Position numbers and translations under genes: made by a program
NCBI RefSeq assembly: GCF_902806315.1
Contig: NZ_CADCWD010000052.1
Span: forward strand, 1-64,000
DNA from: an uncultured Sphingosinicella sp.
GTDB lineage: Bacteria; Pseudomonadota; Alphaproteobacteria; Sphingomonadales; Sphingomonadaceae
Direction of reading: 5' to 3'
Length of the DNA stretch: 64,000 nt
The notes under the pieces: generated by a model
Seen by the model: only the letters and a program-made list of their open reading frames with translations
What the model was told of the DNA's origin: nothing
Databases searched by the model: none
Shown here: positions 1 through 64,000 of the stretch, one piece after another
Position numbering within the stretch: position 1 is the first letter of the stretch
Layout: each line of letters begins with the position of its first letter

Positions 1-383
1 CCTTCCCCGACTATAACCGCGTCATCCCGACCGCGAACGACAAGCTCCTCAAGATCGACCCCCGGAGCTTCGAGGAAGGCGTCGACCGCGTCGCCACCAT
101 CGCGAGCGAGAAGACCCGCGCCGTCAAGATGAGCCTCGACCGCGACCGGATCACCCTCTCGGTCACCAGCCCCGAAAACGGCACCGCCGCCGAGGAAGTG
201 CCGGGCGACTACGCCGCCGACACTTTCGACATCGGCTTCAACGCCCGCTACCTGCTCGACATCCTCGGCCAGATCGAAGGCGACACGGTGGAAGTGCACC
301 TCGCGGACGCTGCCGCGCCGACCTTGCTTCGGGAGAATGACAAGGCCGCGGCGCTCTACGTGCTGATGCCAATGCGGGTGTGA
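1..383 (+). CDS. dnaN: DNA polymerase III beta sliding clamp, C-terminal part (5' end outside window)
   Basis: This is the 3' end of the sliding clamp gene. The frame is open from base 3 and reads FPDYNRVIP, then a typical clamp third domain, ending in ALYVLMPMRV. The final MPM-R-V/L is the hallmark C-terminus of beta clamps, which form the ring that tethers DNA polymerase III to DNA. About 127 codons are visible, roughly the last third of the usual protein. The ORF track starts only at an internal ATG. The recF gene that commonly lies nearby follows here only after an inserted two-gene module. Confidence 0.95.
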   Translation, partial: FPDYNRVIPTANDKLLKIDPRSFEEGVDRVATIASEKTRAVKMSLDRDRITLSVTSPENGTAAEEVPGDYAADTFDIGFNARYLLDILGQIEGDTVEVHLADAAAPTLLRENDKAAALYVLMPMRV

Positions 384-394
384 TCTTGCGACCG

Positions 395-411
395 GTAAGG
401 AATATCCTTAC
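395..411. promoter_or_regulatory. Palindrome, candidate autoregulatory operator of the toxin-antitoxin pair
   Basis: GTAAGGA-ATA-TCCTTAC is an inverted repeat with 7-bp arms and a 3-bp spacer. It ends 9 bases before the antitoxin ATG and lies in the 37-bp gap after dnaN. AbrB-type antitoxins usually repress their own promoter through such palindromes. Binding is inferred. Confidence 0.45.
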
Positions 412-420
412 ATTACGTCC

Positions 421-636
421 ATGATCCATAGCCGCGTAACTTCTAAGTCGCAGGTCACCGTTCCCAGGTCTGTTCGGGCGGCGCTTGGCGTGGCGCCCGG
501 GGACCAGTTGGTTTGGCACCTCGAGGGCGGACAGGTCGTAGTCACTCGGGCGATCGAAGGGAGCGACACTATCGATCCGTTCGCGACCTTCTCCGAATGG
601 TCTGACGAACTCGACAGCGCCTACGACGATCTTTGA
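421..636 (+). CDS. AbrB/SpoVT (MazE-like) antitoxin of a type II toxin-antitoxin pair
   Basis: This 71-residue protein has an N-terminal SpoVT/AbrB swapped-hairpin domain. SRVTSKSQVTVPRSVRAALG is the classic beginning, followed by GDQLVWHLEGGQVVV. The acidic C-terminal tail (DPFATFSEWSDELDSAYDDL) is the part that normally wraps the toxin. The next gene is a PemK/MazF-like toxin in a different frame, starting within or just after this gene. In such pairs the antitoxin binds DNA through the AbrB domain and neutralises the toxin. The palindrome just upstream fits autoregulation. Confidence 0.85.
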   Translation: MIHSRVTSKSQVTVPRSVRAALGVAPGDQLVWHLEGGQVVVTRAIEGSDTIDPFATFSEWSDELDSAYDDL

Positions 637-649
637 GGCAGGCGACATC

Positions 650-960
650 GTGGGGGTGCCTTTCCCGCATGTCGAGCGGCCGGTCGTGGTGCCCCGCCCC
701 GCGATCATCCTCAATGCCGAGCCGCTCGGCTTGGGCGGGGCGCTGATCTGGACCGCAATGGTGACGAACGCGGCGCGGGAAGACTGGCCCGGCGACGTCC
801 CCATCCCTGAAGCAGAATTGCTCGGACTGCTGATTCCCTCCAAGGTGCGAACGGCCAAGATCTATACGGCAGAAGCGGCTTCCGCTCGCAAGATCGGGCG
901 ACTTGACGAGCAAACCTGGACCCGTGTTCGCGACAAGGTTCGGGCGCATCTCGGCTTCTA

Positions 961-961
<1 letters not shown>
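650..961 (+). CDS. PemK/MazF-like toxin (start uncertain, probably further upstream)
   Basis: This is a short protein of PemK/MazF type, a family of mRNA endoribonucleases. The [19 protein letters not shown] stretch matches the conserved N-terminal strand region. GTG at 650 is the first ordinary start, but the frame continues upstream with FEAGDIV, the usual lead-in of this family. Upstream to the stop at 539-541 I find no ATG, GTG or TTG, only a CTG at 602. A CTG start overlapping the antitoxin, or an N-terminally trimmed toxin, are both possible. Its TAG stop overlaps the recF GTG by one base (TAGTG), so toxin and recF translation are probably coupled. Confidence 0.7.
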
Positions 962-4621
<3,660 letters not shown>

Positions 4622-4626
4622 GGCAG

Positions 4627-5715
4627 GTGAGCTGCTTCTCTTCCAAGAGCTGGCCGCCCCCAGCCAAGCCGCACGCCACGGTGCGGCTCGAATGCGGCGC
4701 GTCGATCGACGATGCCAAGGCGCTGAAGAACTTCTCTGCCGGGTCGCGGATCGGCGACACGCTTTTCCTCGCCGCGGACGAACGTGCTGCGGTCGATCGA
4801 CTGGTGCAGACCGGCCGGCACGAATGGGGAAACCAGGAGCGCTTCCAGCTCGCGGACCTGCTCGACCTCGCCGATCCCGATGCGGAAGCGGACCTCGAGG
4901 GCCTCGCGGCTGACGGCGAGTGGCTGTGGGTGCTCGGCAGCCATGCCCGCACGCGCCCCAAGCCGGAAAAGGAGGAGGAGGAGTGCATCGACCTGTCGCT
5001 CCTCGCTAACCTTAAAGATACCCGACCGCGCTGCCTGCTCGCCCGGCTGCCGCTGGTGCGCGGCGAGGATGGTTTGCTCACGCCGGTGAAGAAGGACGGC
5101 AAGCGCAAGGCGGGTCTCGTCGAGCAAACCAAGCATGGCAGCCTGCTTGCCAAGGCGCTCAAGCACGATCCCCTGATCGGCCCCTTCACTCACATTCCAG
5201 CCAAGGAAGGCGGCCTCGACATCGAAGGAATCGCCGTCTGCGAGGATCGCGTCGCGCTCGGCCTTCGCGGGCCCGTGATTTCCACCCACGCGGTGCTGAT
5301 CGAGCTTCGGATCGACGCCAAGCCCTCCGGGCGCCTGGAGCTTAACGGCGATCCGATCAAGCGCCTGCTCGCCATGGAAGGCCTCGGCATTCGCGACTTG
5401 AAGCGCTGCGGCGACGACCTCCTCATCCTTGCCGGCCCCACCACGGCCTTGAGCGGCCCCTGCGCGCTCTATCGTTGGCGCGGCTGGGCGAACGATCCGC
5501 CCCAGGATCCGGAGCGCGTCCGCCTGCACCGCCCCGAGCGCATCCTGGAGATCCCGTTCGGCCGCGGTGAGGATCATCCCGAAGGCCTCGCGCTCTGGGG
5601 CGAGCAGGACGGCGAGCCGCGCCAGATCCTCGTCATCTACGACAGCCCGTCCAAGCAGCGCCTCGACAAGAAGACCGGCGCGATCATCGCCGATCTGTTC
5701 GATCTCCCGGCCTAA
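4627..5715 (+). CDS. DUF3616 domain-containing protein
   Basis: This 362-residue protein matches the DUF3616 family, an uncharacterised predicted beta-propeller-like group. Recognisable stretches are ADLEGLAADGEWLWVLGSH, IEGIAVCEDRVALGLRGP and HPEGLALW, which recur along the protein as propeller-like repeats. It has no signal peptide and so is probably cytoplasmic. The GTG start lies 5 bp after the gyrB stop, so it may be co-transcribed with gyrB. Its stop codon overlaps the stop of the convergent peptidase gene. The biochemical role is unknown. Confidence 0.8.
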   Translation: MSCFSSKSWPPPAKPHATVRLECGASIDDAKALKNFSAGSRIGDTLFLAADERAAVDRLVQTGRHEWGNQERFQLADLLDLADPDAEADLEGLAADGEWLWVLGSHARTRPKPEKEEEECIDLSLLANLKDTRPRCLLARLPLVRGEDGLLTPVKKDGKRKAGLVEQTKHGSLLAKALKHDPLIGPFTHIPAKEGGLDIEGIAVCEDRVALGLRGPVISTHAVLIELRIDAKPSGRLELNGDPIKRLLAMEGLGIRDLKRCGDDLLILAGPTTALSGPCALYRWRGWANDPPQDPERVRLHRPERILEIPFGRGEDHPEGLALWGEQDGEPRQILVIYDSPSKQRLDKKTGAIIADLFDLPA

Positions 5716-6869
5716 CGCCGCGCCCGGCGATAGAGCTGCACCACCCGCTCCACCGGCAGCGCCTCGATTCGCGCGCCGTTGCTCTCCATTGTCTCGGCCT
5801 TGAACATCGAGTTCAGCACCGCCTCCTCGGTCGCCTCGACCACCGCCTGGAAGAGCGGCGTGACGCGGTCGTTCGGCACCTCCTCATAGGCACTGACGGC
5901 GCTCCGCCGCCCCGCCGTCCGCCGCACCGCCTCGCTGGTGGAGAAAGCGACGGCATAATCGCCCGAGCCGTTGGTGATCGGCGATCCGGTGCGGGCGATG
6001 CCGAGGAAGGTGCGGCGTGCCAGGCGCTTGAGGTTGCGGTCGGAGAGCGGAGCGTCGGTCGCGATCACGACGATCACCGATCCGTCCCCGCCGCGCCCGT
6101 GCAGCTGATCCTTCAGCATATACTGGCCGAGCGCCTGCCCGACCGGCACTCCGGCCACGCTCAGCACGCCGCCATAATTGCTCTGCACCAGCACGCCAAC
6201 CGTATGTCCGCCAAGGTTTGCCGGCAGGCGGCGCGAGCTGGTGCCGATGCCGCCCTTCCACCCAAAGGCAACGGTGCCGGTGCCCGCCCCGACATTGCCT
6301 TCCGCGACCGGTCCCGCTTTCGCCGCGGCGATCGCCGATAGCGCATCCGCCTTGCTCACCCGCCGAGCGCGGATGTCGTTCAACGTCCCGTCATTGGTCT
6401 CGCCGACCACCGCATTGACCGACCGCACCGCTTCGTTGCCCGGCCTGCCGATCGTCCAATCGATCGCCGCCGCCGCCGCTTCGGGCACGGACATGGTGTT
6501 GGTCAGCAGGATCGGGGACTCGATTTCGCCCAGCTCCTCGATCTGGGTCGATCCCATGAACTTGCCGAACCCGTTCGCCACCGCGAAGCCGGCGGGCACC
6601 TTGTCTTGGAACAGGTTTCCGCCATGCGGCAGCACCGCCGTCACGCCTGTCCGGATATTGGTCCCTTCGATGATCGTTCGGTGCCCCACCGTCACGCCCG
6701 CGACGTCGGTGATGGCGTTGTGCGGCCCAGGCGGCAGGATGCCGACCTCGATCCCCGACTCCCGCACACGCGATCGCTTGTTCTGGGCTTGGGATGGTGC
6801 GGTCACGACGAGGGCCAGCATAGCCGCTGCGCCCAAAGCTGAAACCCACCGGCTGGTGCGATGCTTCAT
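5712..6869 (-). CDS. Exported P1 family (DmpA/S58) aminopeptidase
   Basis: This is a P1/S58 peptidase, related to the D-aminopeptidase DmpA and beta-aminopeptidase BapA. These enzymes cleave themselves to expose an N-terminal Ser nucleophile. The motif KGGIGTSSR contains the expected self-cleavage region, and GNVGAGTG precedes it. I chose the start at 6869 because it gives a clear signal peptide (MKHRTSRWVSALGAAAMLALVVTAPSQAQ); the track adds 43 unlikely residues. The mature enzyme should be periplasmic. It lies 40 bp downstream of a ChaN-like gene on the same strand. Confidence 0.88.
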   Translation of the reverse strand: MKHRTSRWVSALGAAAMLALVVTAPSQAQNKRSRVRESGIEVGILPPGPHNAITDVAGVTVGHRTIIEGTNIRTGVTAVLPHGGNLFQDKVPAGFAVANGFGKFMGSTQIEELGEIESPILLTNTMSVPEAAAAAIDWTIGRPGNEAVRSVNAVVGETNDGTLNDIRARRVSKADALSAIAAAKAGPVAEGNVGAGTGTVAFGWKGGIGTSSRRLPANLGGHTVGVLVQSNYGGVLSVAGVPVGQALGQYMLKDQLHGRGGDGSVIVVIATDAPLSDRNLKRLARRTFLGIARTGSPITNGSGDYAVAFSTSEAVRRTAGRRSAVSAYEEVPNDRVTPLFQAVVEATEEAVLNSMFKAETMESNGARIEALPVERVVQLYRRARR

Positions 6870-6909
6870 TGGCTCAGGCTGGGGCAATCCTCCGCCCCAG
6901 GCAAGTCGG

Positions 6910-7731
6910 TTATCCGCCCTTCGGAAGAACCGGCTGCGACGCGCTATATTGCGAGCCTGTCGAATAGATGCCGTCGAACCCGTCGCGGATGCTCGCATCC
7001 AGCACTATGCCTCGGGGTGCCACCGGCTCGCGCACCGGCATGTCGTAACTCTTGCAGCCTTCGGGTTCGCCGCCGTTGGCAGGTTGGCATCCCCAAAAGC
7101 GGCCGCCCGGCCGCGCGAAGCTGAGCGCCATCGTCTTCTCCGCCGGAAGCAGCTGCCCTGCCGAAGGAAAGGGCGGAGTGTAGGAGGTCCACGCAGTCTT
7201 TCCGGCATGCCCCGCGCCGGTCAGAGCAATAACCAGGGTTCCGGGCGCACGCTCTCCCGCCTTCCGAAGCGCCTCGGCCATTGCGGCTTCGCGCCGCGCC
7301 GAAGTCCCGCGCTCCGGCGGCGAGTCGAAGGCAACGACCCCAAGCCTTTGACGCCTTCCAAGCCGACGTGCAGCCTCGATCAGCTCCATGATGGCGCTGG
7401 TGGTCCGGCCACCTTCTTCGCGCCAGATGCCGGCCCGGAGCATAGCGCGGCGCGCCTCGGCTCCTCCGTCCGAAGCCATATAGGCGTCGAGCGAAGGCTG
7501 CGCCGAGGCATCGAACTCGACCCCAAGCACGACCGGCCGTCCTGAGCCTGCGGCGGAGCAGAGCGCGTCGGCGACGAGCGCCGGCATTTCGGACGTGCCA
7601 TGATATTCGCCGAACAGGAGATACTGGAGCCCCGGCCGGGCGAGAACCGCGTCAATGCCCGGCAATGGCGGGCAAGCCGCACCGGCGGGGGCGACCGCTA
7701 TCAGGGCGGCGGCGGCAAAGAGAAAGCGCAT
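6910..7731 (-). CDS. Exported ChaN/Tiki-like protein
   Basis: This 273-residue protein has an N-terminal signal peptide ending APAGAAC. The motif YLLFGEYHGTSEMP resembles the GE-x-H motif of the ChaN/TraB/Tiki fold. That family includes haem-binding ChaN lipoproteins and metalloprotease-like members. A Cys lies right at the end of the signal sequence (AGAAC), but the lipobox is weak, so lipoprotein status is uncertain. The later VVAFD and ALTGAGHAGK segments also fit the fold. The function is not established. It precedes the P1 peptidase gene on the same strand. Confidence 0.65.
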   Translation of the reverse strand: MRFLFAAAALIAVAPAGAACPPLPGIDAVLARPGLQYLLFGEYHGTSEMPALVADALCSAAGSGRPVVLGVEFDASAQPSLDAYMASDGGAEARRAMLRAGIWREEGGRTTSAIMELIEAARRLGRRQRLGVVAFDSPPERGTSARREAAMAEALRKAGERAPGTLVIALTGAGHAGKTAWTSYTPPFPSAGQLLPAEKTMALSFARPGGRFWGCQPANGGEPEGCKSYDMPVREPVAPRGIVLDASIRDGFDGIYSTGSQYSASQPVLPKGG

Positions 7732-7837
7732 CGTGCCTCGCTATTTGGGTCGGCGGGCACGATGCGGCTCATCCATTCTTCAGCAAGCGGCGCAGCGACC
7801 AACGTCTACGATGGCGCTGCGAACGTCCAGAGAGTCC

Positions 7838-7975
7838 TCAGTCGCGGCCTCCATGTCCGCTATTCTGGCCGCCCGTGCGGCTGTTCTCGTTGCGGTTGTC
7901 GCGCTGCTTCTTGTCGCCGCCTTTGTCTTCCTTCTGCCACTGGTCGAAGTCGCCCTTCTTCTTGTTGTCGGTCAT
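7838..7975 (-). CDS. Small hydrophilic protein, 45 residues (absent from ORF track)
   Basis: The minus strand reads MTDNKKKGDFDQWQKEDKGG and continues to HGGRD before a TGA. It is highly charged, rich in Lys, Asp, Gln and Gly, and likely disordered. It lies between the exonuclease gene (59 bp upstream) and the ChaN-like gene on the same strand. AGACC directly precedes the ATG, and no strong ribosome binding site is seen. The composition resembles small stress-related hydrophilic proteins, but I do not recognise a family. Confidence 0.6.
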   Translation of the reverse strand: MTDNKKKGDFDQWQKEDKGGDKKQRDNRNENSRTGGQNSGHGGRD

Positions 7976-8034
7976 GTCTGGTCTCCAATCTCCGCGACCA
8001 ACGGACCGGCTCCGGGTTCGTTTCCCTCGAGGGG

Positions 8035-9033
8035 CTAATCGTCCTCATCTTCATAGCCGACGAGGTTCAGTTCCCGCGCCTTGATCTGGCGCATCGCGCA
8101 CCAGTGGATGAGCGCTTCTTCGCGGCCGTGGGTGACCCACACTTCGCTGGGCGCGATCTCCTGGATGGTGGCGGTGAGCTCGTCCCAGTCGGCGTGGTCG
8201 GAGATGATCAGCGGCAGCTCGACATTGCGCTGCCGGGCGCGCTGCCGGACGCTCATCCAGCCCGAGGCCATTGCGGTGATCGGGTCGGGCAGCCGGCGCG
8301 ACCAACGGTCGTTGAGGGCGCCGGGCGGGGAGAGGACCACCCTTCCCTTCAGCTCGTCCTTCTTGACCCCTGTCGCGGGCCTGAGGTCGCCAAGCTCGAT
8401 GCCATGCTCCTGATAAAGGTCGCAGAGCCGCTGCAGCGCCCCGTGAATATAGATGGGGTCGTGGTGGCCGCGCCGCCTTAGCTCCGTGATCACCCGCTGC
8501 GCCTTGCCGAGCGCATAGGCGCCGACCAGCACGCAGCGGTCCGGATTGGCGTGAAGGCGCGCGAGCAGCCGGTCCATTTCGCTCCCCGTGTCCGGGTGGC
8601 GGAAGACGGGCAGGCCGAAGGTCGCTTCGGTGATGAAGATGTCGCACGGCACCGGCTCGAACGGAAGGCAGGTCGGGTCCGGGCGGCGCTTGTAGTCGCC
8701 GGAGACGACCACGCGCTCGCCGCGATAGTCCATCACGATTTGCGCGGAGCCGAGCACATGGCCTGCGGGCACGAAGCTCAGCTCGACCTCGCCGAGCGTC
8801 ACCACCTCCCCATATTGCACCGGGCTCCCGGTCTGCGGCCCGTAGCGGCAGTCCATGATCGCCAGCGTCTCGGGCGTCGCCCAGACGCCGCCATGGCCGC
8901 CGCGGGCGTGATCGGCATGGCCGTGCGTCACCAACGCGCGCGGCTTGGGCTGGCTAGGATCCACCCAGGCGTCCGCGGGCGCCACGTAAATGCCTTCCGG
9001 AAAAGGCTCGATCCAGGAACCGAGGCGGGCCAT
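8035..9033 (-). CDS. Ligase-associated DNA exonuclease (metallo-beta-lactamase fold)
   Basis: This 332-residue protein is a beta-CASP-like metallo-beta-lactamase nuclease. The metal motif THGHADHARGG is near residue 37, with GHVLGSAQIVM and VSGDYKRRPDP later. Family members annotated as ligase-associated or mRNA 3'-end processing-like exonuclease normally sit in a cluster with an Lhr-type helicase, an ATP-dependent ligase and a phosphoesterase. Here the helicase gene is divergent about 300 bp away, the phosphoesterase (PdeM) is 11.8 kb away, and no ligase gene is visible. The family acts on DNA in a manganese-dependent way. Confidence 0.88.
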   Translation of the reverse strand: MARLGSWIEPFPEGIYVAPADAWVDPSQPKPRALVTHGHADHARGGHGGVWATPETLAIMDCRYGPQTGSPVQYGEVVTLGEVELSFVPAGHVLGSAQIVMDYRGERVVVSGDYKRRPDPTCLPFEPVPCDIFITEATFGLPVFRHPDTGSEMDRLLARLHANPDRCVLVGAYALGKAQRVITELRRRGHHDPIYIHGALQRLCDLYQEHGIELGDLRPATGVKKDELKGRVVLSPPGALNDRWSRRLPDPITAMASGWMSVRQRARQRNVELPLIISDHADWDELTATIQEIAPSEVWVTHGREEALIHWCAMRQIKARELNLVGYEDEDD

Positions 9034-9131
9034 CGGGAGCTATATGGGAGAAGGGCCTTGCCGGGCCAAGCGGATCGTTTGGGCGCCAAGCGGCGTTCAG
9101 GGTCCGAAACGAAATTCGAAGGAGCGAGACG

Positions 9132-9326
9132 ATGGACACAGGTGCGTTCAGTTGGAGCCTGCTCACGATCCTGGGGCCCATCCTCATCTTCATCGTGGTG
9201 CTCTGGGCCGTGCTGAGGAACAGGAAGTCGAAACCGGAGGATATCGAGCGCACGGAGCGCGCCACCCGCGAACTTTATCGCGAGGAGGATGCGGCGCACC
9301 GGCGGGACAATGATTTCGGGACCTGA
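9132..9326 (+). CDS. Small single-pass membrane protein
   Basis: This 64-residue protein has one hydrophobic segment (LLTILGPILIFIVVLWAVL, residues 10-28), then a highly charged cytoplasmic-type tail (RNRKSKPEDIERTERATREL). A good ribosome binding site (AAGGAGCGAG) precedes the ATG. It lies between the divergent exonuclease and helicase genes, 12 bp before the helicase ATG, so it is probably co-transcribed with the helicase. No function is known. Confidence 0.75.
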   Translation: MDTGAFSWSLLTILGPILIFIVVLWAVLRNRKSKPEDIERTERATRELYREEDAAHRRDNDFGT

Positions 9327-9338
9327 TAGCCCGCGGCC

Positions 9339-11765
9339 ATGCTGACTCCGCCATCCGCGAACCTCCCGCCGCCTGTCGCGGACTGGTTCGCGGCCAAGGG
9401 GTGGTCGCCGCGCCGCCATCAGATCGAAATGCTCGCCGCCGCCCGCGCGGGCCGTAACGCGCTGCTCGTCGCGCCCACCGGGGCGGGCAAGACGCTGGCG
9501 GGGTTCCTGGCGAGCATCAGCGAATTGATCGAACAGCCCACCACGGGCCTTCACACCCTCTACGTCTCGCCGCTGAAGGCGCTTGCGGTGGACGTGCAGC
9601 GCAACCTCCTCACACCGATCGGCGAGATGGGCCTCGACATCCGCGTCGAGACCCGCACCGGCGACACGCCCGCCGACCGCAAGGCGCGCCAGCGCGTCAA
9701 GCCGCCTCAAATCCTGCTGACCACGCCTGAGTCGCTGAGCCTCCTCCTCAGTCACGAGGACAGCGCCCTTCTCTTCGCCAATCTCAAGACCATCGTGATC
9801 GACGAGGTCCATGCCTTCGCCACCGGCAAGCGCGGCGATCTTCTCTCGCTCGCCATGGCGCGCCTCCAGCGGCTCGCGCCCGACATGCGCCGCGTCGCGC
9901 TCTCCGCCACCGTTTCCGATCCCGAAGCCTATCAAGGCTGGCTCGCCCCGCACGCCGACATCGAAACGGTGGATTTGGTGATCGGCGACCCGGGCGCCGA
10001 AGCCGACATCCGCATCATGCTTCCGGAGGACGAGCGCATCCCCTGGTCGGGCCATTCAGGCCGCTGGGCCGCGCTGCAGGTCATGAAGGAAATCGAGCGG
10101 CACAAGACGACGCTCATCTTCTGCAACACGCGCTCGCTTGCCGAGCTCATCTTCCAGGACCTTTGGGCGGTGAACGAAGGGCATCTGCCAATCGGAGTTC
10201 ATCACGGATCGCTGTCGATCGAAGCCCGCCGCAAGGTCGAGGCTGCGGTGGCGGACGGGCGCCTGCGTGCGCTCGTCTGCACGGCAAGCCTCGATCTCGG
10301 CGTCGACTGGGGCGACGTCGATCTCGTCATCCAGATGGGCGCGCCCAAGGGCTCTTCGCGCCTCCTTCAACGCATCGGCCGCGCCAACCACCGCCTCGAC
10401 GAGCCTTCGGAAGCCGTGCTCGTCCCCGGCAACCGCTTCGAATATCTGGAAGCCCGCGCCGCTCTGGACGCGGTCGATCAAGGCGAACTCGATCCCGAGA
10501 TCTTCCGCGCCGGCGCGCTCGACGTCCTCGCTCAGCACATCATGGCCGCCGCCTGCGCCGCTCCCTTCGGCGAAGAGGAGATGCTCGACGAGGTGCGGAG
10601 CGCCGCCCCTTATGCCGCGCTCTCCGAAACCCTCTTCCACGAAGTGCTCGGCTATATCGAGAGCGGCGGCTACTCCCTGAAAGCCTATGACCGCTTCAAG
10701 CGCCTGACGCGCGACGCGGACGGCACCTGGCGCGTCAGCCACCCGCGCTTCATCCAGCAGCACCGGATGAATGCCGGCATCATTGTCGACGCGCCCCTGC
10801 TCGACGTGCGCTTCAAGAACGGCCGCAAGCTCGGCACGGTCGAGGAATATTTCGCCTCGACGCTCTCGACCGGCGACACCTTCTTCTTTGCCGGCCTCGT
10901 GCTGGAGGTGGAGCGGATCGACGGCATCGACCTGTTCGTCAAAGCCACCTCGAAGTCCGCCCGCATCCCCACCTATGTCGGCGCACGCATGGCGATGACG
11001 ACCAACCTCGCCGACCGGGTGAAGCAGTTCCTCCACGACCGCGAGCAATGGCCGCGCTTCCCGGACGACGTTCGCGACTGGCTGCAGGTGCAGGACCAGC
11101 GCTCGGTCCTTCCCCGCCCGGACCAGCTGCTGGTTGAGACCTTCCCGCACGAGCATCGGCACTACATGGTCGCCTACAGCTTTGAGGGCTGGAACGCGCA
11201 CCAGTCGCTCGGAATGCTGATCACCCGGCGCATGGAAACCGCGGGCCTTCGGCCGCTCGGGTTCGTTTCAAACGATTATGCGCTGGCCTGCTACAGCCTC
11301 GATCCGATCGAGGACCCGGCGAGCCTCTTTTCGGCCGACATTCTCGAGAATGAGTTCGTCGAGTGGGTGCAGGGCTCGAACCTCCTGAAACGCGCCTTCC
11401 GGGAAGTCGCCGTGATCGGCGGCCTCGTCGAGCGCCACCATCCCGGCAAGCGCAAGTCGGGCAAGCAGGTGACCTTCTCGACCGACCTCATTTACGACGT
11501 GCTGCGCCGCTACGAGCCCGACCATTTGCTCCTGAAAGCCGCCTGGGAGGATGCCAAGCAGCGCATGACGGATGTCGGCCGCCTCGCTCGCCTGCTCGAC
11601 CGCGCGGCCGGCACGATGCTGCACGTCCAGCTCGACCGCGTCTCGCCCATGGCGGTCCCGGTCCTCGTCATCGTGGGCCGGGAGCGCACCGCCACCGGAA
11701 CCGCCGACGATCAGCTACTGATCGAAGCGGAGGTGCTCGCGGCCGAAGCGATGCGACTCGACTAA
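9339..11765 (+). CDS. Ligase-associated DEXH-box helicase (Lhr core type)
   Basis: This 808-residue protein matches the Lhr-core helicase that is usually linked to an ATP-dependent DNA ligase and to nucleases. Motif I is APTGAGKTLAGFL, motif II DEVHAF, motif III SATV, with TRSLAE and QRIGRANHRLDEPSE in the second RecA domain. The length equals the short Lhr form without the large C-terminal extension of E. coli Lhr. Related enzymes are ATP-driven 3'-5' translocases that unwind DNA or RNA-DNA hybrids. The metallo-beta-lactamase exonuclease lies divergently upstream, supporting a repair role. Confidence 0.9.
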   Translation: MLTPPSANLPPPVADWFAAKGWSPRRHQIEMLAAARAGRNALLVAPTGAGKTLAGFLASISELIEQPTTGLHTLYVSPLKALAVDVQRNLLTPIGEMGLDIRVETRTGDTPADRKARQRVKPPQILLTTPESLSLLLSHEDSALLFANLKTIVIDEVHAFATGKRGDLLSLAMARLQRLAPDMRRVALSATVSDPEAYQGWLAPHADIETVDLVIGDPGAEADIRIMLPEDERIPWSGHSGRWAALQVMKEIERHKTTLIFCNTRSLAELIFQDLWAVNEGHLPIGVHHGSLSIEARRKVEAAVADGRLRALVCTASLDLGVDWGDVDLVIQMGAPKGSSRLLQRIGRANHRLDEPSEAVLVPGNRFEYLEARAALDAVDQGELDPEIFRAGALDVLAQHIMAAACAAPFGEEEMLDEVRSAAPYAALSETLFHEVLGYIESGGYSLKAYDRFKRLTRDADGTWRVSHPRFIQQHRMNAGIIVDAPLLDVRFKNGRKLGTVEEYFASTLSTGDTFFFAGLVLEVERIDGIDLFVKATSKSARIPTYVGARMAMTTNLADRVKQFLHDREQWPRFPDDVRDWLQVQDQRSVLPRPDQLLVETFPHEHRHYMVAYSFEGWNAHQSLGMLITRRMETAGLRPLGFVSNDYALACYSLDPIEDPASLFSADILENEFVEWVQGSNLLKRAFREVAVIGGLVERHHPGKRKSGKQVTFSTDLIYDVLRRYEPDHLLLKAAWEDAKQRMTDVGRLARLLDRAAGTMLHVQLDRVSPMAVPVLVIVGRERTATGTADDQLLIEAEVLAAEAMRLD

Positions 11766-12094
11766 CCGCGTCCAACGCTCAGCTTGCCGAACTGCCGAAT
11801 ATGAACAGAACGTTCAGCATATTCGACGTATATAATCGACAATGTTCATTGCAGTAGCGATCCAAGCGGCTGTTTGACTTGATCGTTACGTCCACTGTCA
11901 ATGTAATCTGACCCGCTACCATGGTATTTCCGGTGAATAGTAAGTGAACAGGCCGTTCAGGATCGTCAGTGAACTTAATCTAAGCGCCTAAAATCTATAG
12001 GAACTTAAGTGATCCTGCTTCGCTTCAGGGTCCGTGGAGCAGCAAGCAGTCATGTTTACTTGCGGCTTTTTCATCGTAAACCGGAGTATATGTT
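11766..12094. other. AT-richer intergenic region with two TGAAC-N5-GTTCA repeats
   Basis: This 329-bp gap has no convincing ORF and is clearly less GC-rich than its surroundings. Two copies of TGAAC-N5-GTTCA lie at 11802-11816 and 11945-11959. A TATAAT box is at 11831-11836 without a good -35. A GGAAC at 12000-12004 followed 16 bases later by CGCTT loosely resembles an EcfG general-stress promoter for the next gene. It probably holds the control region of the small exported protein operon. Confidence 0.4.
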
Positions 12095-12490
12095 ATGAGA
12101 ATCAAACACGCCATCGCAGCTCTCGCCGCTGCCACCATGCTGAGCGGCACCGCCGTCGCTTTCGACGGTCCCCAGAACAAAGATCAACGCGCCCACGCCA
12201 AGGGTAAGTCCCAGAATCAGGCGCAGCAGAACCGGCAGGATCGTCGCAGCCAGCGCGCCAACAGCGCTTCCACTTCGACCGCGGGTTCTGCCACCACCAC
12301 GCGCGACCGGGGCTCCGCCCAGATCGATACCCGCGGTCAGGCCATGGGCACTGGCACGGTGCGCAGCTCGTCCGAAGGCGAGGTCTACAGCTCGACCACC
12401 CGCGACGGCTCGGATGCCGACGCTTATGGCCGCAGCGAGGCCGAGGCCCAGGAGGCGCAGCAGCAGCAGCGTCGCCCCCGCCCCCGGTAA
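12095..12490 (+). CDS. Small exported low-complexity protein
   Basis: This 131-residue protein has a clear signal peptide (AAATMLSGTAVAFDG). The mature part is hydrophilic and low in complexity, rich in Gln, Arg, Ser, Thr and Ala, ending QEAQQQQRRPRPR. No known domain is visible. It is the first of three consecutive genes for small exported repetitive proteins, which suggests a shared envelope or surface role. The CGGAG before the ATG is a plausible ribosome binding site. A GC-rich hairpin follows the stop. Confidence 0.7.
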   Translation: MRIKHAIAALAAATMLSGTAVAFDGPQNKDQRAHAKGKSQNQAQQNRQDRRSQRANSASTSTAGSATTTRDRGSAQIDTRGQAMGTGTVRSSSEGEVYSSTTRDGSDADAYGRSEAEAQEAQQQQRRPRPR

Positions 12491-12503
12491 AACGGGTAAA
12501 AGA

Positions 12504-12529
12504 GGCGCGGTCCCGAGCGGAGCCGCGCC
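12504..12529 (+). terminator. GC-rich hairpin after the first small exported gene
   Basis: GGCGCGG at 12504-12510 pairs with CCGCGCC at 12523-12529. No T-run follows, so it may be a weak terminator or an mRNA-stabilising structure. Confidence 0.35.
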
Positions 12530-12552
12530 CTTCGCGGTTCAGGAGCGCCTCC

Positions 12553-12729
12553 GTGACCAAAGCCACTTACGCCCTTGGCGTCGCCAGCTTGCTGATCGGC
12601 GCGACGGCTCCAAACGACCGGATCAGCATTCCCGATGATTGCTCGGTTGTGCGCATCGAGCAAGACGGACGGGAAAACCAGAAGCATGGCCAAAAGCTCT
12701 GGCGGCAAATCCTCGGCCCGATCGGCTAG
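12553..12729 (+). CDS. Signal-peptide half of an apparently frameshifted exported protein
   Basis: A GTG start preceded by CAGGAGCG gives 58 residues: TKATYALGVASLLIGATAPN, then DDCSVVRIEQDG, then a short tail to TAG. The first part is a signal peptide and an opening typical of small exported sphingomonad proteins. The Ser-rich C-terminal half lies in the +1 frame (next entry), overlapping by 44 bases. The two frames together would make one normal exported protein. A real frameshift, a sequencing error or two separate products are all possible. Confidence 0.5.
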   Translation: MTKATYALGVASLLIGATAPNDRISIPDDCSVVRIEQDGRENQKHGQKLWRQILGPIG

Positions 12730-12931
12730 GTCGTCATCCGCTTCGTCCAGGTCATCCTCATCCTCGAGGTCATCCGCTTCGTCGAGTTCGTCGGTCAGCG
12801 TGTCGTCCAGCTCCAGGAGCAGCGGCGGCGGCAGAGCCCGGGCGACCTCGTCGGCGACCGACGCGAACGGCCGGACCATCACCACCACGCACGACGAGAA
12901 TGGCTGCACCGTCACCATCGACAATCGCTAA
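12686..12931 (+). CDS. Ser-rich protein, C-terminal half of the frameshifted gene
   Basis: This 81-residue frame (track start 12635) carries a long Ser/Arg/Ala run encoded by tandem TCN/AGN codons. It is followed by a conserved-looking tail, TDANGRTITTTHDENGCTVT. It lacks its own signal peptide and has no ribosome binding site of note before the ATG. The preceding frame supplies a signal peptide and an N-terminal Cys, so the two halves most likely derive from one gene. The Ser-codon repeat would be prone to slippage, although the frame change must lie upstream of most of it. Confidence 0.5.
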   Translation: MAKSSGGKSSARSARSSSASSRSSSSSRSSASSSSSVSVSSSSRSSGGGRARATSSATDANGRTITTTHDENGCTVTIDNR

Positions 12932-12948
12932 CCTTCAGGAGAGTAGAC

Positions 12949-13374
12949 ATGCGTAACAAATTGATCCTGGCCGCCTCCGGCCTTGCCCTCGCGATCAGTG
13001 CCCCGGCGCTGGCCCAGAAGCAGAAGTCGGGCGGCACTAGCGGCCGCACCTCGGGACAGGACGTCAATGCCGGCACCAGCGGCTACGGTTCGACCGACGG
13101 CAGCAGCATCACGGTTGGCGGCACCGCCGACGCGGAAGCGGCCAATGGCGGCACCACCGACACCCGCACTCGCGCCAGGGTGAACGACCGCCGCGGCATG
13201 CAGATGTCGACCGCCAAGGCGCGTGACGAGGACGAGCGCGCCCGCTCGCGCACGCACACCACCGTCCGCCAGGGCGAGGTCGTCCGCTCGCGCACCTCCA
13301 CCATGTACAAGCAGAAGGGCGAGCGCCCGGTGCGCACCAACGACGTCTACCGGTCCGACAAGCCGAACAAATAG
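12949..13374 (+). CDS. Small exported protein, third of the cluster
   Basis: This 141-residue protein has a signal peptide (LILAASGLALAISAPALAQ) and a mature part rich in Gly, Thr, Ser and Arg (GGTSGRTSGQDVNAGTSGYG). Its C-terminal half is strongly basic. A good ribosome binding site (CAGGAGAG) precedes the ATG, which lies 17 bp after the preceding gene. No family is recognised. The clustering and style with the two previous genes suggest one operon of exported accessory proteins. Confidence 0.7.
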   Translation: MRNKLILAASGLALAISAPALAQKQKSGGTSGRTSGQDVNAGTSGYGSTDGSSITVGGTADAEAANGGTTDTRTRARVNDRRGMQMSTAKARDEDERARSRTHTTVRQGEVVRSRTSTMYKQKGERPVRTNDVYRSDKPNK

Positions 13375-13387
13375 CCCATTGGAAGCG

Positions 13388-13415
13388 GCTGCGCCTGCCT
13401 AAGCGCCGGCGCAGC
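13388..13415. terminator. Hairpin between convergent genes
   Basis: GCTGCGCC at 13388-13395 pairs with GGCGCAGC at 13408-13415. It lies between the end of the small exported gene cluster and the convergent gene ending at 13478. No strong T-run is present; it may act on either strand. Confidence 0.4.
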
Positions 13416-13477
13416 TACTTCGTTCAGCTATATATGGTTGGCAAAGGCTGCAACGCCCAGGAAGCGTTGCGGCTCGA

Positions 13478-14101
13478 TCAAGAGGCGGCGCTTCGCTGGC
13501 CCGGAATCGGGAAATCGGCCCAGTCCAGATCGTCTGCGCCGTCGTCCATGAAGTCAGCGACGTCCGGCAAGGCATCGTCATCCGCCAGCCGTTCCGCAAT
13601 GGCGCCTTCTACAACGGCGGTGACTTCTCCGGAGGGCTGGAGTTCGAAATCGGGTTCGACTTCCGTCTCGTCCTCCTGCTCGCCCGCCGACGCGCCGAGC
13701 GGCCATTCGACCGTGTCCGAAATCTTCGTGCCGACGGAACTCACCTCGGCGGGGTCCTCGAGCTCTTCGGGAACCACTGCCTGATTGCTGTGGAGCTCCT
13801 CATCGGCCGGAGCCGCTACCTCTTCGAATGAGGTCTTTGCCGGCTCCCAATTTCCCTCCCAATCGAGCGGGTCCGGCAGAGGCCCGGGGAGTTCCACCAT
13901 CTCCAGCGCGGCCGACTGCGGCTCTTGTTCGGGCTTGGCCCGCCAGACCACTCTATACCCGCGCGGGACCTGCCAGCGATCCTTGATCGTGCGCACGAGG
14001 TCGGTGCCGCAGCGCGTGCACTTGCCGAAGCAGATGCCGCCGTTCCACACGGCGATTTGGGCATCGGCCTTGTGCCCGCCCAGACTGCACAGCAGGCCCA
14101 C
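13478..14101 (-). CDS. Unknown protein with a Cys-rich N-terminus, third gene of bactofilin operon
   Basis: This 207-residue protein starts with GTG one base after the previous gene's stop. The N-terminal 45 residues contain several Cys and His (LLCSLGGHKAD, GICFGKCTRCGTDL), suggesting a small zinc-binding knuckle. The rest is acidic, Pro/Glu-rich and probably disordered. It is co-transcribed with ORF 14103-14501 and the bactofilin gene. No family is recognised; a partner or scaffold role with the bactofilin is only a guess. Confidence 0.65.
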   Translation of the reverse strand: MGLLCSLGGHKADAQIAVWNGGICFGKCTRCGTDLVRTIKDRWQVPRGYRVVWRAKPEQEPQSAALEMVELPGPLPDPLDWEGNWEPAKTSFEEVAAPADEELHSNQAVVPEELEDPAEVSSVGTKISDTVEWPLGASAGEQEDETEVEPDFELQPSGEVTAVVEGAIAERLADDDALPDVADFMDDGADDLDWADFPIPGQRSAAS

Positions 14102-14102
14102 C

Positions 14103-14501
14103 TCAGAAATCCTCGTCGTCGAAGGGATCGTAGGCGCGGGTGCCGCCGTAGAGCGCCCGGCAGCGGGTCAGCGCATAGTCGATGAAGGCGTGCCGCTCCC
14201 GCACAGCGGCATCGTAGAGAGTGATGAAATCGCGGAATTTTTCGCTCGTGCCGCATTGGACGAGGAAGCCCGGCACCGCCGAACGCCCCTCGCCCCCCAG
14301 CAAGGCGCTCCGGCACCGCATGTAATGCACCGCGAAATTGCGGTAATGGGACGGCGAGGAGGCGACCGAATAGAGGATCGTCTCCAGAACCTTAAAGGCC
14401 CGCTCGCTCGTGAGCTCGGACTCGAGCACGACCGTTGGAGCCTGTGAAGGTTCTTCCAGCATGTCCATCTCGAACGCCGCCTCCTCGCCGCCGAACCTCA
14501 T
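14103..14501 (-). CDS. Unknown 132-residue protein, second gene of bactofilin operon
   Basis: The ATG overlaps the bactofilin stop (ATGA), indicating translational coupling. The protein looks helical, with no membrane segment or signal peptide. The N-terminus is acidic, and a core SERAFKVLETILYSVASSPS is followed by a region with three Cys. No family is recognised. Its tight coupling to a bactofilin suggests a linked function in cell shape or envelope organisation. Confidence 0.65.
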   Translation of the reverse strand: MRFGGEEAAFEMDMLEEPSQAPTVVLESELTSERAFKVLETILYSVASSPSHYRNFAVHYMRCRSALLGGEGRSAVPGFLVQCGTSEKFRDFITLYDAAVRERHAFIDYALTRCRALYGGTRAYDPFDDEDF

Positions 14502-14938
14502 TCGATGACGATCATAGCCGGCTCAGCCTCGGCCTTGGCCGCCGGCTTCGGATCGGCCTTGGGAGTGACGATCTTGAGCTTGGCGTCGGCGGGCGCCTCG
14601 ACCGGAGGATTGCACTTCATCGTGCCCTCGATGACGGCGCCGCTGGCGACACGCAGCCGCCCATAGGTGATCTCGCCGGTCACCTTGGCGCTCGCCTCGA
14701 TGGCGAGGTCGCGCGTCTCGATGGCGCCGTCGACGGTGCCCGCCACGCGGACGCGCGCCGCCTGGACGCTGCCGCTGATCTTGCTGGATTCGCCGAGGAT
14801 CAAAGTCGCGCAGCGCACGTCGCCGACGACCCTACCCTCAATGTGGAGATCGACCGACGCTTCGATGTTGCCGGTGATGGTGCGCTCCCCCGACTCTTTG
14901 CCCAAGGCCGACAAGATCGACGGTCCTGATCGTGACAA
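14498..14938 (-). CDS. Bactofilin (polymer-forming cytoskeletal protein)
   Basis: This 146-residue protein shows the bactofilin core. The start is ERTITGNIEASVDLHIEG, followed by short repeats of the VxGxVxxxxVxVxG type (GRVVGDV, SKISGSVQAARVRVAGTVDGAI, AKVTGEI) that form a right-handed beta helix. Bactofilins self-assemble into filaments that organise envelope proteins. The C-terminal tail is Pro/Ala/Lys-rich. The only usable start is TTG at 14938: the frame upstream is open to a TGA but has no ATG or GTG. It is the first gene of a three-gene operon. Confidence 0.85.
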   Translation of the reverse strand: MSRSGPSILSALGKESGERTITGNIEASVDLHIEGRVVGDVRCATLILGESSKISGSVQAARVRVAGTVDGAIETRDLAIEASAKVTGEITYGRLRVASGAVIEGTMKCNPPVEAPADAKLKIVTPKADPKPAAKAEAEPAMIVIE

Positions 14939-15017
14939 GTCGGATCGTCCCCAGATGTCCGTTTGTCTGAGGTTTTTCCAAGCGACTCCCCATCAGCGGC
15001 AGATTAGCCGCCGTGAT

Positions 15018-15041
15018 ACAAGTTAGCTAAGGCTAATTTGT
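15018..15041. promoter_or_regulatory. MntR-box-like palindrome upstream of mntR
   Basis: ACAAGTTAGC-TAAG-GCTAATTTGT is an almost perfect inverted repeat with 10-bp arms, ending 32 bases before the mntR ATG. Its TAGC-N4-GCTA core has the same layout as known enterobacterial MntR boxes. Autoregulation of mntR is the simplest reading. Confidence 0.6.
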
Positions 15042-15073
15042 TCCATCGACAGACTGCGTGTAGGGAAAAGTTC

Positions 15074-15529
15074 ATGCTACCCGAAGCCGAGGATCAGGCC
15101 CGCCGCTTTGCGCAAGTGCGGGCGGCGCATCGCACCGAGATGCAGGAAGACTATGTCGAGCTGATCGGCGACCTCATCGCCGCCACGGGCGAGGCACGAG
15201 CGGCCGATCTGGCCGAGCGTTTCGGAGTAACCGCCGCGACAGTCGCCAACACTCTGGCGCGGCTGAAGCGGGACGGGCTGATCGAGACGCAGCCTTACCG
15301 ATCGATCTTCCTCACTGCCAAGGGTGCGGCCATGGCCGAAAGCGCCCGCCGCCGTCATGCTCTCGTGGTGGAGTTCCTACTGAGCCTCGGAGTGTCGCGC
15401 GATACGGCCGAGCTGGATGCGGAGGGTCTCGAGCATCATCTCAGCGCCGAGACCCTGGCCGCAATGCAGGCGTTCAGCCGCCGCGCTGGTCCGGGTGAGT
15501 GCCCGCCTTCTTCTCCAGCTCCGAATTGA
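15074..15529 (+). CDS. mntR: Manganese-responsive transcriptional regulator MntR (DtxR family)
   Basis: This 151-residue protein has a winged helix (AADLAERFGVTAATVANTLARLKRDGLIETQPYRSIFLT). It is followed by the DtxR-type metal-binding dimerisation region with AESARRRHALVVEFLLSLGV and DAEGLEHHLSAETLAAM. MntR represses manganese uptake genes when manganese is plentiful. The start at 15074 fits the family length; the track TTG at 15038 lies inside the palindrome. Its 3' end overlaps the convergent YihY gene by 56 bp. No manganese transporter gene is visible nearby. Confidence 0.85.
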   Translation: MLPEAEDQARRFAQVRAAHRTEMQEDYVELIGDLIAATGEARAADLAERFGVTAATVANTLARLKRDGLIETQPYRSIFLTAKGAAMAESARRRHALVVEFLLSLGVSRDTAELDAEGLEHHLSAETLAAMQAFSRRAGPGECPPSSPAPN

Positions 15530-16382
15530 GCTCGCCGCCCATCAGCAAAATGTAGGCGGTGAGGTAAAGCCAGGTGAGAAACACCACCACCGCGCCAAGC
15601 GAGCCGTATGTCGCGTTGTAGTTGCCGAAACTGGAGACGTAGAAGCCGAAGCCCAGCGTCGCCGCGATCCACAGCAGGGTTGCCACGATCGATCCGGGGG
15701 TCAGCCAGGCCCAGGGCGGATCCTCGCGGTTCGGCGCGTAGCGGTAGACGAGTGCGATCACGAGGCTGATCGCGGCCGCGGCAACTGCCCAGAAGGCGAC
15801 CTTCAGGATCGTGTGGACGATGGGCGAGGAGAAAGGCAGCAGAGCCTCGACCCAGCCCAGAACCGAAGCGCCAACGATGGCAAGCAGCAGGGCGGCGAGC
15901 GCTCCCACCGTGATGAAGATGGCGAGCAGGGTCGTCCGGATGAAACCTCGATCCTCTTTGACATTATAGACGACGTTGAGCGCCGTGATGATCGATGTCG
16001 CGCCGCGCATGGCGCCGTAGATCGACAGCAGGAGCGCAATCGCCAGGCCGATGCCCTTCTTCGAAGCCGCCGTCTGGCTGACGTTCAGCAATTGCTCGCC
16101 GATAAGGCGAGCGGCGTCACCGGGCATCGCCTGGAACAGCCCCTGGACGTGCTGCACGACCGAGGCCGGCTCGGCGACCAGGCCATAAGTGAGCACCAGC
16201 GCGCCGAGCATCGGCACGAACGCGAGGAAGGCATAGAATGCGACGCCGGCCGCGATGATGCTGACATTGTCGCGGGTCGACTCTGCGTAGGTGCGCTTCA
16301 GCACCTGCCACCAGCCCTTGGCCGGGATGTCGGCGGGCGTCTTCGCATTGTCGCCAAGATCGGCTCTGGCTGCGTCGGTCAT
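15474..16382 (-). CDS. YihY/virulence factor BrkB family membrane protein
   Basis: This 302-residue inner-membrane protein has about six hydrophobic segments. The family signature is DNVSIIAAGVAFYAFLAFVPML near the N-terminus, and later segments include the PPWAWLTPGSIVATLLWIAA and YGSLGAVVVFLTWLYLTAYILLMGGELNSELE regions. The last block is typical of the YihY/BrkB family. Function is not settled; an early proposal as RNase BN was withdrawn. The start at 16382 gives a normal cytoplasmic N-terminus; the track ORF adds 23 residues. It is divergent from the dipeptidase gene. Confidence 0.88.
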   Translation of the reverse strand: MTDAARADLGDNAKTPADIPAKGWWQVLKRTYAESTRDNVSIIAAGVAFYAFLAFVPMLGALVLTYGLVAEPASVVQHVQGLFQAMPGDAARLIGEQLLNVSQTAASKKGIGLAIALLLSIYGAMRGATSIITALNVVYNVKEDRGFIRTTLLAIFITVGALAALLLAIVGASVLGWVEALLPFSSPIVHTILKVAFWAVAAAAISLVIALVYRYAPNREDPPWAWLTPGSIVATLLWIAATLGFGFYVSSFGNYNATYGSLGAVVVFLTWLYLTAYILLMGGELNSELEKKAGTHPDQRGG

Positions 16383-16499
16383 GGTTTGGCTCCGGCTCCT
16401 TTCCGAGCTTCCGAAAGCCGCCGAGCCCCGCAAGAGTTCCCGCCCGCGCACTTGCCCTCACCACAAGCGGCGGTAAGAGTTCGCAAAAAAGGGGATAGC

Positions 16500-17699
16500 A
16501 TGAAGATTGCGCTGATCGCGGCCATGGGCCTCACGCTTGCCATTCCGGCTTCGGCCCAGCAGGCCGTCACGCCTGCCGAGCGCCAGGTGCACGAGCAGAT
16601 GCTGACGCTCGACACGCACCTCGATACGCCTTCACTGTTCGAACGGCCGGGCTGGAACTTCGACGAGTGGCATCATGTCGAATGGGACGGCAGCCAGGTC
16701 GACATTCCCCGCATGGAAGCGGGCGGGCTCGATGGCGGTTTCTTCGTCATCTATACGGCACAGGGGCCGTTGACCGCGGCAGGCTTCGCTGCCGCCCGTG
16801 ACGCCGCCCTGCTCCGCGCTACGGCGATCCAGCGCGTGGTGGCGGGCAATCCCGACAAGCTCGCCTTTGCGACGACAGCGGACGATGCGCTTCGCCTCCA
16901 CCGCGAGGGTAAGAAGATCGTCTTTCAGTCGATCGAGAACAGCTATCCCCTCGGCCAGGACTTGTCGCTGCTCTCCACCTTCCACAAGCTGGGCGTGCGG
17001 ATGGCGAGCCCGGTCCACAACGGCTCCAACCAATTCTCCGACAGCGCGCGTCCCAAGCCCAGCGATCCCGTCCACCGCGGCCTCAGCCCGCTGGGGCGGC
17101 AATGGGTGACGGAGATGAACCGCCTCGGTATGGTGGTCGACGGCAGCCACGCCTCGGACGCCGCGATCGACCAGATGATCCAGCTCTCCAAGACGCCGGT
17201 CATCCTGTCGCATCACGGCCCCAAGGCAATGTTCCATCACCCGCGCAACATCCCCGACGATCTGATGCGCCGGCTCGCCCGCTCGGGCGGGGTGATGCAG
17301 ATGAACACGCTCTTCCTGGTCCCCACGACGTCGTCGGACGCCCGCGACAAGATCGAGGCGCGGCAGGAGCGTTGGGAGCTGCTGAACCCGGCCGAGCGGC
17401 AGCAGTTTTTAGCCGATCAAGCCGCGGTCGAGCCGTTCAATCGGGCCGATTTCGAGCTGTTCATGCGCAGCCTCCTCCACGCGGTGCGCGTGATGGGTGT
17501 CGATCATGTCGGCCTCGGCGCCGACTGGGACGGCGGCGGCGGCCTGCGCGACATGATGGACATCACCGGCATTGCGAGGATCACCGCGCGGCTGCGCCAG
17601 GCAGGCTTCAGCGACCGTGACATCGAGAAGATCTGGAGCGGCAACACGCTCCGCCTGCTTCGCCACGCGGAGCGACACGCGGCCGGCAAGCCGCGATGA
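16500..17699 (+). CDS. Exported membrane dipeptidase (M19 family)
   Basis: This is an M19 zinc dipeptidase, related to renal dipeptidase, that cleaves dipeptides including D-residue substrates. It has a signal peptide (LIAAMGLTLAIPASAQQ). Metal motifs are LDTHLDTP, QSIENSYPLG (bridging Glu), VVDGSHASD and ILSHHGPKAM, with GLGADWDGGGGL near the end. All are intact in the 399-residue protein. The start is set by a GGGGAT Shine-Dalgarno-like site before ATG 16500; the long track ORF begins inside mntR. Its stop overlaps the start of the kinase gene (ATGA). Confidence 0.9.
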   Translation: MKIALIAAMGLTLAIPASAQQAVTPAERQVHEQMLTLDTHLDTPSLFERPGWNFDEWHHVEWDGSQVDIPRMEAGGLDGGFFVIYTAQGPLTAAGFAAARDAALLRATAIQRVVAGNPDKLAFATTADDALRLHREGKKIVFQSIENSYPLGQDLSLLSTFHKLGVRMASPVHNGSNQFSDSARPKPSDPVHRGLSPLGRQWVTEMNRLGMVVDGSHASDAAIDQMIQLSKTPVILSHHGPKAMFHHPRNIPDDLMRRLARSGGVMQMNTLFLVPTTSSDARDKIEARQERWELLNPAERQQFLADQAAVEPFNRADFELFMRSLLHAVRVMGVDHVGLGADWDGGGGLRDMMDITGIARITARLRQAGFSDRDIEKIWSGNTLRLLRHAERHAAGKPR

Positions 17700-19738
17700 C
17701 CCTGCCGAGCGGCGCCGAGCTGCTCAGTGAGTTCCGGCGGCTTCGGCAGCTGTTCGACAAGGCGCCCGGCTTCATGGCGGCGACGCGGGGACCGGATCAT
17801 GTGTTCGAACTCGCCAACCCCTCTTACTTCGAGCTGGTCGGCGAGCGTGAGCTGATCGGCAAGAGCGTCAAGGAGGCCTTTCCGGACCTCGAGGGCACCG
17901 GCTTCGTCGAGCGGCTCGACAAGGTCTATGCCAGCGGCAAGGCCTTTACCGGCCGCTCCACTCCCATCTGGCTCCGCCGCACCGCCGGAGCGGAGCTTGA
18001 ACAGCGTTTCCTGGACTTCGTGTTCCAGCCGATCACCGACGACGGCGGCAAGGTGACGGGCCTGTTCGTCGAAGGCTTCGACATGACTCACCGTCATGCG
18101 GCGGAGGAGGCGCTGCGCGAAAGCGAGGAGCGTTTCCGCCTGATCGCCGATTCCGCGCCGGTGCCGATGTGGGTGACCAAGCTCGATCGCAAGCGCAGCT
18201 TCGTCAACATGGCTTATGCCGAGTTCCTGGGCGTGTCCTATGACGAGGCCTGCGACTATGATTGGCGCGCGCGCATCCATCCCGAGGATGTCGAGCGTGT
18301 GGTATCGGAATCACTCGCCGGCGAAGCCACGCTCGAGCCGTTTGCGCTGGAGGCGCGCTACCTCCGGCATGACGATCAGTGGCGCTGGCTCCGCTCGGTT
18401 TCACAGCCCCGTTGGGACAGCGATGGCGAGCATGTCGGCTTCATCGGCGTCGCCCACGACATCACCGAGGCCAAGGAAGCCGAGCACAAGCTGCGCGAGA
18501 TCAACGAGACGCTGGAAAAGAGGGTGGCGGAGCGCACGGCTGACCTGTCCGCTGCTCTCGATCGACTGCAATCGGAGGTCAGCGAGCGACTGCGGGCCGA
18601 AGAAGCGCTTCGCCAGGCGCAGAAGATGGAAGCGGTCGGCCAGCTGACCGGCGGCATCGCGCACGACTTCAACAATCTGCTGACGCCGATCATGGGCGGT
18701 CTCGAGCTGATCGCCATGCGGACCACCGACGAGCGGCTGAAGCGGATGGCCGCCGCCGCTCTCGAATCTGCGCGCCGGGGCGCCAAGCTTACCGGCCAAT
18801 TGCTCGCCTTCTCGCGCATCCAGCGGATCGCCATCGCGCCCGTGCCGGTGAACGACATCGTCGCCAATATGAAGGAGCTGCTTCGGCACTCGATCGGCAC
18901 GGCGATCAAGATGGAGACGCAGCTCGCCGAGGATGCGGGCTACGGGCTTTGTGACGCCAACCAGCTTGAAAATGCGATCCTGAACCTGGCGATCAACGCG
19001 CGCGATGCGATGCCGGATGGCGGCACGCTCGGCATTTCGACGGATCGCACGGCCACCAAGGGCGAGCCGGATCTCGCACCTGGGGATTATGTTCGCATAT
19101 CGATCACCGACACCGGCCAGGGCATGGAGCCCGAAGTGCTCGCCCGCGCGACGGAGCCTTTCTTCTCGACCAAGCCGCTCGGCAAAGGCACCGGCCTCGG
19201 CCTCGCCCAGGTCTACGGCATCGCCCGCCAGTCCGGCGGCACCGTGCGGATCAGCAGCCAGCCGGGCCAGGGCACCATCGTTCGCCTGCTGGTTCCCGCA
19301 GTCCGCCCGGATCAGGTGGTTGCGCGAAGCGATGATGCGGAACTCGACTATCACGCCGACCCCGCCGCCGAGGGCGTGCGGATCCTGGTGATCGACGATG
19401 ATCAGGATGTCCGCGCCTTCCTTTCGGCGGCGCTGGAGGGGCTGGGCTATTCGGTGTTCGAAGCCGAGGACGGCGTGAGCGGCCTCAAGAAGGTGAACGA
19501 GCTTTCGCCCGACATCGTGCTCCTCGATTACGCGATGCCGCATATGAATGGTGCCGACGTGGCGCGACAGGTGCGGCAGAGCCATCCGCACCTGCCGATC
19601 ATCTTCGTCACCGGCTACGCGGAAAGCGGTCAGCTCGAGGCGGCGCTCGGGGGCGAGGTGCCGCTGCTCCGTAAGCCCTTCACTGTCGCTCAGCTTGGCG
19701 CCGCGATCGCTCCGCATCTTCCTGCGGAAAAGCGCTGA
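17696..19738 (+). CDS. Hybrid histidine kinase with two PAS domains and a receiver domain
   Basis: This 680-residue protein has a PAS-like domain at about 15-135 and a second PAS/PAC at about 140-262 (PEDVERV, GVAHDIT). A coiled coil ([18 protein letters not shown]) precedes the HisKA region with [14 protein letters not shown], His323. HATPase motifs are [15 protein letters not shown] and [12 protein letters not shown]. The C-terminal receiver has [12 protein letters not shown] and phospho-acceptor [11 protein letters not shown]. No membrane segment is visible, so it is likely a cytoplasmic sensor. It is translationally coupled to the dipeptidase gene, an unusual pairing. Confidence 0.9.
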
Positions 19739-19740
19739 GC

Positions 19741-19759
19741 GAGGTCGGTTTCCGACCTC
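19741..19759 (+). terminator. Perfect hairpin after the hybrid kinase gene
   Basis: GAGGTCGG-TTT-CCGACCTC starts two bases after the kinase stop and has an 8-bp stem. It lacks a T-run. It overlaps the start of the proposed heat-shock promoter by one base. Confidence 0.45.
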
Positions 19760-19785
19760 TTGAACCCGGAAAATCGATTCCTAAA
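19759..19785 (+). promoter_or_regulatory. Candidate RpoH (sigma-32) heat-shock promoter of hsp20
   Basis: CTTGAA at 19759-19764 is separated by 15 bases from CCTAAA at 19780-19785, close to the sigma-32 pattern. Transcription would start near 19791, giving an untranslated leader of about 100 bases that matches the proposed thermometer. Confidence 0.45.
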
Positions 19786-19790
19786 TCTCC

Positions 19791-19890
19791 GGCCGTCGGA
19801 AGACTTTTTGGCAGTTTCCGGCCAGTTCTGGGGCGCCGGTCCTAGCCCAAGCGCCCTCATCGTCAATGTTGCTTTTAGGAGGACATGATC
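19791..19890 (+). promoter_or_regulatory. ROSE-like RNA thermometer in the hsp20 leader
   Basis: Three stacked hairpins can be drawn. The first pairs GGCC and GGAA with TTCC and GGCC (19791-19823). The second pairs GGGCGC with GCGCCC (19831-19856). The last places TTGCT (19869-19873), a TTT loop and AGGAGG (19877-19882) so that the Shine-Dalgarno site is sequestered. The U(U/C)GCU-to-AGGAG pairing, with one G-G mismatch, is the defining feature of ROSE elements before small heat-shock genes. Melting at high temperature would free the ribosome site. Confidence 0.65.
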
Positions 19891-20391
19891 ATGAGAACCG
19901 GTTTTGATTTTTCGCCTTATCGCCGTTCCACCGTTGGGTTCGATCGCCTGTTCGACTTTCTCGAAAGCGCTGCCCGGACCGACGTCGGCGACAATTATCC
20001 GCCCTTCGATATCGAGAAGGTGAGCGACGACAGCTATCGCATCACCCTCGCGGTGGCGGGCTTCAAGTCCAACGAGATCGACATCACCGCCCGGCAGAAT
20101 CTGCTGGTGGTCACCGGTCGCAAGGCTGAGAACCGCAACAAGGACGGCAACTTCCTGCATGTTGGGATCGCCACCCGCGCGTTCGAACGCCGCTTCGAGC
20201 TCGCCGATTTCGTTCGCGTCGAGAATGCCGATCTTCGCGACGGCCTGCTCTCCATCGAGCTGGTCCGCGAAATCCCAGAGGCGATGAAGCCGCGCCGGAT
20301 CGAGATCAACGGCGGCTCGTCGCACACCATCGAGGCGCGTGCCGAGAACGACCAGCAGCCTCAGGAAGAGCGCGAGTCGGTCGCCGCCTGA
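19891..20391 (+). CDS. Small heat-shock protein, Hsp20/IbpA family
   Basis: This 166-residue protein is an alpha-crystallin-type chaperone. It begins MRTGFDFSPYRRSTVGFDRLFD, as in IbpA-like proteins, followed by the crystallin domain (YPPFDIEKVSDDSYRITLAVAGF ... GLLSIELVREIPE). The C-terminal tail is acidic/Gln-rich. Such proteins hold unfolding proteins for refolding by DnaK. I chose ATG 19891 because AGGAGG ends 8 bases upstream; the track's ATG at 19885 is only 2 bases from it. The heat-shock-type promoter and ROSE-like leader fit the family. Confidence 0.92.
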   Translation: MRTGFDFSPYRRSTVGFDRLFDFLESAARTDVGDNYPPFDIEKVSDDSYRITLAVAGFKSNEIDITARQNLLVVTGRKAENRNKDGNFLHVGIATRAFERRFELADFVRVENADLRDGLLSIELVREIPEAMKPRRIEINGGSSHTIEARAENDQQPQEERESVAA

Positions 20392-20408
20392 TCGGGCACA
20401 GATGAATG

Positions 20409-20441
20409 GCGGCGCCGGAGCATCTCCGGCGCCGCTTTTTG
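20409..20441 (+). terminator. Strong intrinsic terminator after hsp20
   Basis: GCGGCGCCGGAG at 20409-20420 pairs fully with CTCCGGCGCCGC at 20424-20435, followed by TTTTT. A second small hairpin (GTTGCG...CGCAAC) comes directly after. Confidence 0.9.
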
Positions 20442-20603
20442 TTGCGCGGACGCAACATCGATTCAGCTTCGGTTTACCTTAGCCCGGGCAGAAGGAAATC
20501 GCGGTGCAAAGATCCTTACGACCGCGTAAGTATCCGCAGTTTGGTAAGGGGCAGGTCGCTTCGGCGGTTTGTGAATTGACGGTCAGGGGCCGTGGGTGAG
20601 CGT

Positions 20604-20765
20604 ATGAATATCAAGAAGAAACTTCTCAATCCGTTCGTTTTGATGACACAGGGCTTCGTGGCGGGAGCCGCGCTGTTCTGGTCGGTGAGCGCGCCCGAGG
20701 CAGAAGGGCAGCAGCCCGCCGGTTCGGGTCAGGCGCCAATGGTCGAGCAAATCGCAGGCATCTGA
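20604..20765 (+). CDS. Small membrane-anchored protein, 53 residues (absent from ORF track)
   Basis: The frame reads MNIKKKLLNPFVLMTQGFVA, then GAALFWSVSAPEAEGQQPAG and ends EQIAGI. A basic N-terminus, one hydrophobic stretch and a polar tail suggest a single-pass membrane or exported peptide. It has its own upstream space after the hsp20 terminator and lies 44 bp before pdeM. No family is recognised. The clean signal-anchor layout argues that it is real. Confidence 0.55.
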   Translation: MNIKKKLLNPFVLMTQGFVAGAALFWSVSAPEAEGQQPAGSGQAPMVEQIAGI

Positions 20766-20809
20766 TCGGAGCCGCTTGAACTCGGATTCCACCCGATTAT
20801 ACCGGACCG

Positions 20810-21472
20810 ATGGTTCGCTTTTCGTTCTGTGGGCATGAGTTGATGGCGCTGCCGCAGGGCGCGCTCTTCTGGCCGTCGCGCCGTGCGTTGCTGGTCGCCG
20901 ACCTGCACCTGGAAAAGGCGAGCTGGTTCGCCCGCTTCGGGCAGATGCTCCCGCCCTACGATTCCATCGCTACGCTCGCCGACCTGACCGCGCTCGCGGC
21001 GAGCACGGCCGCCGAGGAAATCTGGTGCCTCGGCGACAGCTTCCACGACCGCCACGGCTGCGATCGGCTGCCGGCCCGTGCGCGGGAACTGCTGACCGCC
21101 CTCACCTCTTCCACCCGCTGGACGTGGATCACCGGCAACCACGATCCCGGCTTTGCCGACCATTGCGGCGGGTCGATCGTGGATGAGGCGGAGGTCGATG
21201 GCTTGGTCCTGCGCCACGAAGCGGACGCGGCGGATCCCCGTCCCGAACTTTCGGGACACTTCCACCCCAAGCTCCGCATCACGCATCGCGGCCGCCGCGT
21301 TTCCCGCCGCTGCTTTGTGCGCACGAGCCGCAAGCTCATCCTTCCCGCCTTCGGTGCGTTGACCGGCGGGCTCGACGCCTGCCACCCGGAGATCGTCCGC
21401 GCCGTAGGGCCCGACGCTGAAGCGCTCGTCCCCGTCGCCGACCGGCTGCTGAGGTTCCCGGTCGCGGCCTGA
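20810..21472 (+). CDS. pdeM: Ligase-associated DNA damage response endonuclease PdeM
   Basis: This 220-residue calcineurin-like phosphoesterase matches PdeM. The metal motifs are LLVADLHLEKASWF (DxH), CLGDSFHDR (GDxxH), WITGNHDPG (GNHD) and LSGHFHPK (GHxH). The N-terminal FSFCGHELMALPQGALFWPS is characteristic of the ligase-associated branch. It normally sits with an Lhr helicase, an exonuclease and an ATP-dependent ligase. Here its presumed partners are at 8-11.8 kb and the ligase is not in the window. It is followed by phaC on the same strand. Confidence 0.88.
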   Translation: MVRFSFCGHELMALPQGALFWPSRRALLVADLHLEKASWFARFGQMLPPYDSIATLADLTALAASTAAEEIWCLGDSFHDRHGCDRLPARARELLTALTSSTRWTWITGNHDPGFADHCGGSIVDEAEVDGLVLRHEADAADPRPELSGHFHPKLRITHRGRRVSRRCFVRTSRKLILPAFGALTGGLDACHPEIVRAVGPDAEALVPVADRLLRFPVAA

Positions 21473-21535
21473 GCGGGGCTTTCCCCGGCTGGCCGCGTTC
21501 TTTAAGGGCACGCGCTTGCAGCAGGACGCTTGACG

Positions 21536-23314
21536 ATGGCCGAACAGGATACCGCCCCCACTCCAGCCCTCCCGACGCTGGAGGACATGCAGCACTGGAC
21601 CTATGTCATGGGCCGGGCGCAGCAACTGATGATGGAGCATGTGGCCAAGCAGACCAGCGAAGCCGGCTCTAAGCTCGCGGCGGCGGAGCCCAAGGTGCCG
21701 CTCGGCACCTGGCCCGGAGCCGCCCTGTTCGCCGATCCGAGCAAGCTCGCCCAGGCGCAGGTCGACATGTGGACTCAGGGACTTTCGATCTGGCAGCGCG
21801 CGCTCGGCGGCCAGGTCGGCGCGCCGGAGCTGGCCGAGAAAGCGGACAAGGACAAGCGCTTCAACGCTCCGCAATGGCGGGATAACCCGCTCTTCGACAT
21901 GGTCCGGCAGAGCTACCTCCTGATCGCGGATCGCCTGCTCGGATCTGTGGAGGTGTTGGAAGGCATCACAGGGAAGCAGCGCGAGCAGTTGCGCTTCACG
22001 ACCCAAGCCTTTGTCGACGCGATGAGCCCGTCCAATTTCGCGCTCACCAACCCGCTGGTGCTGGAAAGGACGATCGAGACAAGGGGCGAGAACCTGCTCA
22101 AGGGTCTCGAGCACATGCTCCGCGACATTGAGAAAGGGCAGCTCACCCATACCGATCCCAACGCGTTCGAGGTAGGCCGCAACATCGCGACCACGCCCGG
22201 CAAGGTCGTCAAGCAGACGCCGCTCTATCAGCTCATCCAATATTCGCCGACGACCAAGGAAGTGCTGGAGACCCCGCTCATCATCTTCCCGCCCTGGATC
22301 AACCGCTTCTACATCCTCGATCTCAACGAGAAGAAGAGCTTCATCCGCTGGGCGGTGGCGCAGGGGCTGACGGTGTTCGTCGTCTCGTGGAAGTCGGCCG
22401 ACGAGACGCTCGCGGAAACGACGATGGACGATTACGTCCTCGCCCAGATCGAAGCGATTGATACCGTCCGGGACTTGCTCGGCGTCGAGCATGCGCATGC
22501 GATCGGCTATTGCGTCGCCGGCACCACGCTCGCGGCAACGCTCGCCTTGCTGGAAGCCCGCGCCGAGGCCGACAAGGTGGCGAGCGCCACCTTCTTCACT
22601 GCGCAGGTCGACTTTTCGGAAGCGGGCGATCTCAACATGTTCGTCAGCGACGACCAGATGCAGATGATCCAGCAGCTGTCCGGCAAGGGCTATATGGACG
22701 GCCGCTATATGGCGGCGACGTTCAACATGCTGCGCGGGCGCGACCTCATCTGGAACTATGTCACCAACAATTATCTGATGGGCGAGGATTACCCGCCGTT
22801 CGACCTGCTGCACTGGAACGGAGACACCACCAACCTGCCCGCCAAGTGGCACCAATCCTATCTTCGCGACCTTTACCGCGACAACAAGCTGGTCCAGCCG
22901 GGCGGCATCAGCGTCGGCGGAACCCCGATCCATATCGGCCGGGTGAAGACGCCCACTTATGTCCAGGCCGGCCGCGAGGATCATATCGCACCTGCGCACA
23001 GCGTCTGGAAAATCACCCGCCACTTCCAGGGCCCGTTGCGCTTCGTGCTCGCCGGCTCCGGCCATATCGCAGGCGTGGTGAACCCGCCCGAGGCGCAGAA
23101 ATACCAATATTGGGTCAATGAGGAAAAGGTCGACACGCTCGAGCAGTTCATCGAGGGCGCCAAGGAGACCAAGGGCAGCTGGTGGCCGGATTGGCTCGCC
23201 TGGATCCAGGCGCGCTCCGACGAGACGGTCTTCGCGATGGGCCCGCGCAAGCCGGGTGAGGGCAAGCTCCTTGCGCTGGGAGATGCTCCCGGGAGCTACG
23301 TCCGAGGACGTTGA
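21536..23314 (+). CDS. phaC: Class I poly(R)-hydroxyalkanoate synthase
   Basis: PhaC polymerises hydroxyacyl-CoA into storage polyester granules. The lipase-like box GYCVAGTTLA carries nucleophile Cys326. The catalytic Asp lies in GREDHIAPAHSVW and the His in AGSGHIAGVVNPP. The N-terminal part contains the class I region NPLVLERTIETRGENLLKGLEHMLRD. Its 592 residues are normal for class I. ATG 21536 is preferred to the track's TTG two codons upstream. The phasin gene follows 96 bp downstream with its own control region. Confidence 0.95.
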   Translation: MAEQDTAPTPALPTLEDMQHWTYVMGRAQQLMMEHVAKQTSEAGSKLAAAEPKVPLGTWPGAALFADPSKLAQAQVDMWTQGLSIWQRALGGQVGAPELAEKADKDKRFNAPQWRDNPLFDMVRQSYLLIADRLLGSVEVLEGITGKQREQLRFTTQAFVDAMSPSNFALTNPLVLERTIETRGENLLKGLEHMLRDIEKGQLTHTDPNAFEVGRNIATTPGKVVKQTPLYQLIQYSPTTKEVLETPLIIFPPWINRFYILDLNEKKSFIRWAVAQGLTVFVVSWKSADETLAETTMDDYVLAQIEAIDTVRDLLGVEHAHAIGYCVAGTTLAATLALLEARAEADKVASATFFTAQVDFSEAGDLNMFVSDDQMQMIQQLSGKGYMDGRYMAATFNMLRGRDLIWNYVTNNYLMGEDYPPFDLLHWNGDTTNLPAKWHQSYLRDLYRDNKLVQPGGISVGGTPIHIGRVKTPTYVQAGREDHIAPAHSVWKITRHFQGPLRFVLAGSGHIAGVVNPPEAQKYQYWVNEEKVDTLEQFIEGAKETKGSWWPDWLAWIQARSDETVFAMGPRKPGEGKLLALGDAPGSYVRGR

Positions 23315-23331
23315 GCTCCGCTACGCCTCCA

Positions 23332-23392
23332 TGTTGCACTGCACAAAAAGTGCTTGCAATCGGGTGCCCGCTCGCCTAATTGTTGCACTGCA
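23332..23392 (+). promoter_or_regulatory. Phasin control region: two TGTTGCACTGCA boxes around a promoter
   Basis: The identical 12-mer TGTTGCACTGCA occurs at 23332-23343 and 23381-23392. Between them lie TTGCAA (23354-23359) and TAATTG (23377-23382) with 17-bp spacing, a possible sigma-70 promoter. The TGC-rich boxes resemble sites of the PHA-responsive repressor PhaR in other Alphaproteobacteria. Confidence 0.6.
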
Positions 23393-23410
23393 GCATTAGG
23401 GAGCAGTGTA

Positions 23411-24157
23411 ATGGCCGACCGCAAAGTCAAGGCAGGTGCATCCAAGGGTGTGAAGGCGAATGCCTCCGTGCTCGCGAACCCCGCCAAAGCTCCGAAGGCA
23501 CCCGCTGCGGCCGAATTCACCGCGTCGGAGCCGGTAACGGCGCCGCTCGCCACCGCGACGGCTTCGCTCGAAGTCGCCGAGATCGTCGCCTCTGCGCCGG
23601 TTGAAGTCGCGGAGCCCGTTGCCGACGCCGTGATCGAAGCCGCCGAGACCATCCAGACCCAAGCACAAGAAGGAACTACGACCATGAACCAGCAGATGAA
23701 CGACACGATCGAAATGAACCGCGAAGCCGGCCGCGTTGCCGCCGACAAGTTCCAGGCTGCTTTCGGTGACGTCAACGAGCGCACCAAGACCGCCATGGAG
23801 AAGAGCAGCCGCCTGATGGAAGAGATGACCGAGATCACCCGCGGCAACGTCGAGGCGATCGTCGCCTCCTCGAAGGTTGCGGCTCGCGGCGTCGAGACCC
23901 TCACCCAGGAAGCCGCCGACTTCGGCCGCCGCAGCTTCGAGGAGGCTTCCAGCACCCTCAAGAGCTTCGCCGAAGTGAAGTCGCCGACCGACTTCTTCCG
24001 CCTGCAGAGCGATTTCGCCCGCGCCCAGTTCGACGCGATGGTCTCCGAGACCTCGAAGATGAGCGAAGCGATGATCAAGCTCGCCGGCGAAGTCGCGCAG
24101 CCGATCACCAGCCGCTACACGGTTGCGGCCGAGCGCGTGAAGACGATCGCTCTCTAA
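23411..24157 (+). CDS. Phasin family granule-associated protein
   Basis: This 248-residue protein has an Ala/Pro-rich N-terminal region (KAPKAPAAAEFTASEPV). The phasin helical domain follows: MNREAGRVAADKFQAAFGDVNERTK, EEMTEITRGNVEAIVASSKVAARG and SPTDFFRLQSDFARAQFDAMV. Phasins coat PHA granules and limit coalescence. ATG 23411 is chosen; the track ORF extends into the control region. Position after phaC and the repeated upstream boxes support regulation by granule status. A strong hairpin terminator follows. Confidence 0.92.
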   Translation: MADRKVKAGASKGVKANASVLANPAKAPKAPAAAEFTASEPVTAPLATATASLEVAEIVASAPVEVAEPVADAVIEAAETIQTQAQEGTTTMNQQMNDTIEMNREAGRVAADKFQAAFGDVNERTKTAMEKSSRLMEEMTEITRGNVEAIVASSKVAARGVETLTQEAADFGRRSFEEASSTLKSFAEVKSPTDFFRLQSDFARAQFDAMVSETSKMSEAMIKLAGEVAQPITSRYTVAAERVKTIAL

Positions 24158-24181
24158 GCGATTGCTTCACTGCAAAGAATT

Positions 24182-24213
24182 GGGCGGCCCTCCCCTGGAG
24201 TGGCCGCCCTTTT
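24182..24213 (+). terminator. Intrinsic terminator after the phasin gene
   Basis: GGGCGGCC at 24182-24189 pairs with GGCCGCCC at 24202-24209, followed by TTTT. It starts 24 bases after the phasin stop. Confidence 0.85.
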
Positions 24214-24310
24214 CGCATCCGGCGTGCCGCTGGGTCGTGCAGCTTTATCGACTGTAAACCACCTCAGACTCTTGTCGGGTGCCTGCCCTCTGCCATATTT
24301 AGGCGCTGTA

Positions 24311-24664
24311 ATGAGCATGCATGAATCGCTGATCACCGCCGCGGGCGAGCGGAAGGGAGACGATGAGGGAACCGGCCTCGGCGTCGCCACCCGCACGCGC
24401 ACCCGCACCAAGACTCCTTCGCCCTACAAGGTGCTGATGCTCAACGACGATTACACGCCGATGGAGTTCGTGGTGCTGTGCCTGCAGCGCTTCTTCAAAA
24501 TGGACATCGAGGATGCGACCCGGGTGATGCTGCACGTCCACCAGCGCGGTGTCGGCGTCTGCGGCATCTTCAGCTACGAGGTCGCCGAGACCAAGGTCAG
24601 CCAGGTGACCGACTTCGCCCGCGAGAACCAGCATCCGCTCCAGTGCACGCTGGAAAAGGCGTAG
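24311..24664 (+). CDS. clpS: ATP-dependent Clp protease adaptor ClpS
   Basis: ClpS delivers N-degron substrates to ClpA-ClpP. The core [21 protein letters not shown] is diagnostic, with [23 protein letters not shown] later. The N-terminal 40 residues are a disordered tail with a TRTRTRTKT run. ATG 24311 yields 117 residues, near normal; the longer track form begins in the terminator region. clpA, often downstream, is not here; murA follows. Confidence 0.93.
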
Positions 24665-24708
24665 CGCCTCGCGCTTGCACCCCCAAGACAAAGTCTTAAG
24701 AGCCGCGC

Positions 24709-25992
24709 ATGGATCGCATCATCATTCGCGGCGGCAAGCCGCTCAACGGCAAGATCTGCATCTCGGGGGCTAAGAACGCGGCGCTCACGCTGCTTCCATG
24801 CGCGCTGCTGACCGATGAGCCGCTGACGCTCCGTAACCTTCCGCGTCTGGCGGACGTCGACAGTTTCGGGCATCTCCTCAACCAGCTCGGCGTATCGACC
24901 ACCGTCGAAGGCTCCAAGCCCGACGAGTTCGGGCGTGTGATGACGCTTCGCGCGTCCAACATCAGCTCGACGGTCGCCCCGTACGACATCGTGCGCAAGA
25001 TGCGCGCCTCCATCCTGGTGCTGGGGCCTCTGCTCGCCCGCGCCGGTGAGGCCACGGTTTCGCTGCCAGGCGGCTGCGCAATCGGCATGCGTCCGGTCGA
25101 TCTCCACCTGAAGGCGCTGGAGGCGCTCGGCGCCGAGATCGAAATCGCAGCCGGCTACGTGAAGGCGACCGCCCCGAAGGGCGGCCTCGTTGGAGGAACG
25201 ATCAGCTTCCCCATCGTCTCCGTTGGAGCGACCGAAAACGCGCTGATGGCGGCGGTGCTCGCCAAGGGCACGACCACCATCGAAAATGCCGCGCGCGAGC
25301 CCGAGATTACCGACCTCGCCAAGTGCCTGATCGCCATGGGCGCGCGCATCGACGGGCTGCGCACCGACACGCTCACCATCGAAGGCGTGCCCGAACTCAA
25401 CGGCGCCACCTATTCGGTGATGCCCGACCGGATCGAAGCGGGCAGCTATGCCTGCGCGGCGCTCATAACCGGCGGTTCGCTGGAGCTGGTCGGCGCGCGC
25501 AAGGAAACGATGCCCGCTATCCTCTCCGGCCTGCAGGATGCGGGCGGGATCATCGAGGATGTGCGCGGCGGCATCAAGGTGAGCGCGGATGGCGGCATCA
25601 AGCCGCTCTCCCTCTCGACCGCTCCCTTCCCCGCTTTCCCGACCGACATGCAGGCGCAGTTCATGGCCATGCTGAGCCTCGCGCACGGCACCAGCCTCTT
25701 GACCGAGACGATCTTCGAAAACCGCTACATGCACGTTCCGGAGCTGAACCGCATGGGCGCGGACATCGGCGTTCGCGGGCGGTCCGCGGTGGTGCGCGGC
25801 GTCGAGAAGCTTCACGGCGCCCCTGTGATGGCGACCGACCTGCGCGCATCCATGGGCCTGGTGCTCGCCGGCCTCGCCGCCGAAGGCGAGACCCAGGTCG
25901 GCCGCGTCTACCATCTCGACCGCGGTTACGAGCGCCTGGAAGAGAAGCTTCAGGCCGTCGGCGCCGACATCGAGCGCGCAAGCGACGGCTAA
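24709..25992 (+). CDS. murA: UDP-N-acetylglucosamine 1-carboxyvinyltransferase
   Basis: MurA catalyses the first committed step of peptidoglycan synthesis, transferring enolpyruvate from PEP to UDP-GlcNAc. The start [31 protein letters not shown] and the active-site loop [14 protein letters not shown] are characteristic. Cys123 corresponds to the fosfomycin-reactive Cys115 of E. coli, so the enzyme should be the sensitive type. The length of 427 residues is normal. It is followed by a hairpin shared with the convergent reductase gene. Confidence 0.96.
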
Positions 25993-25993
25993 A

Positions 25994-26015
25994 GGCCGGG
26001 CGCGAACGCCCGGCC
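25994..26015. terminator. Hairpin between convergent murA and aldo/keto reductase genes
   Basis: GGCCGGGCG-CGAA-CGCCCGGCC has a perfect 9-bp stem directly after the murA stop. No T-run follows; it can fold on both transcripts. Confidence 0.6.
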
Positions 26016-26022
26016 TCGTCGT

Positions 26023-27024
26023 TCAGCGTTCGCTGTCGAGGAACGCCATCTGCTGCGCGGGGTAGCGTTCGCCCGCGGCGGCTCCCTTGGGCACCGCCGC
26101 TTCGATCGCGGCCAGATCCTCTGGCGAGAGCTTCACGCGGACGCTGCCGAGAGCGTCCGTCAGCTGATCCGCGCGACGAGCGCCGACCAGCGGCACAATG
26201 TCTTCGCCTTGCGCCGCCACCCAGGCGATGGCGATCTCGGCGGGGCTGTGGCCCCGCTCCTCCGCAACCCTCCGGAGCGCGGCCGCGAGTGCCAGGTTCC
26301 GCTCGACATTGCCTTCCTGGAATCGCGGGATCATGGCGCGGAAATCGCCCGGGGCCGCCTTGCCCGGCTGCCAACTTCCCGTGATCAAGCCCCGCGACAG
26401 CACGCCATAAGCGGTGATCCCGATGCCGAGCCGCCGCGCTTCCGGCAGGATCGCCTCTTCTATGCCGCGCGACAGCAAGGAATATTCGATCTGCAGGTCC
26501 GCGATCGGCTGCGCGGCTGCGGCACGCTGGAGCGTTTCCACGCCCACTTCCGACAGACCGATGTGGCGGACATAGCCGGCCTGGATCAACTCGGAGATCG
26601 CGCCCAAAGTCTCCTCGATCGGCACGTCGGGATCAAGTCGTGCTGGACGGTATATGTCGACATAGTCGAGGCCCAGCCTCTGCAAGGAGTAAGCGAGGAA
26701 GTTCTTCACCGCGACGGGGCGGGAATCATAGCCGATGAACCCGCCGCCCGGATCGCGAAGCGCCCCGAACTTTAGGCTCACCACGGCGTCGTCCCGCCGG
26801 CGCCCCTTGAGCGCGCGGCCGAGCAGCATCTCATTATGGCCGATGCCGTAAAAGTCGCCCGTATCCAGCAAGGTCACTCCCGCATCGAGTGCGGCATGGA
26901 TGGTGGCGATGCCGTCCACCTCCCGCGCCGCATCGGCGGGACCATACATTCCGGACATGCCCATCAGGCCCAGCCCGAGGGCGGACACTTGCGGGCCATC
27001 TCGGCCAAGTCTGCGCACTTCCAT
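26023..27024 (-). CDS. Aldo/keto reductase
   Basis: This 333-residue NAD(P)H-dependent oxidoreductase has the (beta/alpha)8 barrel. It starts MEVRRLGRDGPQVSALGLGLMGMSG, and the Asp/Tyr pair lies in LLDTGDFYGIGHNE and the Lys in VVSLKFGALRD. The usual catalytic His position reads Ala (DIYRPARLDPDVP), a variant seen in a subfamily of these enzymes. The start is set at 27024 with CAGGAGACAGG upstream; the track ORF adds 39 residues. A LysR regulator is divergent, 116 bp away, and may control it. The substrate is unknown. Confidence 0.88.
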   Translation of the reverse strand: MEVRRLGRDGPQVSALGLGLMGMSGMYGPADAAREVDGIATIHAALDAGVTLLDTGDFYGIGHNEMLLGRALKGRRRDDAVVSLKFGALRDPGGGFIGYDSRPVAVKNFLAYSLQRLGLDYVDIYRPARLDPDVPIEETLGAISELIQAGYVRHIGLSEVGVETLQRAAAAQPIADLQIEYSLLSRGIEEAILPEARRLGIGITAYGVLSRGLITGSWQPGKAAPGDFRAMIPRFQEGNVERNLALAAALRRVAEERGHSPAEIAIAWVAAQGEDIVPLVGARRADQLTDALGSVRVKLSPEDLAAIEAAVPKGAAAGERYPAQQMAFLDSER

Positions 27025-27084
27025 TTCCTGTCTCCTGAAGATCGAGTGATGCTCCGGCCTGCGAGCAACACCGATATACGCGTG

Positions 27085-27097
27085 CGCACACTGTGCG
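27085..27097. promoter_or_regulatory. Palindrome between reductase and LysR genes
   Basis: CGCACA-C-TGTGCG is a perfect inverted repeat in the 116-bp divergent spacer, 61 bp from the reductase start and 44 bp from the regulator start. It is a plausible LysR-type operator, but no experimental basis is visible. Confidence 0.4.
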
Positions 27098-27140
27098 ATA
27101 AGGTGGGCAGACCAGCACGGGCTGTGCGGAGGTAAGAACA

Positions 27141-28061
27141 ATGCAGGATGCCGAGCTTCAGGATCTTCTCGCCTTTGCCGCCGTCGCTCGGTCCAAAAGC
27201 TTCCGGGGCGCGGCCGGCCAGCAGGGCGTCTCCGCCTCCGGACTCAGTGCTGCAGTCCGCCGGCTTGAGGACCGGCTCGGCGTGCGCCTACTGAACAGGA
27301 CGACTCGCAGCGTCACTCCAACCGATGCGGGCGCGCGGCTGCTCGACCGGTTGGGCCCGGCACTCTCTTCGGTCAGCGACGCGGTGGACAGCGTGAACAG
27401 CTATCGCGACACGCCGACGGGCACGCTCCGCTTGAATGTGCCCGGCGTGGTCGCCGACCTCATCCTGCCCGACATCCTTGCCCGCTTCATGGCGGCCCAT
27501 CCGGCGATCCGGGTTGAAGTAATGGCGGAGGACAGCTTCGTCGACGTGCTCGGGCAGGGTTTCGACGCAGGCGTCCGGTATGACGAGCGGCTGGAGAAGG
27601 ACATGATCGCGGTGCCGATCGGGCCGCGGCTCGATCGCTATGCCTGCGTCGCCGCTCCGTCGTATCTGGAGCGCCACGGGCGCCCGCAGCACCCGCACGA
27701 CCTGCTGCAGCATCAGTGCATTCGCCACCGCTTCTCGCACGGCGTGAGCCTACCCTGGGAGTTCGAGCGCAGCGGTGAGCTGGTGAAGATCACGCCCAAG
27801 GGCCCGCTGGTGACCAACCGGCTCGCCCTCCAGCGCGCTGCCGTCGTCGCCGGCTTTGGCATCGCGGCAAGCTTCGTCGGCTTCTACGCCGACCTCATCG
27901 AAAGCGGCGCGGTCGAGGAAATCCTGATCGATTGGGCCGAGCCCTTCTCGGGCCCTTTCCTCTTCTATGCGGAGCGGCGGCACATGCCGGCGCCGCTCCG
28001 CGCCTTTGTCGATTTCATCCGCGAGGATCAGCGGCGGCTTCAGTCGACCGCGCTCAGCTGA
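27141..28061 (+). CDS. LysR family transcriptional regulator
   Basis: This 306-residue protein has the N-terminal LysR helix-turn-helix (LLAFAAVARSKSFRGAAGQQGVSASGLSAAVRRLEDRLGVRLLNRTTRSVTPTDAG). A periplasmic-binding-protein-like effector domain follows, with the GTLRLNVPGVVADLILPD type start. It likely regulates the divergent aldo/keto reductase through sites in the shared spacer. The effector is unknown. Its 3' end overlaps the convergent amidohydrolase gene by 22 bp. Confidence 0.92.
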   Translation: MQDAELQDLLAFAAVARSKSFRGAAGQQGVSASGLSAAVRRLEDRLGVRLLNRTTRSVTPTDAGARLLDRLGPALSSVSDAVDSVNSYRDTPTGTLRLNVPGVVADLILPDILARFMAAHPAIRVEVMAEDSFVDVLGQGFDAGVRYDERLEKDMIAVPIGPRLDRYACVAAPSYLERHGRPQHPHDLLQHQCIRHRFSHGVSLPWEFERSGELVKITPKGPLVTNRLALQRAAVVAGFGIAASFVGFYADLIESGAVEEILIDWAEPFSGPFLFYAERRHMPAPLRAFVDFIREDQRRLQSTALS

Positions 28062-29395
28062 CGCTCGCCGCCAAGTTTGTGGACGCGGCCGTGCTTCATG
28101 ACGAAGCCGACATTCTCGAGCAGCCGCACATTCTGCGTCGGATCGCCCTCCACGGCGATAATGTCCGCGTCCTTGCCCGCTTCGATCGTTCCGATCCGGT
28201 CGAGACGGCCAAGCAGGGTGGCGGCGTCGACGGTGGCGGAGCGGATGGCGGCCATGGGCGCCATGCCGTTGCGAACCATGAGCGCGAATTCCTGCGCATT
28301 GTCGCCGTGTCGGCTCACCCCGCTGTCGGTGCCGAACGCGATCTTGATGTTCTCACGCACGGCCCGCGCGAAACTGCGCTCCGCATTTCCGGCCGCTTCA
28401 CGAGCCTTGTCGAATTGCGCCTGGGTGAGAGCGCCCCTCTGCCCGTCCGCAACCGCGGCCGCCGGCGCCACCAAAGTTGGCACATAATAGGCACCGCTCT
28501 GGCGATAGAGGCGGAAGGTCTCGTCGTTGGTGAAGGTGCCGTGCTCGATCGAGTCGACGCCTGCCCTGAGGGCCGCGTTTATGCCGTCGACCCCGTGGGC
28601 GTGAGCGGCAACGCGGCGGCCGAACGACTTGGCCGTCTCGACGATCGCCGCCATCTCGTCCGGCAGCATCTGCTGGTTGAGGCCGCCCGCGACATTGGAA
28701 AGGACGCCGCCGGTCGCGGCGATCTTGATCACCTCGGCGCCTAACGAGATCTGGTCGCGCACGGCCCGCCGACAGTCGGCGGGGCCGTTGCAAGTGTTGA
28801 TCACGCGCTCGGCCTCGATGTGGTAAAGATCGCGATTGAGCCCGTTGCGCGGATCGCTGTGGCCGCCGGAAACGGAAAGCCCCTGGCCGGCCGCGACGAT
28901 CGTCGGCCCCGCAAACATTCCCTGGTTGATCGCGTCGCGCAGCGAGAAGATGAGCCGCGGATTGTTGCCGAGATCGCGCACCGTCGTGAAACCCGCGAGC
29001 AGCGTCCGCCGCGCGTTGACCTGCGCGGTATAGGCTTCGTCCTCATAGTCCCGCACGCTGGCCTGCAGCCGTGCCTGGATGCGGTCATCCAGGCCTCGCA
29101 TGTGAACGTGCATGTCGATCAGGCCCGGCAACACCGTTGCTGCGCGAAGATCCACGACCCGAGCGCCCGGCACATCGACGAAGCCGTCACGCACCTCGCC
29201 GATGCGGTTGCCCCGGACGACGACGCTGGCATTGCGGCGCGGCGTCTGGCCGGGAACAGCGATGAGGGTGCCGGCGTGGATCACGGTCACCACCTCAGCC
29301 TGCGCCGGGGCTGCCGGGGCTGCCGGCGTCTGCGCGAGTGCGGGCGCCGAGAGGGCAAGAGCGGCGGTGGCGGCGAAAAGGCTGGCGAACTTCAT
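28040..29395 (-). CDS. Exported amidohydrolase family protein
   Basis: This 451-residue metal-dependent hydrolase has a signal peptide (FAATAALALSAPALAQ) and a Pro/Ala linker. The N-terminal metal motif is GLIDMHVHMRG. A conserved Lys lies in AEVIKIAATGG, His in RRVAAHAHGVDG and SIEHGTF, and the metal Asp in IAFGTDSGVS. This fits the imidazolonepropionase/prolidase-like branch. The start at 29395 is chosen for the signal sequence. The mature enzyme should be periplasmic. A second, truncated amidohydrolase sits at the right edge of the window. Confidence 0.9.
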   Translation of the reverse strand: MKFASLFAATAALALSAPALAQTPAAPAAPAQAEVVTVIHAGTLIAVPGQTPRRNASVVVRGNRIGEVRDGFVDVPGARVVDLRAATVLPGLIDMHVHMRGLDDRIQARLQASVRDYEDEAYTAQVNARRTLLAGFTTVRDLGNNPRLIFSLRDAINQGMFAGPTIVAAGQGLSVSGGHSDPRNGLNRDLYHIEAERVINTCNGPADCRRAVRDQISLGAEVIKIAATGGVLSNVAGGLNQQMLPDEMAAIVETAKSFGRRVAAHAHGVDGINAALRAGVDSIEHGTFTNDETFRLYRQSGAYYVPTLVAPAAAVADGQRGALTQAQFDKAREAAGNAERSFARAVRENIKIAFGTDSGVSRHGDNAQEFALMVRNGMAPMAAIRSATVDAATLLGRLDRIGTIEAGKDADIIAVEGDPTQNVRLLENVGFVMKHGRVHKLGGERQLSAVD

Positions 29396-29455
29396 GGCAA
29401 TCTTCCCCTGTTCTGTTTGCGACAGGAAAGACGAGCGGGCGCTCCGGTTCAAGCC

Positions 29456-30709
29456 CTAAGCGGCCACTTCCACCGTATGGATCAGCAAACCGACGAGCCC
29501 GCCGACGATCGTGCCGTTGATGCGGATATATTGGAGGTCGCGTCCGACCGCATTTTCGAGCCGGCCGGTGATCGTGCGCGCGTCCCATCCGCGGATCGTG
29601 TCGGAGACGAGGGCGACAATGCCGCTCCCGTAGGCGGCCACAGCCCCGACCACGGCGCGGCGGGCGAAGGTGTTGATCGTCCCCTTGAGTCGCTGATCCT
29701 GCTGAAGCGTCGCGCCGAGCTGGCGCAGGGCGTCGCCGAACTTGCCTGCCATGGTCGCCTCCGGGTCCCGCGCCGCCTTGAGGAGCCCGGCACGCGCTTT
29801 TTCCCAAAGGCCCTCGATCCAGTCTGCGACGGCCTTGTTGCCGATGATCTCGTTCTTCATCTCCTCGACCTTGGCGCGCATCTCGGGGTCGTTCTGCAGC
29901 TTCCAGGCAAGGTCCGCCATCGCCTCCTCGGCCTTGAGGCGGAGCGGGTGATTGGTGTCGATAGCCATGTCGATGGTGAGCTTCCGCAGGCCATCGATGA
30001 TACCGTTGGAGAGGCGCTCGTCGATGCCGGCGAACTTCATCATCCAGTTGGCGCGCTTGCGCACCAGGTCGCGGATCATGTCCTCGTTGGCGTCGAGCGT
30101 GCGGCCTGCCCAGGTGATGATGCCGTCGAGGATCGGGATGTGCCGGTCTTCGTCGATCGCCGCTTCCATGCTCTGGCCGACCATCGGCGAGGCCTCCATC
30201 GCGCGGAGGCGGCTCGCCACCGCACCCTTCACCATCCCGCCCAGCCGCTCCTGATCGAGCGCCTCGAGGATGTTGGCCACCAGCCGGGAGGCGCCCTCGC
30301 GAAGCCGCCCTTCGCCGGGCGGGCTGACAAGGAAGCGCCCGAGCGCGCCCGCGACGTCGATGCCGCGCATTCGCCGGGCGACCACCGAGGGCGTGAGAAA
30401 ATTGTCCTTCAGGAATTGCGCCAGCGTGTTCGCGATGCGGTCCTTGTTCCGGGGGATGATCGCGGTGTGCGGGATCGGGAGGCCGAGCGGGTGGCGGAAG
30501 AGCGCGGTCACCGCGAACCAGTCGGCCAGCCCGCCGACCATCGCAGCTTCGGCAAAGGCGCGGACGAAGCCCCAGGCCGGGTGCACCTCGTCATAGCGTG
30601 AGGCGAGCAGGAACAGCGCGCCCATCGCGACGAGCATGCCGGTCGCGATGACCCGCATCCCGCGAACGCCGCCCTGCGCCGGATTGAAGGCTCTCAACGA
30701 GAGCTTCAC
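29456..30709 (-). CDS. DUF445 family membrane protein
   Basis: This 417-residue protein matches DUF445 (YjiN-like). The N-terminus has a membrane segment (GMLVAMGALFLLASRY), the conserved AEAAMVGGLADWFAVTALFRHPLGLPIPHTAIIP, then long amphipathic helices. A final hydrophobic segment (NGTIVGGLVGLLIHTV) closes it. The family is widespread and poorly understood, probably an inner-membrane protein with a large soluble helical domain. GTG is the start. It lies between the amidohydrolase and the RND pump, all on the minus strand. Confidence 0.88.
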   Translation of the reverse strand: MKLSLRAFNPAQGGVRGMRVIATGMLVAMGALFLLASRYDEVHPAWGFVRAFAEAAMVGGLADWFAVTALFRHPLGLPIPHTAIIPRNKDRIANTLAQFLKDNFLTPSVVARRMRGIDVAGALGRFLVSPPGEGRLREGASRLVANILEALDQERLGGMVKGAVASRLRAMEASPMVGQSMEAAIDEDRHIPILDGIITWAGRTLDANEDMIRDLVRKRANWMMKFAGIDERLSNGIIDGLRKLTIDMAIDTNHPLRLKAEEAMADLAWKLQNDPEMRAKVEEMKNEIIGNKAVADWIEGLWEKARAGLLKAARDPEATMAGKFGDALRQLGATLQQDQRLKGTINTFARRAVVGAVAAYGSGIVALVSDTIRGWDARTITGRLENAVGRDLQYIRINGTIVGGLVGLLIHTVEVAA

Positions 30710-30790
30710 GTGGTCGGGACCAGACGGGGAAACCGGCCGGGCGGCTGGAACAGGCTCATGCCTGCTTCAAATCGCCCGGCCCGCTTTGGT

Positions 30791-33700
30791 TCACTCGGCA
30801 GGCTGGGGGGCGATCCGCCCGCCGCTCGCGTCGGCCGGATCGTAGTTGAGCAGGCGCCTGCGCAGCCACGGGCCCACTCGCTTCTCCACGCCGTCGGCAA
30901 GGCTGAAGCCGGCCGGGACGATGAGCAGGGTCAGCAGGGTCGACAGGATCAGGCCGCCGATCACGACCGTGCCCATCGGCGCGCGCCAGGCGCCGTCGCC
31001 CGAAAGCGAGATCGCGGTGGGCACCATGCCCGCCACCATCGCCACTGTCGTCATCACGATCGGCTGGGCACGCTTGTGGCCCGCATCCATGATCGCCTCG
31101 AACTTCGGAACGCCCTTCTCCATCTCCTCGATCGCGAAATCGATCAGCAGGATCGAGTTCTTTGCGACGATGCCAAACAGCATCAGGATACCGATGAACA
31201 CCGGCATCGAGAGGGGCTGGCCGATGATGAAGAGCGCAATGAGGCCGCCTAAGGGAGCAAGCAGCAGCGAACTCATGTTCACGAGCGGCGACATGAAGCG
31301 CTTGTAGAGCAGCACCAGCACCGCGAACACGAGCAGAGTGCCCGAGCCGAGCGCGATCATGAAGCTCTGGAACATCTCCGCTTGCCACTCATCCTCACCG
31401 AAGGGCGCATTCGAAACACCGAGCGGGAGGTTCGCCATGGTCGGCAGCGCGTTGATCGCCTTCATCGCGTCGCTCTTGATCACGCCCGGCGCCAGGTCGG
31501 CCCCGACGAAGATGCGGCGGTTCTGGTTGTAGCGCTGGATCGTCGTGGGACCCGAGCCGAAGCTGATCTGTGCGATCCGGCTCAAGGGCACGCTGCCGCC
31601 GCTCGCCGTCGGAACCGGGAGGTTCTCGATCGTCGACAGATCACGCCGCGAGGTCTCGGGCAGCATCACGCGGATCGGCACCTGCCGGTCCGAGAGCGAG
31701 AACTTCGCGCTGTTCTGGTCGATGTCGCCCATGGTGGCGATGCGGATCGTCTGGCTCAGCGCCGCCGTCGTGACGCCCATCTGCGACGCCAGGTCCAGCC
31801 GGGGCGTGATGAGGAGCTCGGGCCGGCGCATGTCGGCATTGATGCGCGGCGCGCGGACCTCCTTGAGCCGGCTCATCTCCTCGACTAGCTTGCTGGCAGT
31901 GTCGTGGAGCAGCACTGGATTCGAGCCCGAAAGCATGACCGAGATGTCGCGACCGGTGCCGCCCCCGCCGCTCTGCGACTGGAAGTTGACGCGCGCATCG
32001 GCAATCTGGGCCAGGCGAGGCGCGATCTGCCGCTCATATTCGATGCTGGTGCGCGCGCGGTCCTTCTTCAGCGTGATGAAGATATTGGCGTTGCCCTCGC
32101 GGATGCTTTCGAGCGCGTTGAGGGTCTCCGGCTGCTCGTTGATGATCGCCGCAACCCTTCCGGTCACAAGCTCGGTCTGCTGGATCGTGGTACCCGGCAC
32201 CATTTCGATGCTGATGCGGCTGAAATCCGAGTTGGTGGTCGGGAAGAACTGGCTGGGGAGCACCATGAACATGCCGATGGTTGCGGCAAAAGCAGCCGCG
32301 CCGATGCCCACGATCCACAGGCGGTGGTCGCGAATTCTGCTCAGCCACCGGCGACCAGGTCCGAAGCTGCGGTCGCGGATCACCTTGCTCGTGTCGAGCG
32401 ACCAGCGGAGCACGCCCATATAGCGGTCCATCATCCAGCCCTCGCCATGGCTCGCGGAGCCGTGCGCCTTGAGGAAATAGGCCGCGATCATCGGCGTGAT
32501 CATGCGGGCGACCGCGAGGCTGACGAGAACGGATACGACAACGGTCATGCCGAAGTTCTTGAAGAACTGGCCCGATACGCCCGGCATCATTCCCACCGGC
32601 AGAAACACCGCGACGATGGAGAATGTGGTCGCGACGACCGCCAGGCCGATCTCGTCGGCCGCATCGATCGAGGCCTCATAGGCGCTCTTGCCCATGCGCA
32701 TGTGCCGGACGATGTTCTCGATCTCCACGATCGCATCGTCGACCAGCACGCCGGCCACCAGGCCAAGTGCAAGCAGCGACAGCGAATTGAGGGTGAACCC
32801 CATCAAATCCATGAACCAGAAGGTCGGGATCGCCGAAAGCGGGATGGCGAGCGCGGAAATCAAGGTCGCGCGCCAGTCCCGAAGGAAGAGGAACACGACG
32901 ATGACCGCGAGCACGGCACCTTCGATCATGGCGAGCATCGAGCTCGCATATTGGCTCTTGGTGTAATCGACGCTGGTGAAGAGCTGGGTGAACTCGACAC
33001 CGGGATTCTGCTTCTCGATCTCGTCGAGAACCTTCACCGCCTCGTCATAGACGGTAACGTCGGAAGCGCCCTTTGCGCGCGACATCGAGAAGTTGACGAC
33101 CTGCTTGCCGCGCACCTTGCCGATGCGGCGCTGCTCGCCATAGCTGTCGGTGACCGTGGCGACGTCCGCGAGCTGGACCGTGCGTCCGCCGCCCAGCGAG
33201 ATCTGCGTCTGGGAGAGCTCGTAAGCATCCGCCGCGTTGCCGAGCACGCGCACCGACTGGCGGGAGCCGGCGATCTCCGAGCGTCCCCCCGCGGCATTCA
33301 TGTTCATCTGGCGAAGCGCCGCGTTCACCTGCGCCGCGGTGACGCCGAGCGACTGCATTCGCGCAGGATCGAGGATCACGCGGATCTCCCGGTCGACGCC
33401 GCCGTTGCGCTCGGCCTTGGCCATGCCTTCGATGGCGAGAAGACGCTTGGCGACCGTGTCGTCGACGAACCAGCTCAACTGCTCGATCGTCATGTCGGGA
33501 GCGCTGACCGCGAAATAGGCGATCGGCTGGCTGGAGGTCGTCTCCTTCTGGATGAAGGGCTCCAGGATGCCGTCGGGAAGCTCACCGCGAACCTGATCGA
33601 TCGCGTTCTTCACCTCGTTCACGGACTGGTTGATGTCGGTGCCGATCTCGAACTCGACGACGGTGGTCGAGGAGCCTTCGTTGGCGGTCGAGCTGATGCT

Positions 33701-33943
33701 GCGCACGCCAGGCAAGGTGCGAACCGAGGATTCGACGATCTGGGTGATCTGGTTCTCGATCTCGGTCGGCGCGGCGCCCGGCTGGGAGATGGACGCGATG
33801 ACGACTGGGAATTCGATGTCAGGATTGTCCTGAACATCCATGCGCATGAAGCTGACGATGCCGGCCAGCGTCAGCCCGATGAACAGCACGATCGGAACCA
33901 CGGGGTTGCGGATCGACCAGGCAGAGATGTTCTTGAAGTTCAT
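30791..33943 (-). CDS. RND efflux pump permease (HAE1 family)
   Basis: This 1050-residue inner-membrane pump belongs to the AcrB/MexB superfamily. The start SAWSIRNPVVPIVLFIGLTLAGIVSFMRM is the first membrane helix. Helix 4 carries LVAGVLVDDAIVEIENIVRHM with the proton-relay Asp pair. The large periplasmic loops contain the porter domains, for example QSVNEVKNAIDQVRGELPDG. It expels hydrophobic compounds using proton influx together with the adaptor encoded 24 bp upstream. No outer-membrane TolC gene or local regulator is seen. Substrates cannot be read from sequence. Confidence 0.93.
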   Translation of the reverse strand: MNFKNISAWSIRNPVVPIVLFIGLTLAGIVSFMRMDVQDNPDIEFPVVIASISQPGAAPTEIENQITQIVESSVRTLPGVRSISSTANEGSSTTVVEFEIGTDINQSVNEVKNAIDQVRGELPDGILEPFIQKETTSSQPIAYFAVSAPDMTIEQLSWFVDDTVAKRLLAIEGMAKAERNGGVDREIRVILDPARMQSLGVTAAQVNAALRQMNMNAAGGRSEIAGSRQSVRVLGNAADAYELSQTQISLGGGRTVQLADVATVTDSYGEQRRIGKVRGKQVVNFSMSRAKGASDVTVYDEAVKVLDEIEKQNPGVEFTQLFTSVDYTKSQYASSMLAMIEGAVLAVIVVFLFLRDWRATLISALAIPLSAIPTFWFMDLMGFTLNSLSLLALGLVAGVLVDDAIVEIENIVRHMRMGKSAYEASIDAADEIGLAVVATTFSIVAVFLPVGMMPGVSGQFFKNFGMTVVVSVLVSLAVARMITPMIAAYFLKAHGSASHGEGWMMDRYMGVLRWSLDTSKVIRDRSFGPGRRWLSRIRDHRLWIVGIGAAAFAATIGMFMVLPSQFFPTTNSDFSRISIEMVPGTTIQQTELVTGRVAAIINEQPETLNALESIREGNANIFITLKKDRARTSIEYERQIAPRLAQIADARVNFQSQSGGGGTGRDISVMLSGSNPVLLHDTASKLVEEMSRLKEVRAPRINADMRRPELLITPRLDLASQMGVTTAALSQTIRIATMGDIDQNSAKFSLSDRQVPIRVMLPETSRRDLSTIENLPVPTASGGSVPLSRIAQISFGSGPTTIQRYNQNRRIFVGADLAPGVIKSDAMKAINALPTMANLPLGVSNAPFGEDEWQAEMFQSFMIALGSGTLLVFAVLVLLYKRFMSPLVNMSSLLLAPLGGLIALFIIGQPLSMPVFIGILMLFGIVAKNSILLIDFAIEEMEKGVPKFEAIMDAGHKRAQPIVMTTVAMVAGMVPTAISLSGDGAWRAPMGTVVIGGLILSTLLTLLIVPAGFSLADGVEKRVGPWLRRRLLNYDPADASGGRIAPQPAE

Positions 33944-33967
33944 GCGCTTAGTCCAATTCTATCCTGG

Positions 33968-35182
33968 TCAGATCTTCTGCCGCTGGGGCCGCACGGTCTC
34001 GCCGGGATTCAGGAACCCGCCGGCGCGCAGCACGACGCGCTCGGTGCCGTTCAGGCCCTCGACCACCGCAATGCCGCGGGGAGTGACCGCACCGGTTCTC
34101 ACCGCGCGGCGGTCGACCTTGTTGTTGCTGGCGACGACGAACACGTAATTGCCCTTGTCGTCGCTGAGGATCGCGGATTCCGGAAGCACCGGCGCCTGCT
34201 GAGAGCCCGACACGATGTTCACCGAAGCGAAGCCGCCGGGACGCAGGGCGCGGTCGTAGGACAAGGCCACGCGGGCGACGCCCTGGCGGCTCTGCTCGTT
34301 GATGATCGGCGAGATTTGCCACACCGTCCCGGTGAAGCTCTGAGTCGTTCCCACCGGCGTCACCACCGCGCGCGAGCCGACCGGCACCGCGGCCAGGTCG
34401 GATTCGCTGAGCTGAGCCAGCAGCTCCATCTCACCGCCCCGCGCCATTCTGAAGAGCGCTCCGGATCCGCTGCTCACCACCTGGCCGGGCTCGACGTTGC
34501 GGTCGAGAACGAGGCCGGCGGCCGGTGCGCGGATGCTGAGGCGCCCGATTCGCGCGCGGGTCTCGCCGAGGCTGGCCTGGGCGACTCTAACGCGTGCGTT
34601 GGCAGCGTCGCGTGCCGCGATCCGGCGCTCAACATCGGCCTTGGAAACGAAGCCTCGCGAGACTAGTGCCTGGGCGCGGTCCAGCTCCTGCTGGGCAAGG
34701 CGCGCATCGGCGCGGGCGACCTCGATCTGTGCGGCGAGCTGCTGCGCCTGCTGCGACTGAACGGACCTCTCTATCACCGCCAGCGTCTGCCCGGCACCGA
34801 CCCACTGACCCGGCTGAACCAGCACCGACGCGACCATTCCGCCTTCGCCCGCCACTCCGACGGGCATGTCCACCCGCGCGGCCAGCGTCCCGGTCGCTGC
34901 GATCGCTCGCTCGACCGACTGGCGGCCCGGCACCACGACCGTGACCGCCGGGGCGGCCGCGGCCCCGCCCTTGGTGGCGCCGGCCGGAGCCGCAGCCTTC
35001 TCGGCGCCATCCGCCCGGCCGAAGAGGAAGTAAGCGGCAAGGAGAATCGCCGCGACCAGGACCGCACCGATGATGAACGCTCGGCGCTTACGGCGCCGCT
35101 GCGCGATCAGCACATCATCGACGGCTCCCCCCTCGAGAGAGTCGCGACGCCAGCCAGCCGTTTCGAAGTTCATCGTCTTCAT
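33968..35182 (-). CDS. RND efflux periplasmic adaptor (membrane fusion protein)
   Basis: This protein of about 404 residues has one N-terminal membrane helix (RRAFIIGAVLVAAILLAAYFLFG). The lipoyl half-motifs GGMVASVLVQPGQWVGAGQTLAVI and APAAGLVLDRNVEPGQVVSSG flank a helical hairpin. A beta-barrel and membrane-proximal domain follow. It bridges the RND pump and an outer-membrane channel. ATG 35182 follows a GGGGAAG Shine-Dalgarno-like site; ATG 35173 is an alternative. It is the first gene of the two-gene pump operon. Confidence 0.92.
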   Translation of the reverse strand: MKTMNFETAGWRRDSLEGGAVDDVLIAQRRRKRRAFIIGAVLVAAILLAAYFLFGRADGAEKAAAPAGATKGGAAAAPAVTVVVPGRQSVERAIAATGTLAARVDMPVGVAGEGGMVASVLVQPGQWVGAGQTLAVIERSVQSQQAQQLAAQIEVARADARLAQQELDRAQALVSRGFVSKADVERRIAARDAANARVRVAQASLGETRARIGRLSIRAPAAGLVLDRNVEPGQVVSSGSGALFRMARGGEMELLAQLSESDLAAVPVGSRAVVTPVGTTQSFTGTVWQISPIINEQSRQGVARVALSYDRALRPGGFASVNIVSGSQQAPVLPESAILSDDKGNYVFVVASNNKVDRRAVRTGAVTPRGIAVVEGLNGTERVVLRAGGFLNPGETVRPQRQKI

Positions 35183-35236
35183 CTTCCCCAAACACCGCCC
35201 GATAGACTGCACGACGGGAGCGCCGCATCGGCAACT

Positions 35237-35265
35237 GTATTACGAGAATAAGTCACCGGGCTCAA
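35237..35265 (-). promoter_or_regulatory. Candidate sigma-70 promoter of the RND operon
   Basis: On the minus strand TTGAGC is followed after 17 bases by TAATAC, about 55 bases before the adaptor ATG. The surroundings are AT-richer than average. Confidence 0.45.
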
Positions 35266-35405
35266 GTCAATAAATGTCAGCGTCCCTGCCCCAGCCCAGC
35301 CGTAGCCTAAAAAGGAGCCTTTTTCCACGGAAAGCGCTCTGGCATCGACAAACGCCATGCCGTTCGCTTCCGAACGGAGATGGGAAGCGAGGGAGAGAAG
35401 GTCAA

Positions 35406-35672
35406 ATGCTTGGAACCTATGGATTTCTCGGATGGATCATCATCGGCGGCCTGGCCGGCGGTCTCGCCAAGCTGATCATGCCGGGCAAGGATCCGGGCGG
35501 CTGCCTCGTTACCATCGTGCTCGGCATCGCGGGTGCGCTGCTCGCCGGCTTCGTCGGCAATGCGATCGGCTGGTATCACCAGGGCCAGGCTGGCGGCTTC
35601 ATCGCGGCGACTCTTGGCGCCTTCATCATCCTCCTGCTCTACCGGATGCTGGTGCGTCGCCGGCGCAGATAA
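35406..35672 (+). CDS. GlsB/YeaQ/YmgE family stress-response membrane protein
   Basis: This 88-residue protein has the family pattern FLGWIIIGGLAGGLAKLIMPGKDPGGCLVTIVLGIAGALLAGFVG and a final helix followed by RRRRR. Three short membrane helices with GxxxG patterns are visible. Family members are induced by stress or stationary phase, but their molecular role is unknown. ATG 35406 has a good purine-rich site upstream (GGGAGAGAAGG); the track ORF adds 44 residues. The leader contains an AAAAAGG-AG-CCTTTTT hairpin (about 35311-35326). Confidence 0.9.
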   Translation: MLGTYGFLGWIIIGGLAGGLAKLIMPGKDPGGCLVTIVLGIAGALLAGFVGNAIGWYHQGQAGGFIAATLGAFIILLLYRMLVRRRRR

Positions 35673-35745
35673 GGGCGGCACGTTCAGCAAGCGTGCAGCC
35701 GCGAAGGTGTTCTGCTCCCGAAACGAACAGCATGCGAGGAGCAAG

Positions 35746-36039
35746 ATGAAGACAGTTTTGGTGGCATCTCTGGTGGCGCTCGCTCTCCCCGTAAACGCCG
35801 TCGAGCACTCCTTTGAGCGATCGAAACTTCGTGCTGGCCCCTGTGCCAAAAGAATCGTCCATCAGCGGATCGCTGGTCGCGGTCACCCCGCACAGCTCGC
35901 CCGCTGGAGAAACGTCGGCTCTATACGCCGCGAAGTCAGGCGACGGCTGCGGCACCCGGTAAGATCCGTCCTCCTCGCGTGTGATCACGTTGAGCTGATC
36001 GAGAGGGGCTCCCGCGGAAAGCCCGAAAGGCGCACCTAG
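35746..36039 (+). pseudogene. Orphan signal-peptide start joined to foreign sequence
   Basis: A good ribosome site (GAGGAGCAAG) precedes ATG, giving a convincing signal peptide MKTVLVASLVALALPVNAVE. From about residue 22 the frame becomes Arg-rich and unlike any protein, because it runs antisense to the gene piece at 35782-36114. This looks like the 5' end of an exported-protein gene cut off by a deletion or rearrangement. A genuine 97-residue chimera cannot be excluded. Confidence 0.35.
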
Positions 36040-36114
36040 GGCGACAGGAGGTGGAGCTTCGAGCGGAGCATTCAGAAGCTGCGCGGCCATCAAGATGAAA
36101 GCAGTCTCGAACAT
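35782..36114 (-). pseudogene. N-terminal fragment of an exported unknown protein
   Basis: The minus-strand frame begins MFETAFILMAAQLLNAP, a short signal-like segment, and carries about 110 natural-looking residues: SAGAPLDQLNVITREEDGSY, DFAAYRADVSPAGELCGVTA and FRSLKGVLDGVYGES. After that the frame continues to 35626 with a Cys/Arg-rich stretch that looks random. The gene therefore seems truncated at the point where the opposite-strand signal-peptide fragment begins. Function unknown. Confidence 0.4.
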
Positions 36115-36277
36115 TGATGTTGAGACGATAAGGCGCAATCCCGGTACAACCAAGCGGGTCTAACGCCGTCAGGCTCTCGGAAATGAGCTCGCAGGCACGG
36201 GTATGGGGCAGGATATCTCTGCCGTCTCTTCTGAAGCAGGGCGCGGGCCGAGTTAGGGAGGCAATGAAACCAGCCGC

Positions 36278-36306
36278 TTGACATCGGGGCTGCCACCCCG
36301 CCTTAG
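36278..36306 (+). promoter_or_regulatory. Possible promoter with palindromic spacer before the sugar dehydrogenase
   Basis: A perfect TTGACA at 36278-36283 is followed after 17 bases by a weak CCTTAG. The spacer contains the inverted repeat CGGGG-N6-CCCCG, a possible operator. The GTG start lies 40 bp downstream. Confidence 0.3.
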
Positions 36307-36346
36307 CCCGGCCGAATTCTTCTCCAGATAACTAAGGCTTTCGAAC

Positions 36347-37618
36347 GTGACCAACAGCGAGCGCATCGTCGTCGTGGGCCTTGGCTATGTCGGCCTTCCG
36401 CTGGCGGTTGCATTGGCGCGAAGCTTCGACGTGCTTGGGCTGGATATCGACACCCGGCGGGTCGCCGAGCTTCGCGGCGGGCTCGACCGGACCCGAGAGG
36501 TTGAGCCGGAAAACCTCGCGGCGTCGTTGTTGCGCTACACGAGCGAGGCTTCGGATTGCGCCGGCGCCGATATCTACATCGTGACGGTGCCGACACCCGT
36601 CGACGCCGATAATCAGCCCGACTTGCGGCCGCTGATCGGCGCCACCGAAGCAGTTGCCGCGATGCTTCATGGAGCAAGGGCGCCCATCATCGTCTACGAG
36701 AGCACGGTCTATCCGGGTGTGACCGAGGACATCTGCGGCCCGCTGATCGAGCGCCTTTCCGGCCTCACGCGCGGCAAGGACTTCTTTCTCGGCTACTCTC
36801 CCGAGCGCATCAATCCCGGCGACCGCGAGCATACTGTGGATCGGATCGTCAAAGTCGTTGCGGGAGAGAATGAGGAGGTTACCGGCCGCCTTGCCTCGAT
36901 GTACGGAACGGTGACGAGCGCCGGGACTTTCCGCGCCCGGTCGATCAAGGCCGCGGAAGCCGCCAAGGTGATCGAGAACGCGCAGCGCGACATCAACATC
37001 GCCTTCATGAACGAGATCACCCAGATCTTCTCCCGGATGAACATCTCCATCTGGGATGTTCTGGAGGCGGCCGGCACCAAGTGGAACTTCCTGAGGTTCC
37101 AGCCCGGCTTGGTCGGGGGACACTGTATCGGGGTCGATCCCTATTATCTCAGCTACCGGGCCCAGCAGCTCGGCCAGGATCCGCACGTCATCCTCGCCGG
37201 TCGCTCGACGAACGATTCCATGGGCGCTTGGGTCGCGGACCAGCTCCATGCCCGTCGCGGCAAGGCAGGCACCGCTCTTGTGATGGGGCTTTCGTTCAAG
37301 GAAAACGTTCCGGATCTCCGCAACAGCCGCGTGATCGATGTTATCCGGCGGCTTGAGGAGCTCGGCCACAGCATCACCGTTCATGACCCGCTCGCCGACG
37401 CAGCCGAGGCCATGCACGAATACGGCGTCGAGCTTGCGACGGACGGGCTTCAGGGCAAATACGACATGGTGGTCGTGGCGGTGCCGCACTCAACCTACGG
37501 AACGCTGCCCGACGCGCAGATCGGGGCCTTGATCGCGGAGGGCGGTCTGCTTGCCGACCTTAAGAACCTCTATGCCAGCCGGCCGCTCCCCGCGGGGGTC
37601 GATCGCTGGACTTTGTAG
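36347..37618 (+). CDS. UDP-sugar 6-dehydrogenase (nucleotide sugar dehydrogenase, TviB/WbpA type)
   Basis: This 423-residue enzyme oxidises a UDP-hexose or UDP-N-acetylhexosamine to the uronic acid. The NAD site is IVVVGLGYVGLPLAVALA, the central domain has STVYPGVTEDI and IKAAEAAKVIENAQRDINIAFMNE, and the catalytic Cys lies in VGGHCIGVDPYYL. The latter form and the KWNFLRFQPG context fit UDP-HexNAc dehydrogenases more than UDP-glucose dehydrogenases. It starts with GTG. No polysaccharide cluster surrounds it, so it probably serves a pathway encoded elsewhere. Confidence 0.9.
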   Translation: MTNSERIVVVGLGYVGLPLAVALARSFDVLGLDIDTRRVAELRGGLDRTREVEPENLAASLLRYTSEASDCAGADIYIVTVPTPVDADNQPDLRPLIGATEAVAAMLHGARAPIIVYESTVYPGVTEDICGPLIERLSGLTRGKDFFLGYSPERINPGDREHTVDRIVKVVAGENEEVTGRLASMYGTVTSAGTFRARSIKAAEAAKVIENAQRDINIAFMNEITQIFSRMNISIWDVLEAAGTKWNFLRFQPGLVGGHCIGVDPYYLSYRAQQLGQDPHVILAGRSTNDSMGAWVADQLHARRGKAGTALVMGLSFKENVPDLRNSRVIDVIRRLEELGHSITVHDPLADAAEAMHEYGVELATDGLQGKYDMVVVAVPHSTYGTLPDAQIGALIAEGGLLADLKNLYASRPLPAGVDRWTL

Positions 37619-37654
37619 TAACGGAGGACACGGCGTCCTAAACTCAATCCCGGA

Positions 37655-37861
37655 TCAAACGAAGCAGTTCGCCGCGTCGGCATTCGCCGCTGCGACGAGT
37701 TCCTTCAGCAGCCTTTGACCACCCCACCAAAGTTCCGGCTCATCGCCGCACAGCCCGCACGCCACCTCAGCGGCGTGCGCCTCGTTGGAGGCTTCATATT
37801 CCTTGACGCTGTAGACCACCCCATCGGCCTCACCAATCAGACGCAGCTGAAATGTGCGCAT
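37655..37861 (-). CDS. Small unknown protein, 68 residues
   Basis: The ATG at 37861 (MRTFQLRLIGEADGVVYSVKEYE) is chosen over the track start 7 codons upstream. The sequence looks like a compact alpha/beta fold, with three Cys including CGLCGDEPELWWGG. It resembles short proteins of sphingomonads that have no assigned function. It is convergent with the sugar dehydrogenase. Confidence 0.6.
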   Translation of the reverse strand: MRTFQLRLIGEADGVVYSVKEYEASNEAHAAEVACGLCGDEPELWWGGQRLLKELVAAANADAANCFV

Positions 37862-38054
37862 TGTCGCCCCCCGAATAATCAAATGTTACGATTTAGTTAA
37901 CATCCTGATTCGCCCGGTGATTTTATATTCAGCCGTCCCGGCGGTCGAGTCACTCTGGTTAACGGCTCTTCGGCGGCGGAAATCCGGGCGAAAGGCCGCG
38001 CGACCGAGACGCAGCCGGGTTGCCAATGCGCGGGGGGATAGCCATTAGCCCATC

Positions 38055-38492
38055 ATGCTTTCGCAGCGTACACGCTACACGATCCGCGCCCTGCTGCACC
38101 TTGCCGACCGTTATGGCGAGGGGCCGGTGCAGCTGACGGAGATCGCCGAGGCGCAGAACATCCCCGCCAAGTTCCTGACGGTCATGCTTTCGCACATGCG
38201 CCGATCGGGCCTCGTCGAGACGATGCGCGGCCGCGAAGGGGGCTATTGGCTTGCGCGGGCCCCAGAAAAGATCAGCTATGGCGAGATCGTGCGGCTGACC
38301 CGAGGCTCGCTGGGGCTCCTGCCCTGCGCCAGCCGTTACGCCTATGAGCCGTGCAAGAATTGCGTGACCGAGGAAAAGTGCCGGCTTCATCGGGTGATGC
38401 TGATGGTTCGCGACGAGACGGCGCGCATCCTCGACGGCCTTAGCCTTGCAGACCCCGTGCCCGTCGAGGCGGAGTTGGGCGCCCTGCGTTGA
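38055..38492 (+). CDS. Rrf2 family transcriptional regulator
   Basis: This 145-residue protein has the Rrf2 start MLSQRTRYTIRALLHLADRYG and winged helix (LTEIAEAQNIPAKFLTVMLSHMRRSGLVETMRGREGGYWLAR). Four Cys at about 91, 100, 103 and 109 (PCASRYAYEPCKNCVTEEKC) fit binding of an Fe-S cluster, as in IscR, NsrR and RsrR. It likely senses redox, nitric oxide or iron-sulphur status. Its stop overlaps the TTG start of the FAD/NAD(P) protein gene, so the two are translationally coupled. Confidence 0.9.
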   Translation: MLSQRTRYTIRALLHLADRYGEGPVQLTEIAEAQNIPAKFLTVMLSHMRRSGLVETMRGREGGYWLARAPEKISYGEIVRLTRGSLGLLPCASRYAYEPCKNCVTEEKCRLHRVMLMVRDETARILDGLSLADPVPVEAELGALR

Positions 38493-39823
38493 ACGAGCCT
38501 CACGTCGCAATCGTTGGCGGCGGCTATTCCGGGACGCTTCAGACGATCGAGCTGCTGAACCGCGGCGCACGGGTGACGTTGATCGAGCGCGCCCCCCTGC
38601 TCGCGCGCGGCGTCGCCTACGGCACGGCTCATTCGGATCATCTCCTCAATGTGCGTGCGCAAGGCATGAGCGCCTTTGCGGAGCGGCCCTCCCACTTCGC
38701 GGACTGGCTGACGAGCAAAGGGCTTGGCGGCCCATCCGATTTCGCACCGCGCCAAACCTATGGCGCCTATCTGGGCGAGTTGCTCGAGGGTGCAAAGGCC
38801 AAGGATGGCGACCGCCTGCACATCGTCCGGGGCGAAGCGATCGACCTCACAACCAACGGTGTGCGCGAGGTTGTCCGTCTTCGCGACGGCAATGCTGTAG
38901 AGGCGGACACGGTGATTCTCGCGCTCGGCAATCTTCCGCCCGAACCGCCGCGTGGGATCGATCCGGACGCACTCGGCTCCGGCATCTATGCTTCGGATCC
39001 TTGGAAGGAGGATATTGCCGCAGGCCTAGCGAGTTCGGACACCGTGCTGCTGATCGGCACCGGGCTTACCGCGGTGGACGCGGCGTTGGCTCTCGACAGC
39101 GCCGGCTTCGACGGGCGCATCCTTGCACTGTCCAGACGTGGACTCCTCCCACGCGCACATTCCGATGTAGCGGTGAGCCCGCCCGCATTGGAGAAGCCGA
39201 TCCAGCCGAGGACGACAGAGCTCGTCCGCTACGTGCGGTCCGCGGCCAAGAGCACCGATTGGCGCTCAGCGGTGGATTCTCTCCGCCCGGTGACGCAAGC
39301 GCTTTGGAGCGCCGCGGGGGATGACGAGCGCCGACGCTTCCTGCGCCACCTCCGGCCCTGGTGGGACGTTCACCGGCACCGGATCGCGCCTTCCATCTCC
39401 GCGCGCATTCACGGAATGCAGAGGTCGGCGCAGCTCGAGGTTGCAGGTGGTAAGATCCTGAGTGTCTCCCCCGAAGAAGCCCATGCCCTTGCCCATTGGC
39501 GGCCACGCGGCTCCGGCACGGACGTCGCCGTTCGCGTGCGACGCATCGTCAACTGCACGGGGCCGCAGGCGGACATTCGCCGGGCGGGCGAGCCGCTCCT
39601 CGACGCTTTGCTCGCGTCAGGGCGTATCACACCCGACGCGCAACGCATCGGCATCGATGTCGATGCGGATTACCGCGCGCGTGACAGCGCCGGCTCGAGT
39701 GCGCGCAAACTATATGCAATCGGACCGATGACGCGCGCAGCCTTGTGGGAGATCGTGGCCGTTCCGGATATTCGGGAGCAGGTTCGTTCCCTCGCAGTCG
39801 CGCTCACCTCCACAGGAGCGTGA
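38489..39823 (+). CDS. FAD/NAD(P)-binding oxidoreductase (COG4529 type)
   Basis: This 444-residue protein starts with a Rossmann motif VAIVGGGYSGTLQTIELLNRG and contains ARGVAYGTAHSDHLLNVRAQGMSAF, the hallmark of the COG4529 group. A second dinucleotide motif is VLLIGTGLTAVDAALALDSAG. Near the end YAIGPMTRAALWEIVAVPDIREQ is also conserved. Substrate and reaction are unknown. The TTG start overlaps the Rrf2 stop (TTGA), linking it to a redox-sensing regulator. Confidence 0.85.
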   Translation: MNEPHVAIVGGGYSGTLQTIELLNRGARVTLIERAPLLARGVAYGTAHSDHLLNVRAQGMSAFAERPSHFADWLTSKGLGGPSDFAPRQTYGAYLGELLEGAKAKDGDRLHIVRGEAIDLTTNGVREVVRLRDGNAVEADTVILALGNLPPEPPRGIDPDALGSGIYASDPWKEDIAAGLASSDTVLLIGTGLTAVDAALALDSAGFDGRILALSRRGLLPRAHSDVAVSPPALEKPIQPRTTELVRYVRSAAKSTDWRSAVDSLRPVTQALWSAAGDDERRRFLRHLRPWWDVHRHRIAPSISARIHGMQRSAQLEVAGGKILSVSPEEAHALAHWRPRGSGTDVAVRVRRIVNCTGPQADIRRAGEPLLDALLASGRITPDAQRIGIDVDADYRARDSAGSSARKLYAIGPMTRAALWEIVAVPDIREQVRSLAVALTSTGA

Positions 39824-39893
39824 ACTTTTTGCCGGCCCTGCTGCGTCAATCAGGGACACGGAGTGGCTGAAAAAGACTTCCCGAATAGTTAAA

Positions 39894-39922
39894 TTTACAC
39901 TAGGCGGATTATATATTAATAA
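39894..39922 (+). promoter_or_regulatory. Candidate sigma-70 promoter of the PEP-CTERM gene
   Basis: TTTACA is followed after 17 bases by TAATAA within the most AT-rich short stretch of this area. The start codon lies 60 bp downstream with GGGGGG as ribosome site. Confidence 0.5.
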
Positions 39923-39981
39923 AGTCCGAATCATAGGCCGGGGGGCTTTTCGCTCGAAAGGGCGTTCCAAAAGGGGGGATC

Positions 39982-40695
39982 ATGCGACACCTAGTGATGG
40001 CTGCTGCGGCTCTGGCCGTCGCCTCTGCCACTCCTGCGGCGGCGGCCGTTATCATCAGTGCGGATCGGCTGTCGGCGAAGCTCACCACGAATGAGGCTGC
40101 CAGTTTCGCCGTCGAGACATTTGGATCTGCGGGCGATGCCGGGACCGACCTTTATGGTCTGCGCGCCCTGCTGCAGTTCGATCTGATCGGCGGGTTCAAC
40201 ACCAACGTGCTGACGTTCCGTTACACGCTCGAGAATACGTCCTTTGCCAACAATCTTGGCTCCAGCACGGCCGTTTTCGGCTTCAACGTCGCGCCGGACG
40301 CGACGCTCAAGGTGCTGACTGGTCCGTTCGACCTCGGCAAGGGCGGCAACTTCAGTGGCATGGGGAAGCGCGAGTTCTGCATTTACGATGGGTCCAACTG
40401 CAACGGCGGCGGCAATGAGGGTGTGTTCATGAACACCCCTCAAAACATCGCCAGCGGCAAGATGACGAAGGCAATCGGAACATTCACCCTGACCTATGGC
40501 AATCCGGGGCCCACCTCGATCGTGATGAGCGATTTCGTCACGCGCTGGCAGCGAGTGGGCATCAATCAGCAGCAGTCGGCGTCCGGATTCGGCAGCGTTG
40601 TGCCGGAGCCGGAAACCTGGGCGATGATGATTGCTGGTTTTGGCCTTGTCGGCGGGGCGATGCGTCTCCGCCGCCGCGAACTCGCAATCGCCTGA
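39982..40695 (+). CDS. PEPxxWA-CTERM sorting domain protein
   Basis: This 237-residue exported protein has a signal peptide (VMAAAALAVASATPAAAA). The C-terminal sorting signal is VPEPETWAMMIAGFGLVGGAMRLRRR, the alphaproteobacterial PEPxxWA form. Exosortase cleaves such signals during export of surface proteins, usually along with exopolysaccharide. The body is a Gly/Asn/Thr-rich beta domain with one Cys pair (FCIYDGSNC). No exosortase gene is in the window. It is convergent with the sensor kinase gene. Confidence 0.92.
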   Translation: MRHLVMAAAALAVASATPAAAAVIISADRLSAKLTTNEAASFAVETFGSAGDAGTDLYGLRALLQFDLIGGFNTNVLTFRYTLENTSFANNLGSSTAVFGFNVAPDATLKVLTGPFDLGKGGNFSGMGKREFCIYDGSNCNGGGNEGVFMNTPQNIASGKMTKAIGTFTLTYGNPGPTSIVMSDFVTRWQRVGINQQQSASGFGSVVPEPETWAMMIAGFGLVGGAMRLRRRELAIA

Positions 40696-40700
40696 AGTTC

Positions 40701-42041
40701 TTAGATCACGATCCGGAACAGGGCGCCGCCTTCGGGTGAGCGGTCGAGGCTGATCGACGCGCGGTGCGCCAGCACGACCTGGCGCGCCAGACTGAGGCCG
40801 ACGCCCGTGCCGCTGGCCTTGGTGGTGAAGAAGGGCAGGAACACCTCCTGCTGCAGCGACTCCGCCACTCCCGCACCGTTATCTCCCACCTCGATTTGAG
40901 TGCGGCCGCCCTTGGTGAGCGCGAACGACAGGGTAACGGTTGGCTCCGCTGCGTGAACAGAAGCGGCTTCCGCGCCATTCTTGAGCAGGTTCAGGAGCAC
41001 CTGGCACATGAGGTCGGGATCGACGTCCAGCGTGAGGCTCTCCGGAGTCAGGTCGAGCGCGAGAGCGACCGACCGGCCCGCATCGCTCGCCCGGAACAGG
41101 GATTTGAGTTCCCGTGCCCAGGGCAGCACCTCGAACTGCCGTCGCCGTACCTCTGGCGTGCGACTGATCTGCCGGTAGCTTTCGACGAAACCCATTACCC
41201 CGTCCGCCCGGCGGGCCAGCGTCTCGACGGCAGCACGTGCGTCGGCGACATCGGGGTCCGCGCCCCGATCAACCTGGGCCATCAGGTCGGCTGCGGTGTG
41301 CGCCAGCGAAGTGACCGGTGTCATGGAGTTCATGATTTCATGGGTCAGCACACGAACGATGTCACTTTGCGCCGCAAGCTCAACCGCATTGAGTTCGCTC
41401 TGGATCGGCTGGACCGCGATCACCCGCACCAGCCCCCCCAAACGGTGCACGGTCGCGGCGCTCACCATCGCGCTTTGCGGGATCGCGTCGAGCGTCAGCG
41501 GGACCAGCCGTGATGCGCCGGCACCCAGCTCAGTAAGCGCCCCCGCGAAGGATTTCCCGTAGGTCTCGAAATCCTCCACGCGCACGCCGTTGTGCCTGGC
41601 GAGCATCTTTCGTGCCGCCTTGTTGGCAAGTTCCACCTTTCCGGCGCCGTCGACGGTCAGCAACGCCGTTGGGGCGTCGTCCAGTACCGCCTCGAAAAAC
41701 CGATTGTCGTCGCTGAGGCGATGCCGCTCCTCCCGAAGCCGCCGGATGCCCTGTTCGAGCGCCTCGCCGAACTCGCCGAATCCGCTCCCCTGCCCCCGGT
41801 GCGAGAAGCTTTGCGAAAGGTCGCCGAATCTCACCGCGTCCACGAAGCGCGCCAACTCGATATTAGTCTGCTGCACGAACCGCCACACACCGACGATCGC
41901 TCCCAGGCAGATCAGGCCGGCCAGCAGCCGCGCTGCACCCAAACCTTCCACGTCGAGCGAATAGACGAAGCCGAACGCCGTCAGCAGCAGCAATGCCATG
42001 CGCCACAGCAGGCCGAAGATGAAGCTACGCCGGAGGCTCAC
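40701..42041 (-). CDS. Membrane sensor histidine kinase (NtrY-like) of the exporter system
   Basis: This 446-residue kinase has two N-terminal membrane helices (about 12-28 and 36-52) with almost no loop between them. A HAMP-like linker and a PAS domain (DDAPTALLTVDGAGKVELANKAARKML) follow. The HisKA region contains VRVLTHEIMNSMTPVTSL. The ATPase domain has LLNLLKNGAEA, EVGDNGAGV and GTGVGLSLARQ. It is encoded 30 bp downstream of the sigma-54 activator on the same strand and should be its partner. The tiny periplasmic part suggests it senses membrane state or a membrane protein. Confidence 0.9.
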   Translation of the reverse strand: MSLRRSFIFGLLWRMALLLLTAFGFVYSLDVEGLGAARLLAGLICLGAIVGVWRFVQQTNIELARFVDAVRFGDLSQSFSHRGQGSGFGEFGEALEQGIRRLREERHRLSDDNRFFEAVLDDAPTALLTVDGAGKVELANKAARKMLARHNGVRVEDFETYGKSFAGALTELGAGASRLVPLTLDAIPQSAMVSAATVHRLGGLVRVIAVQPIQSELNAVELAAQSDIVRVLTHEIMNSMTPVTSLAHTAADLMAQVDRGADPDVADARAAVETLARRADGVMGFVESYRQISRTPEVRRRQFEVLPWARELKSLFRASDAGRSVALALDLTPESLTLDVDPDLMCQVLLNLLKNGAEAASVHAAEPTVTLSFALTKGGRTQIEVGDNGAGVAESLQQEVFLPFFTTKASGTGVGLSLARQVVLAHRASISLDRSPEGGALFRIVI

Positions 42042-42071
42042 AACACGGCCGCCAGCGGAGATGCTGGCGAT

Positions 42072-43472
42072 CTAGAGCCCATGCTTATCCATGCGCCGGT
42101 AGAGCGATGCACGGGTCAGCCCGAGCTCCGCCGCGGCGAGCGAAATATTGTAAGAATGCTTCTTCAGCGCCGCTTCGACCATTTGCCTTTCGGCACGATC
42201 GAGGTTGAGATCCGCCGCGGCAGTCGGCGGCGGCGGGAGGGTTGTCGTCCTGGGCGTAAAGCTGCGGGAGAGCGAGAAATCCTCGACTGTGAATGCATCG
42301 TCGCCGGCGAGAATGACGGCGCGCTCCGCCGCATGCCGCAGCGCGCGCACATTGCCCGGCCACTCATAGGCAACCAGCGCTGCCGCCACCTCCGGCAGCA
42401 GGCGCCGCGAAGGCTTGCCATATTTTTTTGAATATGCCGCGACATAATGGTCGATCAGCAAAAGTATGTCTTCGCGCCGCTCGCGCAGCGGCGGAAGCTC
42501 GATTTCGACAGTGTTGAGGCGGAAGAGCAGATCCTGGCGGAAAAGGCCCTCGTCGCCGAGCCGCTCCGGCGGCAGGTTGGTCGCCGCGATCACTCGCACG
42601 TCGATCGGCACGGGCCGGTTCGCCCCGACCGGGATCACCTGCCGCTGTTCGAGGGCTGTTAGCAGCTTGGGCTGGAGGTGGAGCGGCAGGTTGCCGACCT
42701 CGTCCAGGAACAAGGTCCCGCCGTCAGCCGCCTGCAGCCGACCGATGCGGTCGCCGCGCGCATCCGTGAAGGCGCCTTTCACGTGCCCGAACAGCTCGGA
42801 CTCGAACAGATTCTCGGCTACCGCCCCCAGGTCCACGGAGACGAGCACCTGGTCCGCTCGGCGCGACCGGCGGTGGAGTTCGCGCGCGGCCAGCTCCTTG
42901 CCCGTGCCGTTCTCCCCTAGAATCAGAACGTTCGCCTCGGTGGGTGCGGCCCGCTCGATCAGTGACATGACTCGCGCCATGCCGGGCGAGCTGCCGAGCA
43001 GCATCGCTTCCGCGCCGGCGGCTGGCGCGGTCACCGCCGCAACGCGCTTGCGCTCCGTTTCGACCTTCTCGCGGGAATTACGAAGCGCCGCGGCGGTGCG
43101 AACGGTCGCGAGCAGCCGCTCGTTCGACCAAGGCTTGGATACGAAGTCGGTCGCCCCGCGCTTCATCGCCTCGACGGCGATCTGGATGCCGCCATGCGCC
43201 GTGATCATCACCACGACGGCTTCGGGATCCCGCTTCAATATTTCGCCGAGCCACTGGAAACCTTCAGCGGCATTGGTCGCCCCGCGCCCGAAATTGGCGT
43301 CGAGCAGGATAACGTCCGCCGGCCCCGCATTCATCGCATCGATCGCTTCTCCCGGGACTTGGAAGGTAGCGACGTCTTCGAATAGGTCGCGCAGCAGCAG
43401 CCGCGCCGACAACAGGATGTCGGGATCATCGTCGACGACGATGCACCGCGCGAATGCTTTCCCCCGCTTCAC
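42072..43472 (-). CDS. Sigma-54-dependent response regulator (NtrC family, GAFTDA variant)
   Basis: This 466-residue activator has a receiver domain (IVVDDDPDILLSARLLL, phospho-acceptor Asp58 in VILLDANFG). The AAA+ domain has Walker A GENGTGKELAARELH and Walker B GGTLFLDEVGNLPL, and a Fis-type helix-turn-helix ends it (NISLAAAELGLTRASLYRRM). The sigma-54 contact loop reads GAFTDA instead of the canonical GAFTGA. It starts with GTG after AGGAGAAGTAGG. It is divergent from the exporter operon, whose start region carries a -24/-12 promoter and repeated palindromes. Confidence 0.93.
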   Translation of the reverse strand: MKRGKAFARCIVVDDDPDILLSARLLLRDLFEDVATFQVPGEAIDAMNAGPADVILLDANFGRGATNAAEGFQWLGEILKRDPEAVVVMITAHGGIQIAVEAMKRGATDFVSKPWSNERLLATVRTAAALRNSREKVETERKRVAAVTAPAAGAEAMLLGSSPGMARVMSLIERAAPTEANVLILGENGTGKELAARELHRRSRRADQVLVSVDLGAVAENLFESELFGHVKGAFTDARGDRIGRLQAADGGTLFLDEVGNLPLHLQPKLLTALEQRQVIPVGANRPVPIDVRVIAATNLPPERLGDEGLFRQDLLFRLNTVEIELPPLRERREDILLLIDHYVAAYSKKYGKPSRRLLPEVAAALVAYEWPGNVRALRHAAERAVILAGDDAFTVEDFSLSRSFTPRTTTLPPPPTAAADLNLDRAERQMVEAALKKHSYNISLAAAELGLTRASLYRRMDKHGL

Positions 43473-43528
43473 CCTACTTCTCCTAAAGCCTCGACAAGGA
43501 TGCGCGAAACAATTTCCGTGCCAGCGGC

Positions 43529-43563
43529 CGTTCGAGATCGAACATGATGTCCGTTTGCGAACA
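43529..43563. promoter_or_regulatory. Paired upstream activator sites for the exporter promoter
   Basis: CGTTCG-AGAT-CGAACA (43529-43544) and TGTCCG-TTTG-CGAACA (43548-43563) are two copies of one 16-bp palindrome pattern, TGTYCG-N4-CGRACA. Their centres are 19 bp apart, about two helical turns. They end 55 bp before the -24 element and lie upstream of the regulator gene too. Confidence 0.7.
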
Positions 43564-43618
43564 CTCGCTGGCCGGCCGCTTCGTCGAGAAATCCCGCTTT
43601 TCCGCCAGTCCGACCAAC

Positions 43619-43634
43619 TGGCACGCCTTGTGCT
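43619..43634 (+). promoter_or_regulatory. Sigma-54 (-24/-12) promoter of the exporter operon
   Basis: TGGCACG-CCTT-GTGCT matches the sigma-54 consensus TGGCACG-N4-TTGCW with one mismatch, and the GG and GC are exactly 10 bases apart. Transcription would begin near 43645, before the 49-residue ORF. Confidence 0.8.
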
Positions 43635-43681
43635 CAGTATCGGGCACAGGGGTTCACAATAGTTTTTCGGGGAGACAGGAA

Positions 43682-43831
43682 ATGTCTAATCTACAGTCCT
43701 TGCTCGGCGGAGCGGTCTGGATGGCGATCGCCACCGTGCTGATGCTCGCCACCTTCGAGCCAGCGCCCGGGCTCGGCAGCGACGCGCAGTTCGCGGCAGT
43801 GAAGGTTGCCGCCGGCTATGCGGACGCTTGA
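43682..43831 (+). CDS. Small membrane protein, 49 residues, first gene of the exporter operon
   Basis: ATG 43682 follows GGGGAGACAGGAA. The protein begins MSNLQSLLGGAVWMAIATVL, includes one hydrophobic helix (residues 8-24) and ends AAVKVAAGYADA. It sits between the sigma-54 promoter and the adaptor gene; the longer track ORF would begin before the proposed transcription start. It could be a sensor, a regulator of the kinase or exporter, or a secreted cargo peptide. Nothing in the sequence decides between these. Confidence 0.65.
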   Translation: MSNLQSLLGGAVWMAIATVLMLATFEPAPGLGSDAQFAAVKVAAGYADA

Positions 43832-43840
43832 GACGCGATG

Positions 43841-43877
43841 TGTTCGCTGGCGAACGCGCTGTGTCCGAATTCGGACA
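43841..43877. promoter_or_regulatory. Second pair of regulator-type palindromes, before the adaptor gene
   Basis: TGTTCG-CTGG-CGAACG (43841-43856) and the perfect palindrome TGTCCG-AATT-CGGACA (43862-43877) follow the same pattern as the upstream pair, with centres 21 bp apart. They end 24 bp before the adaptor ATG. Confidence 0.6.
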
Positions 43878-43901
43878 ACAGGGCACCCAGGAGGGATGTG
43901 A

Positions 43902-45212
43902 ATGAGTGTGGTGAGAATGCAATCCGCGCCTGAGACCAAGGCGGTGAGCGGCGGCGGTATGGACCGCGTCGTCGAGAAGAAGGGCATCCCCCAGCGGGTG
44001 AAGCTCGGCATCGGCGCGGCCCTCATCGTCGCCGCCGCGAGCGGCTTCTACCTCATGGCGCCGGACGCGAGCAGCCAGACGATCGCGGCTGACCGGGTGA
44101 CCATTTCCACGGTGAGCCAGGGCCGCTTCGACGACTTCCTGCCGCTGCGCGCCCGAGTGACGCCGCTCGTCACTGTTTTCCTCGATGCGGTGGAAGGCGG
44201 CCGCGTGGAGAAGGTGCTCGTCGAGGACGGGGCCATGGTTCAGCAAGGCCAGCTCCTCGCCGCTCTCTCCAATTCCGACCTGCAATTGAACCTCCTCGCC
44301 CGACAGACGGAGGTGACGCAGCAGATCAACTCGATGCGCAGCCAGGAGCTCGCGCTGTCCCAGAACCGGCTCCAGAACGAGCGCACTCGGATCGAAGCGG
44401 AGCTCGCGGCCAGCAAGGCGCGTCGGCAATTCGAGATGCAGCGCCCGCTCGCGGACAAGGGCTTTGTGCCCGGCAAAACCTTCCGCGACAGCCAGGACGA
44501 GGCGCAGTCGGCCAGCCGACGCGCTCAGGTGGTCCGCCAGACCCAGGCGACGGACGAGAAGCTGCAATCCTCGCAGCTCGCTCAGCTCCGGGCCTCCACT
44601 ACGGCACTGAACGCGAGCCTCGGCATCGCCCGCGCCAGCCTCGACGCGCTCAACCTGCGCGCTCCGGTCACGGGCCAGCTCACCGCATTTTCCATCCAGG
44701 TGGGGCAATCGATGAACCGCGGCGAACGGCTCGGCCAGATCGACAGCGCCGGGCGCAACAAGCTGGTCGCGCAGGTCGACGAATTCTATCTCGGCCGCGT
44801 CGTGCCGGGCCAGATCGCCACCGCCGAATGGGGCGGCAAAAGCTACCGGCTGAAGGTCGCGAAAATCTACCCGCAGGTAAAGAACGGCACCTTCGAGGTG
44901 GACTTCCAGTTCATCGGGGCGGAGCCGCCCGAGTTGCAGCGTGGGCAAACCCTGCAGACGCGGCTGACGCTCGGCGATCCCGCGCCTGCTTTGCTGATCC
45001 CGAACGGCGCCTTCTACAACGAGACCGGCGGATCCTGGGTGTTCGTGGTGACGCCCGACGGCTCCGAGGCGATCAAACGCCAGGTCCGGCTCGGCCGCCG
45101 CAATGCCGATTATATCGAAGTGCTGGACGGGCTGGAGCCCGGCGAGCGCGTCCTCACCTCACCTTACACCGGTTTCGCCGACAAGGATCGGCTCGACCTC
45201 GCAGCCAAATGA
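43902..45212 (+). CDS. Periplasmic adaptor of the ABC exporter (HlyD/MacA type)
   Basis: This 436-residue membrane fusion protein has one N-terminal membrane helix (KLGIGAALIVAAASGFYLMAP). A lipoyl half-motif (GGRVEKVLVEDGAMVQQGQLLAALSN), a long coiled coil rich in Gln, Glu and Arg (about residues 120-225), and the second half-motif (RAPVTGQLTAFSIQVGQSMNRGERLGQI) follow. The C-terminal part is a beta-barrel domain. It should link the inner-membrane permeases to an outer-membrane channel. AGGAGGG precedes the ATG. The ATPase gene follows 11 bp after its stop. Confidence 0.9.
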   Translation: MSVVRMQSAPETKAVSGGGMDRVVEKKGIPQRVKLGIGAALIVAAASGFYLMAPDASSQTIAADRVTISTVSQGRFDDFLPLRARVTPLVTVFLDAVEGGRVEKVLVEDGAMVQQGQLLAALSNSDLQLNLLARQTEVTQQINSMRSQELALSQNRLQNERTRIEAELAASKARRQFEMQRPLADKGFVPGKTFRDSQDEAQSASRRAQVVRQTQATDEKLQSSQLAQLRASTTALNASLGIARASLDALNLRAPVTGQLTAFSIQVGQSMNRGERLGQIDSAGRNKLVAQVDEFYLGRVVPGQIATAEWGGKSYRLKVAKIYPQVKNGTFEVDFQFIGAEPPELQRGQTLQTRLTLGDPAPALLIPNGAFYNETGGSWVFVVTPDGSEAIKRQVRLGRRNADYIEVLDGLEPGERVLTSPYTGFADKDRLDLAAK

Positions 45213-45223
45213 AGGAGCCGTCC

Positions 45224-45904
45224 ATGCTTGCCATGCGTGATCTATCGAAGGTCTACCGCACCGAAACCATCGAGACCGCCGCGCTGGACGGGATCGAACT
45301 GGACATCGCCGCTGGCGAGTTCGTCGCGATCATGGGTCCGTCAGGGTGCGGCAAATCGACGCTGCTCAACATCATCGGCATGCTCGATAGCCCGACGAGC
45401 GGCTCCTACGTCTTCAACGGCCAGGAGGTGGCGGGGCTGCCAGAGGGCAAGCTCGCCGACGTCCGCAAGAAGAACCTCGGCTTCATCTTCCAAAGCTTCA
45501 ACCTGGTCGACGAGCTCAGCGTCCGCGAGAATGTCGAGCTTGCTTTGCTCTACCACAATGTTCCCGCCTCCGAGCGCCGCCAGCGCGCCGATACCGTGAT
45601 GGACAAGGTCGGCATCGGCCACCGCGCCAAGCACCGGCCGAGCCAACTTTCGGGCGGACAGCAGCAGCGTGTTGCGGTCGCCCGCGCCCTGGTCGGCAAC
45701 CCAAAGCTGATCCTCGCCGACGAGCCGACCGGCAACCTCGACACGCAGCATGGCGAGGAGGTCATGAAGATGCTCCAGGCGCTCAACCGCGAAGGATCGA
45801 CCATCGTCATGGTCACGCACTCACCGGGCCATGCCGATTATGCCGGGCGCGTGGTGAACATGCTCGACGGCCGCATCCTCCAGGAGAGGCGCCGCGCGGC
45901 GTGA
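45224..45904 (+). CDS. ABC exporter ATPase (MacB/LolD class)
   Basis: This 226-residue ATPase starts [27 protein letters not shown]. Walker A is [15 protein letters not shown], the signature [15 protein letters not shown] and Walker [14 protein letters not shown], with H-loop [11 protein letters not shown]. These are hallmarks of the MacB/LolD/FtsE class that works with FtsX-type permeases. ATG 45224 follows AAGGAG with good spacing; ATG 45209, overlapping the adaptor stop, is an alternative. It is the only ATPase for four downstream permeases. Confidence 0.95.
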
Positions 45905-46386
45905 GAAGGCTGAGCCTCAGCGTCGCTGCGGTTCTGGCGGTTGTGCCGCTCGGCGGCCCCACCTCCGCCCAGACGCGCAGCCAAGCCAGCGTGCTCATGT
46001 CCGAGAGCGAGCAGGGCCGGCAGTTCCAGGAGGAATATGGCTTCAGCGACGCCGTGATCGTTGGCGATACCATCTACCTTTCGGGCCTGGTGGCCGGCAC
46101 GCGGCTTGGCGAGACCGACATGAAACCGGCTTTTGACCGAGTCTACAAGAGCATCGGCGCGATCCTGAAACGTGCCGGCGCCAGCTTCGGCGACATCGTC
46201 GACATGACCAGCTTCCACACCGACGTGGAGGCGCAATTGAAGCCCATGTCCGAGGTCCACAAGACCTATGTGAAGGCGCCCTACCCCGCCTGGACCGCGA
46301 TCGGCGTCGCCAAGATCCTCGGCAACGGCATCACCGAAATCAAGATCACCGCCCGGCGCCCCGCGGCTGCCGGCATCCGGAAATAA
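45901..46386 (+). CDS. Exported Rid (YjgF/YER057c/UK114) family protein lacking the usual Arg
   Basis: This 161-residue protein begins with a GTG overlapping the ATPase stop. It has a signal peptide (LSVAAVLAVVPLGGPTSAQ), so the Rid domain should be periplasmic. The domain is recognisable: YGFSDAVIVGDTIYLSGLVAG, YKSIGAILKRAGASFGDIVDMT and YPAWTAIGVAKILGNGITEIKITA. In RidA deaminases the segment matching YPAWTAIG reads FPARS with a catalytic Arg, replaced here by Trp. A deaminase role is therefore unlikely; ligand binding in the exporter pathway is more plausible. Confidence 0.85.
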   Translation: MRRLSLSVAAVLAVVPLGGPTSAQTRSQASVLMSESEQGRQFQEEYGFSDAVIVGDTIYLSGLVAGTRLGETDMKPAFDRVYKSIGAILKRAGASFGDIVDMTSFHTDVEAQLKPMSEVHKTYVKAPYPAWTAIGVAKILGNGITEIKITARRPAAAGIRK

Positions 46387-46398
46387 GGAGCGAAGGCG

Positions 46399-48903
46399 AT
46401 GTGGCGCAATTATGTGACTGTCGGCGTCCGGGCGCTTGCCAAGAACAAGACCTATGCCTTCATCAACATCTTCGGTCTGGCGCTCGGCCTTGCCGCTTGC
46501 CTGATGATCCTGCTCTTCGTGCGCAACGAGCTGAGCTACGACAAGGATCTACCCGGCGCCTCGCAGGCTTTTCAATTTCAATCCTTCTTCACCGATCGGG
46601 ACACTGGTGAAGTCGATAAGCTCCAGATGGCGCCCTACGTCTCCAAGGATGCTCTCAAGAAAGATTTTCCCCAAATCGAAAATGCAGTGCACGCCCTCGC
46701 TACGGGACCGACCGTGCTCAAGGGCGGCCAGGCTTATGCGACGGAGGACGTCCGCTACGTCGACGGCGATCTGCTCGACATCCTGCAATTCCCTTTGCTG
46801 AAGGGCAATCGCGAGACGGCGCTCGATCAGGTCGGCTCGCTCGTCCTGACGGAAACGGAAGCGCGCAAATATTTCGGTGCCGAGGACCCGATGGGCAAGA
46901 CGCTTACATTCTCGCAGCGCGGACAGCAGACCGACTTCCGCATCACCGGCATTCTCAAGGACCTCCCCAAGAACACGCATTTCGCGGCGACCATGATCGC
47001 CCGCTACGACCCGCAAAGCTACTGGGCCGACCAGAAGGATTTCATGACCCAGTGGGGCTGGCAGTCGGGCTGGGTCTACGTAAAGCTGCGCCCCGGCGCC
47101 GACCCTGACGCAATCAACGCCCAGATGGAAGCCTTCGAGAAGCGCAACATTCCCGACCAGGTTTTCGGCGGCCAGCGCACCAACCAGGGCGACTTTTCCG
47201 AGTTCAAGCTGGCCAACATCGCCGAAATCCATCTCGGCGATGCGCAGAACGCTGCGATGACTCCGGGCAATGACCGGCGCTCGATCATCACCTTCGCGGT
47301 GGTCGCGGCTTTGATCCTCGCAATGGCGTGCATCAACTTCACCAACCTCGCCACCGCCCGCGCCAGCCAGCGTGCCCGCGAAGTCGCGCTGCGCAAGGTG
47401 CTCGGCGCCAACCGGAAGCAGCTCGTCACGCAGTTCCTGGGAGAGTCGGTGCTCGTCGCCTCCTTCGCGATGCTGCTCGCCTTGGCCTTCGTCGAGGTTT
47501 CGCTGCCCGCTTTCGGCGAGTTCGTGAATGCCGACCTCCAGATGCGCTATATCGGCGAGGGCGGCCTTATCCTTCCGATTGTCGCCCTCGTGCTCCTGGT
47601 CGGAGCGGCAGGCGGCGTCTATCCGGCCTTCTACCTGTCGCGTTTTCAGCCCGCCAAGGTGCTGAAGGCCAACAAGTCGGCCGCCGAAGCACAGGGCTCC
47701 GGCTCGTTCCGCAATATCCTGGTGGTGGCGCAGTTTGCAGTGTCGATCGGCCTCATCATCTGCACCGCGATAGTGTACGCCCAGACCCTTCATGCGCGCA
47801 CAGCCGATCCCGGCTACAAGCGCGACGGGCTCCTTCAGCTCGAGGGGGTGGGCCGGCGCGAGATGTTCCCGGTTACCGAGACCCTGATCCGTGAACTGAA
47901 GCGGATCGACGGAGTCACCCATGTGGGCCGCACCGGAATCGGCATCGCAACCCGCAACAACACGAATACCGGCGTGCAGATGCCCGGCCGCAACGATCCG
48001 ATCAACATCGGCTATTACAGCGTCGACGGCGGCTTCCTGGAAGCGATGGGTATCAAGCTGCTCGCCGGCCGCGCGTTCGACGAGAACCGGCCGATGGACG
48101 ACACGACCACGCCGTTCCCGGAGGATCCGGCCGCCGAGCGGGCGCTGATCGCGCGCGGCAGCAACGTGGTGCTGAACGAGCTTGCCGTGCGCAAGCTCGG
48201 CCTCGGCACCCCGCAAGCGGCGATCGGCAAGACCATCAAGATCACCGTCAGCCCGGAATATGGGGGCGTGACGAACGCCACTATCATCGGCGTCGCCCAG
48301 AATTCCCGCTTCCGCTCGGTCCGCGAGTCAATCGACCCAGTCATCTTCAGGTTCAGCCGCATGGGCCAGGGCTGGATGGTGATCCGCTACAATGCCACCG
48401 ACCCGGCGCGCGTTCGCCGCGACGTCGAAGCGGTTTGGAAGCGCATCGCGCCCGAGGTGCCGTTTCAGGGCGAGTTCTCAGAAGAGATCGTGGGGGAGCT
48501 CTACGAGGCGGAGGAAGCGCGTGCGCAGACCTTCGCAGGCTTCGCGATCCTGGCAGTGATCGTCGCCTGCCTCGGCCTGTTCGGCCTCGCCGCCTTCACC
48601 GCCGAGCGGCGCACCAAGGAGATCGGCATCCGGAAGGTGCTGGGCGCCCGTAGCCGCGACATCGTGCGGCTGCTGACGTGGCAATTCTCCAAGCCCGTGA
48701 TCGTGGCCAACCTGATCGCCTGGCCGGTCGCCTGGTGGGTGATGCGGGACTGGCTAAACACGTTCGACACCCGCATCGACCTGGGGCCGACGCCCTTCGT
48801 GCTCGCCGGGGTCCTGGCGCTCGCAATCGCCATCGGCACCATCGCCGGGCATGCGATGAAGGTCGCTCGGGCGAACCCCATCAACGCGCTCCGCTACGAG
48901 TAG
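46399..48903 (+). CDS. FtsX/MacB-like double-domain ABC permease, copy 1
   Basis: This 834-residue membrane protein begins MWRNYVTVGVRALAKNKTYA and has the layout helix, MacB periplasmic core domain, three-helix FtsX block, helix, second periplasmic domain, three-helix FtsX block. Both FtsX blocks carry the coupling helix motif (ALRKVLGANRKQL near 330, GIRKVLGARSRDI near 745), showing internal duplication. It starts 12 bp after the Rid gene. This type resembles the permeases common in Bacteroidetes exporters. It should work with the single ATPase upstream. Confidence 0.92.
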   Translation: MWRNYVTVGVRALAKNKTYAFINIFGLALGLAACLMILLFVRNELSYDKDLPGASQAFQFQSFFTDRDTGEVDKLQMAPYVSKDALKKDFPQIENAVHALATGPTVLKGGQAYATEDVRYVDGDLLDILQFPLLKGNRETALDQVGSLVLTETEARKYFGAEDPMGKTLTFSQRGQQTDFRITGILKDLPKNTHFAATMIARYDPQSYWADQKDFMTQWGWQSGWVYVKLRPGADPDAINAQMEAFEKRNIPDQVFGGQRTNQGDFSEFKLANIAEIHLGDAQNAAMTPGNDRRSIITFAVVAALILAMACINFTNLATARASQRAREVALRKVLGANRKQLVTQFLGESVLVASFAMLLALAFVEVSLPAFGEFVNADLQMRYIGEGGLILPIVALVLLVGAAGGVYPAFYLSRFQPAKVLKANKSAAEAQGSGSFRNILVVAQFAVSIGLIICTAIVYAQTLHARTADPGYKRDGLLQLEGVGRREMFPVTETLIRELKRIDGVTHVGRTGIGIATRNNTNTGVQMPGRNDPINIGYYSVDGGFLEAMGIKLLAGRAFDENRPMDDTTTPFPEDPAAERALIARGSNVVLNELAVRKLGLGTPQAAIGKTIKITVSPEYGGVTNATIIGVAQNSRFRSVRESIDPVIFRFSRMGQGWMVIRYNATDPARVRRDVEAVWKRIAPEVPFQGEFSEEIVGELYEAEEARAQTFAGFAILAVIVACLGLFGLAAFTAERRTKEIGIRKVLGARSRDIVRLLTWQFSKPVIVANLIAWPVAWWVMRDWLNTFDTRIDLGPTPFVLAGVLALAIAIGTIAGHAMKVARANPINALRYE

Positions 48904-48913
48904 GAACCTAAAG

Positions 48914-51412
48914 ATGTGGCGCAACTACCTGACCGTCGGCCTCCGGGCTCTTGCCAAGAACAGGACGTACGCCTTCATCAACATCTTCGGCCTGGCGATC
49001 GGCATGGCCGCCTGCCTGATGATCCTGCTCTTCGTGCGCTACGAGTTGAGCTACGACGGCTGGATCGCCGACAGCGACCGCGTTTTCCAGTTCCAGAGCT
49101 GGTACAAATCGGACGAGACCGGCGAGGAGAACAAGCTCCAGATGACGCCGTGGATCGCGGGTGAGCGACTGGGCAAGGATTTCCCGCAGGTCGAACACCG
49201 CGTCTACGGTTTCACGACGACGCCCGTCTTCATCAAGGACGGCCAGGCCTCGACGATCGAGGACTTCATGTTCGTCGACGCCAATTTCCTGAAGGTGTTC
49301 CCGCTGCCGATGCTCCGCGGCGACGGCGAAGCGCTGAACGCGCCGAATACCGTGGTGCTGACCCAGAAGGAGGCGCGCCGCCTCTACGGCACCGACAATG
49401 TGATTGGCCGCACTCACAGCGTCATCAGCCGCGGTCAGACGCGGGACATGCGCATCACCGGCATTCTCAAGGATCTGCCGACCAACTCGCACCTCAAACT
49501 CTCGACGGTGGCGCGGATCGACTATCCGCAGTTCAACGCCGACACGCCGCAGCAGATGGAATGTTGGGGCTGCCAGAATGGCTGGGTTTGGGCCAAGCTG
49601 AAGAAGCCGTCGGACGCCGAGGCGATCCAGGCCGCACTACCGGCTTGGGAAAAGCGCAACATCCCCGACGAGAATGCGGGCGAGGCGCGCTTCAACGCCG
49701 GTGACGAGCAGGACTGGCATCTGGTCAATCTGGAAGACATCCACCTTGGCGAGGCCCAAGACGGCGCAATAACGCCCGGAAACGACCGGCGTACCATTAT
49801 CACGTTCGCCGTCATCGCCTTGCTGATCCTGGGAATGGCGGTGGTGAACTTCACCAATCTGGCAACCGCTCGCGCCAGCCAGCGCGCGCGAGAGGTGGCG
49901 CTGCGCAAGGTGCTCGGCGCCAACCGCCGGCAGCTCGTCATCCAGTTCATCGGCGAGTCCGTGCTGATCTCGAGCATCTCGATGCTGATCGCGCTCGCTC
50001 TGGTCGAGCTGCTGCTGCCGTCCTTTGCCGCCTTTCTGAAGGCGGAGATGGACATCAGCTATTTCGGTTCGGGCGGCGTGATCCTGCCTGTGCTGGCGCT
50101 GGTGCTGACGGTCGGCGTGCTTGGCGGGCTTTATCCCGCCTTCTTCCTGTCGCGCTTCCAGCCGGCCTCCGTGCTCAAGGCGAACAAGAGCTCGGCCGAG
50201 ACCGCCGGCACCGGGCGGTTGCGCAGTGCTTTGGTGATCGGTCAGTTCGCCGTGTCGATCGGCCTCATCATCTGCACCGCCATCATCTACGGCCAGACGG
50301 TTTACGCCCGTACCGTGGATCCCGGCTACAAGCGCGATCACATCCTGCAGGTCGATGAGCTCGCCCGTTACCAGCTCCTCGGCAAGGGCGAAGCGATCGC
50401 GGAGCAGACGCGGCGCGTGCCGGGCGTGGCTGCGGTCGGACGCACCACCATCGGAGTCGCAACCGACAACAACAACAATACCGGCGTGATGGTCCCCGGC
50501 CGGACCGAGCCGACCACCATCGGCAATTACACCGTCGACGAGGGTTTTCTGGAAGCGATGGGAATGACCATGCTCGCCGGCCGCTGGTTCGACGAGAAGC
50601 GGCCGATGGACGACATGACCCTGCCCTACCCGCCGGATCCCGTCGCAGAGCGGGCGCTGGCCGCGCGGGGGGCCAATGTCGTCGTCAACGAACTCGCGGC
50701 GGAGCGGCTGGGCTTCAAAGACCCGGAGCAGATCGTGGGAAAGACCTTCCGCTCGGCTCTGGTCGATAACGAGATCGGCCTCGTTCCGGTCACGGTGATC
50801 GGCGTTCTAAAGAACGCGCGATTCCGCGACATCCGTCAGCCGCTCGATCCGATCATGTTCCTCAATTCCAACAGCGGCCATACCCACATGATCGTGCGTT
50901 TCCAGGGCAACCCCCAGGCCGCGCGCGCGGGCGTCGAGCGCGCCTGGCAGGCGATCACCCGCGAGGTGCCGTTCAACGCCGACTTCAGCGACGACGTGAT
51001 GATCGAGCTCTACGAAGCGGAGGATGCCCGCGCAAAGACCTTCGCCGGCTTCGCGATCCTGGCGGTGATCGTCGCCTGCCTGGGTCTCTACGGCCTGGCG
51101 GCGTTCACCGCCGAGCGGCGCACCAAGGAGATCGGCATCAGGAAGGTGCTGGGCGCACGCAGCCGCGACATCGTGCGGCTGCTCGCCTGGCAATTCTCCA
51201 AGCCCGTCATCATCGCCAACCTCATCGCCTGGCCGGTCGCCTGGTGGGTGATGCGTGACTGGCTCAACAGCTTCGACACGCGGATCGACCTCGGACCGAC
51301 CCCGTTCGTGCTCGCCGGCCTTCTCGCCCTCGCCATTGCGATCGGCACCATCGCCGGTCATGCCCTGAAGGTCGCTCGCTCCAACCCGATCCGCGCGCTC
51401 CGGTACGAGTGA
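48914..51412 (+). CDS. FtsX/MacB-like double-domain ABC permease, copy 2
   Basis: This 832-residue paralogue of copy 1 starts 10 bp after it. The first 50 residues (RNYLTVGLRALAKNRTYAF) and the last 120 are nearly identical to copy 1, while the periplasmic domains differ more. Both coupling motifs are intact (ALRKVLGANRRQL and GIRKVLGARSRDI). Differences in the first periplasmic domain include a Cys pair (MECWGCQNGW) absent from copy 1. The divergence pattern suggests the permeases keep a common membrane engine but bind different partners. Confidence 0.92.
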   Translation: MWRNYLTVGLRALAKNRTYAFINIFGLAIGMAACLMILLFVRYELSYDGWIADSDRVFQFQSWYKSDETGEENKLQMTPWIAGERLGKDFPQVEHRVYGFTTTPVFIKDGQASTIEDFMFVDANFLKVFPLPMLRGDGEALNAPNTVVLTQKEARRLYGTDNVIGRTHSVISRGQTRDMRITGILKDLPTNSHLKLSTVARIDYPQFNADTPQQMECWGCQNGWVWAKLKKPSDAEAIQAALPAWEKRNIPDENAGEARFNAGDEQDWHLVNLEDIHLGEAQDGAITPGNDRRTIITFAVIALLILGMAVVNFTNLATARASQRAREVALRKVLGANRRQLVIQFIGESVLISSISMLIALALVELLLPSFAAFLKAEMDISYFGSGGVILPVLALVLTVGVLGGLYPAFFLSRFQPASVLKANKSSAETAGTGRLRSALVIGQFAVSIGLIICTAIIYGQTVYARTVDPGYKRDHILQVDELARYQLLGKGEAIAEQTRRVPGVAAVGRTTIGVATDNNNNTGVMVPGRTEPTTIGNYTVDEGFLEAMGMTMLAGRWFDEKRPMDDMTLPYPPDPVAERALAARGANVVVNELAAERLGFKDPEQIVGKTFRSALVDNEIGLVPVTVIGVLKNARFRDIRQPLDPIMFLNSNSGHTHMIVRFQGNPQAARAGVERAWQAITREVPFNADFSDDVMIELYEAEDARAKTFAGFAILAVIVACLGLYGLAAFTAERRTKEIGIRKVLGARSRDIVRLLAWQFSKPVIIANLIAWPVAWWVMRDWLNSFDTRIDLGPTPFVLAGLLALAIAIGTIAGHALKVARSNPIRALRYE

Positions 51413-51422
51413 GCGCGGCAGG

Positions 51423-53909
51423 ATGTGGCGAGCCCATCTGCTGATCGCCGTCCGGCTGCTGGCGCGCAACCGCGTCTATGCCGCGATCAACATCGGTGGG
51501 CTCGCGCTCGGGCTGGCCGGGTGCCTGCTGATCCTGAGCTACATCCGCTACGAGCGCAGCTACGATGCTTGGCTGCCGGACAGCGAGCGCATCTACCAGG
51601 TGCAGGCCACCTGGACCGAACCGGGCCAGCCGGTGAGACGCTCGCAGAACAGTCCTTTCCCGCTGCGCGAGACGCTCGCCAAGGCTTTCCCTCAGATCGA
51701 GACGCTCAGCGTGATGAGCAATGGCCAGACCGTGCTGACGCGCGACGGCGAGCCGATTTTCCTCGATTGGGCCGGCGTCGATCCGAGCTTTTTCGAGATC
51801 CTCCAACTGCCCTTCGTCAGCGGATCGGCGAAGACCGCGCTCCCAGACAACAACACGATCGTGCTGACCGAGAGCGAGGCCGTCCGGCAGTTCGGCACCG
51901 CCGACGCGGTGGGGCGAACGATCGCGCTCGGCGCCGGGGAGGGGAAGCGCGACCGTCGCGTCGGCGGCGTGCTGAAGGACCTGCCGAAGAACAGCAGCCT
52001 GAAGCTGACGGTCGTCGCACGCTACAACCCCGCCGATTATGACTGGATGCCGCCCGAGGCGAAGGGCTGGAGCAACATGGGCCAGCAGCATTATGTGAAG
52101 CTGCGCGCGGATGCCGATGCGAAAACGATCAATGCCGCCCTCCCCGCCTGGGAGAAGCGCGTGGTCGCGCCGGAACTGAAGGAAGGCAAGCCGTCCGCAT
52201 CGGCCGACATGCTGGAGCTGAAGCTCGTTCCGGTCAGCGAGGTTCATCTCGGCCAGGCCCAGGAAGATGCGCTGCAGCCCGGCGGCGATCCGCGAACGCT
52301 CGCCACCTTCGCGGTGGTGGCGCTGATGACGCTCGGTATGGCCGTGATCAACTTCGTCAACTTGTCGACCGCGCGCGCGACACAGCGAGCGCGCGAGTTG
52401 GCGCTGCGCAAGGTGCTCGGCGCCCGACGCGGTCAGCTCGTCGTTCAGCTGCTCGGCGAGTCCCTGCTGATGGCCGCGGCCGCCATGCTTGTCGCCCTCG
52501 CCTTGGTGGAAGTGGCGACGCCCTGGCTCGGCAGCTGGCTCGGCGCGGAGCTGAAGATCGCCTATCTCGGCGACCATGGGATGCTAATCCCGGCGCTTCT
52601 CCTCCTTGCCCCCACCGGCATCCTCGGCGGCCTGTATCCCGCGCTCTACCTGAGCGCCTTCCAGCCCGCGACCGTGCTCCGCGCCGGCAGGACCGCCCGT
52701 GAGACGCCCGGCAAGGGAAGGCTGCGCGCAGCGCTCGTAGTGGTGCAGTTCGCGATCGCGATCGGCCTCATCGTCTGCACCTCGATCATCTACTCGCAGA
52801 CGCGCTACGTGGAGACGGTCGACCCCGGCTATCGCCGCGACGGCCTGATCCAGATCGACGCCGCCTGGCGCTTCGCCGGAAGTGACCGCTACGGCCCGGC
52901 GCGGGCCCAGCTGCTCGCGGTGCCCGGCGTGGTCGCGGCCGGCCGCACCAACCTGGGCGTCGCCGCCGAGAACAAGAACGTCGCGGCCGTCCGCCGGCCC
53001 GGCGCCCCGCAGGACCTCTCGATCGGCCTTTATGCGGTCGACCCGGATTTCTTCCGCACGACGGAGATGGGGCTGCTCGCCGGCCGCTTTCTCGGCGAGC
53101 GGTTCGCGCGAGACCTCCTCACGCGAGTTGGGGAAGTCGGCCCACCCACTCCGGACCTGGCATCGCGCGGCATCAATGTGGTCGTAAACCGCTCCGCCGT
53201 GAGGATGCTGGGCTTCGGCTCGCCGAGCGCCGCGATCGGGCAATCCGTTCAGATCGGGATAGACGGGGGGGCGCTCACGCCATCGACGATCGTGGGCGTG
53301 GTCGGCGACACGCGCATCCGCACCGCGCGCGAGGCGATCGAGCCGCTTATCTACACCTATGACCCGTTGCGCACGAGCCAGGTGATCGTCCGCTATGCGG
53401 CCGCCCATCCGGGCGAGGTGATGGACGGCATCAGCGCCGTCTGGCGCCGGTTCGAGCCTGAGATACCGTTTCAGGGGCGCTTCGCCGAGGACATCATCGC
53501 GGAGGTCTATGCCGCTGACCGCGCGCGCGGCGGCGTGTTCGCGGCGTTTTCCGCGCTGGCGATCATCATCGCCTGCCTCGGCCTCTACAGCCTCGCCGCC
53601 TTCGCGACCGAGCGGCGGACGAAGGAGATCGGCATCCGCAAGGTTCTGGGCGCCAAAGTGCGCGACATCGTGCGCCTGCTCGCCTGGCAGTTCTCCAAGC
53701 CCGTCATCATCGCCAACCTCGTCGCCTGGCCGGTCGCCTGGTGGGCGATGCGCGACTGGCTCAACACATTCGACGCGCGGATCGCGCTCGGGCCCGGCCC
53801 CTTCTTGGTCGCCGGTTTGCTGGCGCTCGGCATCGCGATCGGGACTGTCGCGGGGCACGCGCTGAAGGTTGCCCGCACCAATCCGATCCACGCGCTGCGC
53901 TACGAATAA
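51423..53909 (+). CDS. FtsX/MacB-like double-domain ABC permease, copy 3
   Basis: This 828-residue copy is the most divergent at the N-terminus (MWRAHLLIAVRLLARNRVYA). It keeps both coupling motifs (ALRKVLGARRGQL and GIRKVLGAKVRDI) and the C-terminal WQFSKPVIIANLVAWPVAWW block. The second periplasmic domain lacks the Asn-rich TRNNTNTG-type segment of copies 1 and 2 (ENKNVAAVRRPGAP here). It starts 10 bp after copy 2. Confidence 0.92.
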   Translation: MWRAHLLIAVRLLARNRVYAAINIGGLALGLAGCLLILSYIRYERSYDAWLPDSERIYQVQATWTEPGQPVRRSQNSPFPLRETLAKAFPQIETLSVMSNGQTVLTRDGEPIFLDWAGVDPSFFEILQLPFVSGSAKTALPDNNTIVLTESEAVRQFGTADAVGRTIALGAGEGKRDRRVGGVLKDLPKNSSLKLTVVARYNPADYDWMPPEAKGWSNMGQQHYVKLRADADAKTINAALPAWEKRVVAPELKEGKPSASADMLELKLVPVSEVHLGQAQEDALQPGGDPRTLATFAVVALMTLGMAVINFVNLSTARATQRARELALRKVLGARRGQLVVQLLGESLLMAAAAMLVALALVEVATPWLGSWLGAELKIAYLGDHGMLIPALLLLAPTGILGGLYPALYLSAFQPATVLRAGRTARETPGKGRLRAALVVVQFAIAIGLIVCTSIIYSQTRYVETVDPGYRRDGLIQIDAAWRFAGSDRYGPARAQLLAVPGVVAAGRTNLGVAAENKNVAAVRRPGAPQDLSIGLYAVDPDFFRTTEMGLLAGRFLGERFARDLLTRVGEVGPPTPDLASRGINVVVNRSAVRMLGFGSPSAAIGQSVQIGIDGGALTPSTIVGVVGDTRIRTAREAIEPLIYTYDPLRTSQVIVRYAAAHPGEVMDGISAVWRRFEPEIPFQGRFAEDIIAEVYAADRARGGVFAAFSALAIIIACLGLYSLAAFATERRTKEIGIRKVLGAKVRDIVRLLAWQFSKPVIIANLVAWPVAWWAMRDWLNTFDARIALGPGPFLVAGLLALGIAIGTVAGHALKVARTNPIHALRYE

Positions 53910-53924
53910 GGGAGGAACACAGAC

Positions 53925-56414
53925 ATGTGGGGCAATTACCTGACCGTGGCGCTAAGGGCGCTGACGAAGAGCCGGACCTATGCGTTCATCAACATCTTCG
54001 GCCTGGCGATCGGGCTCGCCGCATGCCTGATGATCCTGCTCTACGTCCGCTACGAGACGAGCTACGATAGCTGGCTGCCCGACGCCGAGCGTATCTACCA
54101 GGTCCAGGCGATCCCCACGAGCGAGGACATTGCCGAGCGTGTGCCGCAGCAGGGAGCCCACGGCGTTGTCGCGGAATCCCTCGCCCGCGCATTTCCGGAG
54201 GTCGAGGCGGCGACCCGCGCCGAGGGCCAGGCGATGAACATCATGCAGAAAGGCGAAGCCGTTTCCCTGGAGATGCTCGCCGCAGAGGATAATTTCTTCC
54301 GGATCCTGCAGCTTCCCTTCATTCGAGGCGACGGTAGCCGCGCCCTCGCTGACATGAACAGCACCGCCATCAGCCGGTCTCAGGCCATGACGCTCTTCGG
54401 CAGCGTCGACGTCGTGGGCCGCACGATCGACGGCAGTGTCCGGGGCGAGCCTTACAGCCTTCGCGTGAGCGGCGTGTTCGAAGACCTTCCGCGCAACAGC
54501 CACATGTTCTTCTCGATGGTCCGGCGGATTACCGGCGAGGAAAAGGAGCAGTGCGGCTGGACCTGCATCAACGGCAATGTCTATCTGAAGCTGAGGCCCG
54601 GGGTCGACGCGGACTCGATCAATGCGCGCCTCCCGCAATGGGAGCGCCGCGACATCCCGGCGCGCAACGTCGCCGGGCAGCGGGTGAGCGAGGGCGACCT
54701 CTTCGACTGGCGTCTCGTCAATGTCCGGGACGTGCACCTGAGCGGTGCCGAAGGCGCGGAGGAGCGGCCGGGCAACGACCGCCGCACCGTCATGACCTTC
54801 AGCATAATCGCCATCCTGATCCTGTCGATGGCCTCGATCAACTTCATCAACCTCGCCACCGCCCGCGCGGGACAGCGCGCGCGCGAAGTGGCGCTGCGCA
54901 AGGTGCTCGGCGCCCGGCGGGGGCAGCTCGTCACGCAGTTCCTCGGCGAATCCATGCTGATCACAGGGGTCGCCCTCCTGATCGCTCTGGCGCTCGTCGA
55001 GCTCAGCCTTCCCTACATGTCGTCGGTGCTCAACGCCGAGTTGAACGTCACCTATGTCGGAGAAGGCGGGATCGTGCCGATCGTGCTGCTGCTGTGGCTC
55101 TCCGTCGGCGTTGCGGGCGGCCTCTACCCGGCCTTTTATCTCTCCCGCTACCAGCCCGGCGAAGTGCTGAAGGCCAACAAGTCCTCGGCGGAACCGCGAG
55201 GCACCGGCCGCCTCAGGGGCATATTGGTGGTCACCCAGTTCGCTGTGTCGATCGGGCTCATCATTTGCACGATGATCGTCTACGCCCAGACGCTCTTTAC
55301 GCAGCAGACCGATCTCGGCTTCCGCCGCGACGGCCTGATCCAGGTCTCCGGCCTCAATCGCGCGCAGGTCATCCCCGCCCGCGAACAGCTGATGCGTCGC
55401 GTGGCCGCGCTCGACGGGGTGGAGGGCGTCACCGCGGGAGGCATCTGGGTCGCGAGCGGGCAGACGCTCAACACGGACGTGCAGATCCCGGGGCGCTCCT
55501 CGCTCCCGCTCATCGGCTTTTACAGCGTGGAACCCAAGTTCTTCGACACGCTCGGCATCCGGCTGCTCGCGGGGCGGGTGCTTTCCCAAAACTTTGCCAA
55601 GGACAATGCCTATACGCCCTACGAGCCTGAAGAGGCCGTTGAGCCTGCACAGCGGGCAATGGTGGAGCGGGGGATCAGCATCGTCGTCAACGAGAATGCC
55701 GCCAGGCGCATGGGCTTTGCGAGCCCGGAGACTGCCGTGGGCAAGACCGTCCGGGTCAACATGTTCGGGGAGGAGCTCGGCATGGCGCCCGCGACGATCG
55801 TGGGCGTGGTGGCGGACAGCCGCTTCCGCTCGCTCCGCGAGGCGGTCGAGCCGACCATCTTCTACGACCGGGGCATCTATTCGCGGATGATTGTCCGCTA
55901 TCGCTCTGCCGATCCGCAAGCTCTCCGCGAGCGGATCCAGCGCGTCTGGCGAGAGATGTTCCCGGACGTGCCCGTCGACGCCGAGTTCGCTGATGCGCAG
56001 CTCGCCGAGCTCTACACGAGCGACGCGGCGCGCGGCCGCACCTTCGCCAGCTTCACGCTGCTGGCAGTGGTGATCGCCTGCCTCGGCCTGTTCGGCCTCG
56101 CCGCCTTCACGGCCGAGCGGCGCACCAAGGAGATCGGCATCCGCAAGGTATTCGGCGCAGGCGTGCGCGACATCGTTCAGCTGCTCGCCTGGCAGTTTTC
56201 CAAGCCGGTGATCGTCGCCAACCTGATCGCCTGGCCGGTCGCCTGGTGGGTGATGCGCGACTGGCTGAACGGGTTCGACGCTCGCATCGCGCTGACGCCG
56301 GGGCCGTTCCTGCTCGCCGGCTTCATGGCCCTCGTGATCGCGATCGGGACCATTGTCGGCCATGCCGTGAAGGTCGCCCGAACGAACCCCATCCACGCGC
56401 TGCGTTACGAATAA
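53925..56414 (+). CDS. FtsX/MacB-like double-domain ABC permease, copy 4
   Basis: This 829-residue copy closes the operon, 15 bp after copy 3 with GGGAGGAA upstream. It retains the double architecture and the first coupling motif ALRKVLGARRGQL; the second reads GIRKVFGAGVRDIVQLL, a slight variant. A Cys pair lies in the first periplasmic domain (EEKEQCGWTCINGN) at the place where copy 2 has one. All four copies end with NPI-ALRYE. No further export gene follows, and no outer-membrane channel is encoded here. Confidence 0.92.
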   Translation: MWGNYLTVALRALTKSRTYAFINIFGLAIGLAACLMILLYVRYETSYDSWLPDAERIYQVQAIPTSEDIAERVPQQGAHGVVAESLARAFPEVEAATRAEGQAMNIMQKGEAVSLEMLAAEDNFFRILQLPFIRGDGSRALADMNSTAISRSQAMTLFGSVDVVGRTIDGSVRGEPYSLRVSGVFEDLPRNSHMFFSMVRRITGEEKEQCGWTCINGNVYLKLRPGVDADSINARLPQWERRDIPARNVAGQRVSEGDLFDWRLVNVRDVHLSGAEGAEERPGNDRRTVMTFSIIAILILSMASINFINLATARAGQRAREVALRKVLGARRGQLVTQFLGESMLITGVALLIALALVELSLPYMSSVLNAELNVTYVGEGGIVPIVLLLWLSVGVAGGLYPAFYLSRYQPGEVLKANKSSAEPRGTGRLRGILVVTQFAVSIGLIICTMIVYAQTLFTQQTDLGFRRDGLIQVSGLNRAQVIPAREQLMRRVAALDGVEGVTAGGIWVASGQTLNTDVQIPGRSSLPLIGFYSVEPKFFDTLGIRLLAGRVLSQNFAKDNAYTPYEPEEAVEPAQRAMVERGISIVVNENAARRMGFASPETAVGKTVRVNMFGEELGMAPATIVGVVADSRFRSLREAVEPTIFYDRGIYSRMIVRYRSADPQALRERIQRVWREMFPDVPVDAEFADAQLAELYTSDAARGRTFASFTLLAVVIACLGLFGLAAFTAERRTKEIGIRKVFGAGVRDIVQLLAWQFSKPVIVANLIAWPVAWWVMRDWLNGFDARIALTPGPFLLAGFMALVIAIGTIVGHAVKVARTNPIHALRYE

Positions 56415-56511
56415 GGACGGTCCGCTCGCCTCGCGAGTGCAACGGCTTCCAAGCTTGCGCGGCGGTGTTTATCATCTTCCGGCTGATGATCAGACGCCCG
56501 GAGACTGCGCT

Positions 56512-57081
56512 TTGAACGACAAAAAGCTGGGGCTCGGCTCGCGTCTGCTGATCGGCGGGATTGCGGGCTTCGTGGCCACTCTTGCGATGACCTCCGCCAT
56601 GGCCCGCGGCCACCGCCGTCTGCCGGAGGAGGAACGCTATCCGCTGACGCCGCGCGAGATCGTGGATTCCACCGCCGAGCAGATGGGTGTCAGTCTGGAG
56701 AACGAGGCCGCCAAGGACGCGACGATCGCCGCGCATTTCGCCTATGGCGCGGCCTGCGGCGCGTTAATCGCGGCGGCCAACCCGCGGATAGGTGAAACCA
56801 AGGGCGCGGCTGCGGGGGTCGGCGTCTGGCTGGCAAGTTATCTTGGATGGATACCAGGCGTCGGCATCCTCAGGCCCGCCACCGAGCACCCGCTCCGCCG
56901 CAACCTGCTGATGATCGGATCGCATTTGGTGTGGGGCGCCACAACGGCCCGCGCGATGCGCGAACTGACGCTCGCGAGGGAAACGATGATCGAAGCGGGG
57001 CCGGACAAGGATGCCTCGGCCAGCCCGGATTCAAACACGCCTGCTGAACCAGGGCCGTCACCCCGGGCCATGAGGAAGTAA
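56512..57081 (+). CDS. Membrane protein of unknown function (possibly YagU/DUF1440-like)
   Basis: This 189-residue protein has a TTG start with GGAG upstream; the track's ATG at 56437 gives an implausible N-terminus. Hydrophobic segments are LLIGGIAGFVATLAMTSAM, HFAYGAACGALIAAA, the AAAGVGVWLASYLGWIPGVGI region and a helix near LLMIGSHLVWGATTA. The ERYPLTPREIVDSTAEQMG segment recalls YagU/DUF1440 proteins, but this match is tentative. The C-terminus is a polar Pro/Ser tail. It is transcribed in the same direction as the exporter operon, 97 bp after it. Confidence 0.6.
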   Translation: MNDKKLGLGSRLLIGGIAGFVATLAMTSAMARGHRRLPEEERYPLTPREIVDSTAEQMGVSLENEAAKDATIAAHFAYGAACGALIAAANPRIGETKGAAAGVGVWLASYLGWIPGVGILRPATEHPLRRNLLMIGSHLVWGATTARAMRELTLARETMIEAGPDKDASASPDSNTPAEPGPSPRAMRK

Positions 57082-57119
57082 GCAGTCCGGTTCCTTTGAA
57101 CCATTCGAGGCAGTCGCCT

Positions 57120-57413
57120 TTAATCGACGTGCTTCACCGCCGGAGGATCGCTGGCGGGAAAGCTCTCGTCCGACGCTTCGTCGACCTTGCCCCATTCGCT
57201 CGGCGGGTCGCGCATTGCCGAGGGGCCGGCCGGCCGGACATTGCCGCTATTGCCCACAGCGCCATGAGCCCCGCCACGGCTCAGCGCAGGCGCATAGGGA
57301 TCGTCGTCATCGCTCGTCGTCAGCCGCTTCGTGACATAATAACCGAGCGCCGCCGCGCAGGCCGCGCCGATGCCCGTCAACAGGGCAGTGTTCCGGTTCC
57401 ATTCGGGCATCAT
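57120..57413 (-). CDS. Small membrane-anchored protein with a DEASDESFPASDPPA tail
   Basis: This 97-residue protein has one N-terminal hydrophobic helix (TALLTGIGAACAAALGYYVT), an Asp-rich linker and the C-terminal motif VDEASDESFPASDPPAV, which recurs in many small alphaproteobacterial and sphingomonad proteins of unknown role. Its ATG overlaps the hemerythrin stop (ATGA), so the two are translated together. The pairing suggests a stress function. Confidence 0.8.
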   Translation of the reverse strand: MMPEWNRNTALLTGIGAACAAALGYYVTKRLTTSDDDDPYAPALSRGGAHGAVGNSGNVRPAGPSAMRDPPSEWGKVDEASDESFPASDPPAVKHVD

Positions 57414-57913
57414 TGCGTCTCCAGCGTATTGGTCTTGGCGGGCGGCAGGCCTTTGCTGTCCGCCTGCTTCATCAGCTCGGCTTTACGCGCAGCGATCTGG
57501 TCGCCGAGCGCCTGAAGGTCGACGTCCGCCTTGCGCGCCTGCGCGAAGAGGCTGCCCCACTCCTTTTCCTCTTCCTTGACGTGATGCTCGATCTGCTCCT
57601 GCAGGACCTTGACCTTGGCTTCGAAGAAGTCCGCTTCAGCGCCCCCGGCTTCGATGTCATTGATCAGCAGCTTGGCGCCGTCATGCTCGACCATCGCCTC
57701 GTCGAGATCGGCATCGTCGATCTTGCCGCGAAGCGCGGGATAGAGGATCTCCTCTTCCAGCATCGCGTGGACCTTGAGTTCGGTGCAGATGCGGCGGGCG
57801 ATCTGCTCCTTGTCGCCCTCTTCCGCCTTCTGGAACTGCTTGAAGAAAGTCTCGACGGTGCGGTGATCCTCCGAGAGCAGCTTCACTGCGTCTTGTTTTC
57901 CGCTACCAAGCAT
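57410..57913 (-). CDS. Hemerythrin domain-containing protein
   Basis: This 167-residue protein is a four-helix HHE protein expected to bind a di-iron centre. Candidate ligands are His in LLSEDHRTVETFF, His/Glu in KVHAMLEEEILYPAL, His in AMVEHDGAKLL and His in EQIEHHVKEEEKE. Such proteins are linked to oxygen, nitric oxide or redox stress in Alphaproteobacteria. A possible EcfG promoter lies upstream. It forms an operon with the small membrane protein downstream. Confidence 0.9.
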   Translation of the reverse strand: MLGSGKQDAVKLLSEDHRTVETFFKQFQKAEEGDKEQIARRICTELKVHAMLEEEILYPALRGKIDDADLDEAMVEHDGAKLLINDIEAGGAEADFFEAKVKVLQEQIEHHVKEEEKEWGSLFAQARKADVDLQALGDQIAARKAELMKQADSKGLPPAKTNTLETQ

Positions 57914-57940
57914 ATGAATGCCTCCTCATTGCCCAAACGG

Positions 57941-57966
57941 AACATTCAAAGCGAGCAGCCGGTTCC
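57941..57966 (-). promoter_or_regulatory. Candidate EcfG general-stress promoter of the hemerythrin operon
   Basis: On the minus strand GGAAC is followed after 17 bases by TGTT, close to the EcfG pattern GGAAC-N16/17-CGTT, about 28 bases before the hemerythrin ATG. A second GGAAC lies 7 bp further upstream. Confidence 0.4.
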
Positions 57967-57994
57967 GCGTTCCGGATGCCCCTTGGAGCAGCAT

Positions 57995-58495
57995 GTGAAC
58001 GACACTGAGACCCTTTCCCCCGTGCTCCCCAACGAGACGGAAGAAGCGGCGCGGCGGCTGCTGTCCAAGGCGTCCGAACGCGGCCTCATGCTGGCGACGG
58101 CGGAAAGCTGCACCGGCGGCATGCTCGCCTCGCTGCTGACCGACCTCCAAGGCGTGGCGCACAGCTTCGACCGCGGCTTCGTGACCTATTCCTATGAGGC
58201 CAAGAACGAGATGCTGGGCATACCGATGGAAGTGATCGAGCCCAACAGCGCCGTCACGAGGGAGGTGGCCGTGGCGATGGCCGAGGGTGCGCTCGAGCGG
58301 TCGCGCGCCAATGTCGCGCTCGCCATCACCGGTTTTGCCGATGCGGGCGTCGAGCCCGGTCTGGTCCACTTCGCCTGCGCGAGGGCCGGCCGCAAGACCG
58401 CGCATCGCGAGGAGCATTTCGGGGCGATTGGGCGCGGGCGAACGCGGGTCGAGTGCATGCGGGTCGCGGTCGAGATGATGACGGAGATGCTGTGA
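57995..58495 (+). CDS. CinA-domain protein (probable nicotinamide-nucleotide amidase)
   Basis: This 166-residue protein is the stand-alone CinA C-terminal domain (PncC type), which deamidates nicotinamide mononucleotide. The motif LATAESCTGGMLASLLTD is clear, with YSYEAKNEMLGIP and AVTREVAVAMAEGAL. The usual Gly-rich GPGGG segment is altered (ITGFADAGVEPGLVHFA), so activity is not certain. GTG 57995 follows TTGGAG. The stop overlaps the NAD synthase ATG by one base (TGATG), which supports a role in NAD recycling. Confidence 0.82.
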   Translation: MNDTETLSPVLPNETEEAARRLLSKASERGLMLATAESCTGGMLASLLTDLQGVAHSFDRGFVTYSYEAKNEMLGIPMEVIEPNSAVTREVAVAMAEGALERSRANVALAITGFADAGVEPGLVHFACARAGRKTAHREEHFGAIGRGRTRVECMRVAVEMMTEML

Positions 58496-60546
58496 TGGCG
58501 AAGAAAGCGCCTTTCGAGGCGATCCACCGCCACGGCTTCGTTCGCGTCGCCGCCGCGACGCCGATCGCGTCGGCGGGAGATGTGAAGTTCAACGTGAAGG
58601 CGGCGCTCGATCTTGCCCGGCAGGCGGACGAACGGGGGGTCGACCTCGTCGTCTATCCCGAGCTCAACATCTCCTCCTACGCGGTCGACGATCTTCATCT
58701 GCAGGAAGCGTTCCTCGATGCGGTGGAGGATGGCCTGGCCGAGTTCGCGCGCCAGACGGCGGGTCTCGCGCCCGTCTTTTGTGTCGGCGCTCCGCTCCGC
58801 CGCAACGGGCGGCTCTATAATTGCGGCGTCGTCGTGTCGCGCGGCCGCATTGTTGGCGTCGTGCCCAAGAGCTTTCTGCCCAACTACCGCGAATATTACG
58901 AGAAACGCTGGTTCGCCATGGGCTTCGGCCTTAACGGCATGGACATCGCCGTGGCCGGAGAGACCGTGCCGTTCGGCACCGACCTCATCTTCGCCGCAAA
59001 CGACCTCGACGACTTCATCTTCCACGTCGAGATCTGCGAGGATTATTGGGCGCCGCAGCCGCCCTCCACGGTGGGGGCACTCGCGGGCGCGCTGATCCTG
59101 TGCAATCTCAGCGCGTCCAACATCACAATCGGCAAGGCGTCCGAGCGCGCCTTGCTCTGCGCCTCGCAGTCGAACCGCTGCTGCGCCGCTTATGTCTATG
59201 CCGCCTCGGGCCCAGGCGAGAGCACGACAGACCTCGCCTGGGACGGCCAAGGCTCAATCTACGAGCTGGGCGAGCTGCTGGCGGAGTCGAGCCGCTTCGA
59301 GCGCGAGCCCGAACTCGCGGTCGCCGATATCGACGTCCAGCGCCTCCGCCTCGAGCGGATGCGGATGGGCACGTTTAATGACAATGCCATCGCCGCCGGC
59401 CACCCCGAGAAAAAGGCGAGGCGCATCCACTTCGAGCACCAGCCGCACGGCAAGGATGTCGGCTTCGAACGCAAGCTCCGCCGTTTCCCCTATGTGCCAA
59501 ACAGGCTCGAACAGCTCGACCAGGATTGTTACGAGGCGTTCAACATCCAGGTGCAGGGCCTCGCCCGCCGCTTCCAGGCCACGTCGGGGAAGCACCTCGT
59601 CATCGGCGTCTCGGGCGGGCTCGACTCCACCCATGCGCTGATCGTCGCTGCCAAGGTGTGCGATTATCTGGGCCTGCCGCGCTCCACGATCCTGGGTTTC
59701 ACCATGCCCGGCTTCGCCACGGGCGAGACGACCAAATCGAACGCCTGGGCGCTCATGAAATCCCTCGGCATCGTCGGCGAAGAGATCGACATCAAGCCGG
59801 CCGCGCGGCAGATGCTGGGCGACATGGGCCACCCCTTCTCCAGGGGCGAACCGGTCTACGACATCACCTTCGAGAACGTGCAGGCGGGTCTGCGCACCGA
59901 CTACCTCTTCCGCCTCGCCAACCAGCGCAGCGGCTTTGTCGTCGGCACCGGGGACCTGTCCGAACTCGCGCTCGGCTGGTGCACCTACGGCGTTGGCGAC
60001 CAGATGAGCCACTATGGCGTCAATGCCGGGGTGCCCAAGACTTTGATCCAGTATCTCATCCGCTGGTGCGTCAAATCGAACCAATTTGACGAAGAGACCG
60101 ACCGCATCCTCAATGCCATCCTCGAGACCAAGATATCGCCAGAGCTGGTTCCGGCGGACGAAGCGGGAATGCAGAGCACCGAAGACCGCATCGGCCCATA
60201 CGAACTTCACGACTTCTTCCTGTTCCATATCCTCAGGAGCGGGCAGCCGCCGTCCAAGGTCGCCTTCCTCGCCTGGCAGGCGTGGCACGACCGCGCGCAA
60301 GGGCTTTGGCCGTTCGATTATCCCGAAGCGCTGCAGCGCGAATATGACCTTGCGACCATCAAGAAGTGGCTGCGGGAATTCCTGTGGCGGTTTTTCCAGA
60401 CCAGCCAGTTCAAGCGCTCGGCGCTGCCCAATTCGCCAAAAGTGTCGATGGGCGGCTCGCTCAGCCCACGCGGCGACTGGCGGGCGCCTTCCGACGGCGT
60501 CGCCGGGCCGTGGCTGGATGAACTGGAAGAAGGCCTCGGAAGCTGA
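58495..60546 (+). CDS. nadE: Glutamine-dependent NAD(+) synthase
   Basis: This 683-residue enzyme amidates nicotinic acid adenine dinucleotide to NAD. The N-terminal nitrilase-type glutaminase has Glu56 ([11 protein letters not shown]), Lys in [15 protein letters not shown] and Cys in [11 protein letters not shown]. The C-terminal synthetase has the P-loop [16 protein letters not shown] and [17 protein letters not shown]. The two-domain length matches the long bacterial form. ATG 58495 overlaps the upstream amidase stop. The two genes together cover NMN deamidation and the final NAD step. Confidence 0.95.
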
Positions 60547-60745
60547 GTCGGATGAGCAGAAACGAACTCTGCTGCGGCGCAGCATCGGTTCTGCTGCACA
60601 TGCGAGACAAATTCTTTCGGCCCGGTTTTCCGCGCGATTCAGCCCATAACTAATTTGGATCAGGAGAGTAGAAGTAGCTGCTCGGGAACTCGTTACGCCT
60701 GTCGTCGTTGTTTCGTCGTTCCTTTTTGCATCTTAGAGGCTTCCA

Positions 60746-63118
60746 TTGATCACATTTTCCTCCGCCTCTTCGTTGGGGCCCAAGAACCCTGCGACAAAGC
60801 CTGCGACTGACCAGACGCTGATTTGCTTTTCGCACCTGCGGTGGAATTTCGTCTTTCAGCGGCCGCAGCATCTGATGGGCCGCTTCGCGAAGGAACGACG
60901 GGTCGTCTATTGGGAGGAGCCGGAGAACGCGCTTCCGGATTTCGAACCGTCTCTTGGCGTGCGTGAATGCGCCGAAACGGGGGTCATGGTTGTCACCCCT
61001 TCTCTGCCCGAGAGCCTCAGCGAGGACGAGAAGCAGAGCGCGCTGAAGGCGCTGCTCAACGACTTCCTCGCCAATGAGGAAAAGTCGATTATCCGCTGGT
61101 ACTATACGCCGATGATGCTGCCCTTTTCGCGGCACATCAACGCGGTCTGCACCGTCTATGACTGCATGGACGAGCTTGCGAACTTCCGTTTCGCGCCGAA
61201 GGAGCTCCTGGAGCTGGAGCGCGAGCTGCTCGCCTCGTCCGACGTCGTCTTCACCGGCGGCTACAGCCTTTATGAGGCGAAGAAGGGCCGTCACCCCAAC
61301 GTCCACCCGTTCCCGTCAAGCGTCGATCGTGGGCACTTCGCAAAGGCTCGGGCCGAGCTCGATGCGCCGGCCGACCAGGCGGGGATTCCGGGGCCGCGCT
61401 TCGGCTTCTACGGGGTCATCGACGAGCGCATGGACCTGGAGATGATCGCGGCGGTCGCCGACGCTCATCCGGAATGGTCGATCGTGATGGCGGGGCCCGT
61501 CGTCAAGATCGATCCCGCCGAGCTGCCGCAGCGCAGCAACATCCACTATGTCGGCAACAAGAAATATGAGGAGCTGCCGCTCTATCTTGGCGGCTGGGAC
61601 GTCGCGTTGATGCCGTTCGCGATCAACGAGTCCACCAAGTTCATCTCGCCCACCAAGACGCCCGAATATCTGGCGGGCGGCCGCCCTGTCGTGTCGACGC
61701 CGATCAAGGACGTCGTTCGTCATTATGGCGACCTTGAAGCGGTCTATATCGCGGATGGGGCCGACGCGTTCATCGCCGCTTGCGAGAAGGCGCTTGCCCT
61801 CTCACAAGGCAATGACGAATGGCTGGGCGCGGTCGACGCCAAGCTCGCTAACATCAGCTGGGATACAACTTATGCACGTATGGCAGGCCTTGTCCGCGAA
61901 GCAGTCGCGGCTCCGCAGGCGGGTCCGCGCCTCGTGAGCAGCGCCGGCAAGAAGAAATACGACTATCTCGTCGTAGGGGCCGGCTTCGCCGGTTCCGTTC
62001 TCGCCGAGCGGCTCGCCAGCCAGCACAGCGCGCACGTGCTCGTCATTGACAAGCGGCCGCACATTGCGGGCAACGCCTTCGATCATCTCGACGAGGCGGG
62101 CGTGATGATCCACCAGTACGGGCCGCACATCTTCCACACCAATTCGGACGAGATCGTCGACTATCTGTCGCAGTTCACCAAGTGGCGGCAATATGAGCAC
62201 CGCGTGCTCGCCGACGTTCGCGACCAGCTCGTGCCGATCCCGATCAACCGCACGACGCTCAACAAGCTGTTCGAACTTGATCTCAAGACGGACGAGGAAG
62301 CGGCGGACTATCTCGCGTCGCGCGCCGAGCCGGTGGACCAGATCCGCACGTCGGAAGACGTGGTCGTCTCGGCCGTCGGACGGGAACTCTACGAATTGTT
62401 CTTCCAGGGCTATACCCGCAAACAGTGGGGCCTGGATCCCAGCGAGCTCGACAAGTCGGTCACCTCGCGCGTGCCGACCCGCACCAACACGGATGATCGC
62501 TATTTCTCTGACAAGCACAACATCATGCCGGCGGACGGCTACACGGTCATGTTCAACAACATGCTCGATCATCCTCTGATCGACGTGCTGCTCTCGACGG
62601 ATTACCGCGACGTGATGGACGAGATCGACGCCGATCACGTCATCTATACCGGCCCGATCGACGAATATTTCGACTGGCGCTACGGCAAGCTCCCCTATCG
62701 GAGCCTCAAGTTCAAGCATGAGGTGATCGATCAGGAGGTGTTCCAGCCCGTCTCGGTCGTGAACTACCCGCACCCGGACGTGCCCTATACGCGGATCACC
62801 GAGTATAAGTATCTGACCGGCCAGAAGCACAAGAAGACCAGCATCACCTACGAATATCCGTCGGCGGAAGGGGACCCTTATTACCCCATCCCGCGCCCGG
62901 AAAATCAGGAGCTGTTCAAGAAATACGAAGCACTCGCGGACGCGCAGGCCAACGTCACCTTCGTCGGCCGGCTGGCGACCTATCGCTACTACAATATGGA
63001 CCAGGTGGTCGGGCAGGCGCTCGCAGCCTTCCGCAAGCTCGACGCAGCACGGAAGGCTAAGACCGAGGCGACGAAGAGCACGAAGCGGGTGAACGTACGC
63101 ACGCTCGCCGCGGAGTAA
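60746..63118 (+). CDS. Glycosyltransferase fused to UDP-galactopyranose mutase
   Basis: This 790-residue protein has two enzyme halves. Residues about 20-390 resemble a GT4-like glycosyltransferase (CFSHLRWNFVFQRPQHLMGRFA, RFGFYGVIDERMDLEMIAAV, TKFISPTKTPEYLAGGRPVVST). Residues about 402-770 form a complete Glf: FAD motif DYLVVGAGFAGSVLAERLAS, then RPHIAGNAFDHLDEAGVMIHQYGPHIFHT and FFQGYTRKQWGL. Glf converts UDP-galactopyranose to UDP-galactofuranose. The fusion suggests channelling of Galf, or a related sugar, into a glycan. The start is TTG with only a weak ribosome site. About 200 bp without genes precede it. Confidence 0.88.
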   Translation: MITFSSASSLGPKNPATKPATDQTLICFSHLRWNFVFQRPQHLMGRFAKERRVVYWEEPENALPDFEPSLGVRECAETGVMVVTPSLPESLSEDEKQSALKALLNDFLANEEKSIIRWYYTPMMLPFSRHINAVCTVYDCMDELANFRFAPKELLELERELLASSDVVFTGGYSLYEAKKGRHPNVHPFPSSVDRGHFAKARAELDAPADQAGIPGPRFGFYGVIDERMDLEMIAAVADAHPEWSIVMAGPVVKIDPAELPQRSNIHYVGNKKYEELPLYLGGWDVALMPFAINESTKFISPTKTPEYLAGGRPVVSTPIKDVVRHYGDLEAVYIADGADAFIAACEKALALSQGNDEWLGAVDAKLANISWDTTYARMAGLVREAVAAPQAGPRLVSSAGKKKYDYLVVGAGFAGSVLAERLASQHSAHVLVIDKRPHIAGNAFDHLDEAGVMIHQYGPHIFHTNSDEIVDYLSQFTKWRQYEHRVLADVRDQLVPIPINRTTLNKLFELDLKTDEEAADYLASRAEPVDQIRTSEDVVVSAVGRELYELFFQGYTRKQWGLDPSELDKSVTSRVPTRTNTDDRYFSDKHNIMPADGYTVMFNNMLDHPLIDVLLSTDYRDVMDEIDADHVIYTGPIDEYFDWRYGKLPYRSLKFKHEVIDQEVFQPVSVVNYPHPDVPYTRITEYKYLTGQKHKKTSITYEYPSAEGDPYYPIPRPENQELFKKYEALADAQANVTFVGRLATYRYYNMDQVVGQALAAFRKLDAARKAKTEATKSTKRVNVRTLAAE

Positions 63119-63138
63119 GTCCAACCTACGCCCTTCAG

Positions 63139-63177
63139 CCCCTCCCCTTGATGGGGAGGGGTTGGGGTGGGGTGGCG
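63139..63177. repeat. Left inverted repeat of the DUF559 cassette (REP-like hairpin)
   Basis: The palindrome CCCCTCCCC-TTGAT-GGGGAGGGG is followed by TTGGGGTGGGGTGGCG. The whole unit recurs in inverted orientation at 63536-63571, with minor differences. It starts 20 bases after the Glf-fusion stop and may also act as a terminator. Confidence 0.8.
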
Positions 63178-63196
63178 TCCGAGCTTAAGTCTCGGA

Positions 63197-63577
63197 ATGC
63201 GTTACCGCCCACCCGTCGGCGTTACTCCCCAGGTGCGGCGCCTTCGCAACAATCCGACAGATGCCGAGAAGGCAATGTGAAACCTGCTGCGCGAAAACTT
63301 CCCAGAACAGCATTTCCGCCGGCAGGTGCCCATCCGAGATTTCAAGGCCGACTTTGCCAGCCACCGGAGCAAGCTCGTCATCGAAGTCGATGGCGGGCAG
63401 CACGGTGAGACAAGTGATGAAGAGCGGACCAGGCTGATTGAAGCCGAAGGTTATCGCGTCGTCCGCTTTTGGAACCACGACGTGCTTGGCAACGCGGACG
63501 GTGTAGCAACTTCGATCGCCGAAGCCCTGCGCCGGCGCCACCCCACCCAACCCTCCCCATCAAGGGGAGGGCTTTAG
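63197..63577 (+). pseudogene. DUF559 endonuclease-like gene interrupted by an in-frame TGA
   Basis: From ATG 63197 the frame reads MRYRPPVGVTPQVRRLRNNP, TDAEKAM, then TGA (63278-63280), then NLLRENFPEQHFRRQVPIRD and on to the end. DUF559 proteins have a Trp at or next to the stop position, so TGG to TGA is the likely lesion. The nuclease-like core ADFASHRSKLVIEVDGGQH and the later YRVVRFWNHDVLGN are intact. The last 12 codons are encoded by the right inverted repeat. The track lists only the part from 63326. Confidence 0.75.
63536..63571. repeat. Right inverted repeat of the DUF559 cassette
   Basis: CGCCACCCCACCCAACCC followed by the hairpin CCTCCCC-ATCAA-GGGGAGG mirrors the left repeat. It overlaps the end of the DUF559 frame and stops two bases before the end of the convergent amidohydrolase gene. 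Confidence 0.8.
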
Positions 63578-64000
63578 CTGGCCGGCCGCGCCGCCTTCTG
63601 CTCCGCCACCATCGCAGCCACATCCTCCAGCAGCTTTCGCGCGTCGTAGACGATGCCGTCCTTCACCGTCCATCTGACGCCGCCCACCCGCTCCACCTTT
63701 CCGTCCTTGTCCAGCCGCTCGAAGCCGGTGCCGTAGAGCGTCTTGAAATTGTGCAGCGGGTTTTCCGGCGCGATCACCAGGTCGGCGAGCATCCCCGGCC
63801 GCACGACACCCATGGGCGGCTCGACCCCCTTGGGATCGTAGATGGCGTGGGCGCCATTGGTGGTCGCGGCCTGGATCACCTCCAGCGGCGAGAAGCCCGC
63901 CTCTTGCAGCATCTCCAGCTCCTGCACATAAGCAAAGCCCCAGGTCTGGTAGATATAGCCCGGGTCGGAGCCGGTCGTGACCCGCCCGCCCATATTCTTA
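63574..64000 (-). CDS. Amidohydrolase family protein, C-terminal part (5' end outside window)
   Basis: The frame runs off the right edge; the track ATG at 63993 is internal, since the frame continues with KN before it. The visible 141 residues include GGRVTTGSDPGYIYQTWG, with the metal-binding Asp of GSDPG, then PLEVIQAATTNGAHAIYDPKGVEPPMGVVRPGMLADLVIAPENPL, the standard end of the amidohydrolase superfamily. No N-terminus can be seen, so location and substrate are unknown. It converges with the DUF559 cassette. Confidence 0.88.
   Translation of the reverse strand, partial: KNMGGRVTTGSDPGYIYQTWGFAYVQELEMLQEAGFSPLEVIQAATTNGAHAIYDPKGVEPPMGVVRPGMLADLVIAPENPLHNFKTLYGTGFERLDKDGKVERVGGVRWTVKDGIVYDARKLLEDVAAMVAEQKAARPAS

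Follow-up and report, generated by a model that had tools for sequence, protein, structure and literature searches.

Which protein reads the paired palindromes of the form TGTYCG-N4-CGRACA that flank a sigma-54 promoter upstream of a transporter operon, and what do they control? We addressed this question in a stretch of 64,000 nucleotides from an uncultured Sphingosinicella sp., hereafter the window, whose relevant features are collected in Table 1. The four palindromes claimed by a previous reading of the letters alone (the sequence-only reading) were all recovered where it had placed them, two upstream (U) and two downstream (D) of the promoter P_A, with one outer mismatch in two of the four. 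The starts of the palindromes are 19 bp apart in the U pair and 21 bp apart in the D pair, in agreement with the proposed spacing of about two helical turns. Single sites alone are unexceptional, with 19 in the window at up to two mismatches against 10.7 expected. We derived a position weight matrix from the 71 sites conserved at 28 orthologous regulator loci, and it found exactly two pairs spaced 18-25 bp in the window, U and D, and none in 20 shuffled versions of it (1.28 Mb). The scan of the genome for further pairs that the same reading had proposed yielded, in the list of sites with at most one mismatch across the whole 2.69-Mb assembly, just one extra pair, at C28:21815-21850 before pcm-tolC; the regulon of this genome, derived by searching for patterns with mismatches allowed, may not be complete. 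It is highly likely that the paired palindromes are the predicted operators of the divergent response regulator, taking the whole explanation with its role for the D pair, and we are more confident still of the explanation apart from the D-pair enhancer step.

Table 1 Features of the window that belong to the predicted regulatory circuit.
Feature	Position	Strand	Details
Sensor histidine kinase	40701..42041	-	Pfam HATPase_c, PAS_8; adjoins regulator in relatives too
NtrC-family response regulator	42072..43472	-	Pfam Response_reg (PF00072), Sigma54_activat (PF00158), HTH_8 (PF02954)
Sigma-54-like box P_RR, TGGCACG-GAAA-TTGTT	43508-43523	-	Faces regulator gene; putative autoregulated promoter
Operator U1, CGTTCGAGATCGAACA	43529-43544	.	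1 outer mismatch; matrix score 16.9 (shuffled 99.99% = 5.9)
Operator U2, TGTCCGTTTGCGAACA	43548-43563	.	Exact; matrix score 22.4
Sigma-54 promoter P_A, TGGCACG-CCTT-GTGCT	43619-43634	+	Predicted start ~43645; box here in 28/28 orthologous loci
Small exported protein ORF, 49 codons	43682..43831	+	First gene after P_A
Operator D1, TGTTCGCTGGCGAACG	43841-43856	.	1 outer mismatch; matrix score 13.6
Operator D2, TGTCCGAATTCGGACA	43862-43877	.	Exact, full 16-bp palindrome; matrix score 25.4
Periplasmic adaptor, MacA/DarC-like HlyD family	43902..45212	+	RND_mfp subfamily; under the cut-off of the DarC model (E 7.6e-56)
ABC ATPase, MacB/LolD type	45224..45904	+	ORF translation; start 45224 or 45209; 66-85% conserved in relatives
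RidA/L-PSP-type small enzyme, inserted in operon	45901..46386	+	Pfam PF01042
Four consecutive MacB/FtsX-type permeases	46399..56414	+	Pfam MacB_PCD + FtsX (first, fourth); ADOP model (first); sequence (others)

The divergent NtrC-type regulator gene and the -24/-12 element at 43619 were both anticipated and both stand. The regulator has its full domain set, namely a receiver, a sigma-54 AAA+ domain and a Fis-type HTH, and P_A has a GG-GC gap of 10 bp and, compared with TGGCAYR-N4-TTGCW, departs once, in the -12 part TTGCW. The start of U2 lies 71 bp from the P_A box. In the regulator, the loop that contacts sigma-54 reads GAFTDA rather than GAFTGA, at positions that are invariant or nearly so in 22 orthologs. 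The same GAFTDA change in NorR relaxes regulation. GAFTDA is among the natural loop variants expected to retain activation (PMC4641369), and with the ortholog-conserved loop an altered activity of the regulator is conceivable. The adjoining kinase carries two hydrophobic N-terminal segments that leave hardly any periplasmic loop between them. In this it resembles kinases that sense within the membrane or through a transporter. A gene for a PEP-CTERM protein (39982-40695) lies directly beyond it.

To see how far this arrangement is shared, we compared orthologous regulator loci. Orthologous regulators (about 64-74% identity) were found in 23 of 151 genomes of the family, and these genomes together with five more named loci make up the 28-locus set. 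A transporter-facing -24/-12 box was present at every one of the 28 loci, and upstream sites at nearly all. Measured start to start, the distance between the box and its nearest upstream site fell into clusters one helical turn apart (47-48, 55-60, 68-71 and 79-83 bp, and once 104 bp), and the distance measured for U2 in the window lies inside the 68-71 cluster. Across 35 site-promoter distances the period was about 11 bp with R = 0.75, compared with null maxima of 0.57-0.60 in 5,000 random or jittered sets, kinship of loci having been removed for two near-identical siblings only. The combination of a site and a -24 pattern occurred in 11 of the 23 regulator-bearing genomes and in none of 21 genomes without the regulator, and spaced pairs with at most two mismatches were confined to regulator-bearing genomes (0/17 of the others). 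Two single-site matches outside the clusters, at L033 and L035, look like chance. Co-occurrence of sites with rpoN (PF04552) is uninformative as evidence, because rpoN was present in all 44 genomes searched, that is, this one and 43 relatives. The comparison strongly supports the layout that had been expected for an NtrC-type regulator: pairs and box are conserved with the divergent regulator gene and absent without it.

Many regulator families use short palindromes of this kind, and a different protein, for example a TetR- or LexA-like repressor, could bind these and have come to lie beside the NtrC-type gene by chance. However, across genomes the spaced pairs go with the regulator gene, their distances to sigma-54 boxes are helically phased, and they appear again in front of homologous regulators from other phyla, which together leave this explanation the slightest of chances. 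For the last point, we applied the matrix to the 600 bp in front of each of 71 related regulators, which are mostly from Bacteroidota and share 43-54% identity, and found sites at 37 of the 71 loci against 1.1 expected and pairs at 14 loci against 0 expected. The operator is thus probably old and probably travels with the regulator subfamily. The palindromes look functional, and they reach further than the sequence-only reading had recognised.

Under the preferred reading of the palindromes as operators of the divergent regulator, phosphorylated regulator dimers would bind the U pair, the phosphorylation presumably coming from the adjacent kinase. The bound dimers would assemble the AAA+ oligomer and open the sigma-54 RNA polymerase at 43619. 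Transcription from P_A would then run through the small exported protein gene, the MacA-type adaptor, the ATPase and the four MacB-type permeases. Through its copy of the code, pcm-tolC would provide the outer-membrane channel, and the sigma-54-like box facing the regulator gene would make the switch autoregulatory.

This last box, P_RR, was overlooked in the promoter layout first proposed, in which the divergent regulator was correctly placed. It lies next to the U pair, with U1 only 5 bp upstream of it. On the regulator strand, no more than about 110 bp from the gene, a box of the form GGCRYG-N5-TG was found at 17 of the 28 loci against 0.67 expected, most commonly as TGGCACG-N4-TTGAT, and at about 10 loci its -12 element is immediately adjoined by an operator. 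This placement suggests that the regulator gene is autoregulated, with an operator positioned to block P_RR, so the regulator may also act as a repressor. The unusual -12 element, with GA or GT replacing GC, may make P_RR a weak or leaky promoter.

The adaptor had been taken as the immediate target of P_A, and this has to be corrected: a small exported ORF precedes it. We searched each locus for an ORF of 30-126 codons that is preceded by a Shine-Dalgarno sequence, starts 27-72 bp after the start of the box and has a strongly hydrophobic N-terminal segment. Such an ORF lies between P_A and the adaptor gene at 21 of the 22 loci with room for one, against 0.09 expected. The position of this first gene is conserved and its sequence hardly so. 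First genes at L004, L007 and L011, and also an ORF at L183, match the UrcA family TIGR04433 at more than 25 bits. The ORF of the window, whose C-terminal end reads ...SDAQFAAVKVAAGYADA, has no Pfam or NCBIfam match and falls short of the 25-bit TIGR04433 cut-off; by its appearance, though not by model score, it is possibly a shortened UrcA protein.

Behind the small gene, an adaptor, an ATPase and MacB_PCD/FtsX permeases are encoded in one operon, as in operons of the MacAB type, the permeases lying at 46399-48903, 48914-51412, 51423-53909 and 53925-56414. The inserted RidA/L-PSP-type gene encodes an apparent signal peptide, and in most of the relatives examined a permease follows close behind the ATPase.

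The extra pair of this genome is on contig C28, 57 bp ahead of a sigma-54 box that matches the consensus in full (TGGCACG-GCTC-TTGCT). Downstream come a PCMT gene and then tolC, the latter identified as family TIGR01844. A pair with a sigma-54 box was also found at pcm-tolC in L047 and L060 and, in weaker form, in L052. It was absent from all seven genomes without the regulator that were examined at this locus, including two of the same genus. As a general rule the recruitment of pcm-tolC fails, with only 4 of the 23 regulator-bearing genomes having it, one of them weakly. In this genome, pcm-tolC is very probably under the same regulator code and would supply the outer-membrane channel. Judged from these sequence comparisons, the regulator very probably switches on the MacB-type exporter, the small exported protein and, elsewhere in the genome, the TolC partner.

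Other candidate loci were noted in relatives. In one genome (G013) an UrcA gene apart from the cluster, at L183, has both a pair and a sigma-54 box; in this region (G013:C16, 4560-5150) the pair is 80 bp before the box, no large gene evidently follows, and a second box at 5130, identical in its 16 bases to P_A of the window, precedes an ORF for a secreted protein. At L184 (G013:C7, 2660-2860) a pair is found downstream of a sigma-54-like box, before a gene for a DUF2807 (GIN domain) protein. At L185 (G141:C53, 3110-3681) a pair stands about 122 bp from a sigma-54 box, ahead of a small exported ORF of 44 codons and a gene with a PspC domain; the locus hints at an envelope-stress theme.

The role of the D pair required a separate comparison. 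D pairs occur at 14 of the 28 loci, and at six of them (L006, L011, L015, L020, L025 and L077) a second sigma-54 box follows 56-70 bp after the pair, just before the adaptor gene, which argues that the ancestral role of the pair was probably activation. At the remaining eight, including the window, there is no second box, and the pair lies 16-73 bp (mostly no more than 40 bp) before the adaptor start. On the regulator tree, loci of the two kinds are intermixed, and their distribution requires at least five changes. The D pair of the window would be derived from, or equivalent to, the activator pair of this second adaptor promoter, which is missing here.

Nothing with fewer than five mismatches to a sigma-54 box follows D2 in the window, where relatives have the box, and the pair could accordingly be read as a functionless remnant of a lost second promoter. 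Against decay of this kind, D2 holds the matrix maximum, a score that no sequence could exceed, and strong D pairs have been kept at all eight loci lacking the second promoter, across those same changes on the tree; we regard a relic as improbable. A second possibility is that D1 and D2, which would be transcribed from P_A and could form stems of about 6 bp, act as RNA hairpins ahead of the adaptor ribosome-binding site. This is very hard to reconcile with the D sites matching the U operators, which P_A does not transcribe, and with the D pairs sharing both the matrix and the roughly two-turn spacing of the U pairs, and its probability is accordingly very low.

A full U pair was present at all 14 loci without a D pair and at 7 of the 14 with one (Fisher p = 0.006, in a test that makes no correction for relatedness among loci and varies with the score threshold). 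At L019 the sole pair lies downstream of the sole transporter-facing sigma-54 box, and L184 has this same pair-after-box layout at another gene. These two layouts, together with the loss of a full U pair only where a D pair is present, favour a downstream-enhancer role. The retention of the D pair in the window and the L019 and L184 layouts point, tentatively and with not quite an even chance, to an additional downstream enhancer of P_A.

The main competitor is repression, in which regulator bound at D would halt the elongating polymerase as a road-block or loop to U, and the small protein would therefore be made in excess over the transporter. D2 is about 15 bp 5' of the adaptor Shine-Dalgarno sequence, D pairs at other loci with no second promoter end at or near the start codon, and the operator abutting the -12 element of the regulator's own box in many relatives is in a position suited to repression. 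However, the activator distance of the D pair from the second promoter in six relatives speaks against it, and the pattern of U-pair loss is a better fit to activation, so that we consider repression unlikely, if a shade less so than a relic. A more speculative and improbable scheme makes the small protein the exporter's cargo or signal: Sec would export it, the MacB-type pump would take it up from the periplasm, and the co-regulated TolC would release it, with the kinase reporting its flux and the D pair setting the ratio of cargo to pump.

With TGTYCG-N4-CGRACA pairs phased to sigma-54 boxes as its predicted operator code, an uncharacterised regulator family extending from Sphingomonadales to Bacteroidota gains a concrete signature, so that its regulon can be read from genomes. 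The code would place an exporter and TolC in one regulon with a small exported protein that had been overlooked. The loci also form a natural series of promoters for testing enhancers placed upstream of, downstream of or overlapping a sigma-54 promoter.

In the NtrC/NtrB system, operators come in pairs with a spacing of about two helical turns and lie upstream of a -24/-12 promoter. The window shares this enhancer logic, with its predicted operators likewise paired upstream of a -24/-12 promoter, and differs in operator sequence, targets and loop motif (GAFTDA); as an NtrC ortholog the regulator was rejected, at 314 bits against a cut-off of 559. Several spellings of the operator consensus returned no published counterpart in the open-access literature, most subscription papers and regulon databases being outside this scope, and the nearest described operator found was that of QseF, TGTC-N10-GACA (PMC8745638), compared with TGTC-N8-GACA and a fixed inner CG..CG in the window. 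QseF/GlrR of enterobacteria, which acts at the glmY and rpoE promoters, is likewise a two-component activator of the NtrC family; its sigma-54 promoters also have TGTC...GACA palindromes upstream, and its regulon is related to the envelope (PMC6075780), whereas the targets here are an exporter, tolC and small exported proteins. Assignment as GlrR was rejected on both score (258.5 bits against the NF011695 cut-off of 763) and the N10 operator spacing.

UrcA of Caulobacter, a periplasmic protein of unknown function, is also a small periplasmic protein under a two-component system, but its gene is controlled by UzcR through another motif and without a sigma-54 activator (PMC8963506); several relatives' first genes match UrcA and the small ORF of the window does not. 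The exporter resembles MacAB-TolC and the darobactin exporter DarBCD in its HlyD-type adaptor, separate ATPase and MacB_PCD/FtsX permeases, and in a TolC-type channel that is apparently co-regulated in this genome. It differs from these in having four tandem permeases, in an adaptor and permease that score under the DarC and DarB cut-offs, and in that no radical SAM enzyme or precursor peptide was recognised. The class of mechanism is an ordinary one, the enhancer logic of the NtrC family, and the regulator, operator, regulon and small first gene are apparently new.

Follow-up and report, generated by a model that had tools for sequence, protein, structure and literature searches.

A small membrane protein encoded at a conserved position

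The open reading frame at positions 43682-43831 (plus strand) of the window, the 64,000-nucleotide stretch of Sphingosinicella DNA analyzed here, encodes a genuine small single-pass membrane protein whose frame is under selection. The slot that it occupies, between the genes for a sigma-54 response regulator and an exporter adaptor, is kept across dozens of Sphingomonadaceae species, whereas its occupant evolves rapidly. Other small membrane proteins of stress-induced two-component regulons are known; what sets this case apart is a position that stays constant as its occupants change. The peptide probably tunes either the pump or the sensor. It represents a family of small membrane proteins that has so far gone unannotated and whose function should be easy to test, given the constant genomic location, the recognizable promoter, and the likely regulator site.

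The 49-residue product, MSNLQSLLGGAVWMAIATVLMLATFEPAPGLGSDAQFAAVKVAAGYADA, occurs once in its own genome. No family in Pfam or NCBIfam (at E<=1) or in PHROG matches it, and no description of the peptide or of its locus was found in the open-access literature. The first-pass annotation had noted a good ribosome site, a start about 37 nt after the expected sigma-54 transcription start, one hydrophobic helix, and an Ala-rich tail, and each of these observations holds. The ribosome binding site GGGGAGA (43669-43675, plus strand) lies ~7 nt upstream of the ORF, and transcription from promoter P1 (see below) is expected to begin near 43645, ~37 nt 5' of the ATG. The Kyte-Doolittle profile has a single hydrophobic segment, with a maximum of 2.04 at residues 7-25, in agreement with AlphaFold2, which predicts a transmembrane helix over residues 3-24 (codons 43688-43753, plus strand) with block pLDDT of 87-96 over residues 1-20 and an uncertain tail. 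A longer frame of 95 aa would begin at an in-frame ATG at 43544, but that ATG lies 5' of P1.

Over the 53 slot peptides identified in this study, the mean net charge is +1.19 in the N-terminal flank of the helix and 0.00 in the C-terminal flank; the N-terminal flank is the more positive in 35 of the 53 peptides, and the two are equal in 12. This bias is consistent with a cytoplasmic N-terminus, and the predicted topology thus places the C-terminus in the periplasm.

Sigma-54 promoters and candidate regulator sites

On one side of the peptide gene, on the minus strand, lie the genes for an NtrC-type sigma-54 response regulator (42072-43472; Response_reg, Sigma54_activat, and HTH_8 domains) and a histidine kinase (40701-42041). 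By its domains and hydropathy, the latter has two N-terminal helices, a loop of few residues between them, and a PAS domain. The hydropathy windows, starting at residues 6-11 and 31-39, together with the N-terminal sequences, assign it to the intramembrane-sensing type. Such kinases often sense via membrane partners (PMC3023708, PMC7828314), and the one encoded here, which lacks nearly all of a periplasmic loop, is likely to depend on such a partner for sensing. On the other side, on the plus strand, the gene for the periplasmic adaptor of an exporter (43902-45212; the nearest NCBIfam model, DarC, scores below its cut-off) is followed by that for an ABC ATPase of the MacB/LolD/DarD-like kind (45209-45904).

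Scanning of the 64 kb revealed only two sigma-54 promoter matches with one mismatch, and both fall in the regulator-peptide intergenic region, facing apart. P1 (43619-43634, plus strand, TGGCACGCCTTGTGCT; match TGGCACGCCTTGTGC at 43619-43633) precedes the peptide gene, and the divergent sigma-54-like promoter (43509-43523, minus strand, TGGCACGGAAATTGT) precedes the regulator and kinase genes. The divergent promoter, with consensus TGGCAYR-N4-YTGW (TGGCACG-N4-TTG[AT]), is kept in 51 of the 56 related loci described below.

Each side of the peptide gene also carries a pair of copies, ~20 bp apart, of a palindrome, TGTCCG-N4-CGGACA, in which C/T and G/A variants occur. The upstream pair consists of a site with one mismatch at 43529-43544 and the exact palindrome TGTCCGTTTGCGAACA at 43548-43563, and the downstream pair of a site with one mismatch at 43841-43856 and the palindrome TGTCCGAATTCGGACA at 43862-43877 (all given on the plus strand). 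The exact palindrome, of which TGTCCGTTTGCGAACA is one copy, occurs only four times in the 2.7-Mb genome. The third exact copy lies before a sigma-54 site 5' of a PCMT gene (pcm) and a gene for a TolC-family outer-membrane channel (L113, G000:C28, 5518-7851), an arrangement also seen in four of seven tested relatives; no sigma-54 site is near the fourth (C50). Judging by where it lies and by its co-occurrence with sigma-54 promoters, the palindrome is presumably the site of the adjacent response regulator. The divergent promoter and the shared palindromes would then imply an autoregulated loop.

With its sigma-54 promoters and a palindrome common to several transcription units, the system has the features expected of a sigma-54-dependent two-component regulon. 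Since the palindrome stands before pcm-tolC as well as around the peptide gene, this regulon would be an envelope or tripartite-efflux response, and the peptide and the TolC-family channel seem to answer to a single two-component system. The picture suggested by the sites is that of an autoregulated two-component system raising a tripartite exporter together with its outer-membrane channel; it outlines an uncharacterized sigma-54 envelope/efflux regulon of Sphingomonadaceae, consisting of the two-component system, the peptide, the MacAB-like exporter, and pcm-tolC. In one relative (L117, G010, ~10344-10429), a presumed palindrome and a sigma-54 site also precede a gene for a small PspC-domain protein.

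Conservation of the slot

We analyzed 56 distinct regulator-adaptor intervals from genomes of the genus and of GTDB, nearly all of them from Sphingomonadales, mostly Sphingosinicella and Sphingomonas, and one from Kordiimonas. In related genomes, the seven best matches of the peptide outside its own genome are all flanked by orthologs of the regulator and the adaptor. In 50 of the 56 intervals, a small ORF starts 31-56 nt after P1, preceded by a ribosome site and encoding a hydrophobic segment; shuffled intervals give an expectation of 0.28 such loci, a figure that reflects composition and not independent events, as the loci are related. Inspection added three more loci, and L060, L068, and the Kordiimonas locus L087 carry no slot peptide. 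The first-pass annotation had suggested looking for homologues always upstream of the adaptor and for conservation of the frame in related genomes; both are seen in these 53 of the 56 loci, and pN is lower than pS in 75 of 78 within-clade pairs of similar peptides.

Elsewhere, the regulator and adaptor genes occur with only one sigma-54 promoter and lack a small membrane ORF; this holds for ten loci (L139-L148) in other families of the order and for three (L135-L137) in genus g28, which belongs to the same family. The exporters of these loci are orthologous to that of the window, their adaptors being 50-60% identical. The presence of the kinase-regulator-exporter locus without the peptide indicates that the peptide is an accessory, which disfavors both exported cargo and an essential subunit; it is probably neither cargo nor a core part of the exporter. 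In a second copy of the locus in one relative (L047, G022:C29), the kinase, regulator, peptide, and adaptor genes are intact, the ATPase gene is apparently frameshifted, and the permease gene is partial; this genome is 68% complete, and the copy is not used as proof.

Selection and diversity of the slot peptides

Pooled pN/pS values in the true frame and then in the shifted frames are 0.89, 1.00, and 1.17 for clade A, to which the window peptide belongs; 0.55, 0.88, and 2.41 for clade B; and 0.71, 0.96, and 1.47 for clade D. The pooled ratio of clade C is flat at ~1, and its close pairs give 0.42, 0.74, and 0.44, so that selection in this clade is seen in close pairs only. Within clade A, the first 30 residues have a pN/pS of 0.77 versus 1.07 for the tail, which argues that the membrane helix, a constrained part of ~28 residues, carries the function and that the variable Ala-rich tail is free to change. 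The 31-aa peptide of L026 ends three residues past the helix motif.

The occupants of the slot are of several types: a bare helix, a helix plus Cys-containing tail, a helix plus conserved and presumably periplasmic tail, and a UrcA-like protein. Clade A peptides have G, W, and a LEPV-like motif in and after the single helix, followed by the variable tail, which contains at least two Cys in eight relatives. Clade B peptides are only 27-28 aa long (e.g., MQKFEALAFTAGFVLTGFLTLVALPFA), and those of clade C look like secretion signals to which a short tail is attached. In clade D the helix is followed by the conserved tail GHALLxLGFASxxLAFDFGQxCPNS; the DNA encoding this tail partly overlaps presumed regulator sites, and its conservation may therefore not be entirely protein-driven. 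Profile comparison of clade A with clades B and D found no significant similarity. In Sphingomonas jatrophae (L063), the slot between regulator and adaptor is filled by a 75-aa protein of the UrcA family (TIGR04433, 48.5 bits versus a cut-off of 25), which the window peptide does not match. UrcA of Caulobacter is a functionally uncharacterized periplasmic protein that metals induce via a two-component system (PMC8963506). One could speculate, although we consider it rather unlikely, that the slot is a lineage-specific hot-swap site, where a sigma-54 two-component efflux regulon acquired a promoter-peptide cassette within Sphingomonadaceae, and where small peptides unrelated to one another, membrane-bound or secreted, interchange as induced modulators of the sensor-exporter assembly.

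Operon structure

A second sigma-54 promoter separates the peptide and adaptor genes in 28 of the 53 loci, and there the peptide gene forms its own transcription unit. This promoter is absent from the window and 24 other loci, where the peptide gene is thus the first of the exporter operon. The earlier description of the peptide as the first product of the exporter operon is therefore correct for the window and does not extend to the 28 relatives. The stop codon overlaps the adaptor start by 4 nt in L070, L076, and L080 (a similar overlap in L084 would need a CTG start); in nine further loci, no more than 14 nt separate it from the adaptor.

Possible role of the peptide

The first-pass annotation had offered three roles for the product: regulator of a sensor, subunit of the exporter, or exported cargo. 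The last is opposed by the loci with an exporter and no peptide; the first and an accessory form of the second are both retained as candidates, with feedback on the kinase placed slightly ahead. In this mechanism, the adjacent response regulator would switch on the peptide from its own promoter P1, making it the first output of an envelope-stress/efflux regulon formed by the kinase-regulator pair, the peptide, the MacAB-like exporter, and pcm-tolC. Acting through its helix as an induced membrane modulator, the peptide would bind the short-loop kinase, or a kinase-exporter complex, and damp the autoregulated response by the logic of CpxP, ZraP, and MgrB. By this analogy we tentatively favor the kinase, at somewhat less than even confidence. 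The conserved slot with its start 31-56 nt after P1, the selection on the true frame in clades A, B, and D, the autoregulated loop, and the two-helix kinase with almost no periplasmic loop are all consistent with this role.

The layout of the locus is that of cpxP and zraP. In the CpxP/CpxAR and ZraP/ZraSR systems of Enterobacteriaceae, the gene of a small secreted protein diverges from those of the two-component system that induces it. Both CpxP and ZraP feed back on their kinases, and ZraR is also a sigma-54 regulator. The window peptide shares with them the divergent position beside a two-component system. CpxP and ZraP, however, are soluble proteins of the periplasm, larger than this membrane helix and not homologous to it. 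A closer structural parallel is MgrB, a 47-aa single-helix protein that can feed back on the kinase PhoQ (PMC2789325, PMC8404706). It likewise has a cytoplasmic N-terminus and a short periplasmic tail and belongs to the regulon of its kinase. Its two periplasmic Cys residues are important for function (PMC8404706) and have a counterpart in the Cys pairs of the eight clade A relatives; the window peptide, in contrast, contains no Cys. MgrB also differs in that neither its sequence nor a curated model matches the window peptide, PhoQ has a periplasmic sensor domain, and the promoter of the window peptide is of the sigma-54 type.

Co-divergence with possible partners was assessed in a test that is small, mixed, and unstable within clades. 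Peptide distances correlate with those of the cytoplasmic part of the kinase (partial r 0.50, a small test) and of the adaptor (partial Mantel r 0.43, p 0.001, clades A+B), and not with those of the ABC subunit. Against feedback on the kinase, the partial r is -0.03 for the helices of the kinase itself, the part expected to co-diverge with a partner that binds helix to helix, and the same kinases work without the peptide in other families. The 4-nt overlap with the adaptor gene in some lineages points instead to the exporter, on whose permeases or adaptor membrane anchor the helix could pack, stabilizing or tuning the pump. Such proteins are known: AcrZ acts on AcrB, and KdpF, the first product of its operon, acts on the Kdp pump. 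Like these, the window peptide is a single-helix protein expressed with a membrane pump, its gene always lies directly 5' of the adaptor gene, and in the window, where the second promoter is missing, the two are predicted to be co-transcribed. On the other hand, it has no sequence match to AcrZ or KdpF, the pump is of another class and has orthologs lacking the peptide, the exporter has its own promoter in more than half of the loci, and the adaptor correlation disappears within clade A and within clade B. We regard an exporter accessory as slightly less probable than feedback on the kinase.

A general stress-induced membrane peptide of the YohP or PspD kind, acting on the bilayer or on targets other than its neighbors, is less probable still. 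Clade B peptides hardly extend beyond a helix, the 27-aa YohP provides a precedent for membrane insertion of such a small protein (PMC7549839), and a PspC-domain protein appears in the regulon of one relative; yet the peptide is lineage-restricted and tied to one locus, where all its best matches in its own and related genomes reside. Export as the cargo or precursor of a darobactin-like system is very improbable. A small peptide with a variable tail does head the operon, the top curated models are DarC for the adaptor and DarD for the ATPase, and the adaptor, ATPase, and permeases are best matched by the DarBCD, MacAB, and ADOP models. However, the scores are far below the Dar cut-offs (DarC 189.6 of 450, DarD 273.4 of 375, and DarB 96.8 of 700 bits), the ADOP cut-off is not reached, no RiPP enzyme, including radical SAM, is present among the annotated operon genes, the membrane helix is the constrained part, with nothing after it in clade B, and the exporter persists without the peptide. 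The least probable role is that of a leader ORF or arrest peptide, whose translation and not product would control the adaptor; the short distance or overlap in some lineages would suit it, but a conserved C-terminal arrest motif is absent, the clade A tail is unconstrained, the helix residues are selected, and about half of the loci have a separate exporter promoter.

Other genes of the neighborhood

The protein encoded at 39982-40695, convergent with the kinase gene, belongs to the PEPxxWA-CTERM "cistern family" (108 bits against NF033947, cut-off 60). A link to the XrtA/PEP-CTERM PrsK/PrsR system was considered and rejected, as the regulator scores 340.9 of 502.6 bits (TIGR02915) and the kinase 49 of 300 (TIGR02916), and a search of the 3 kb beyond the kinase in the relatives yielded no PEP-CTERM motif. 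Within the exporter operon, positions 45901-46386 (plus strand) encode a member of the RidA/YjgF family that apparently carries a signal sequence; its gene overlaps the ATPase gene by 4 nt and is present in only some relatives. The single ATPase is followed, over 46399-56414, by four tandem MacB/FtsX-type permeases of ~830 aa (46399-48903, 48914-51412, 51423-53909, and 53925-56414, all on the plus strand, the last read directly from the sequence), for which the nearest model is ADOP (TIGR03434), below its cut-off.
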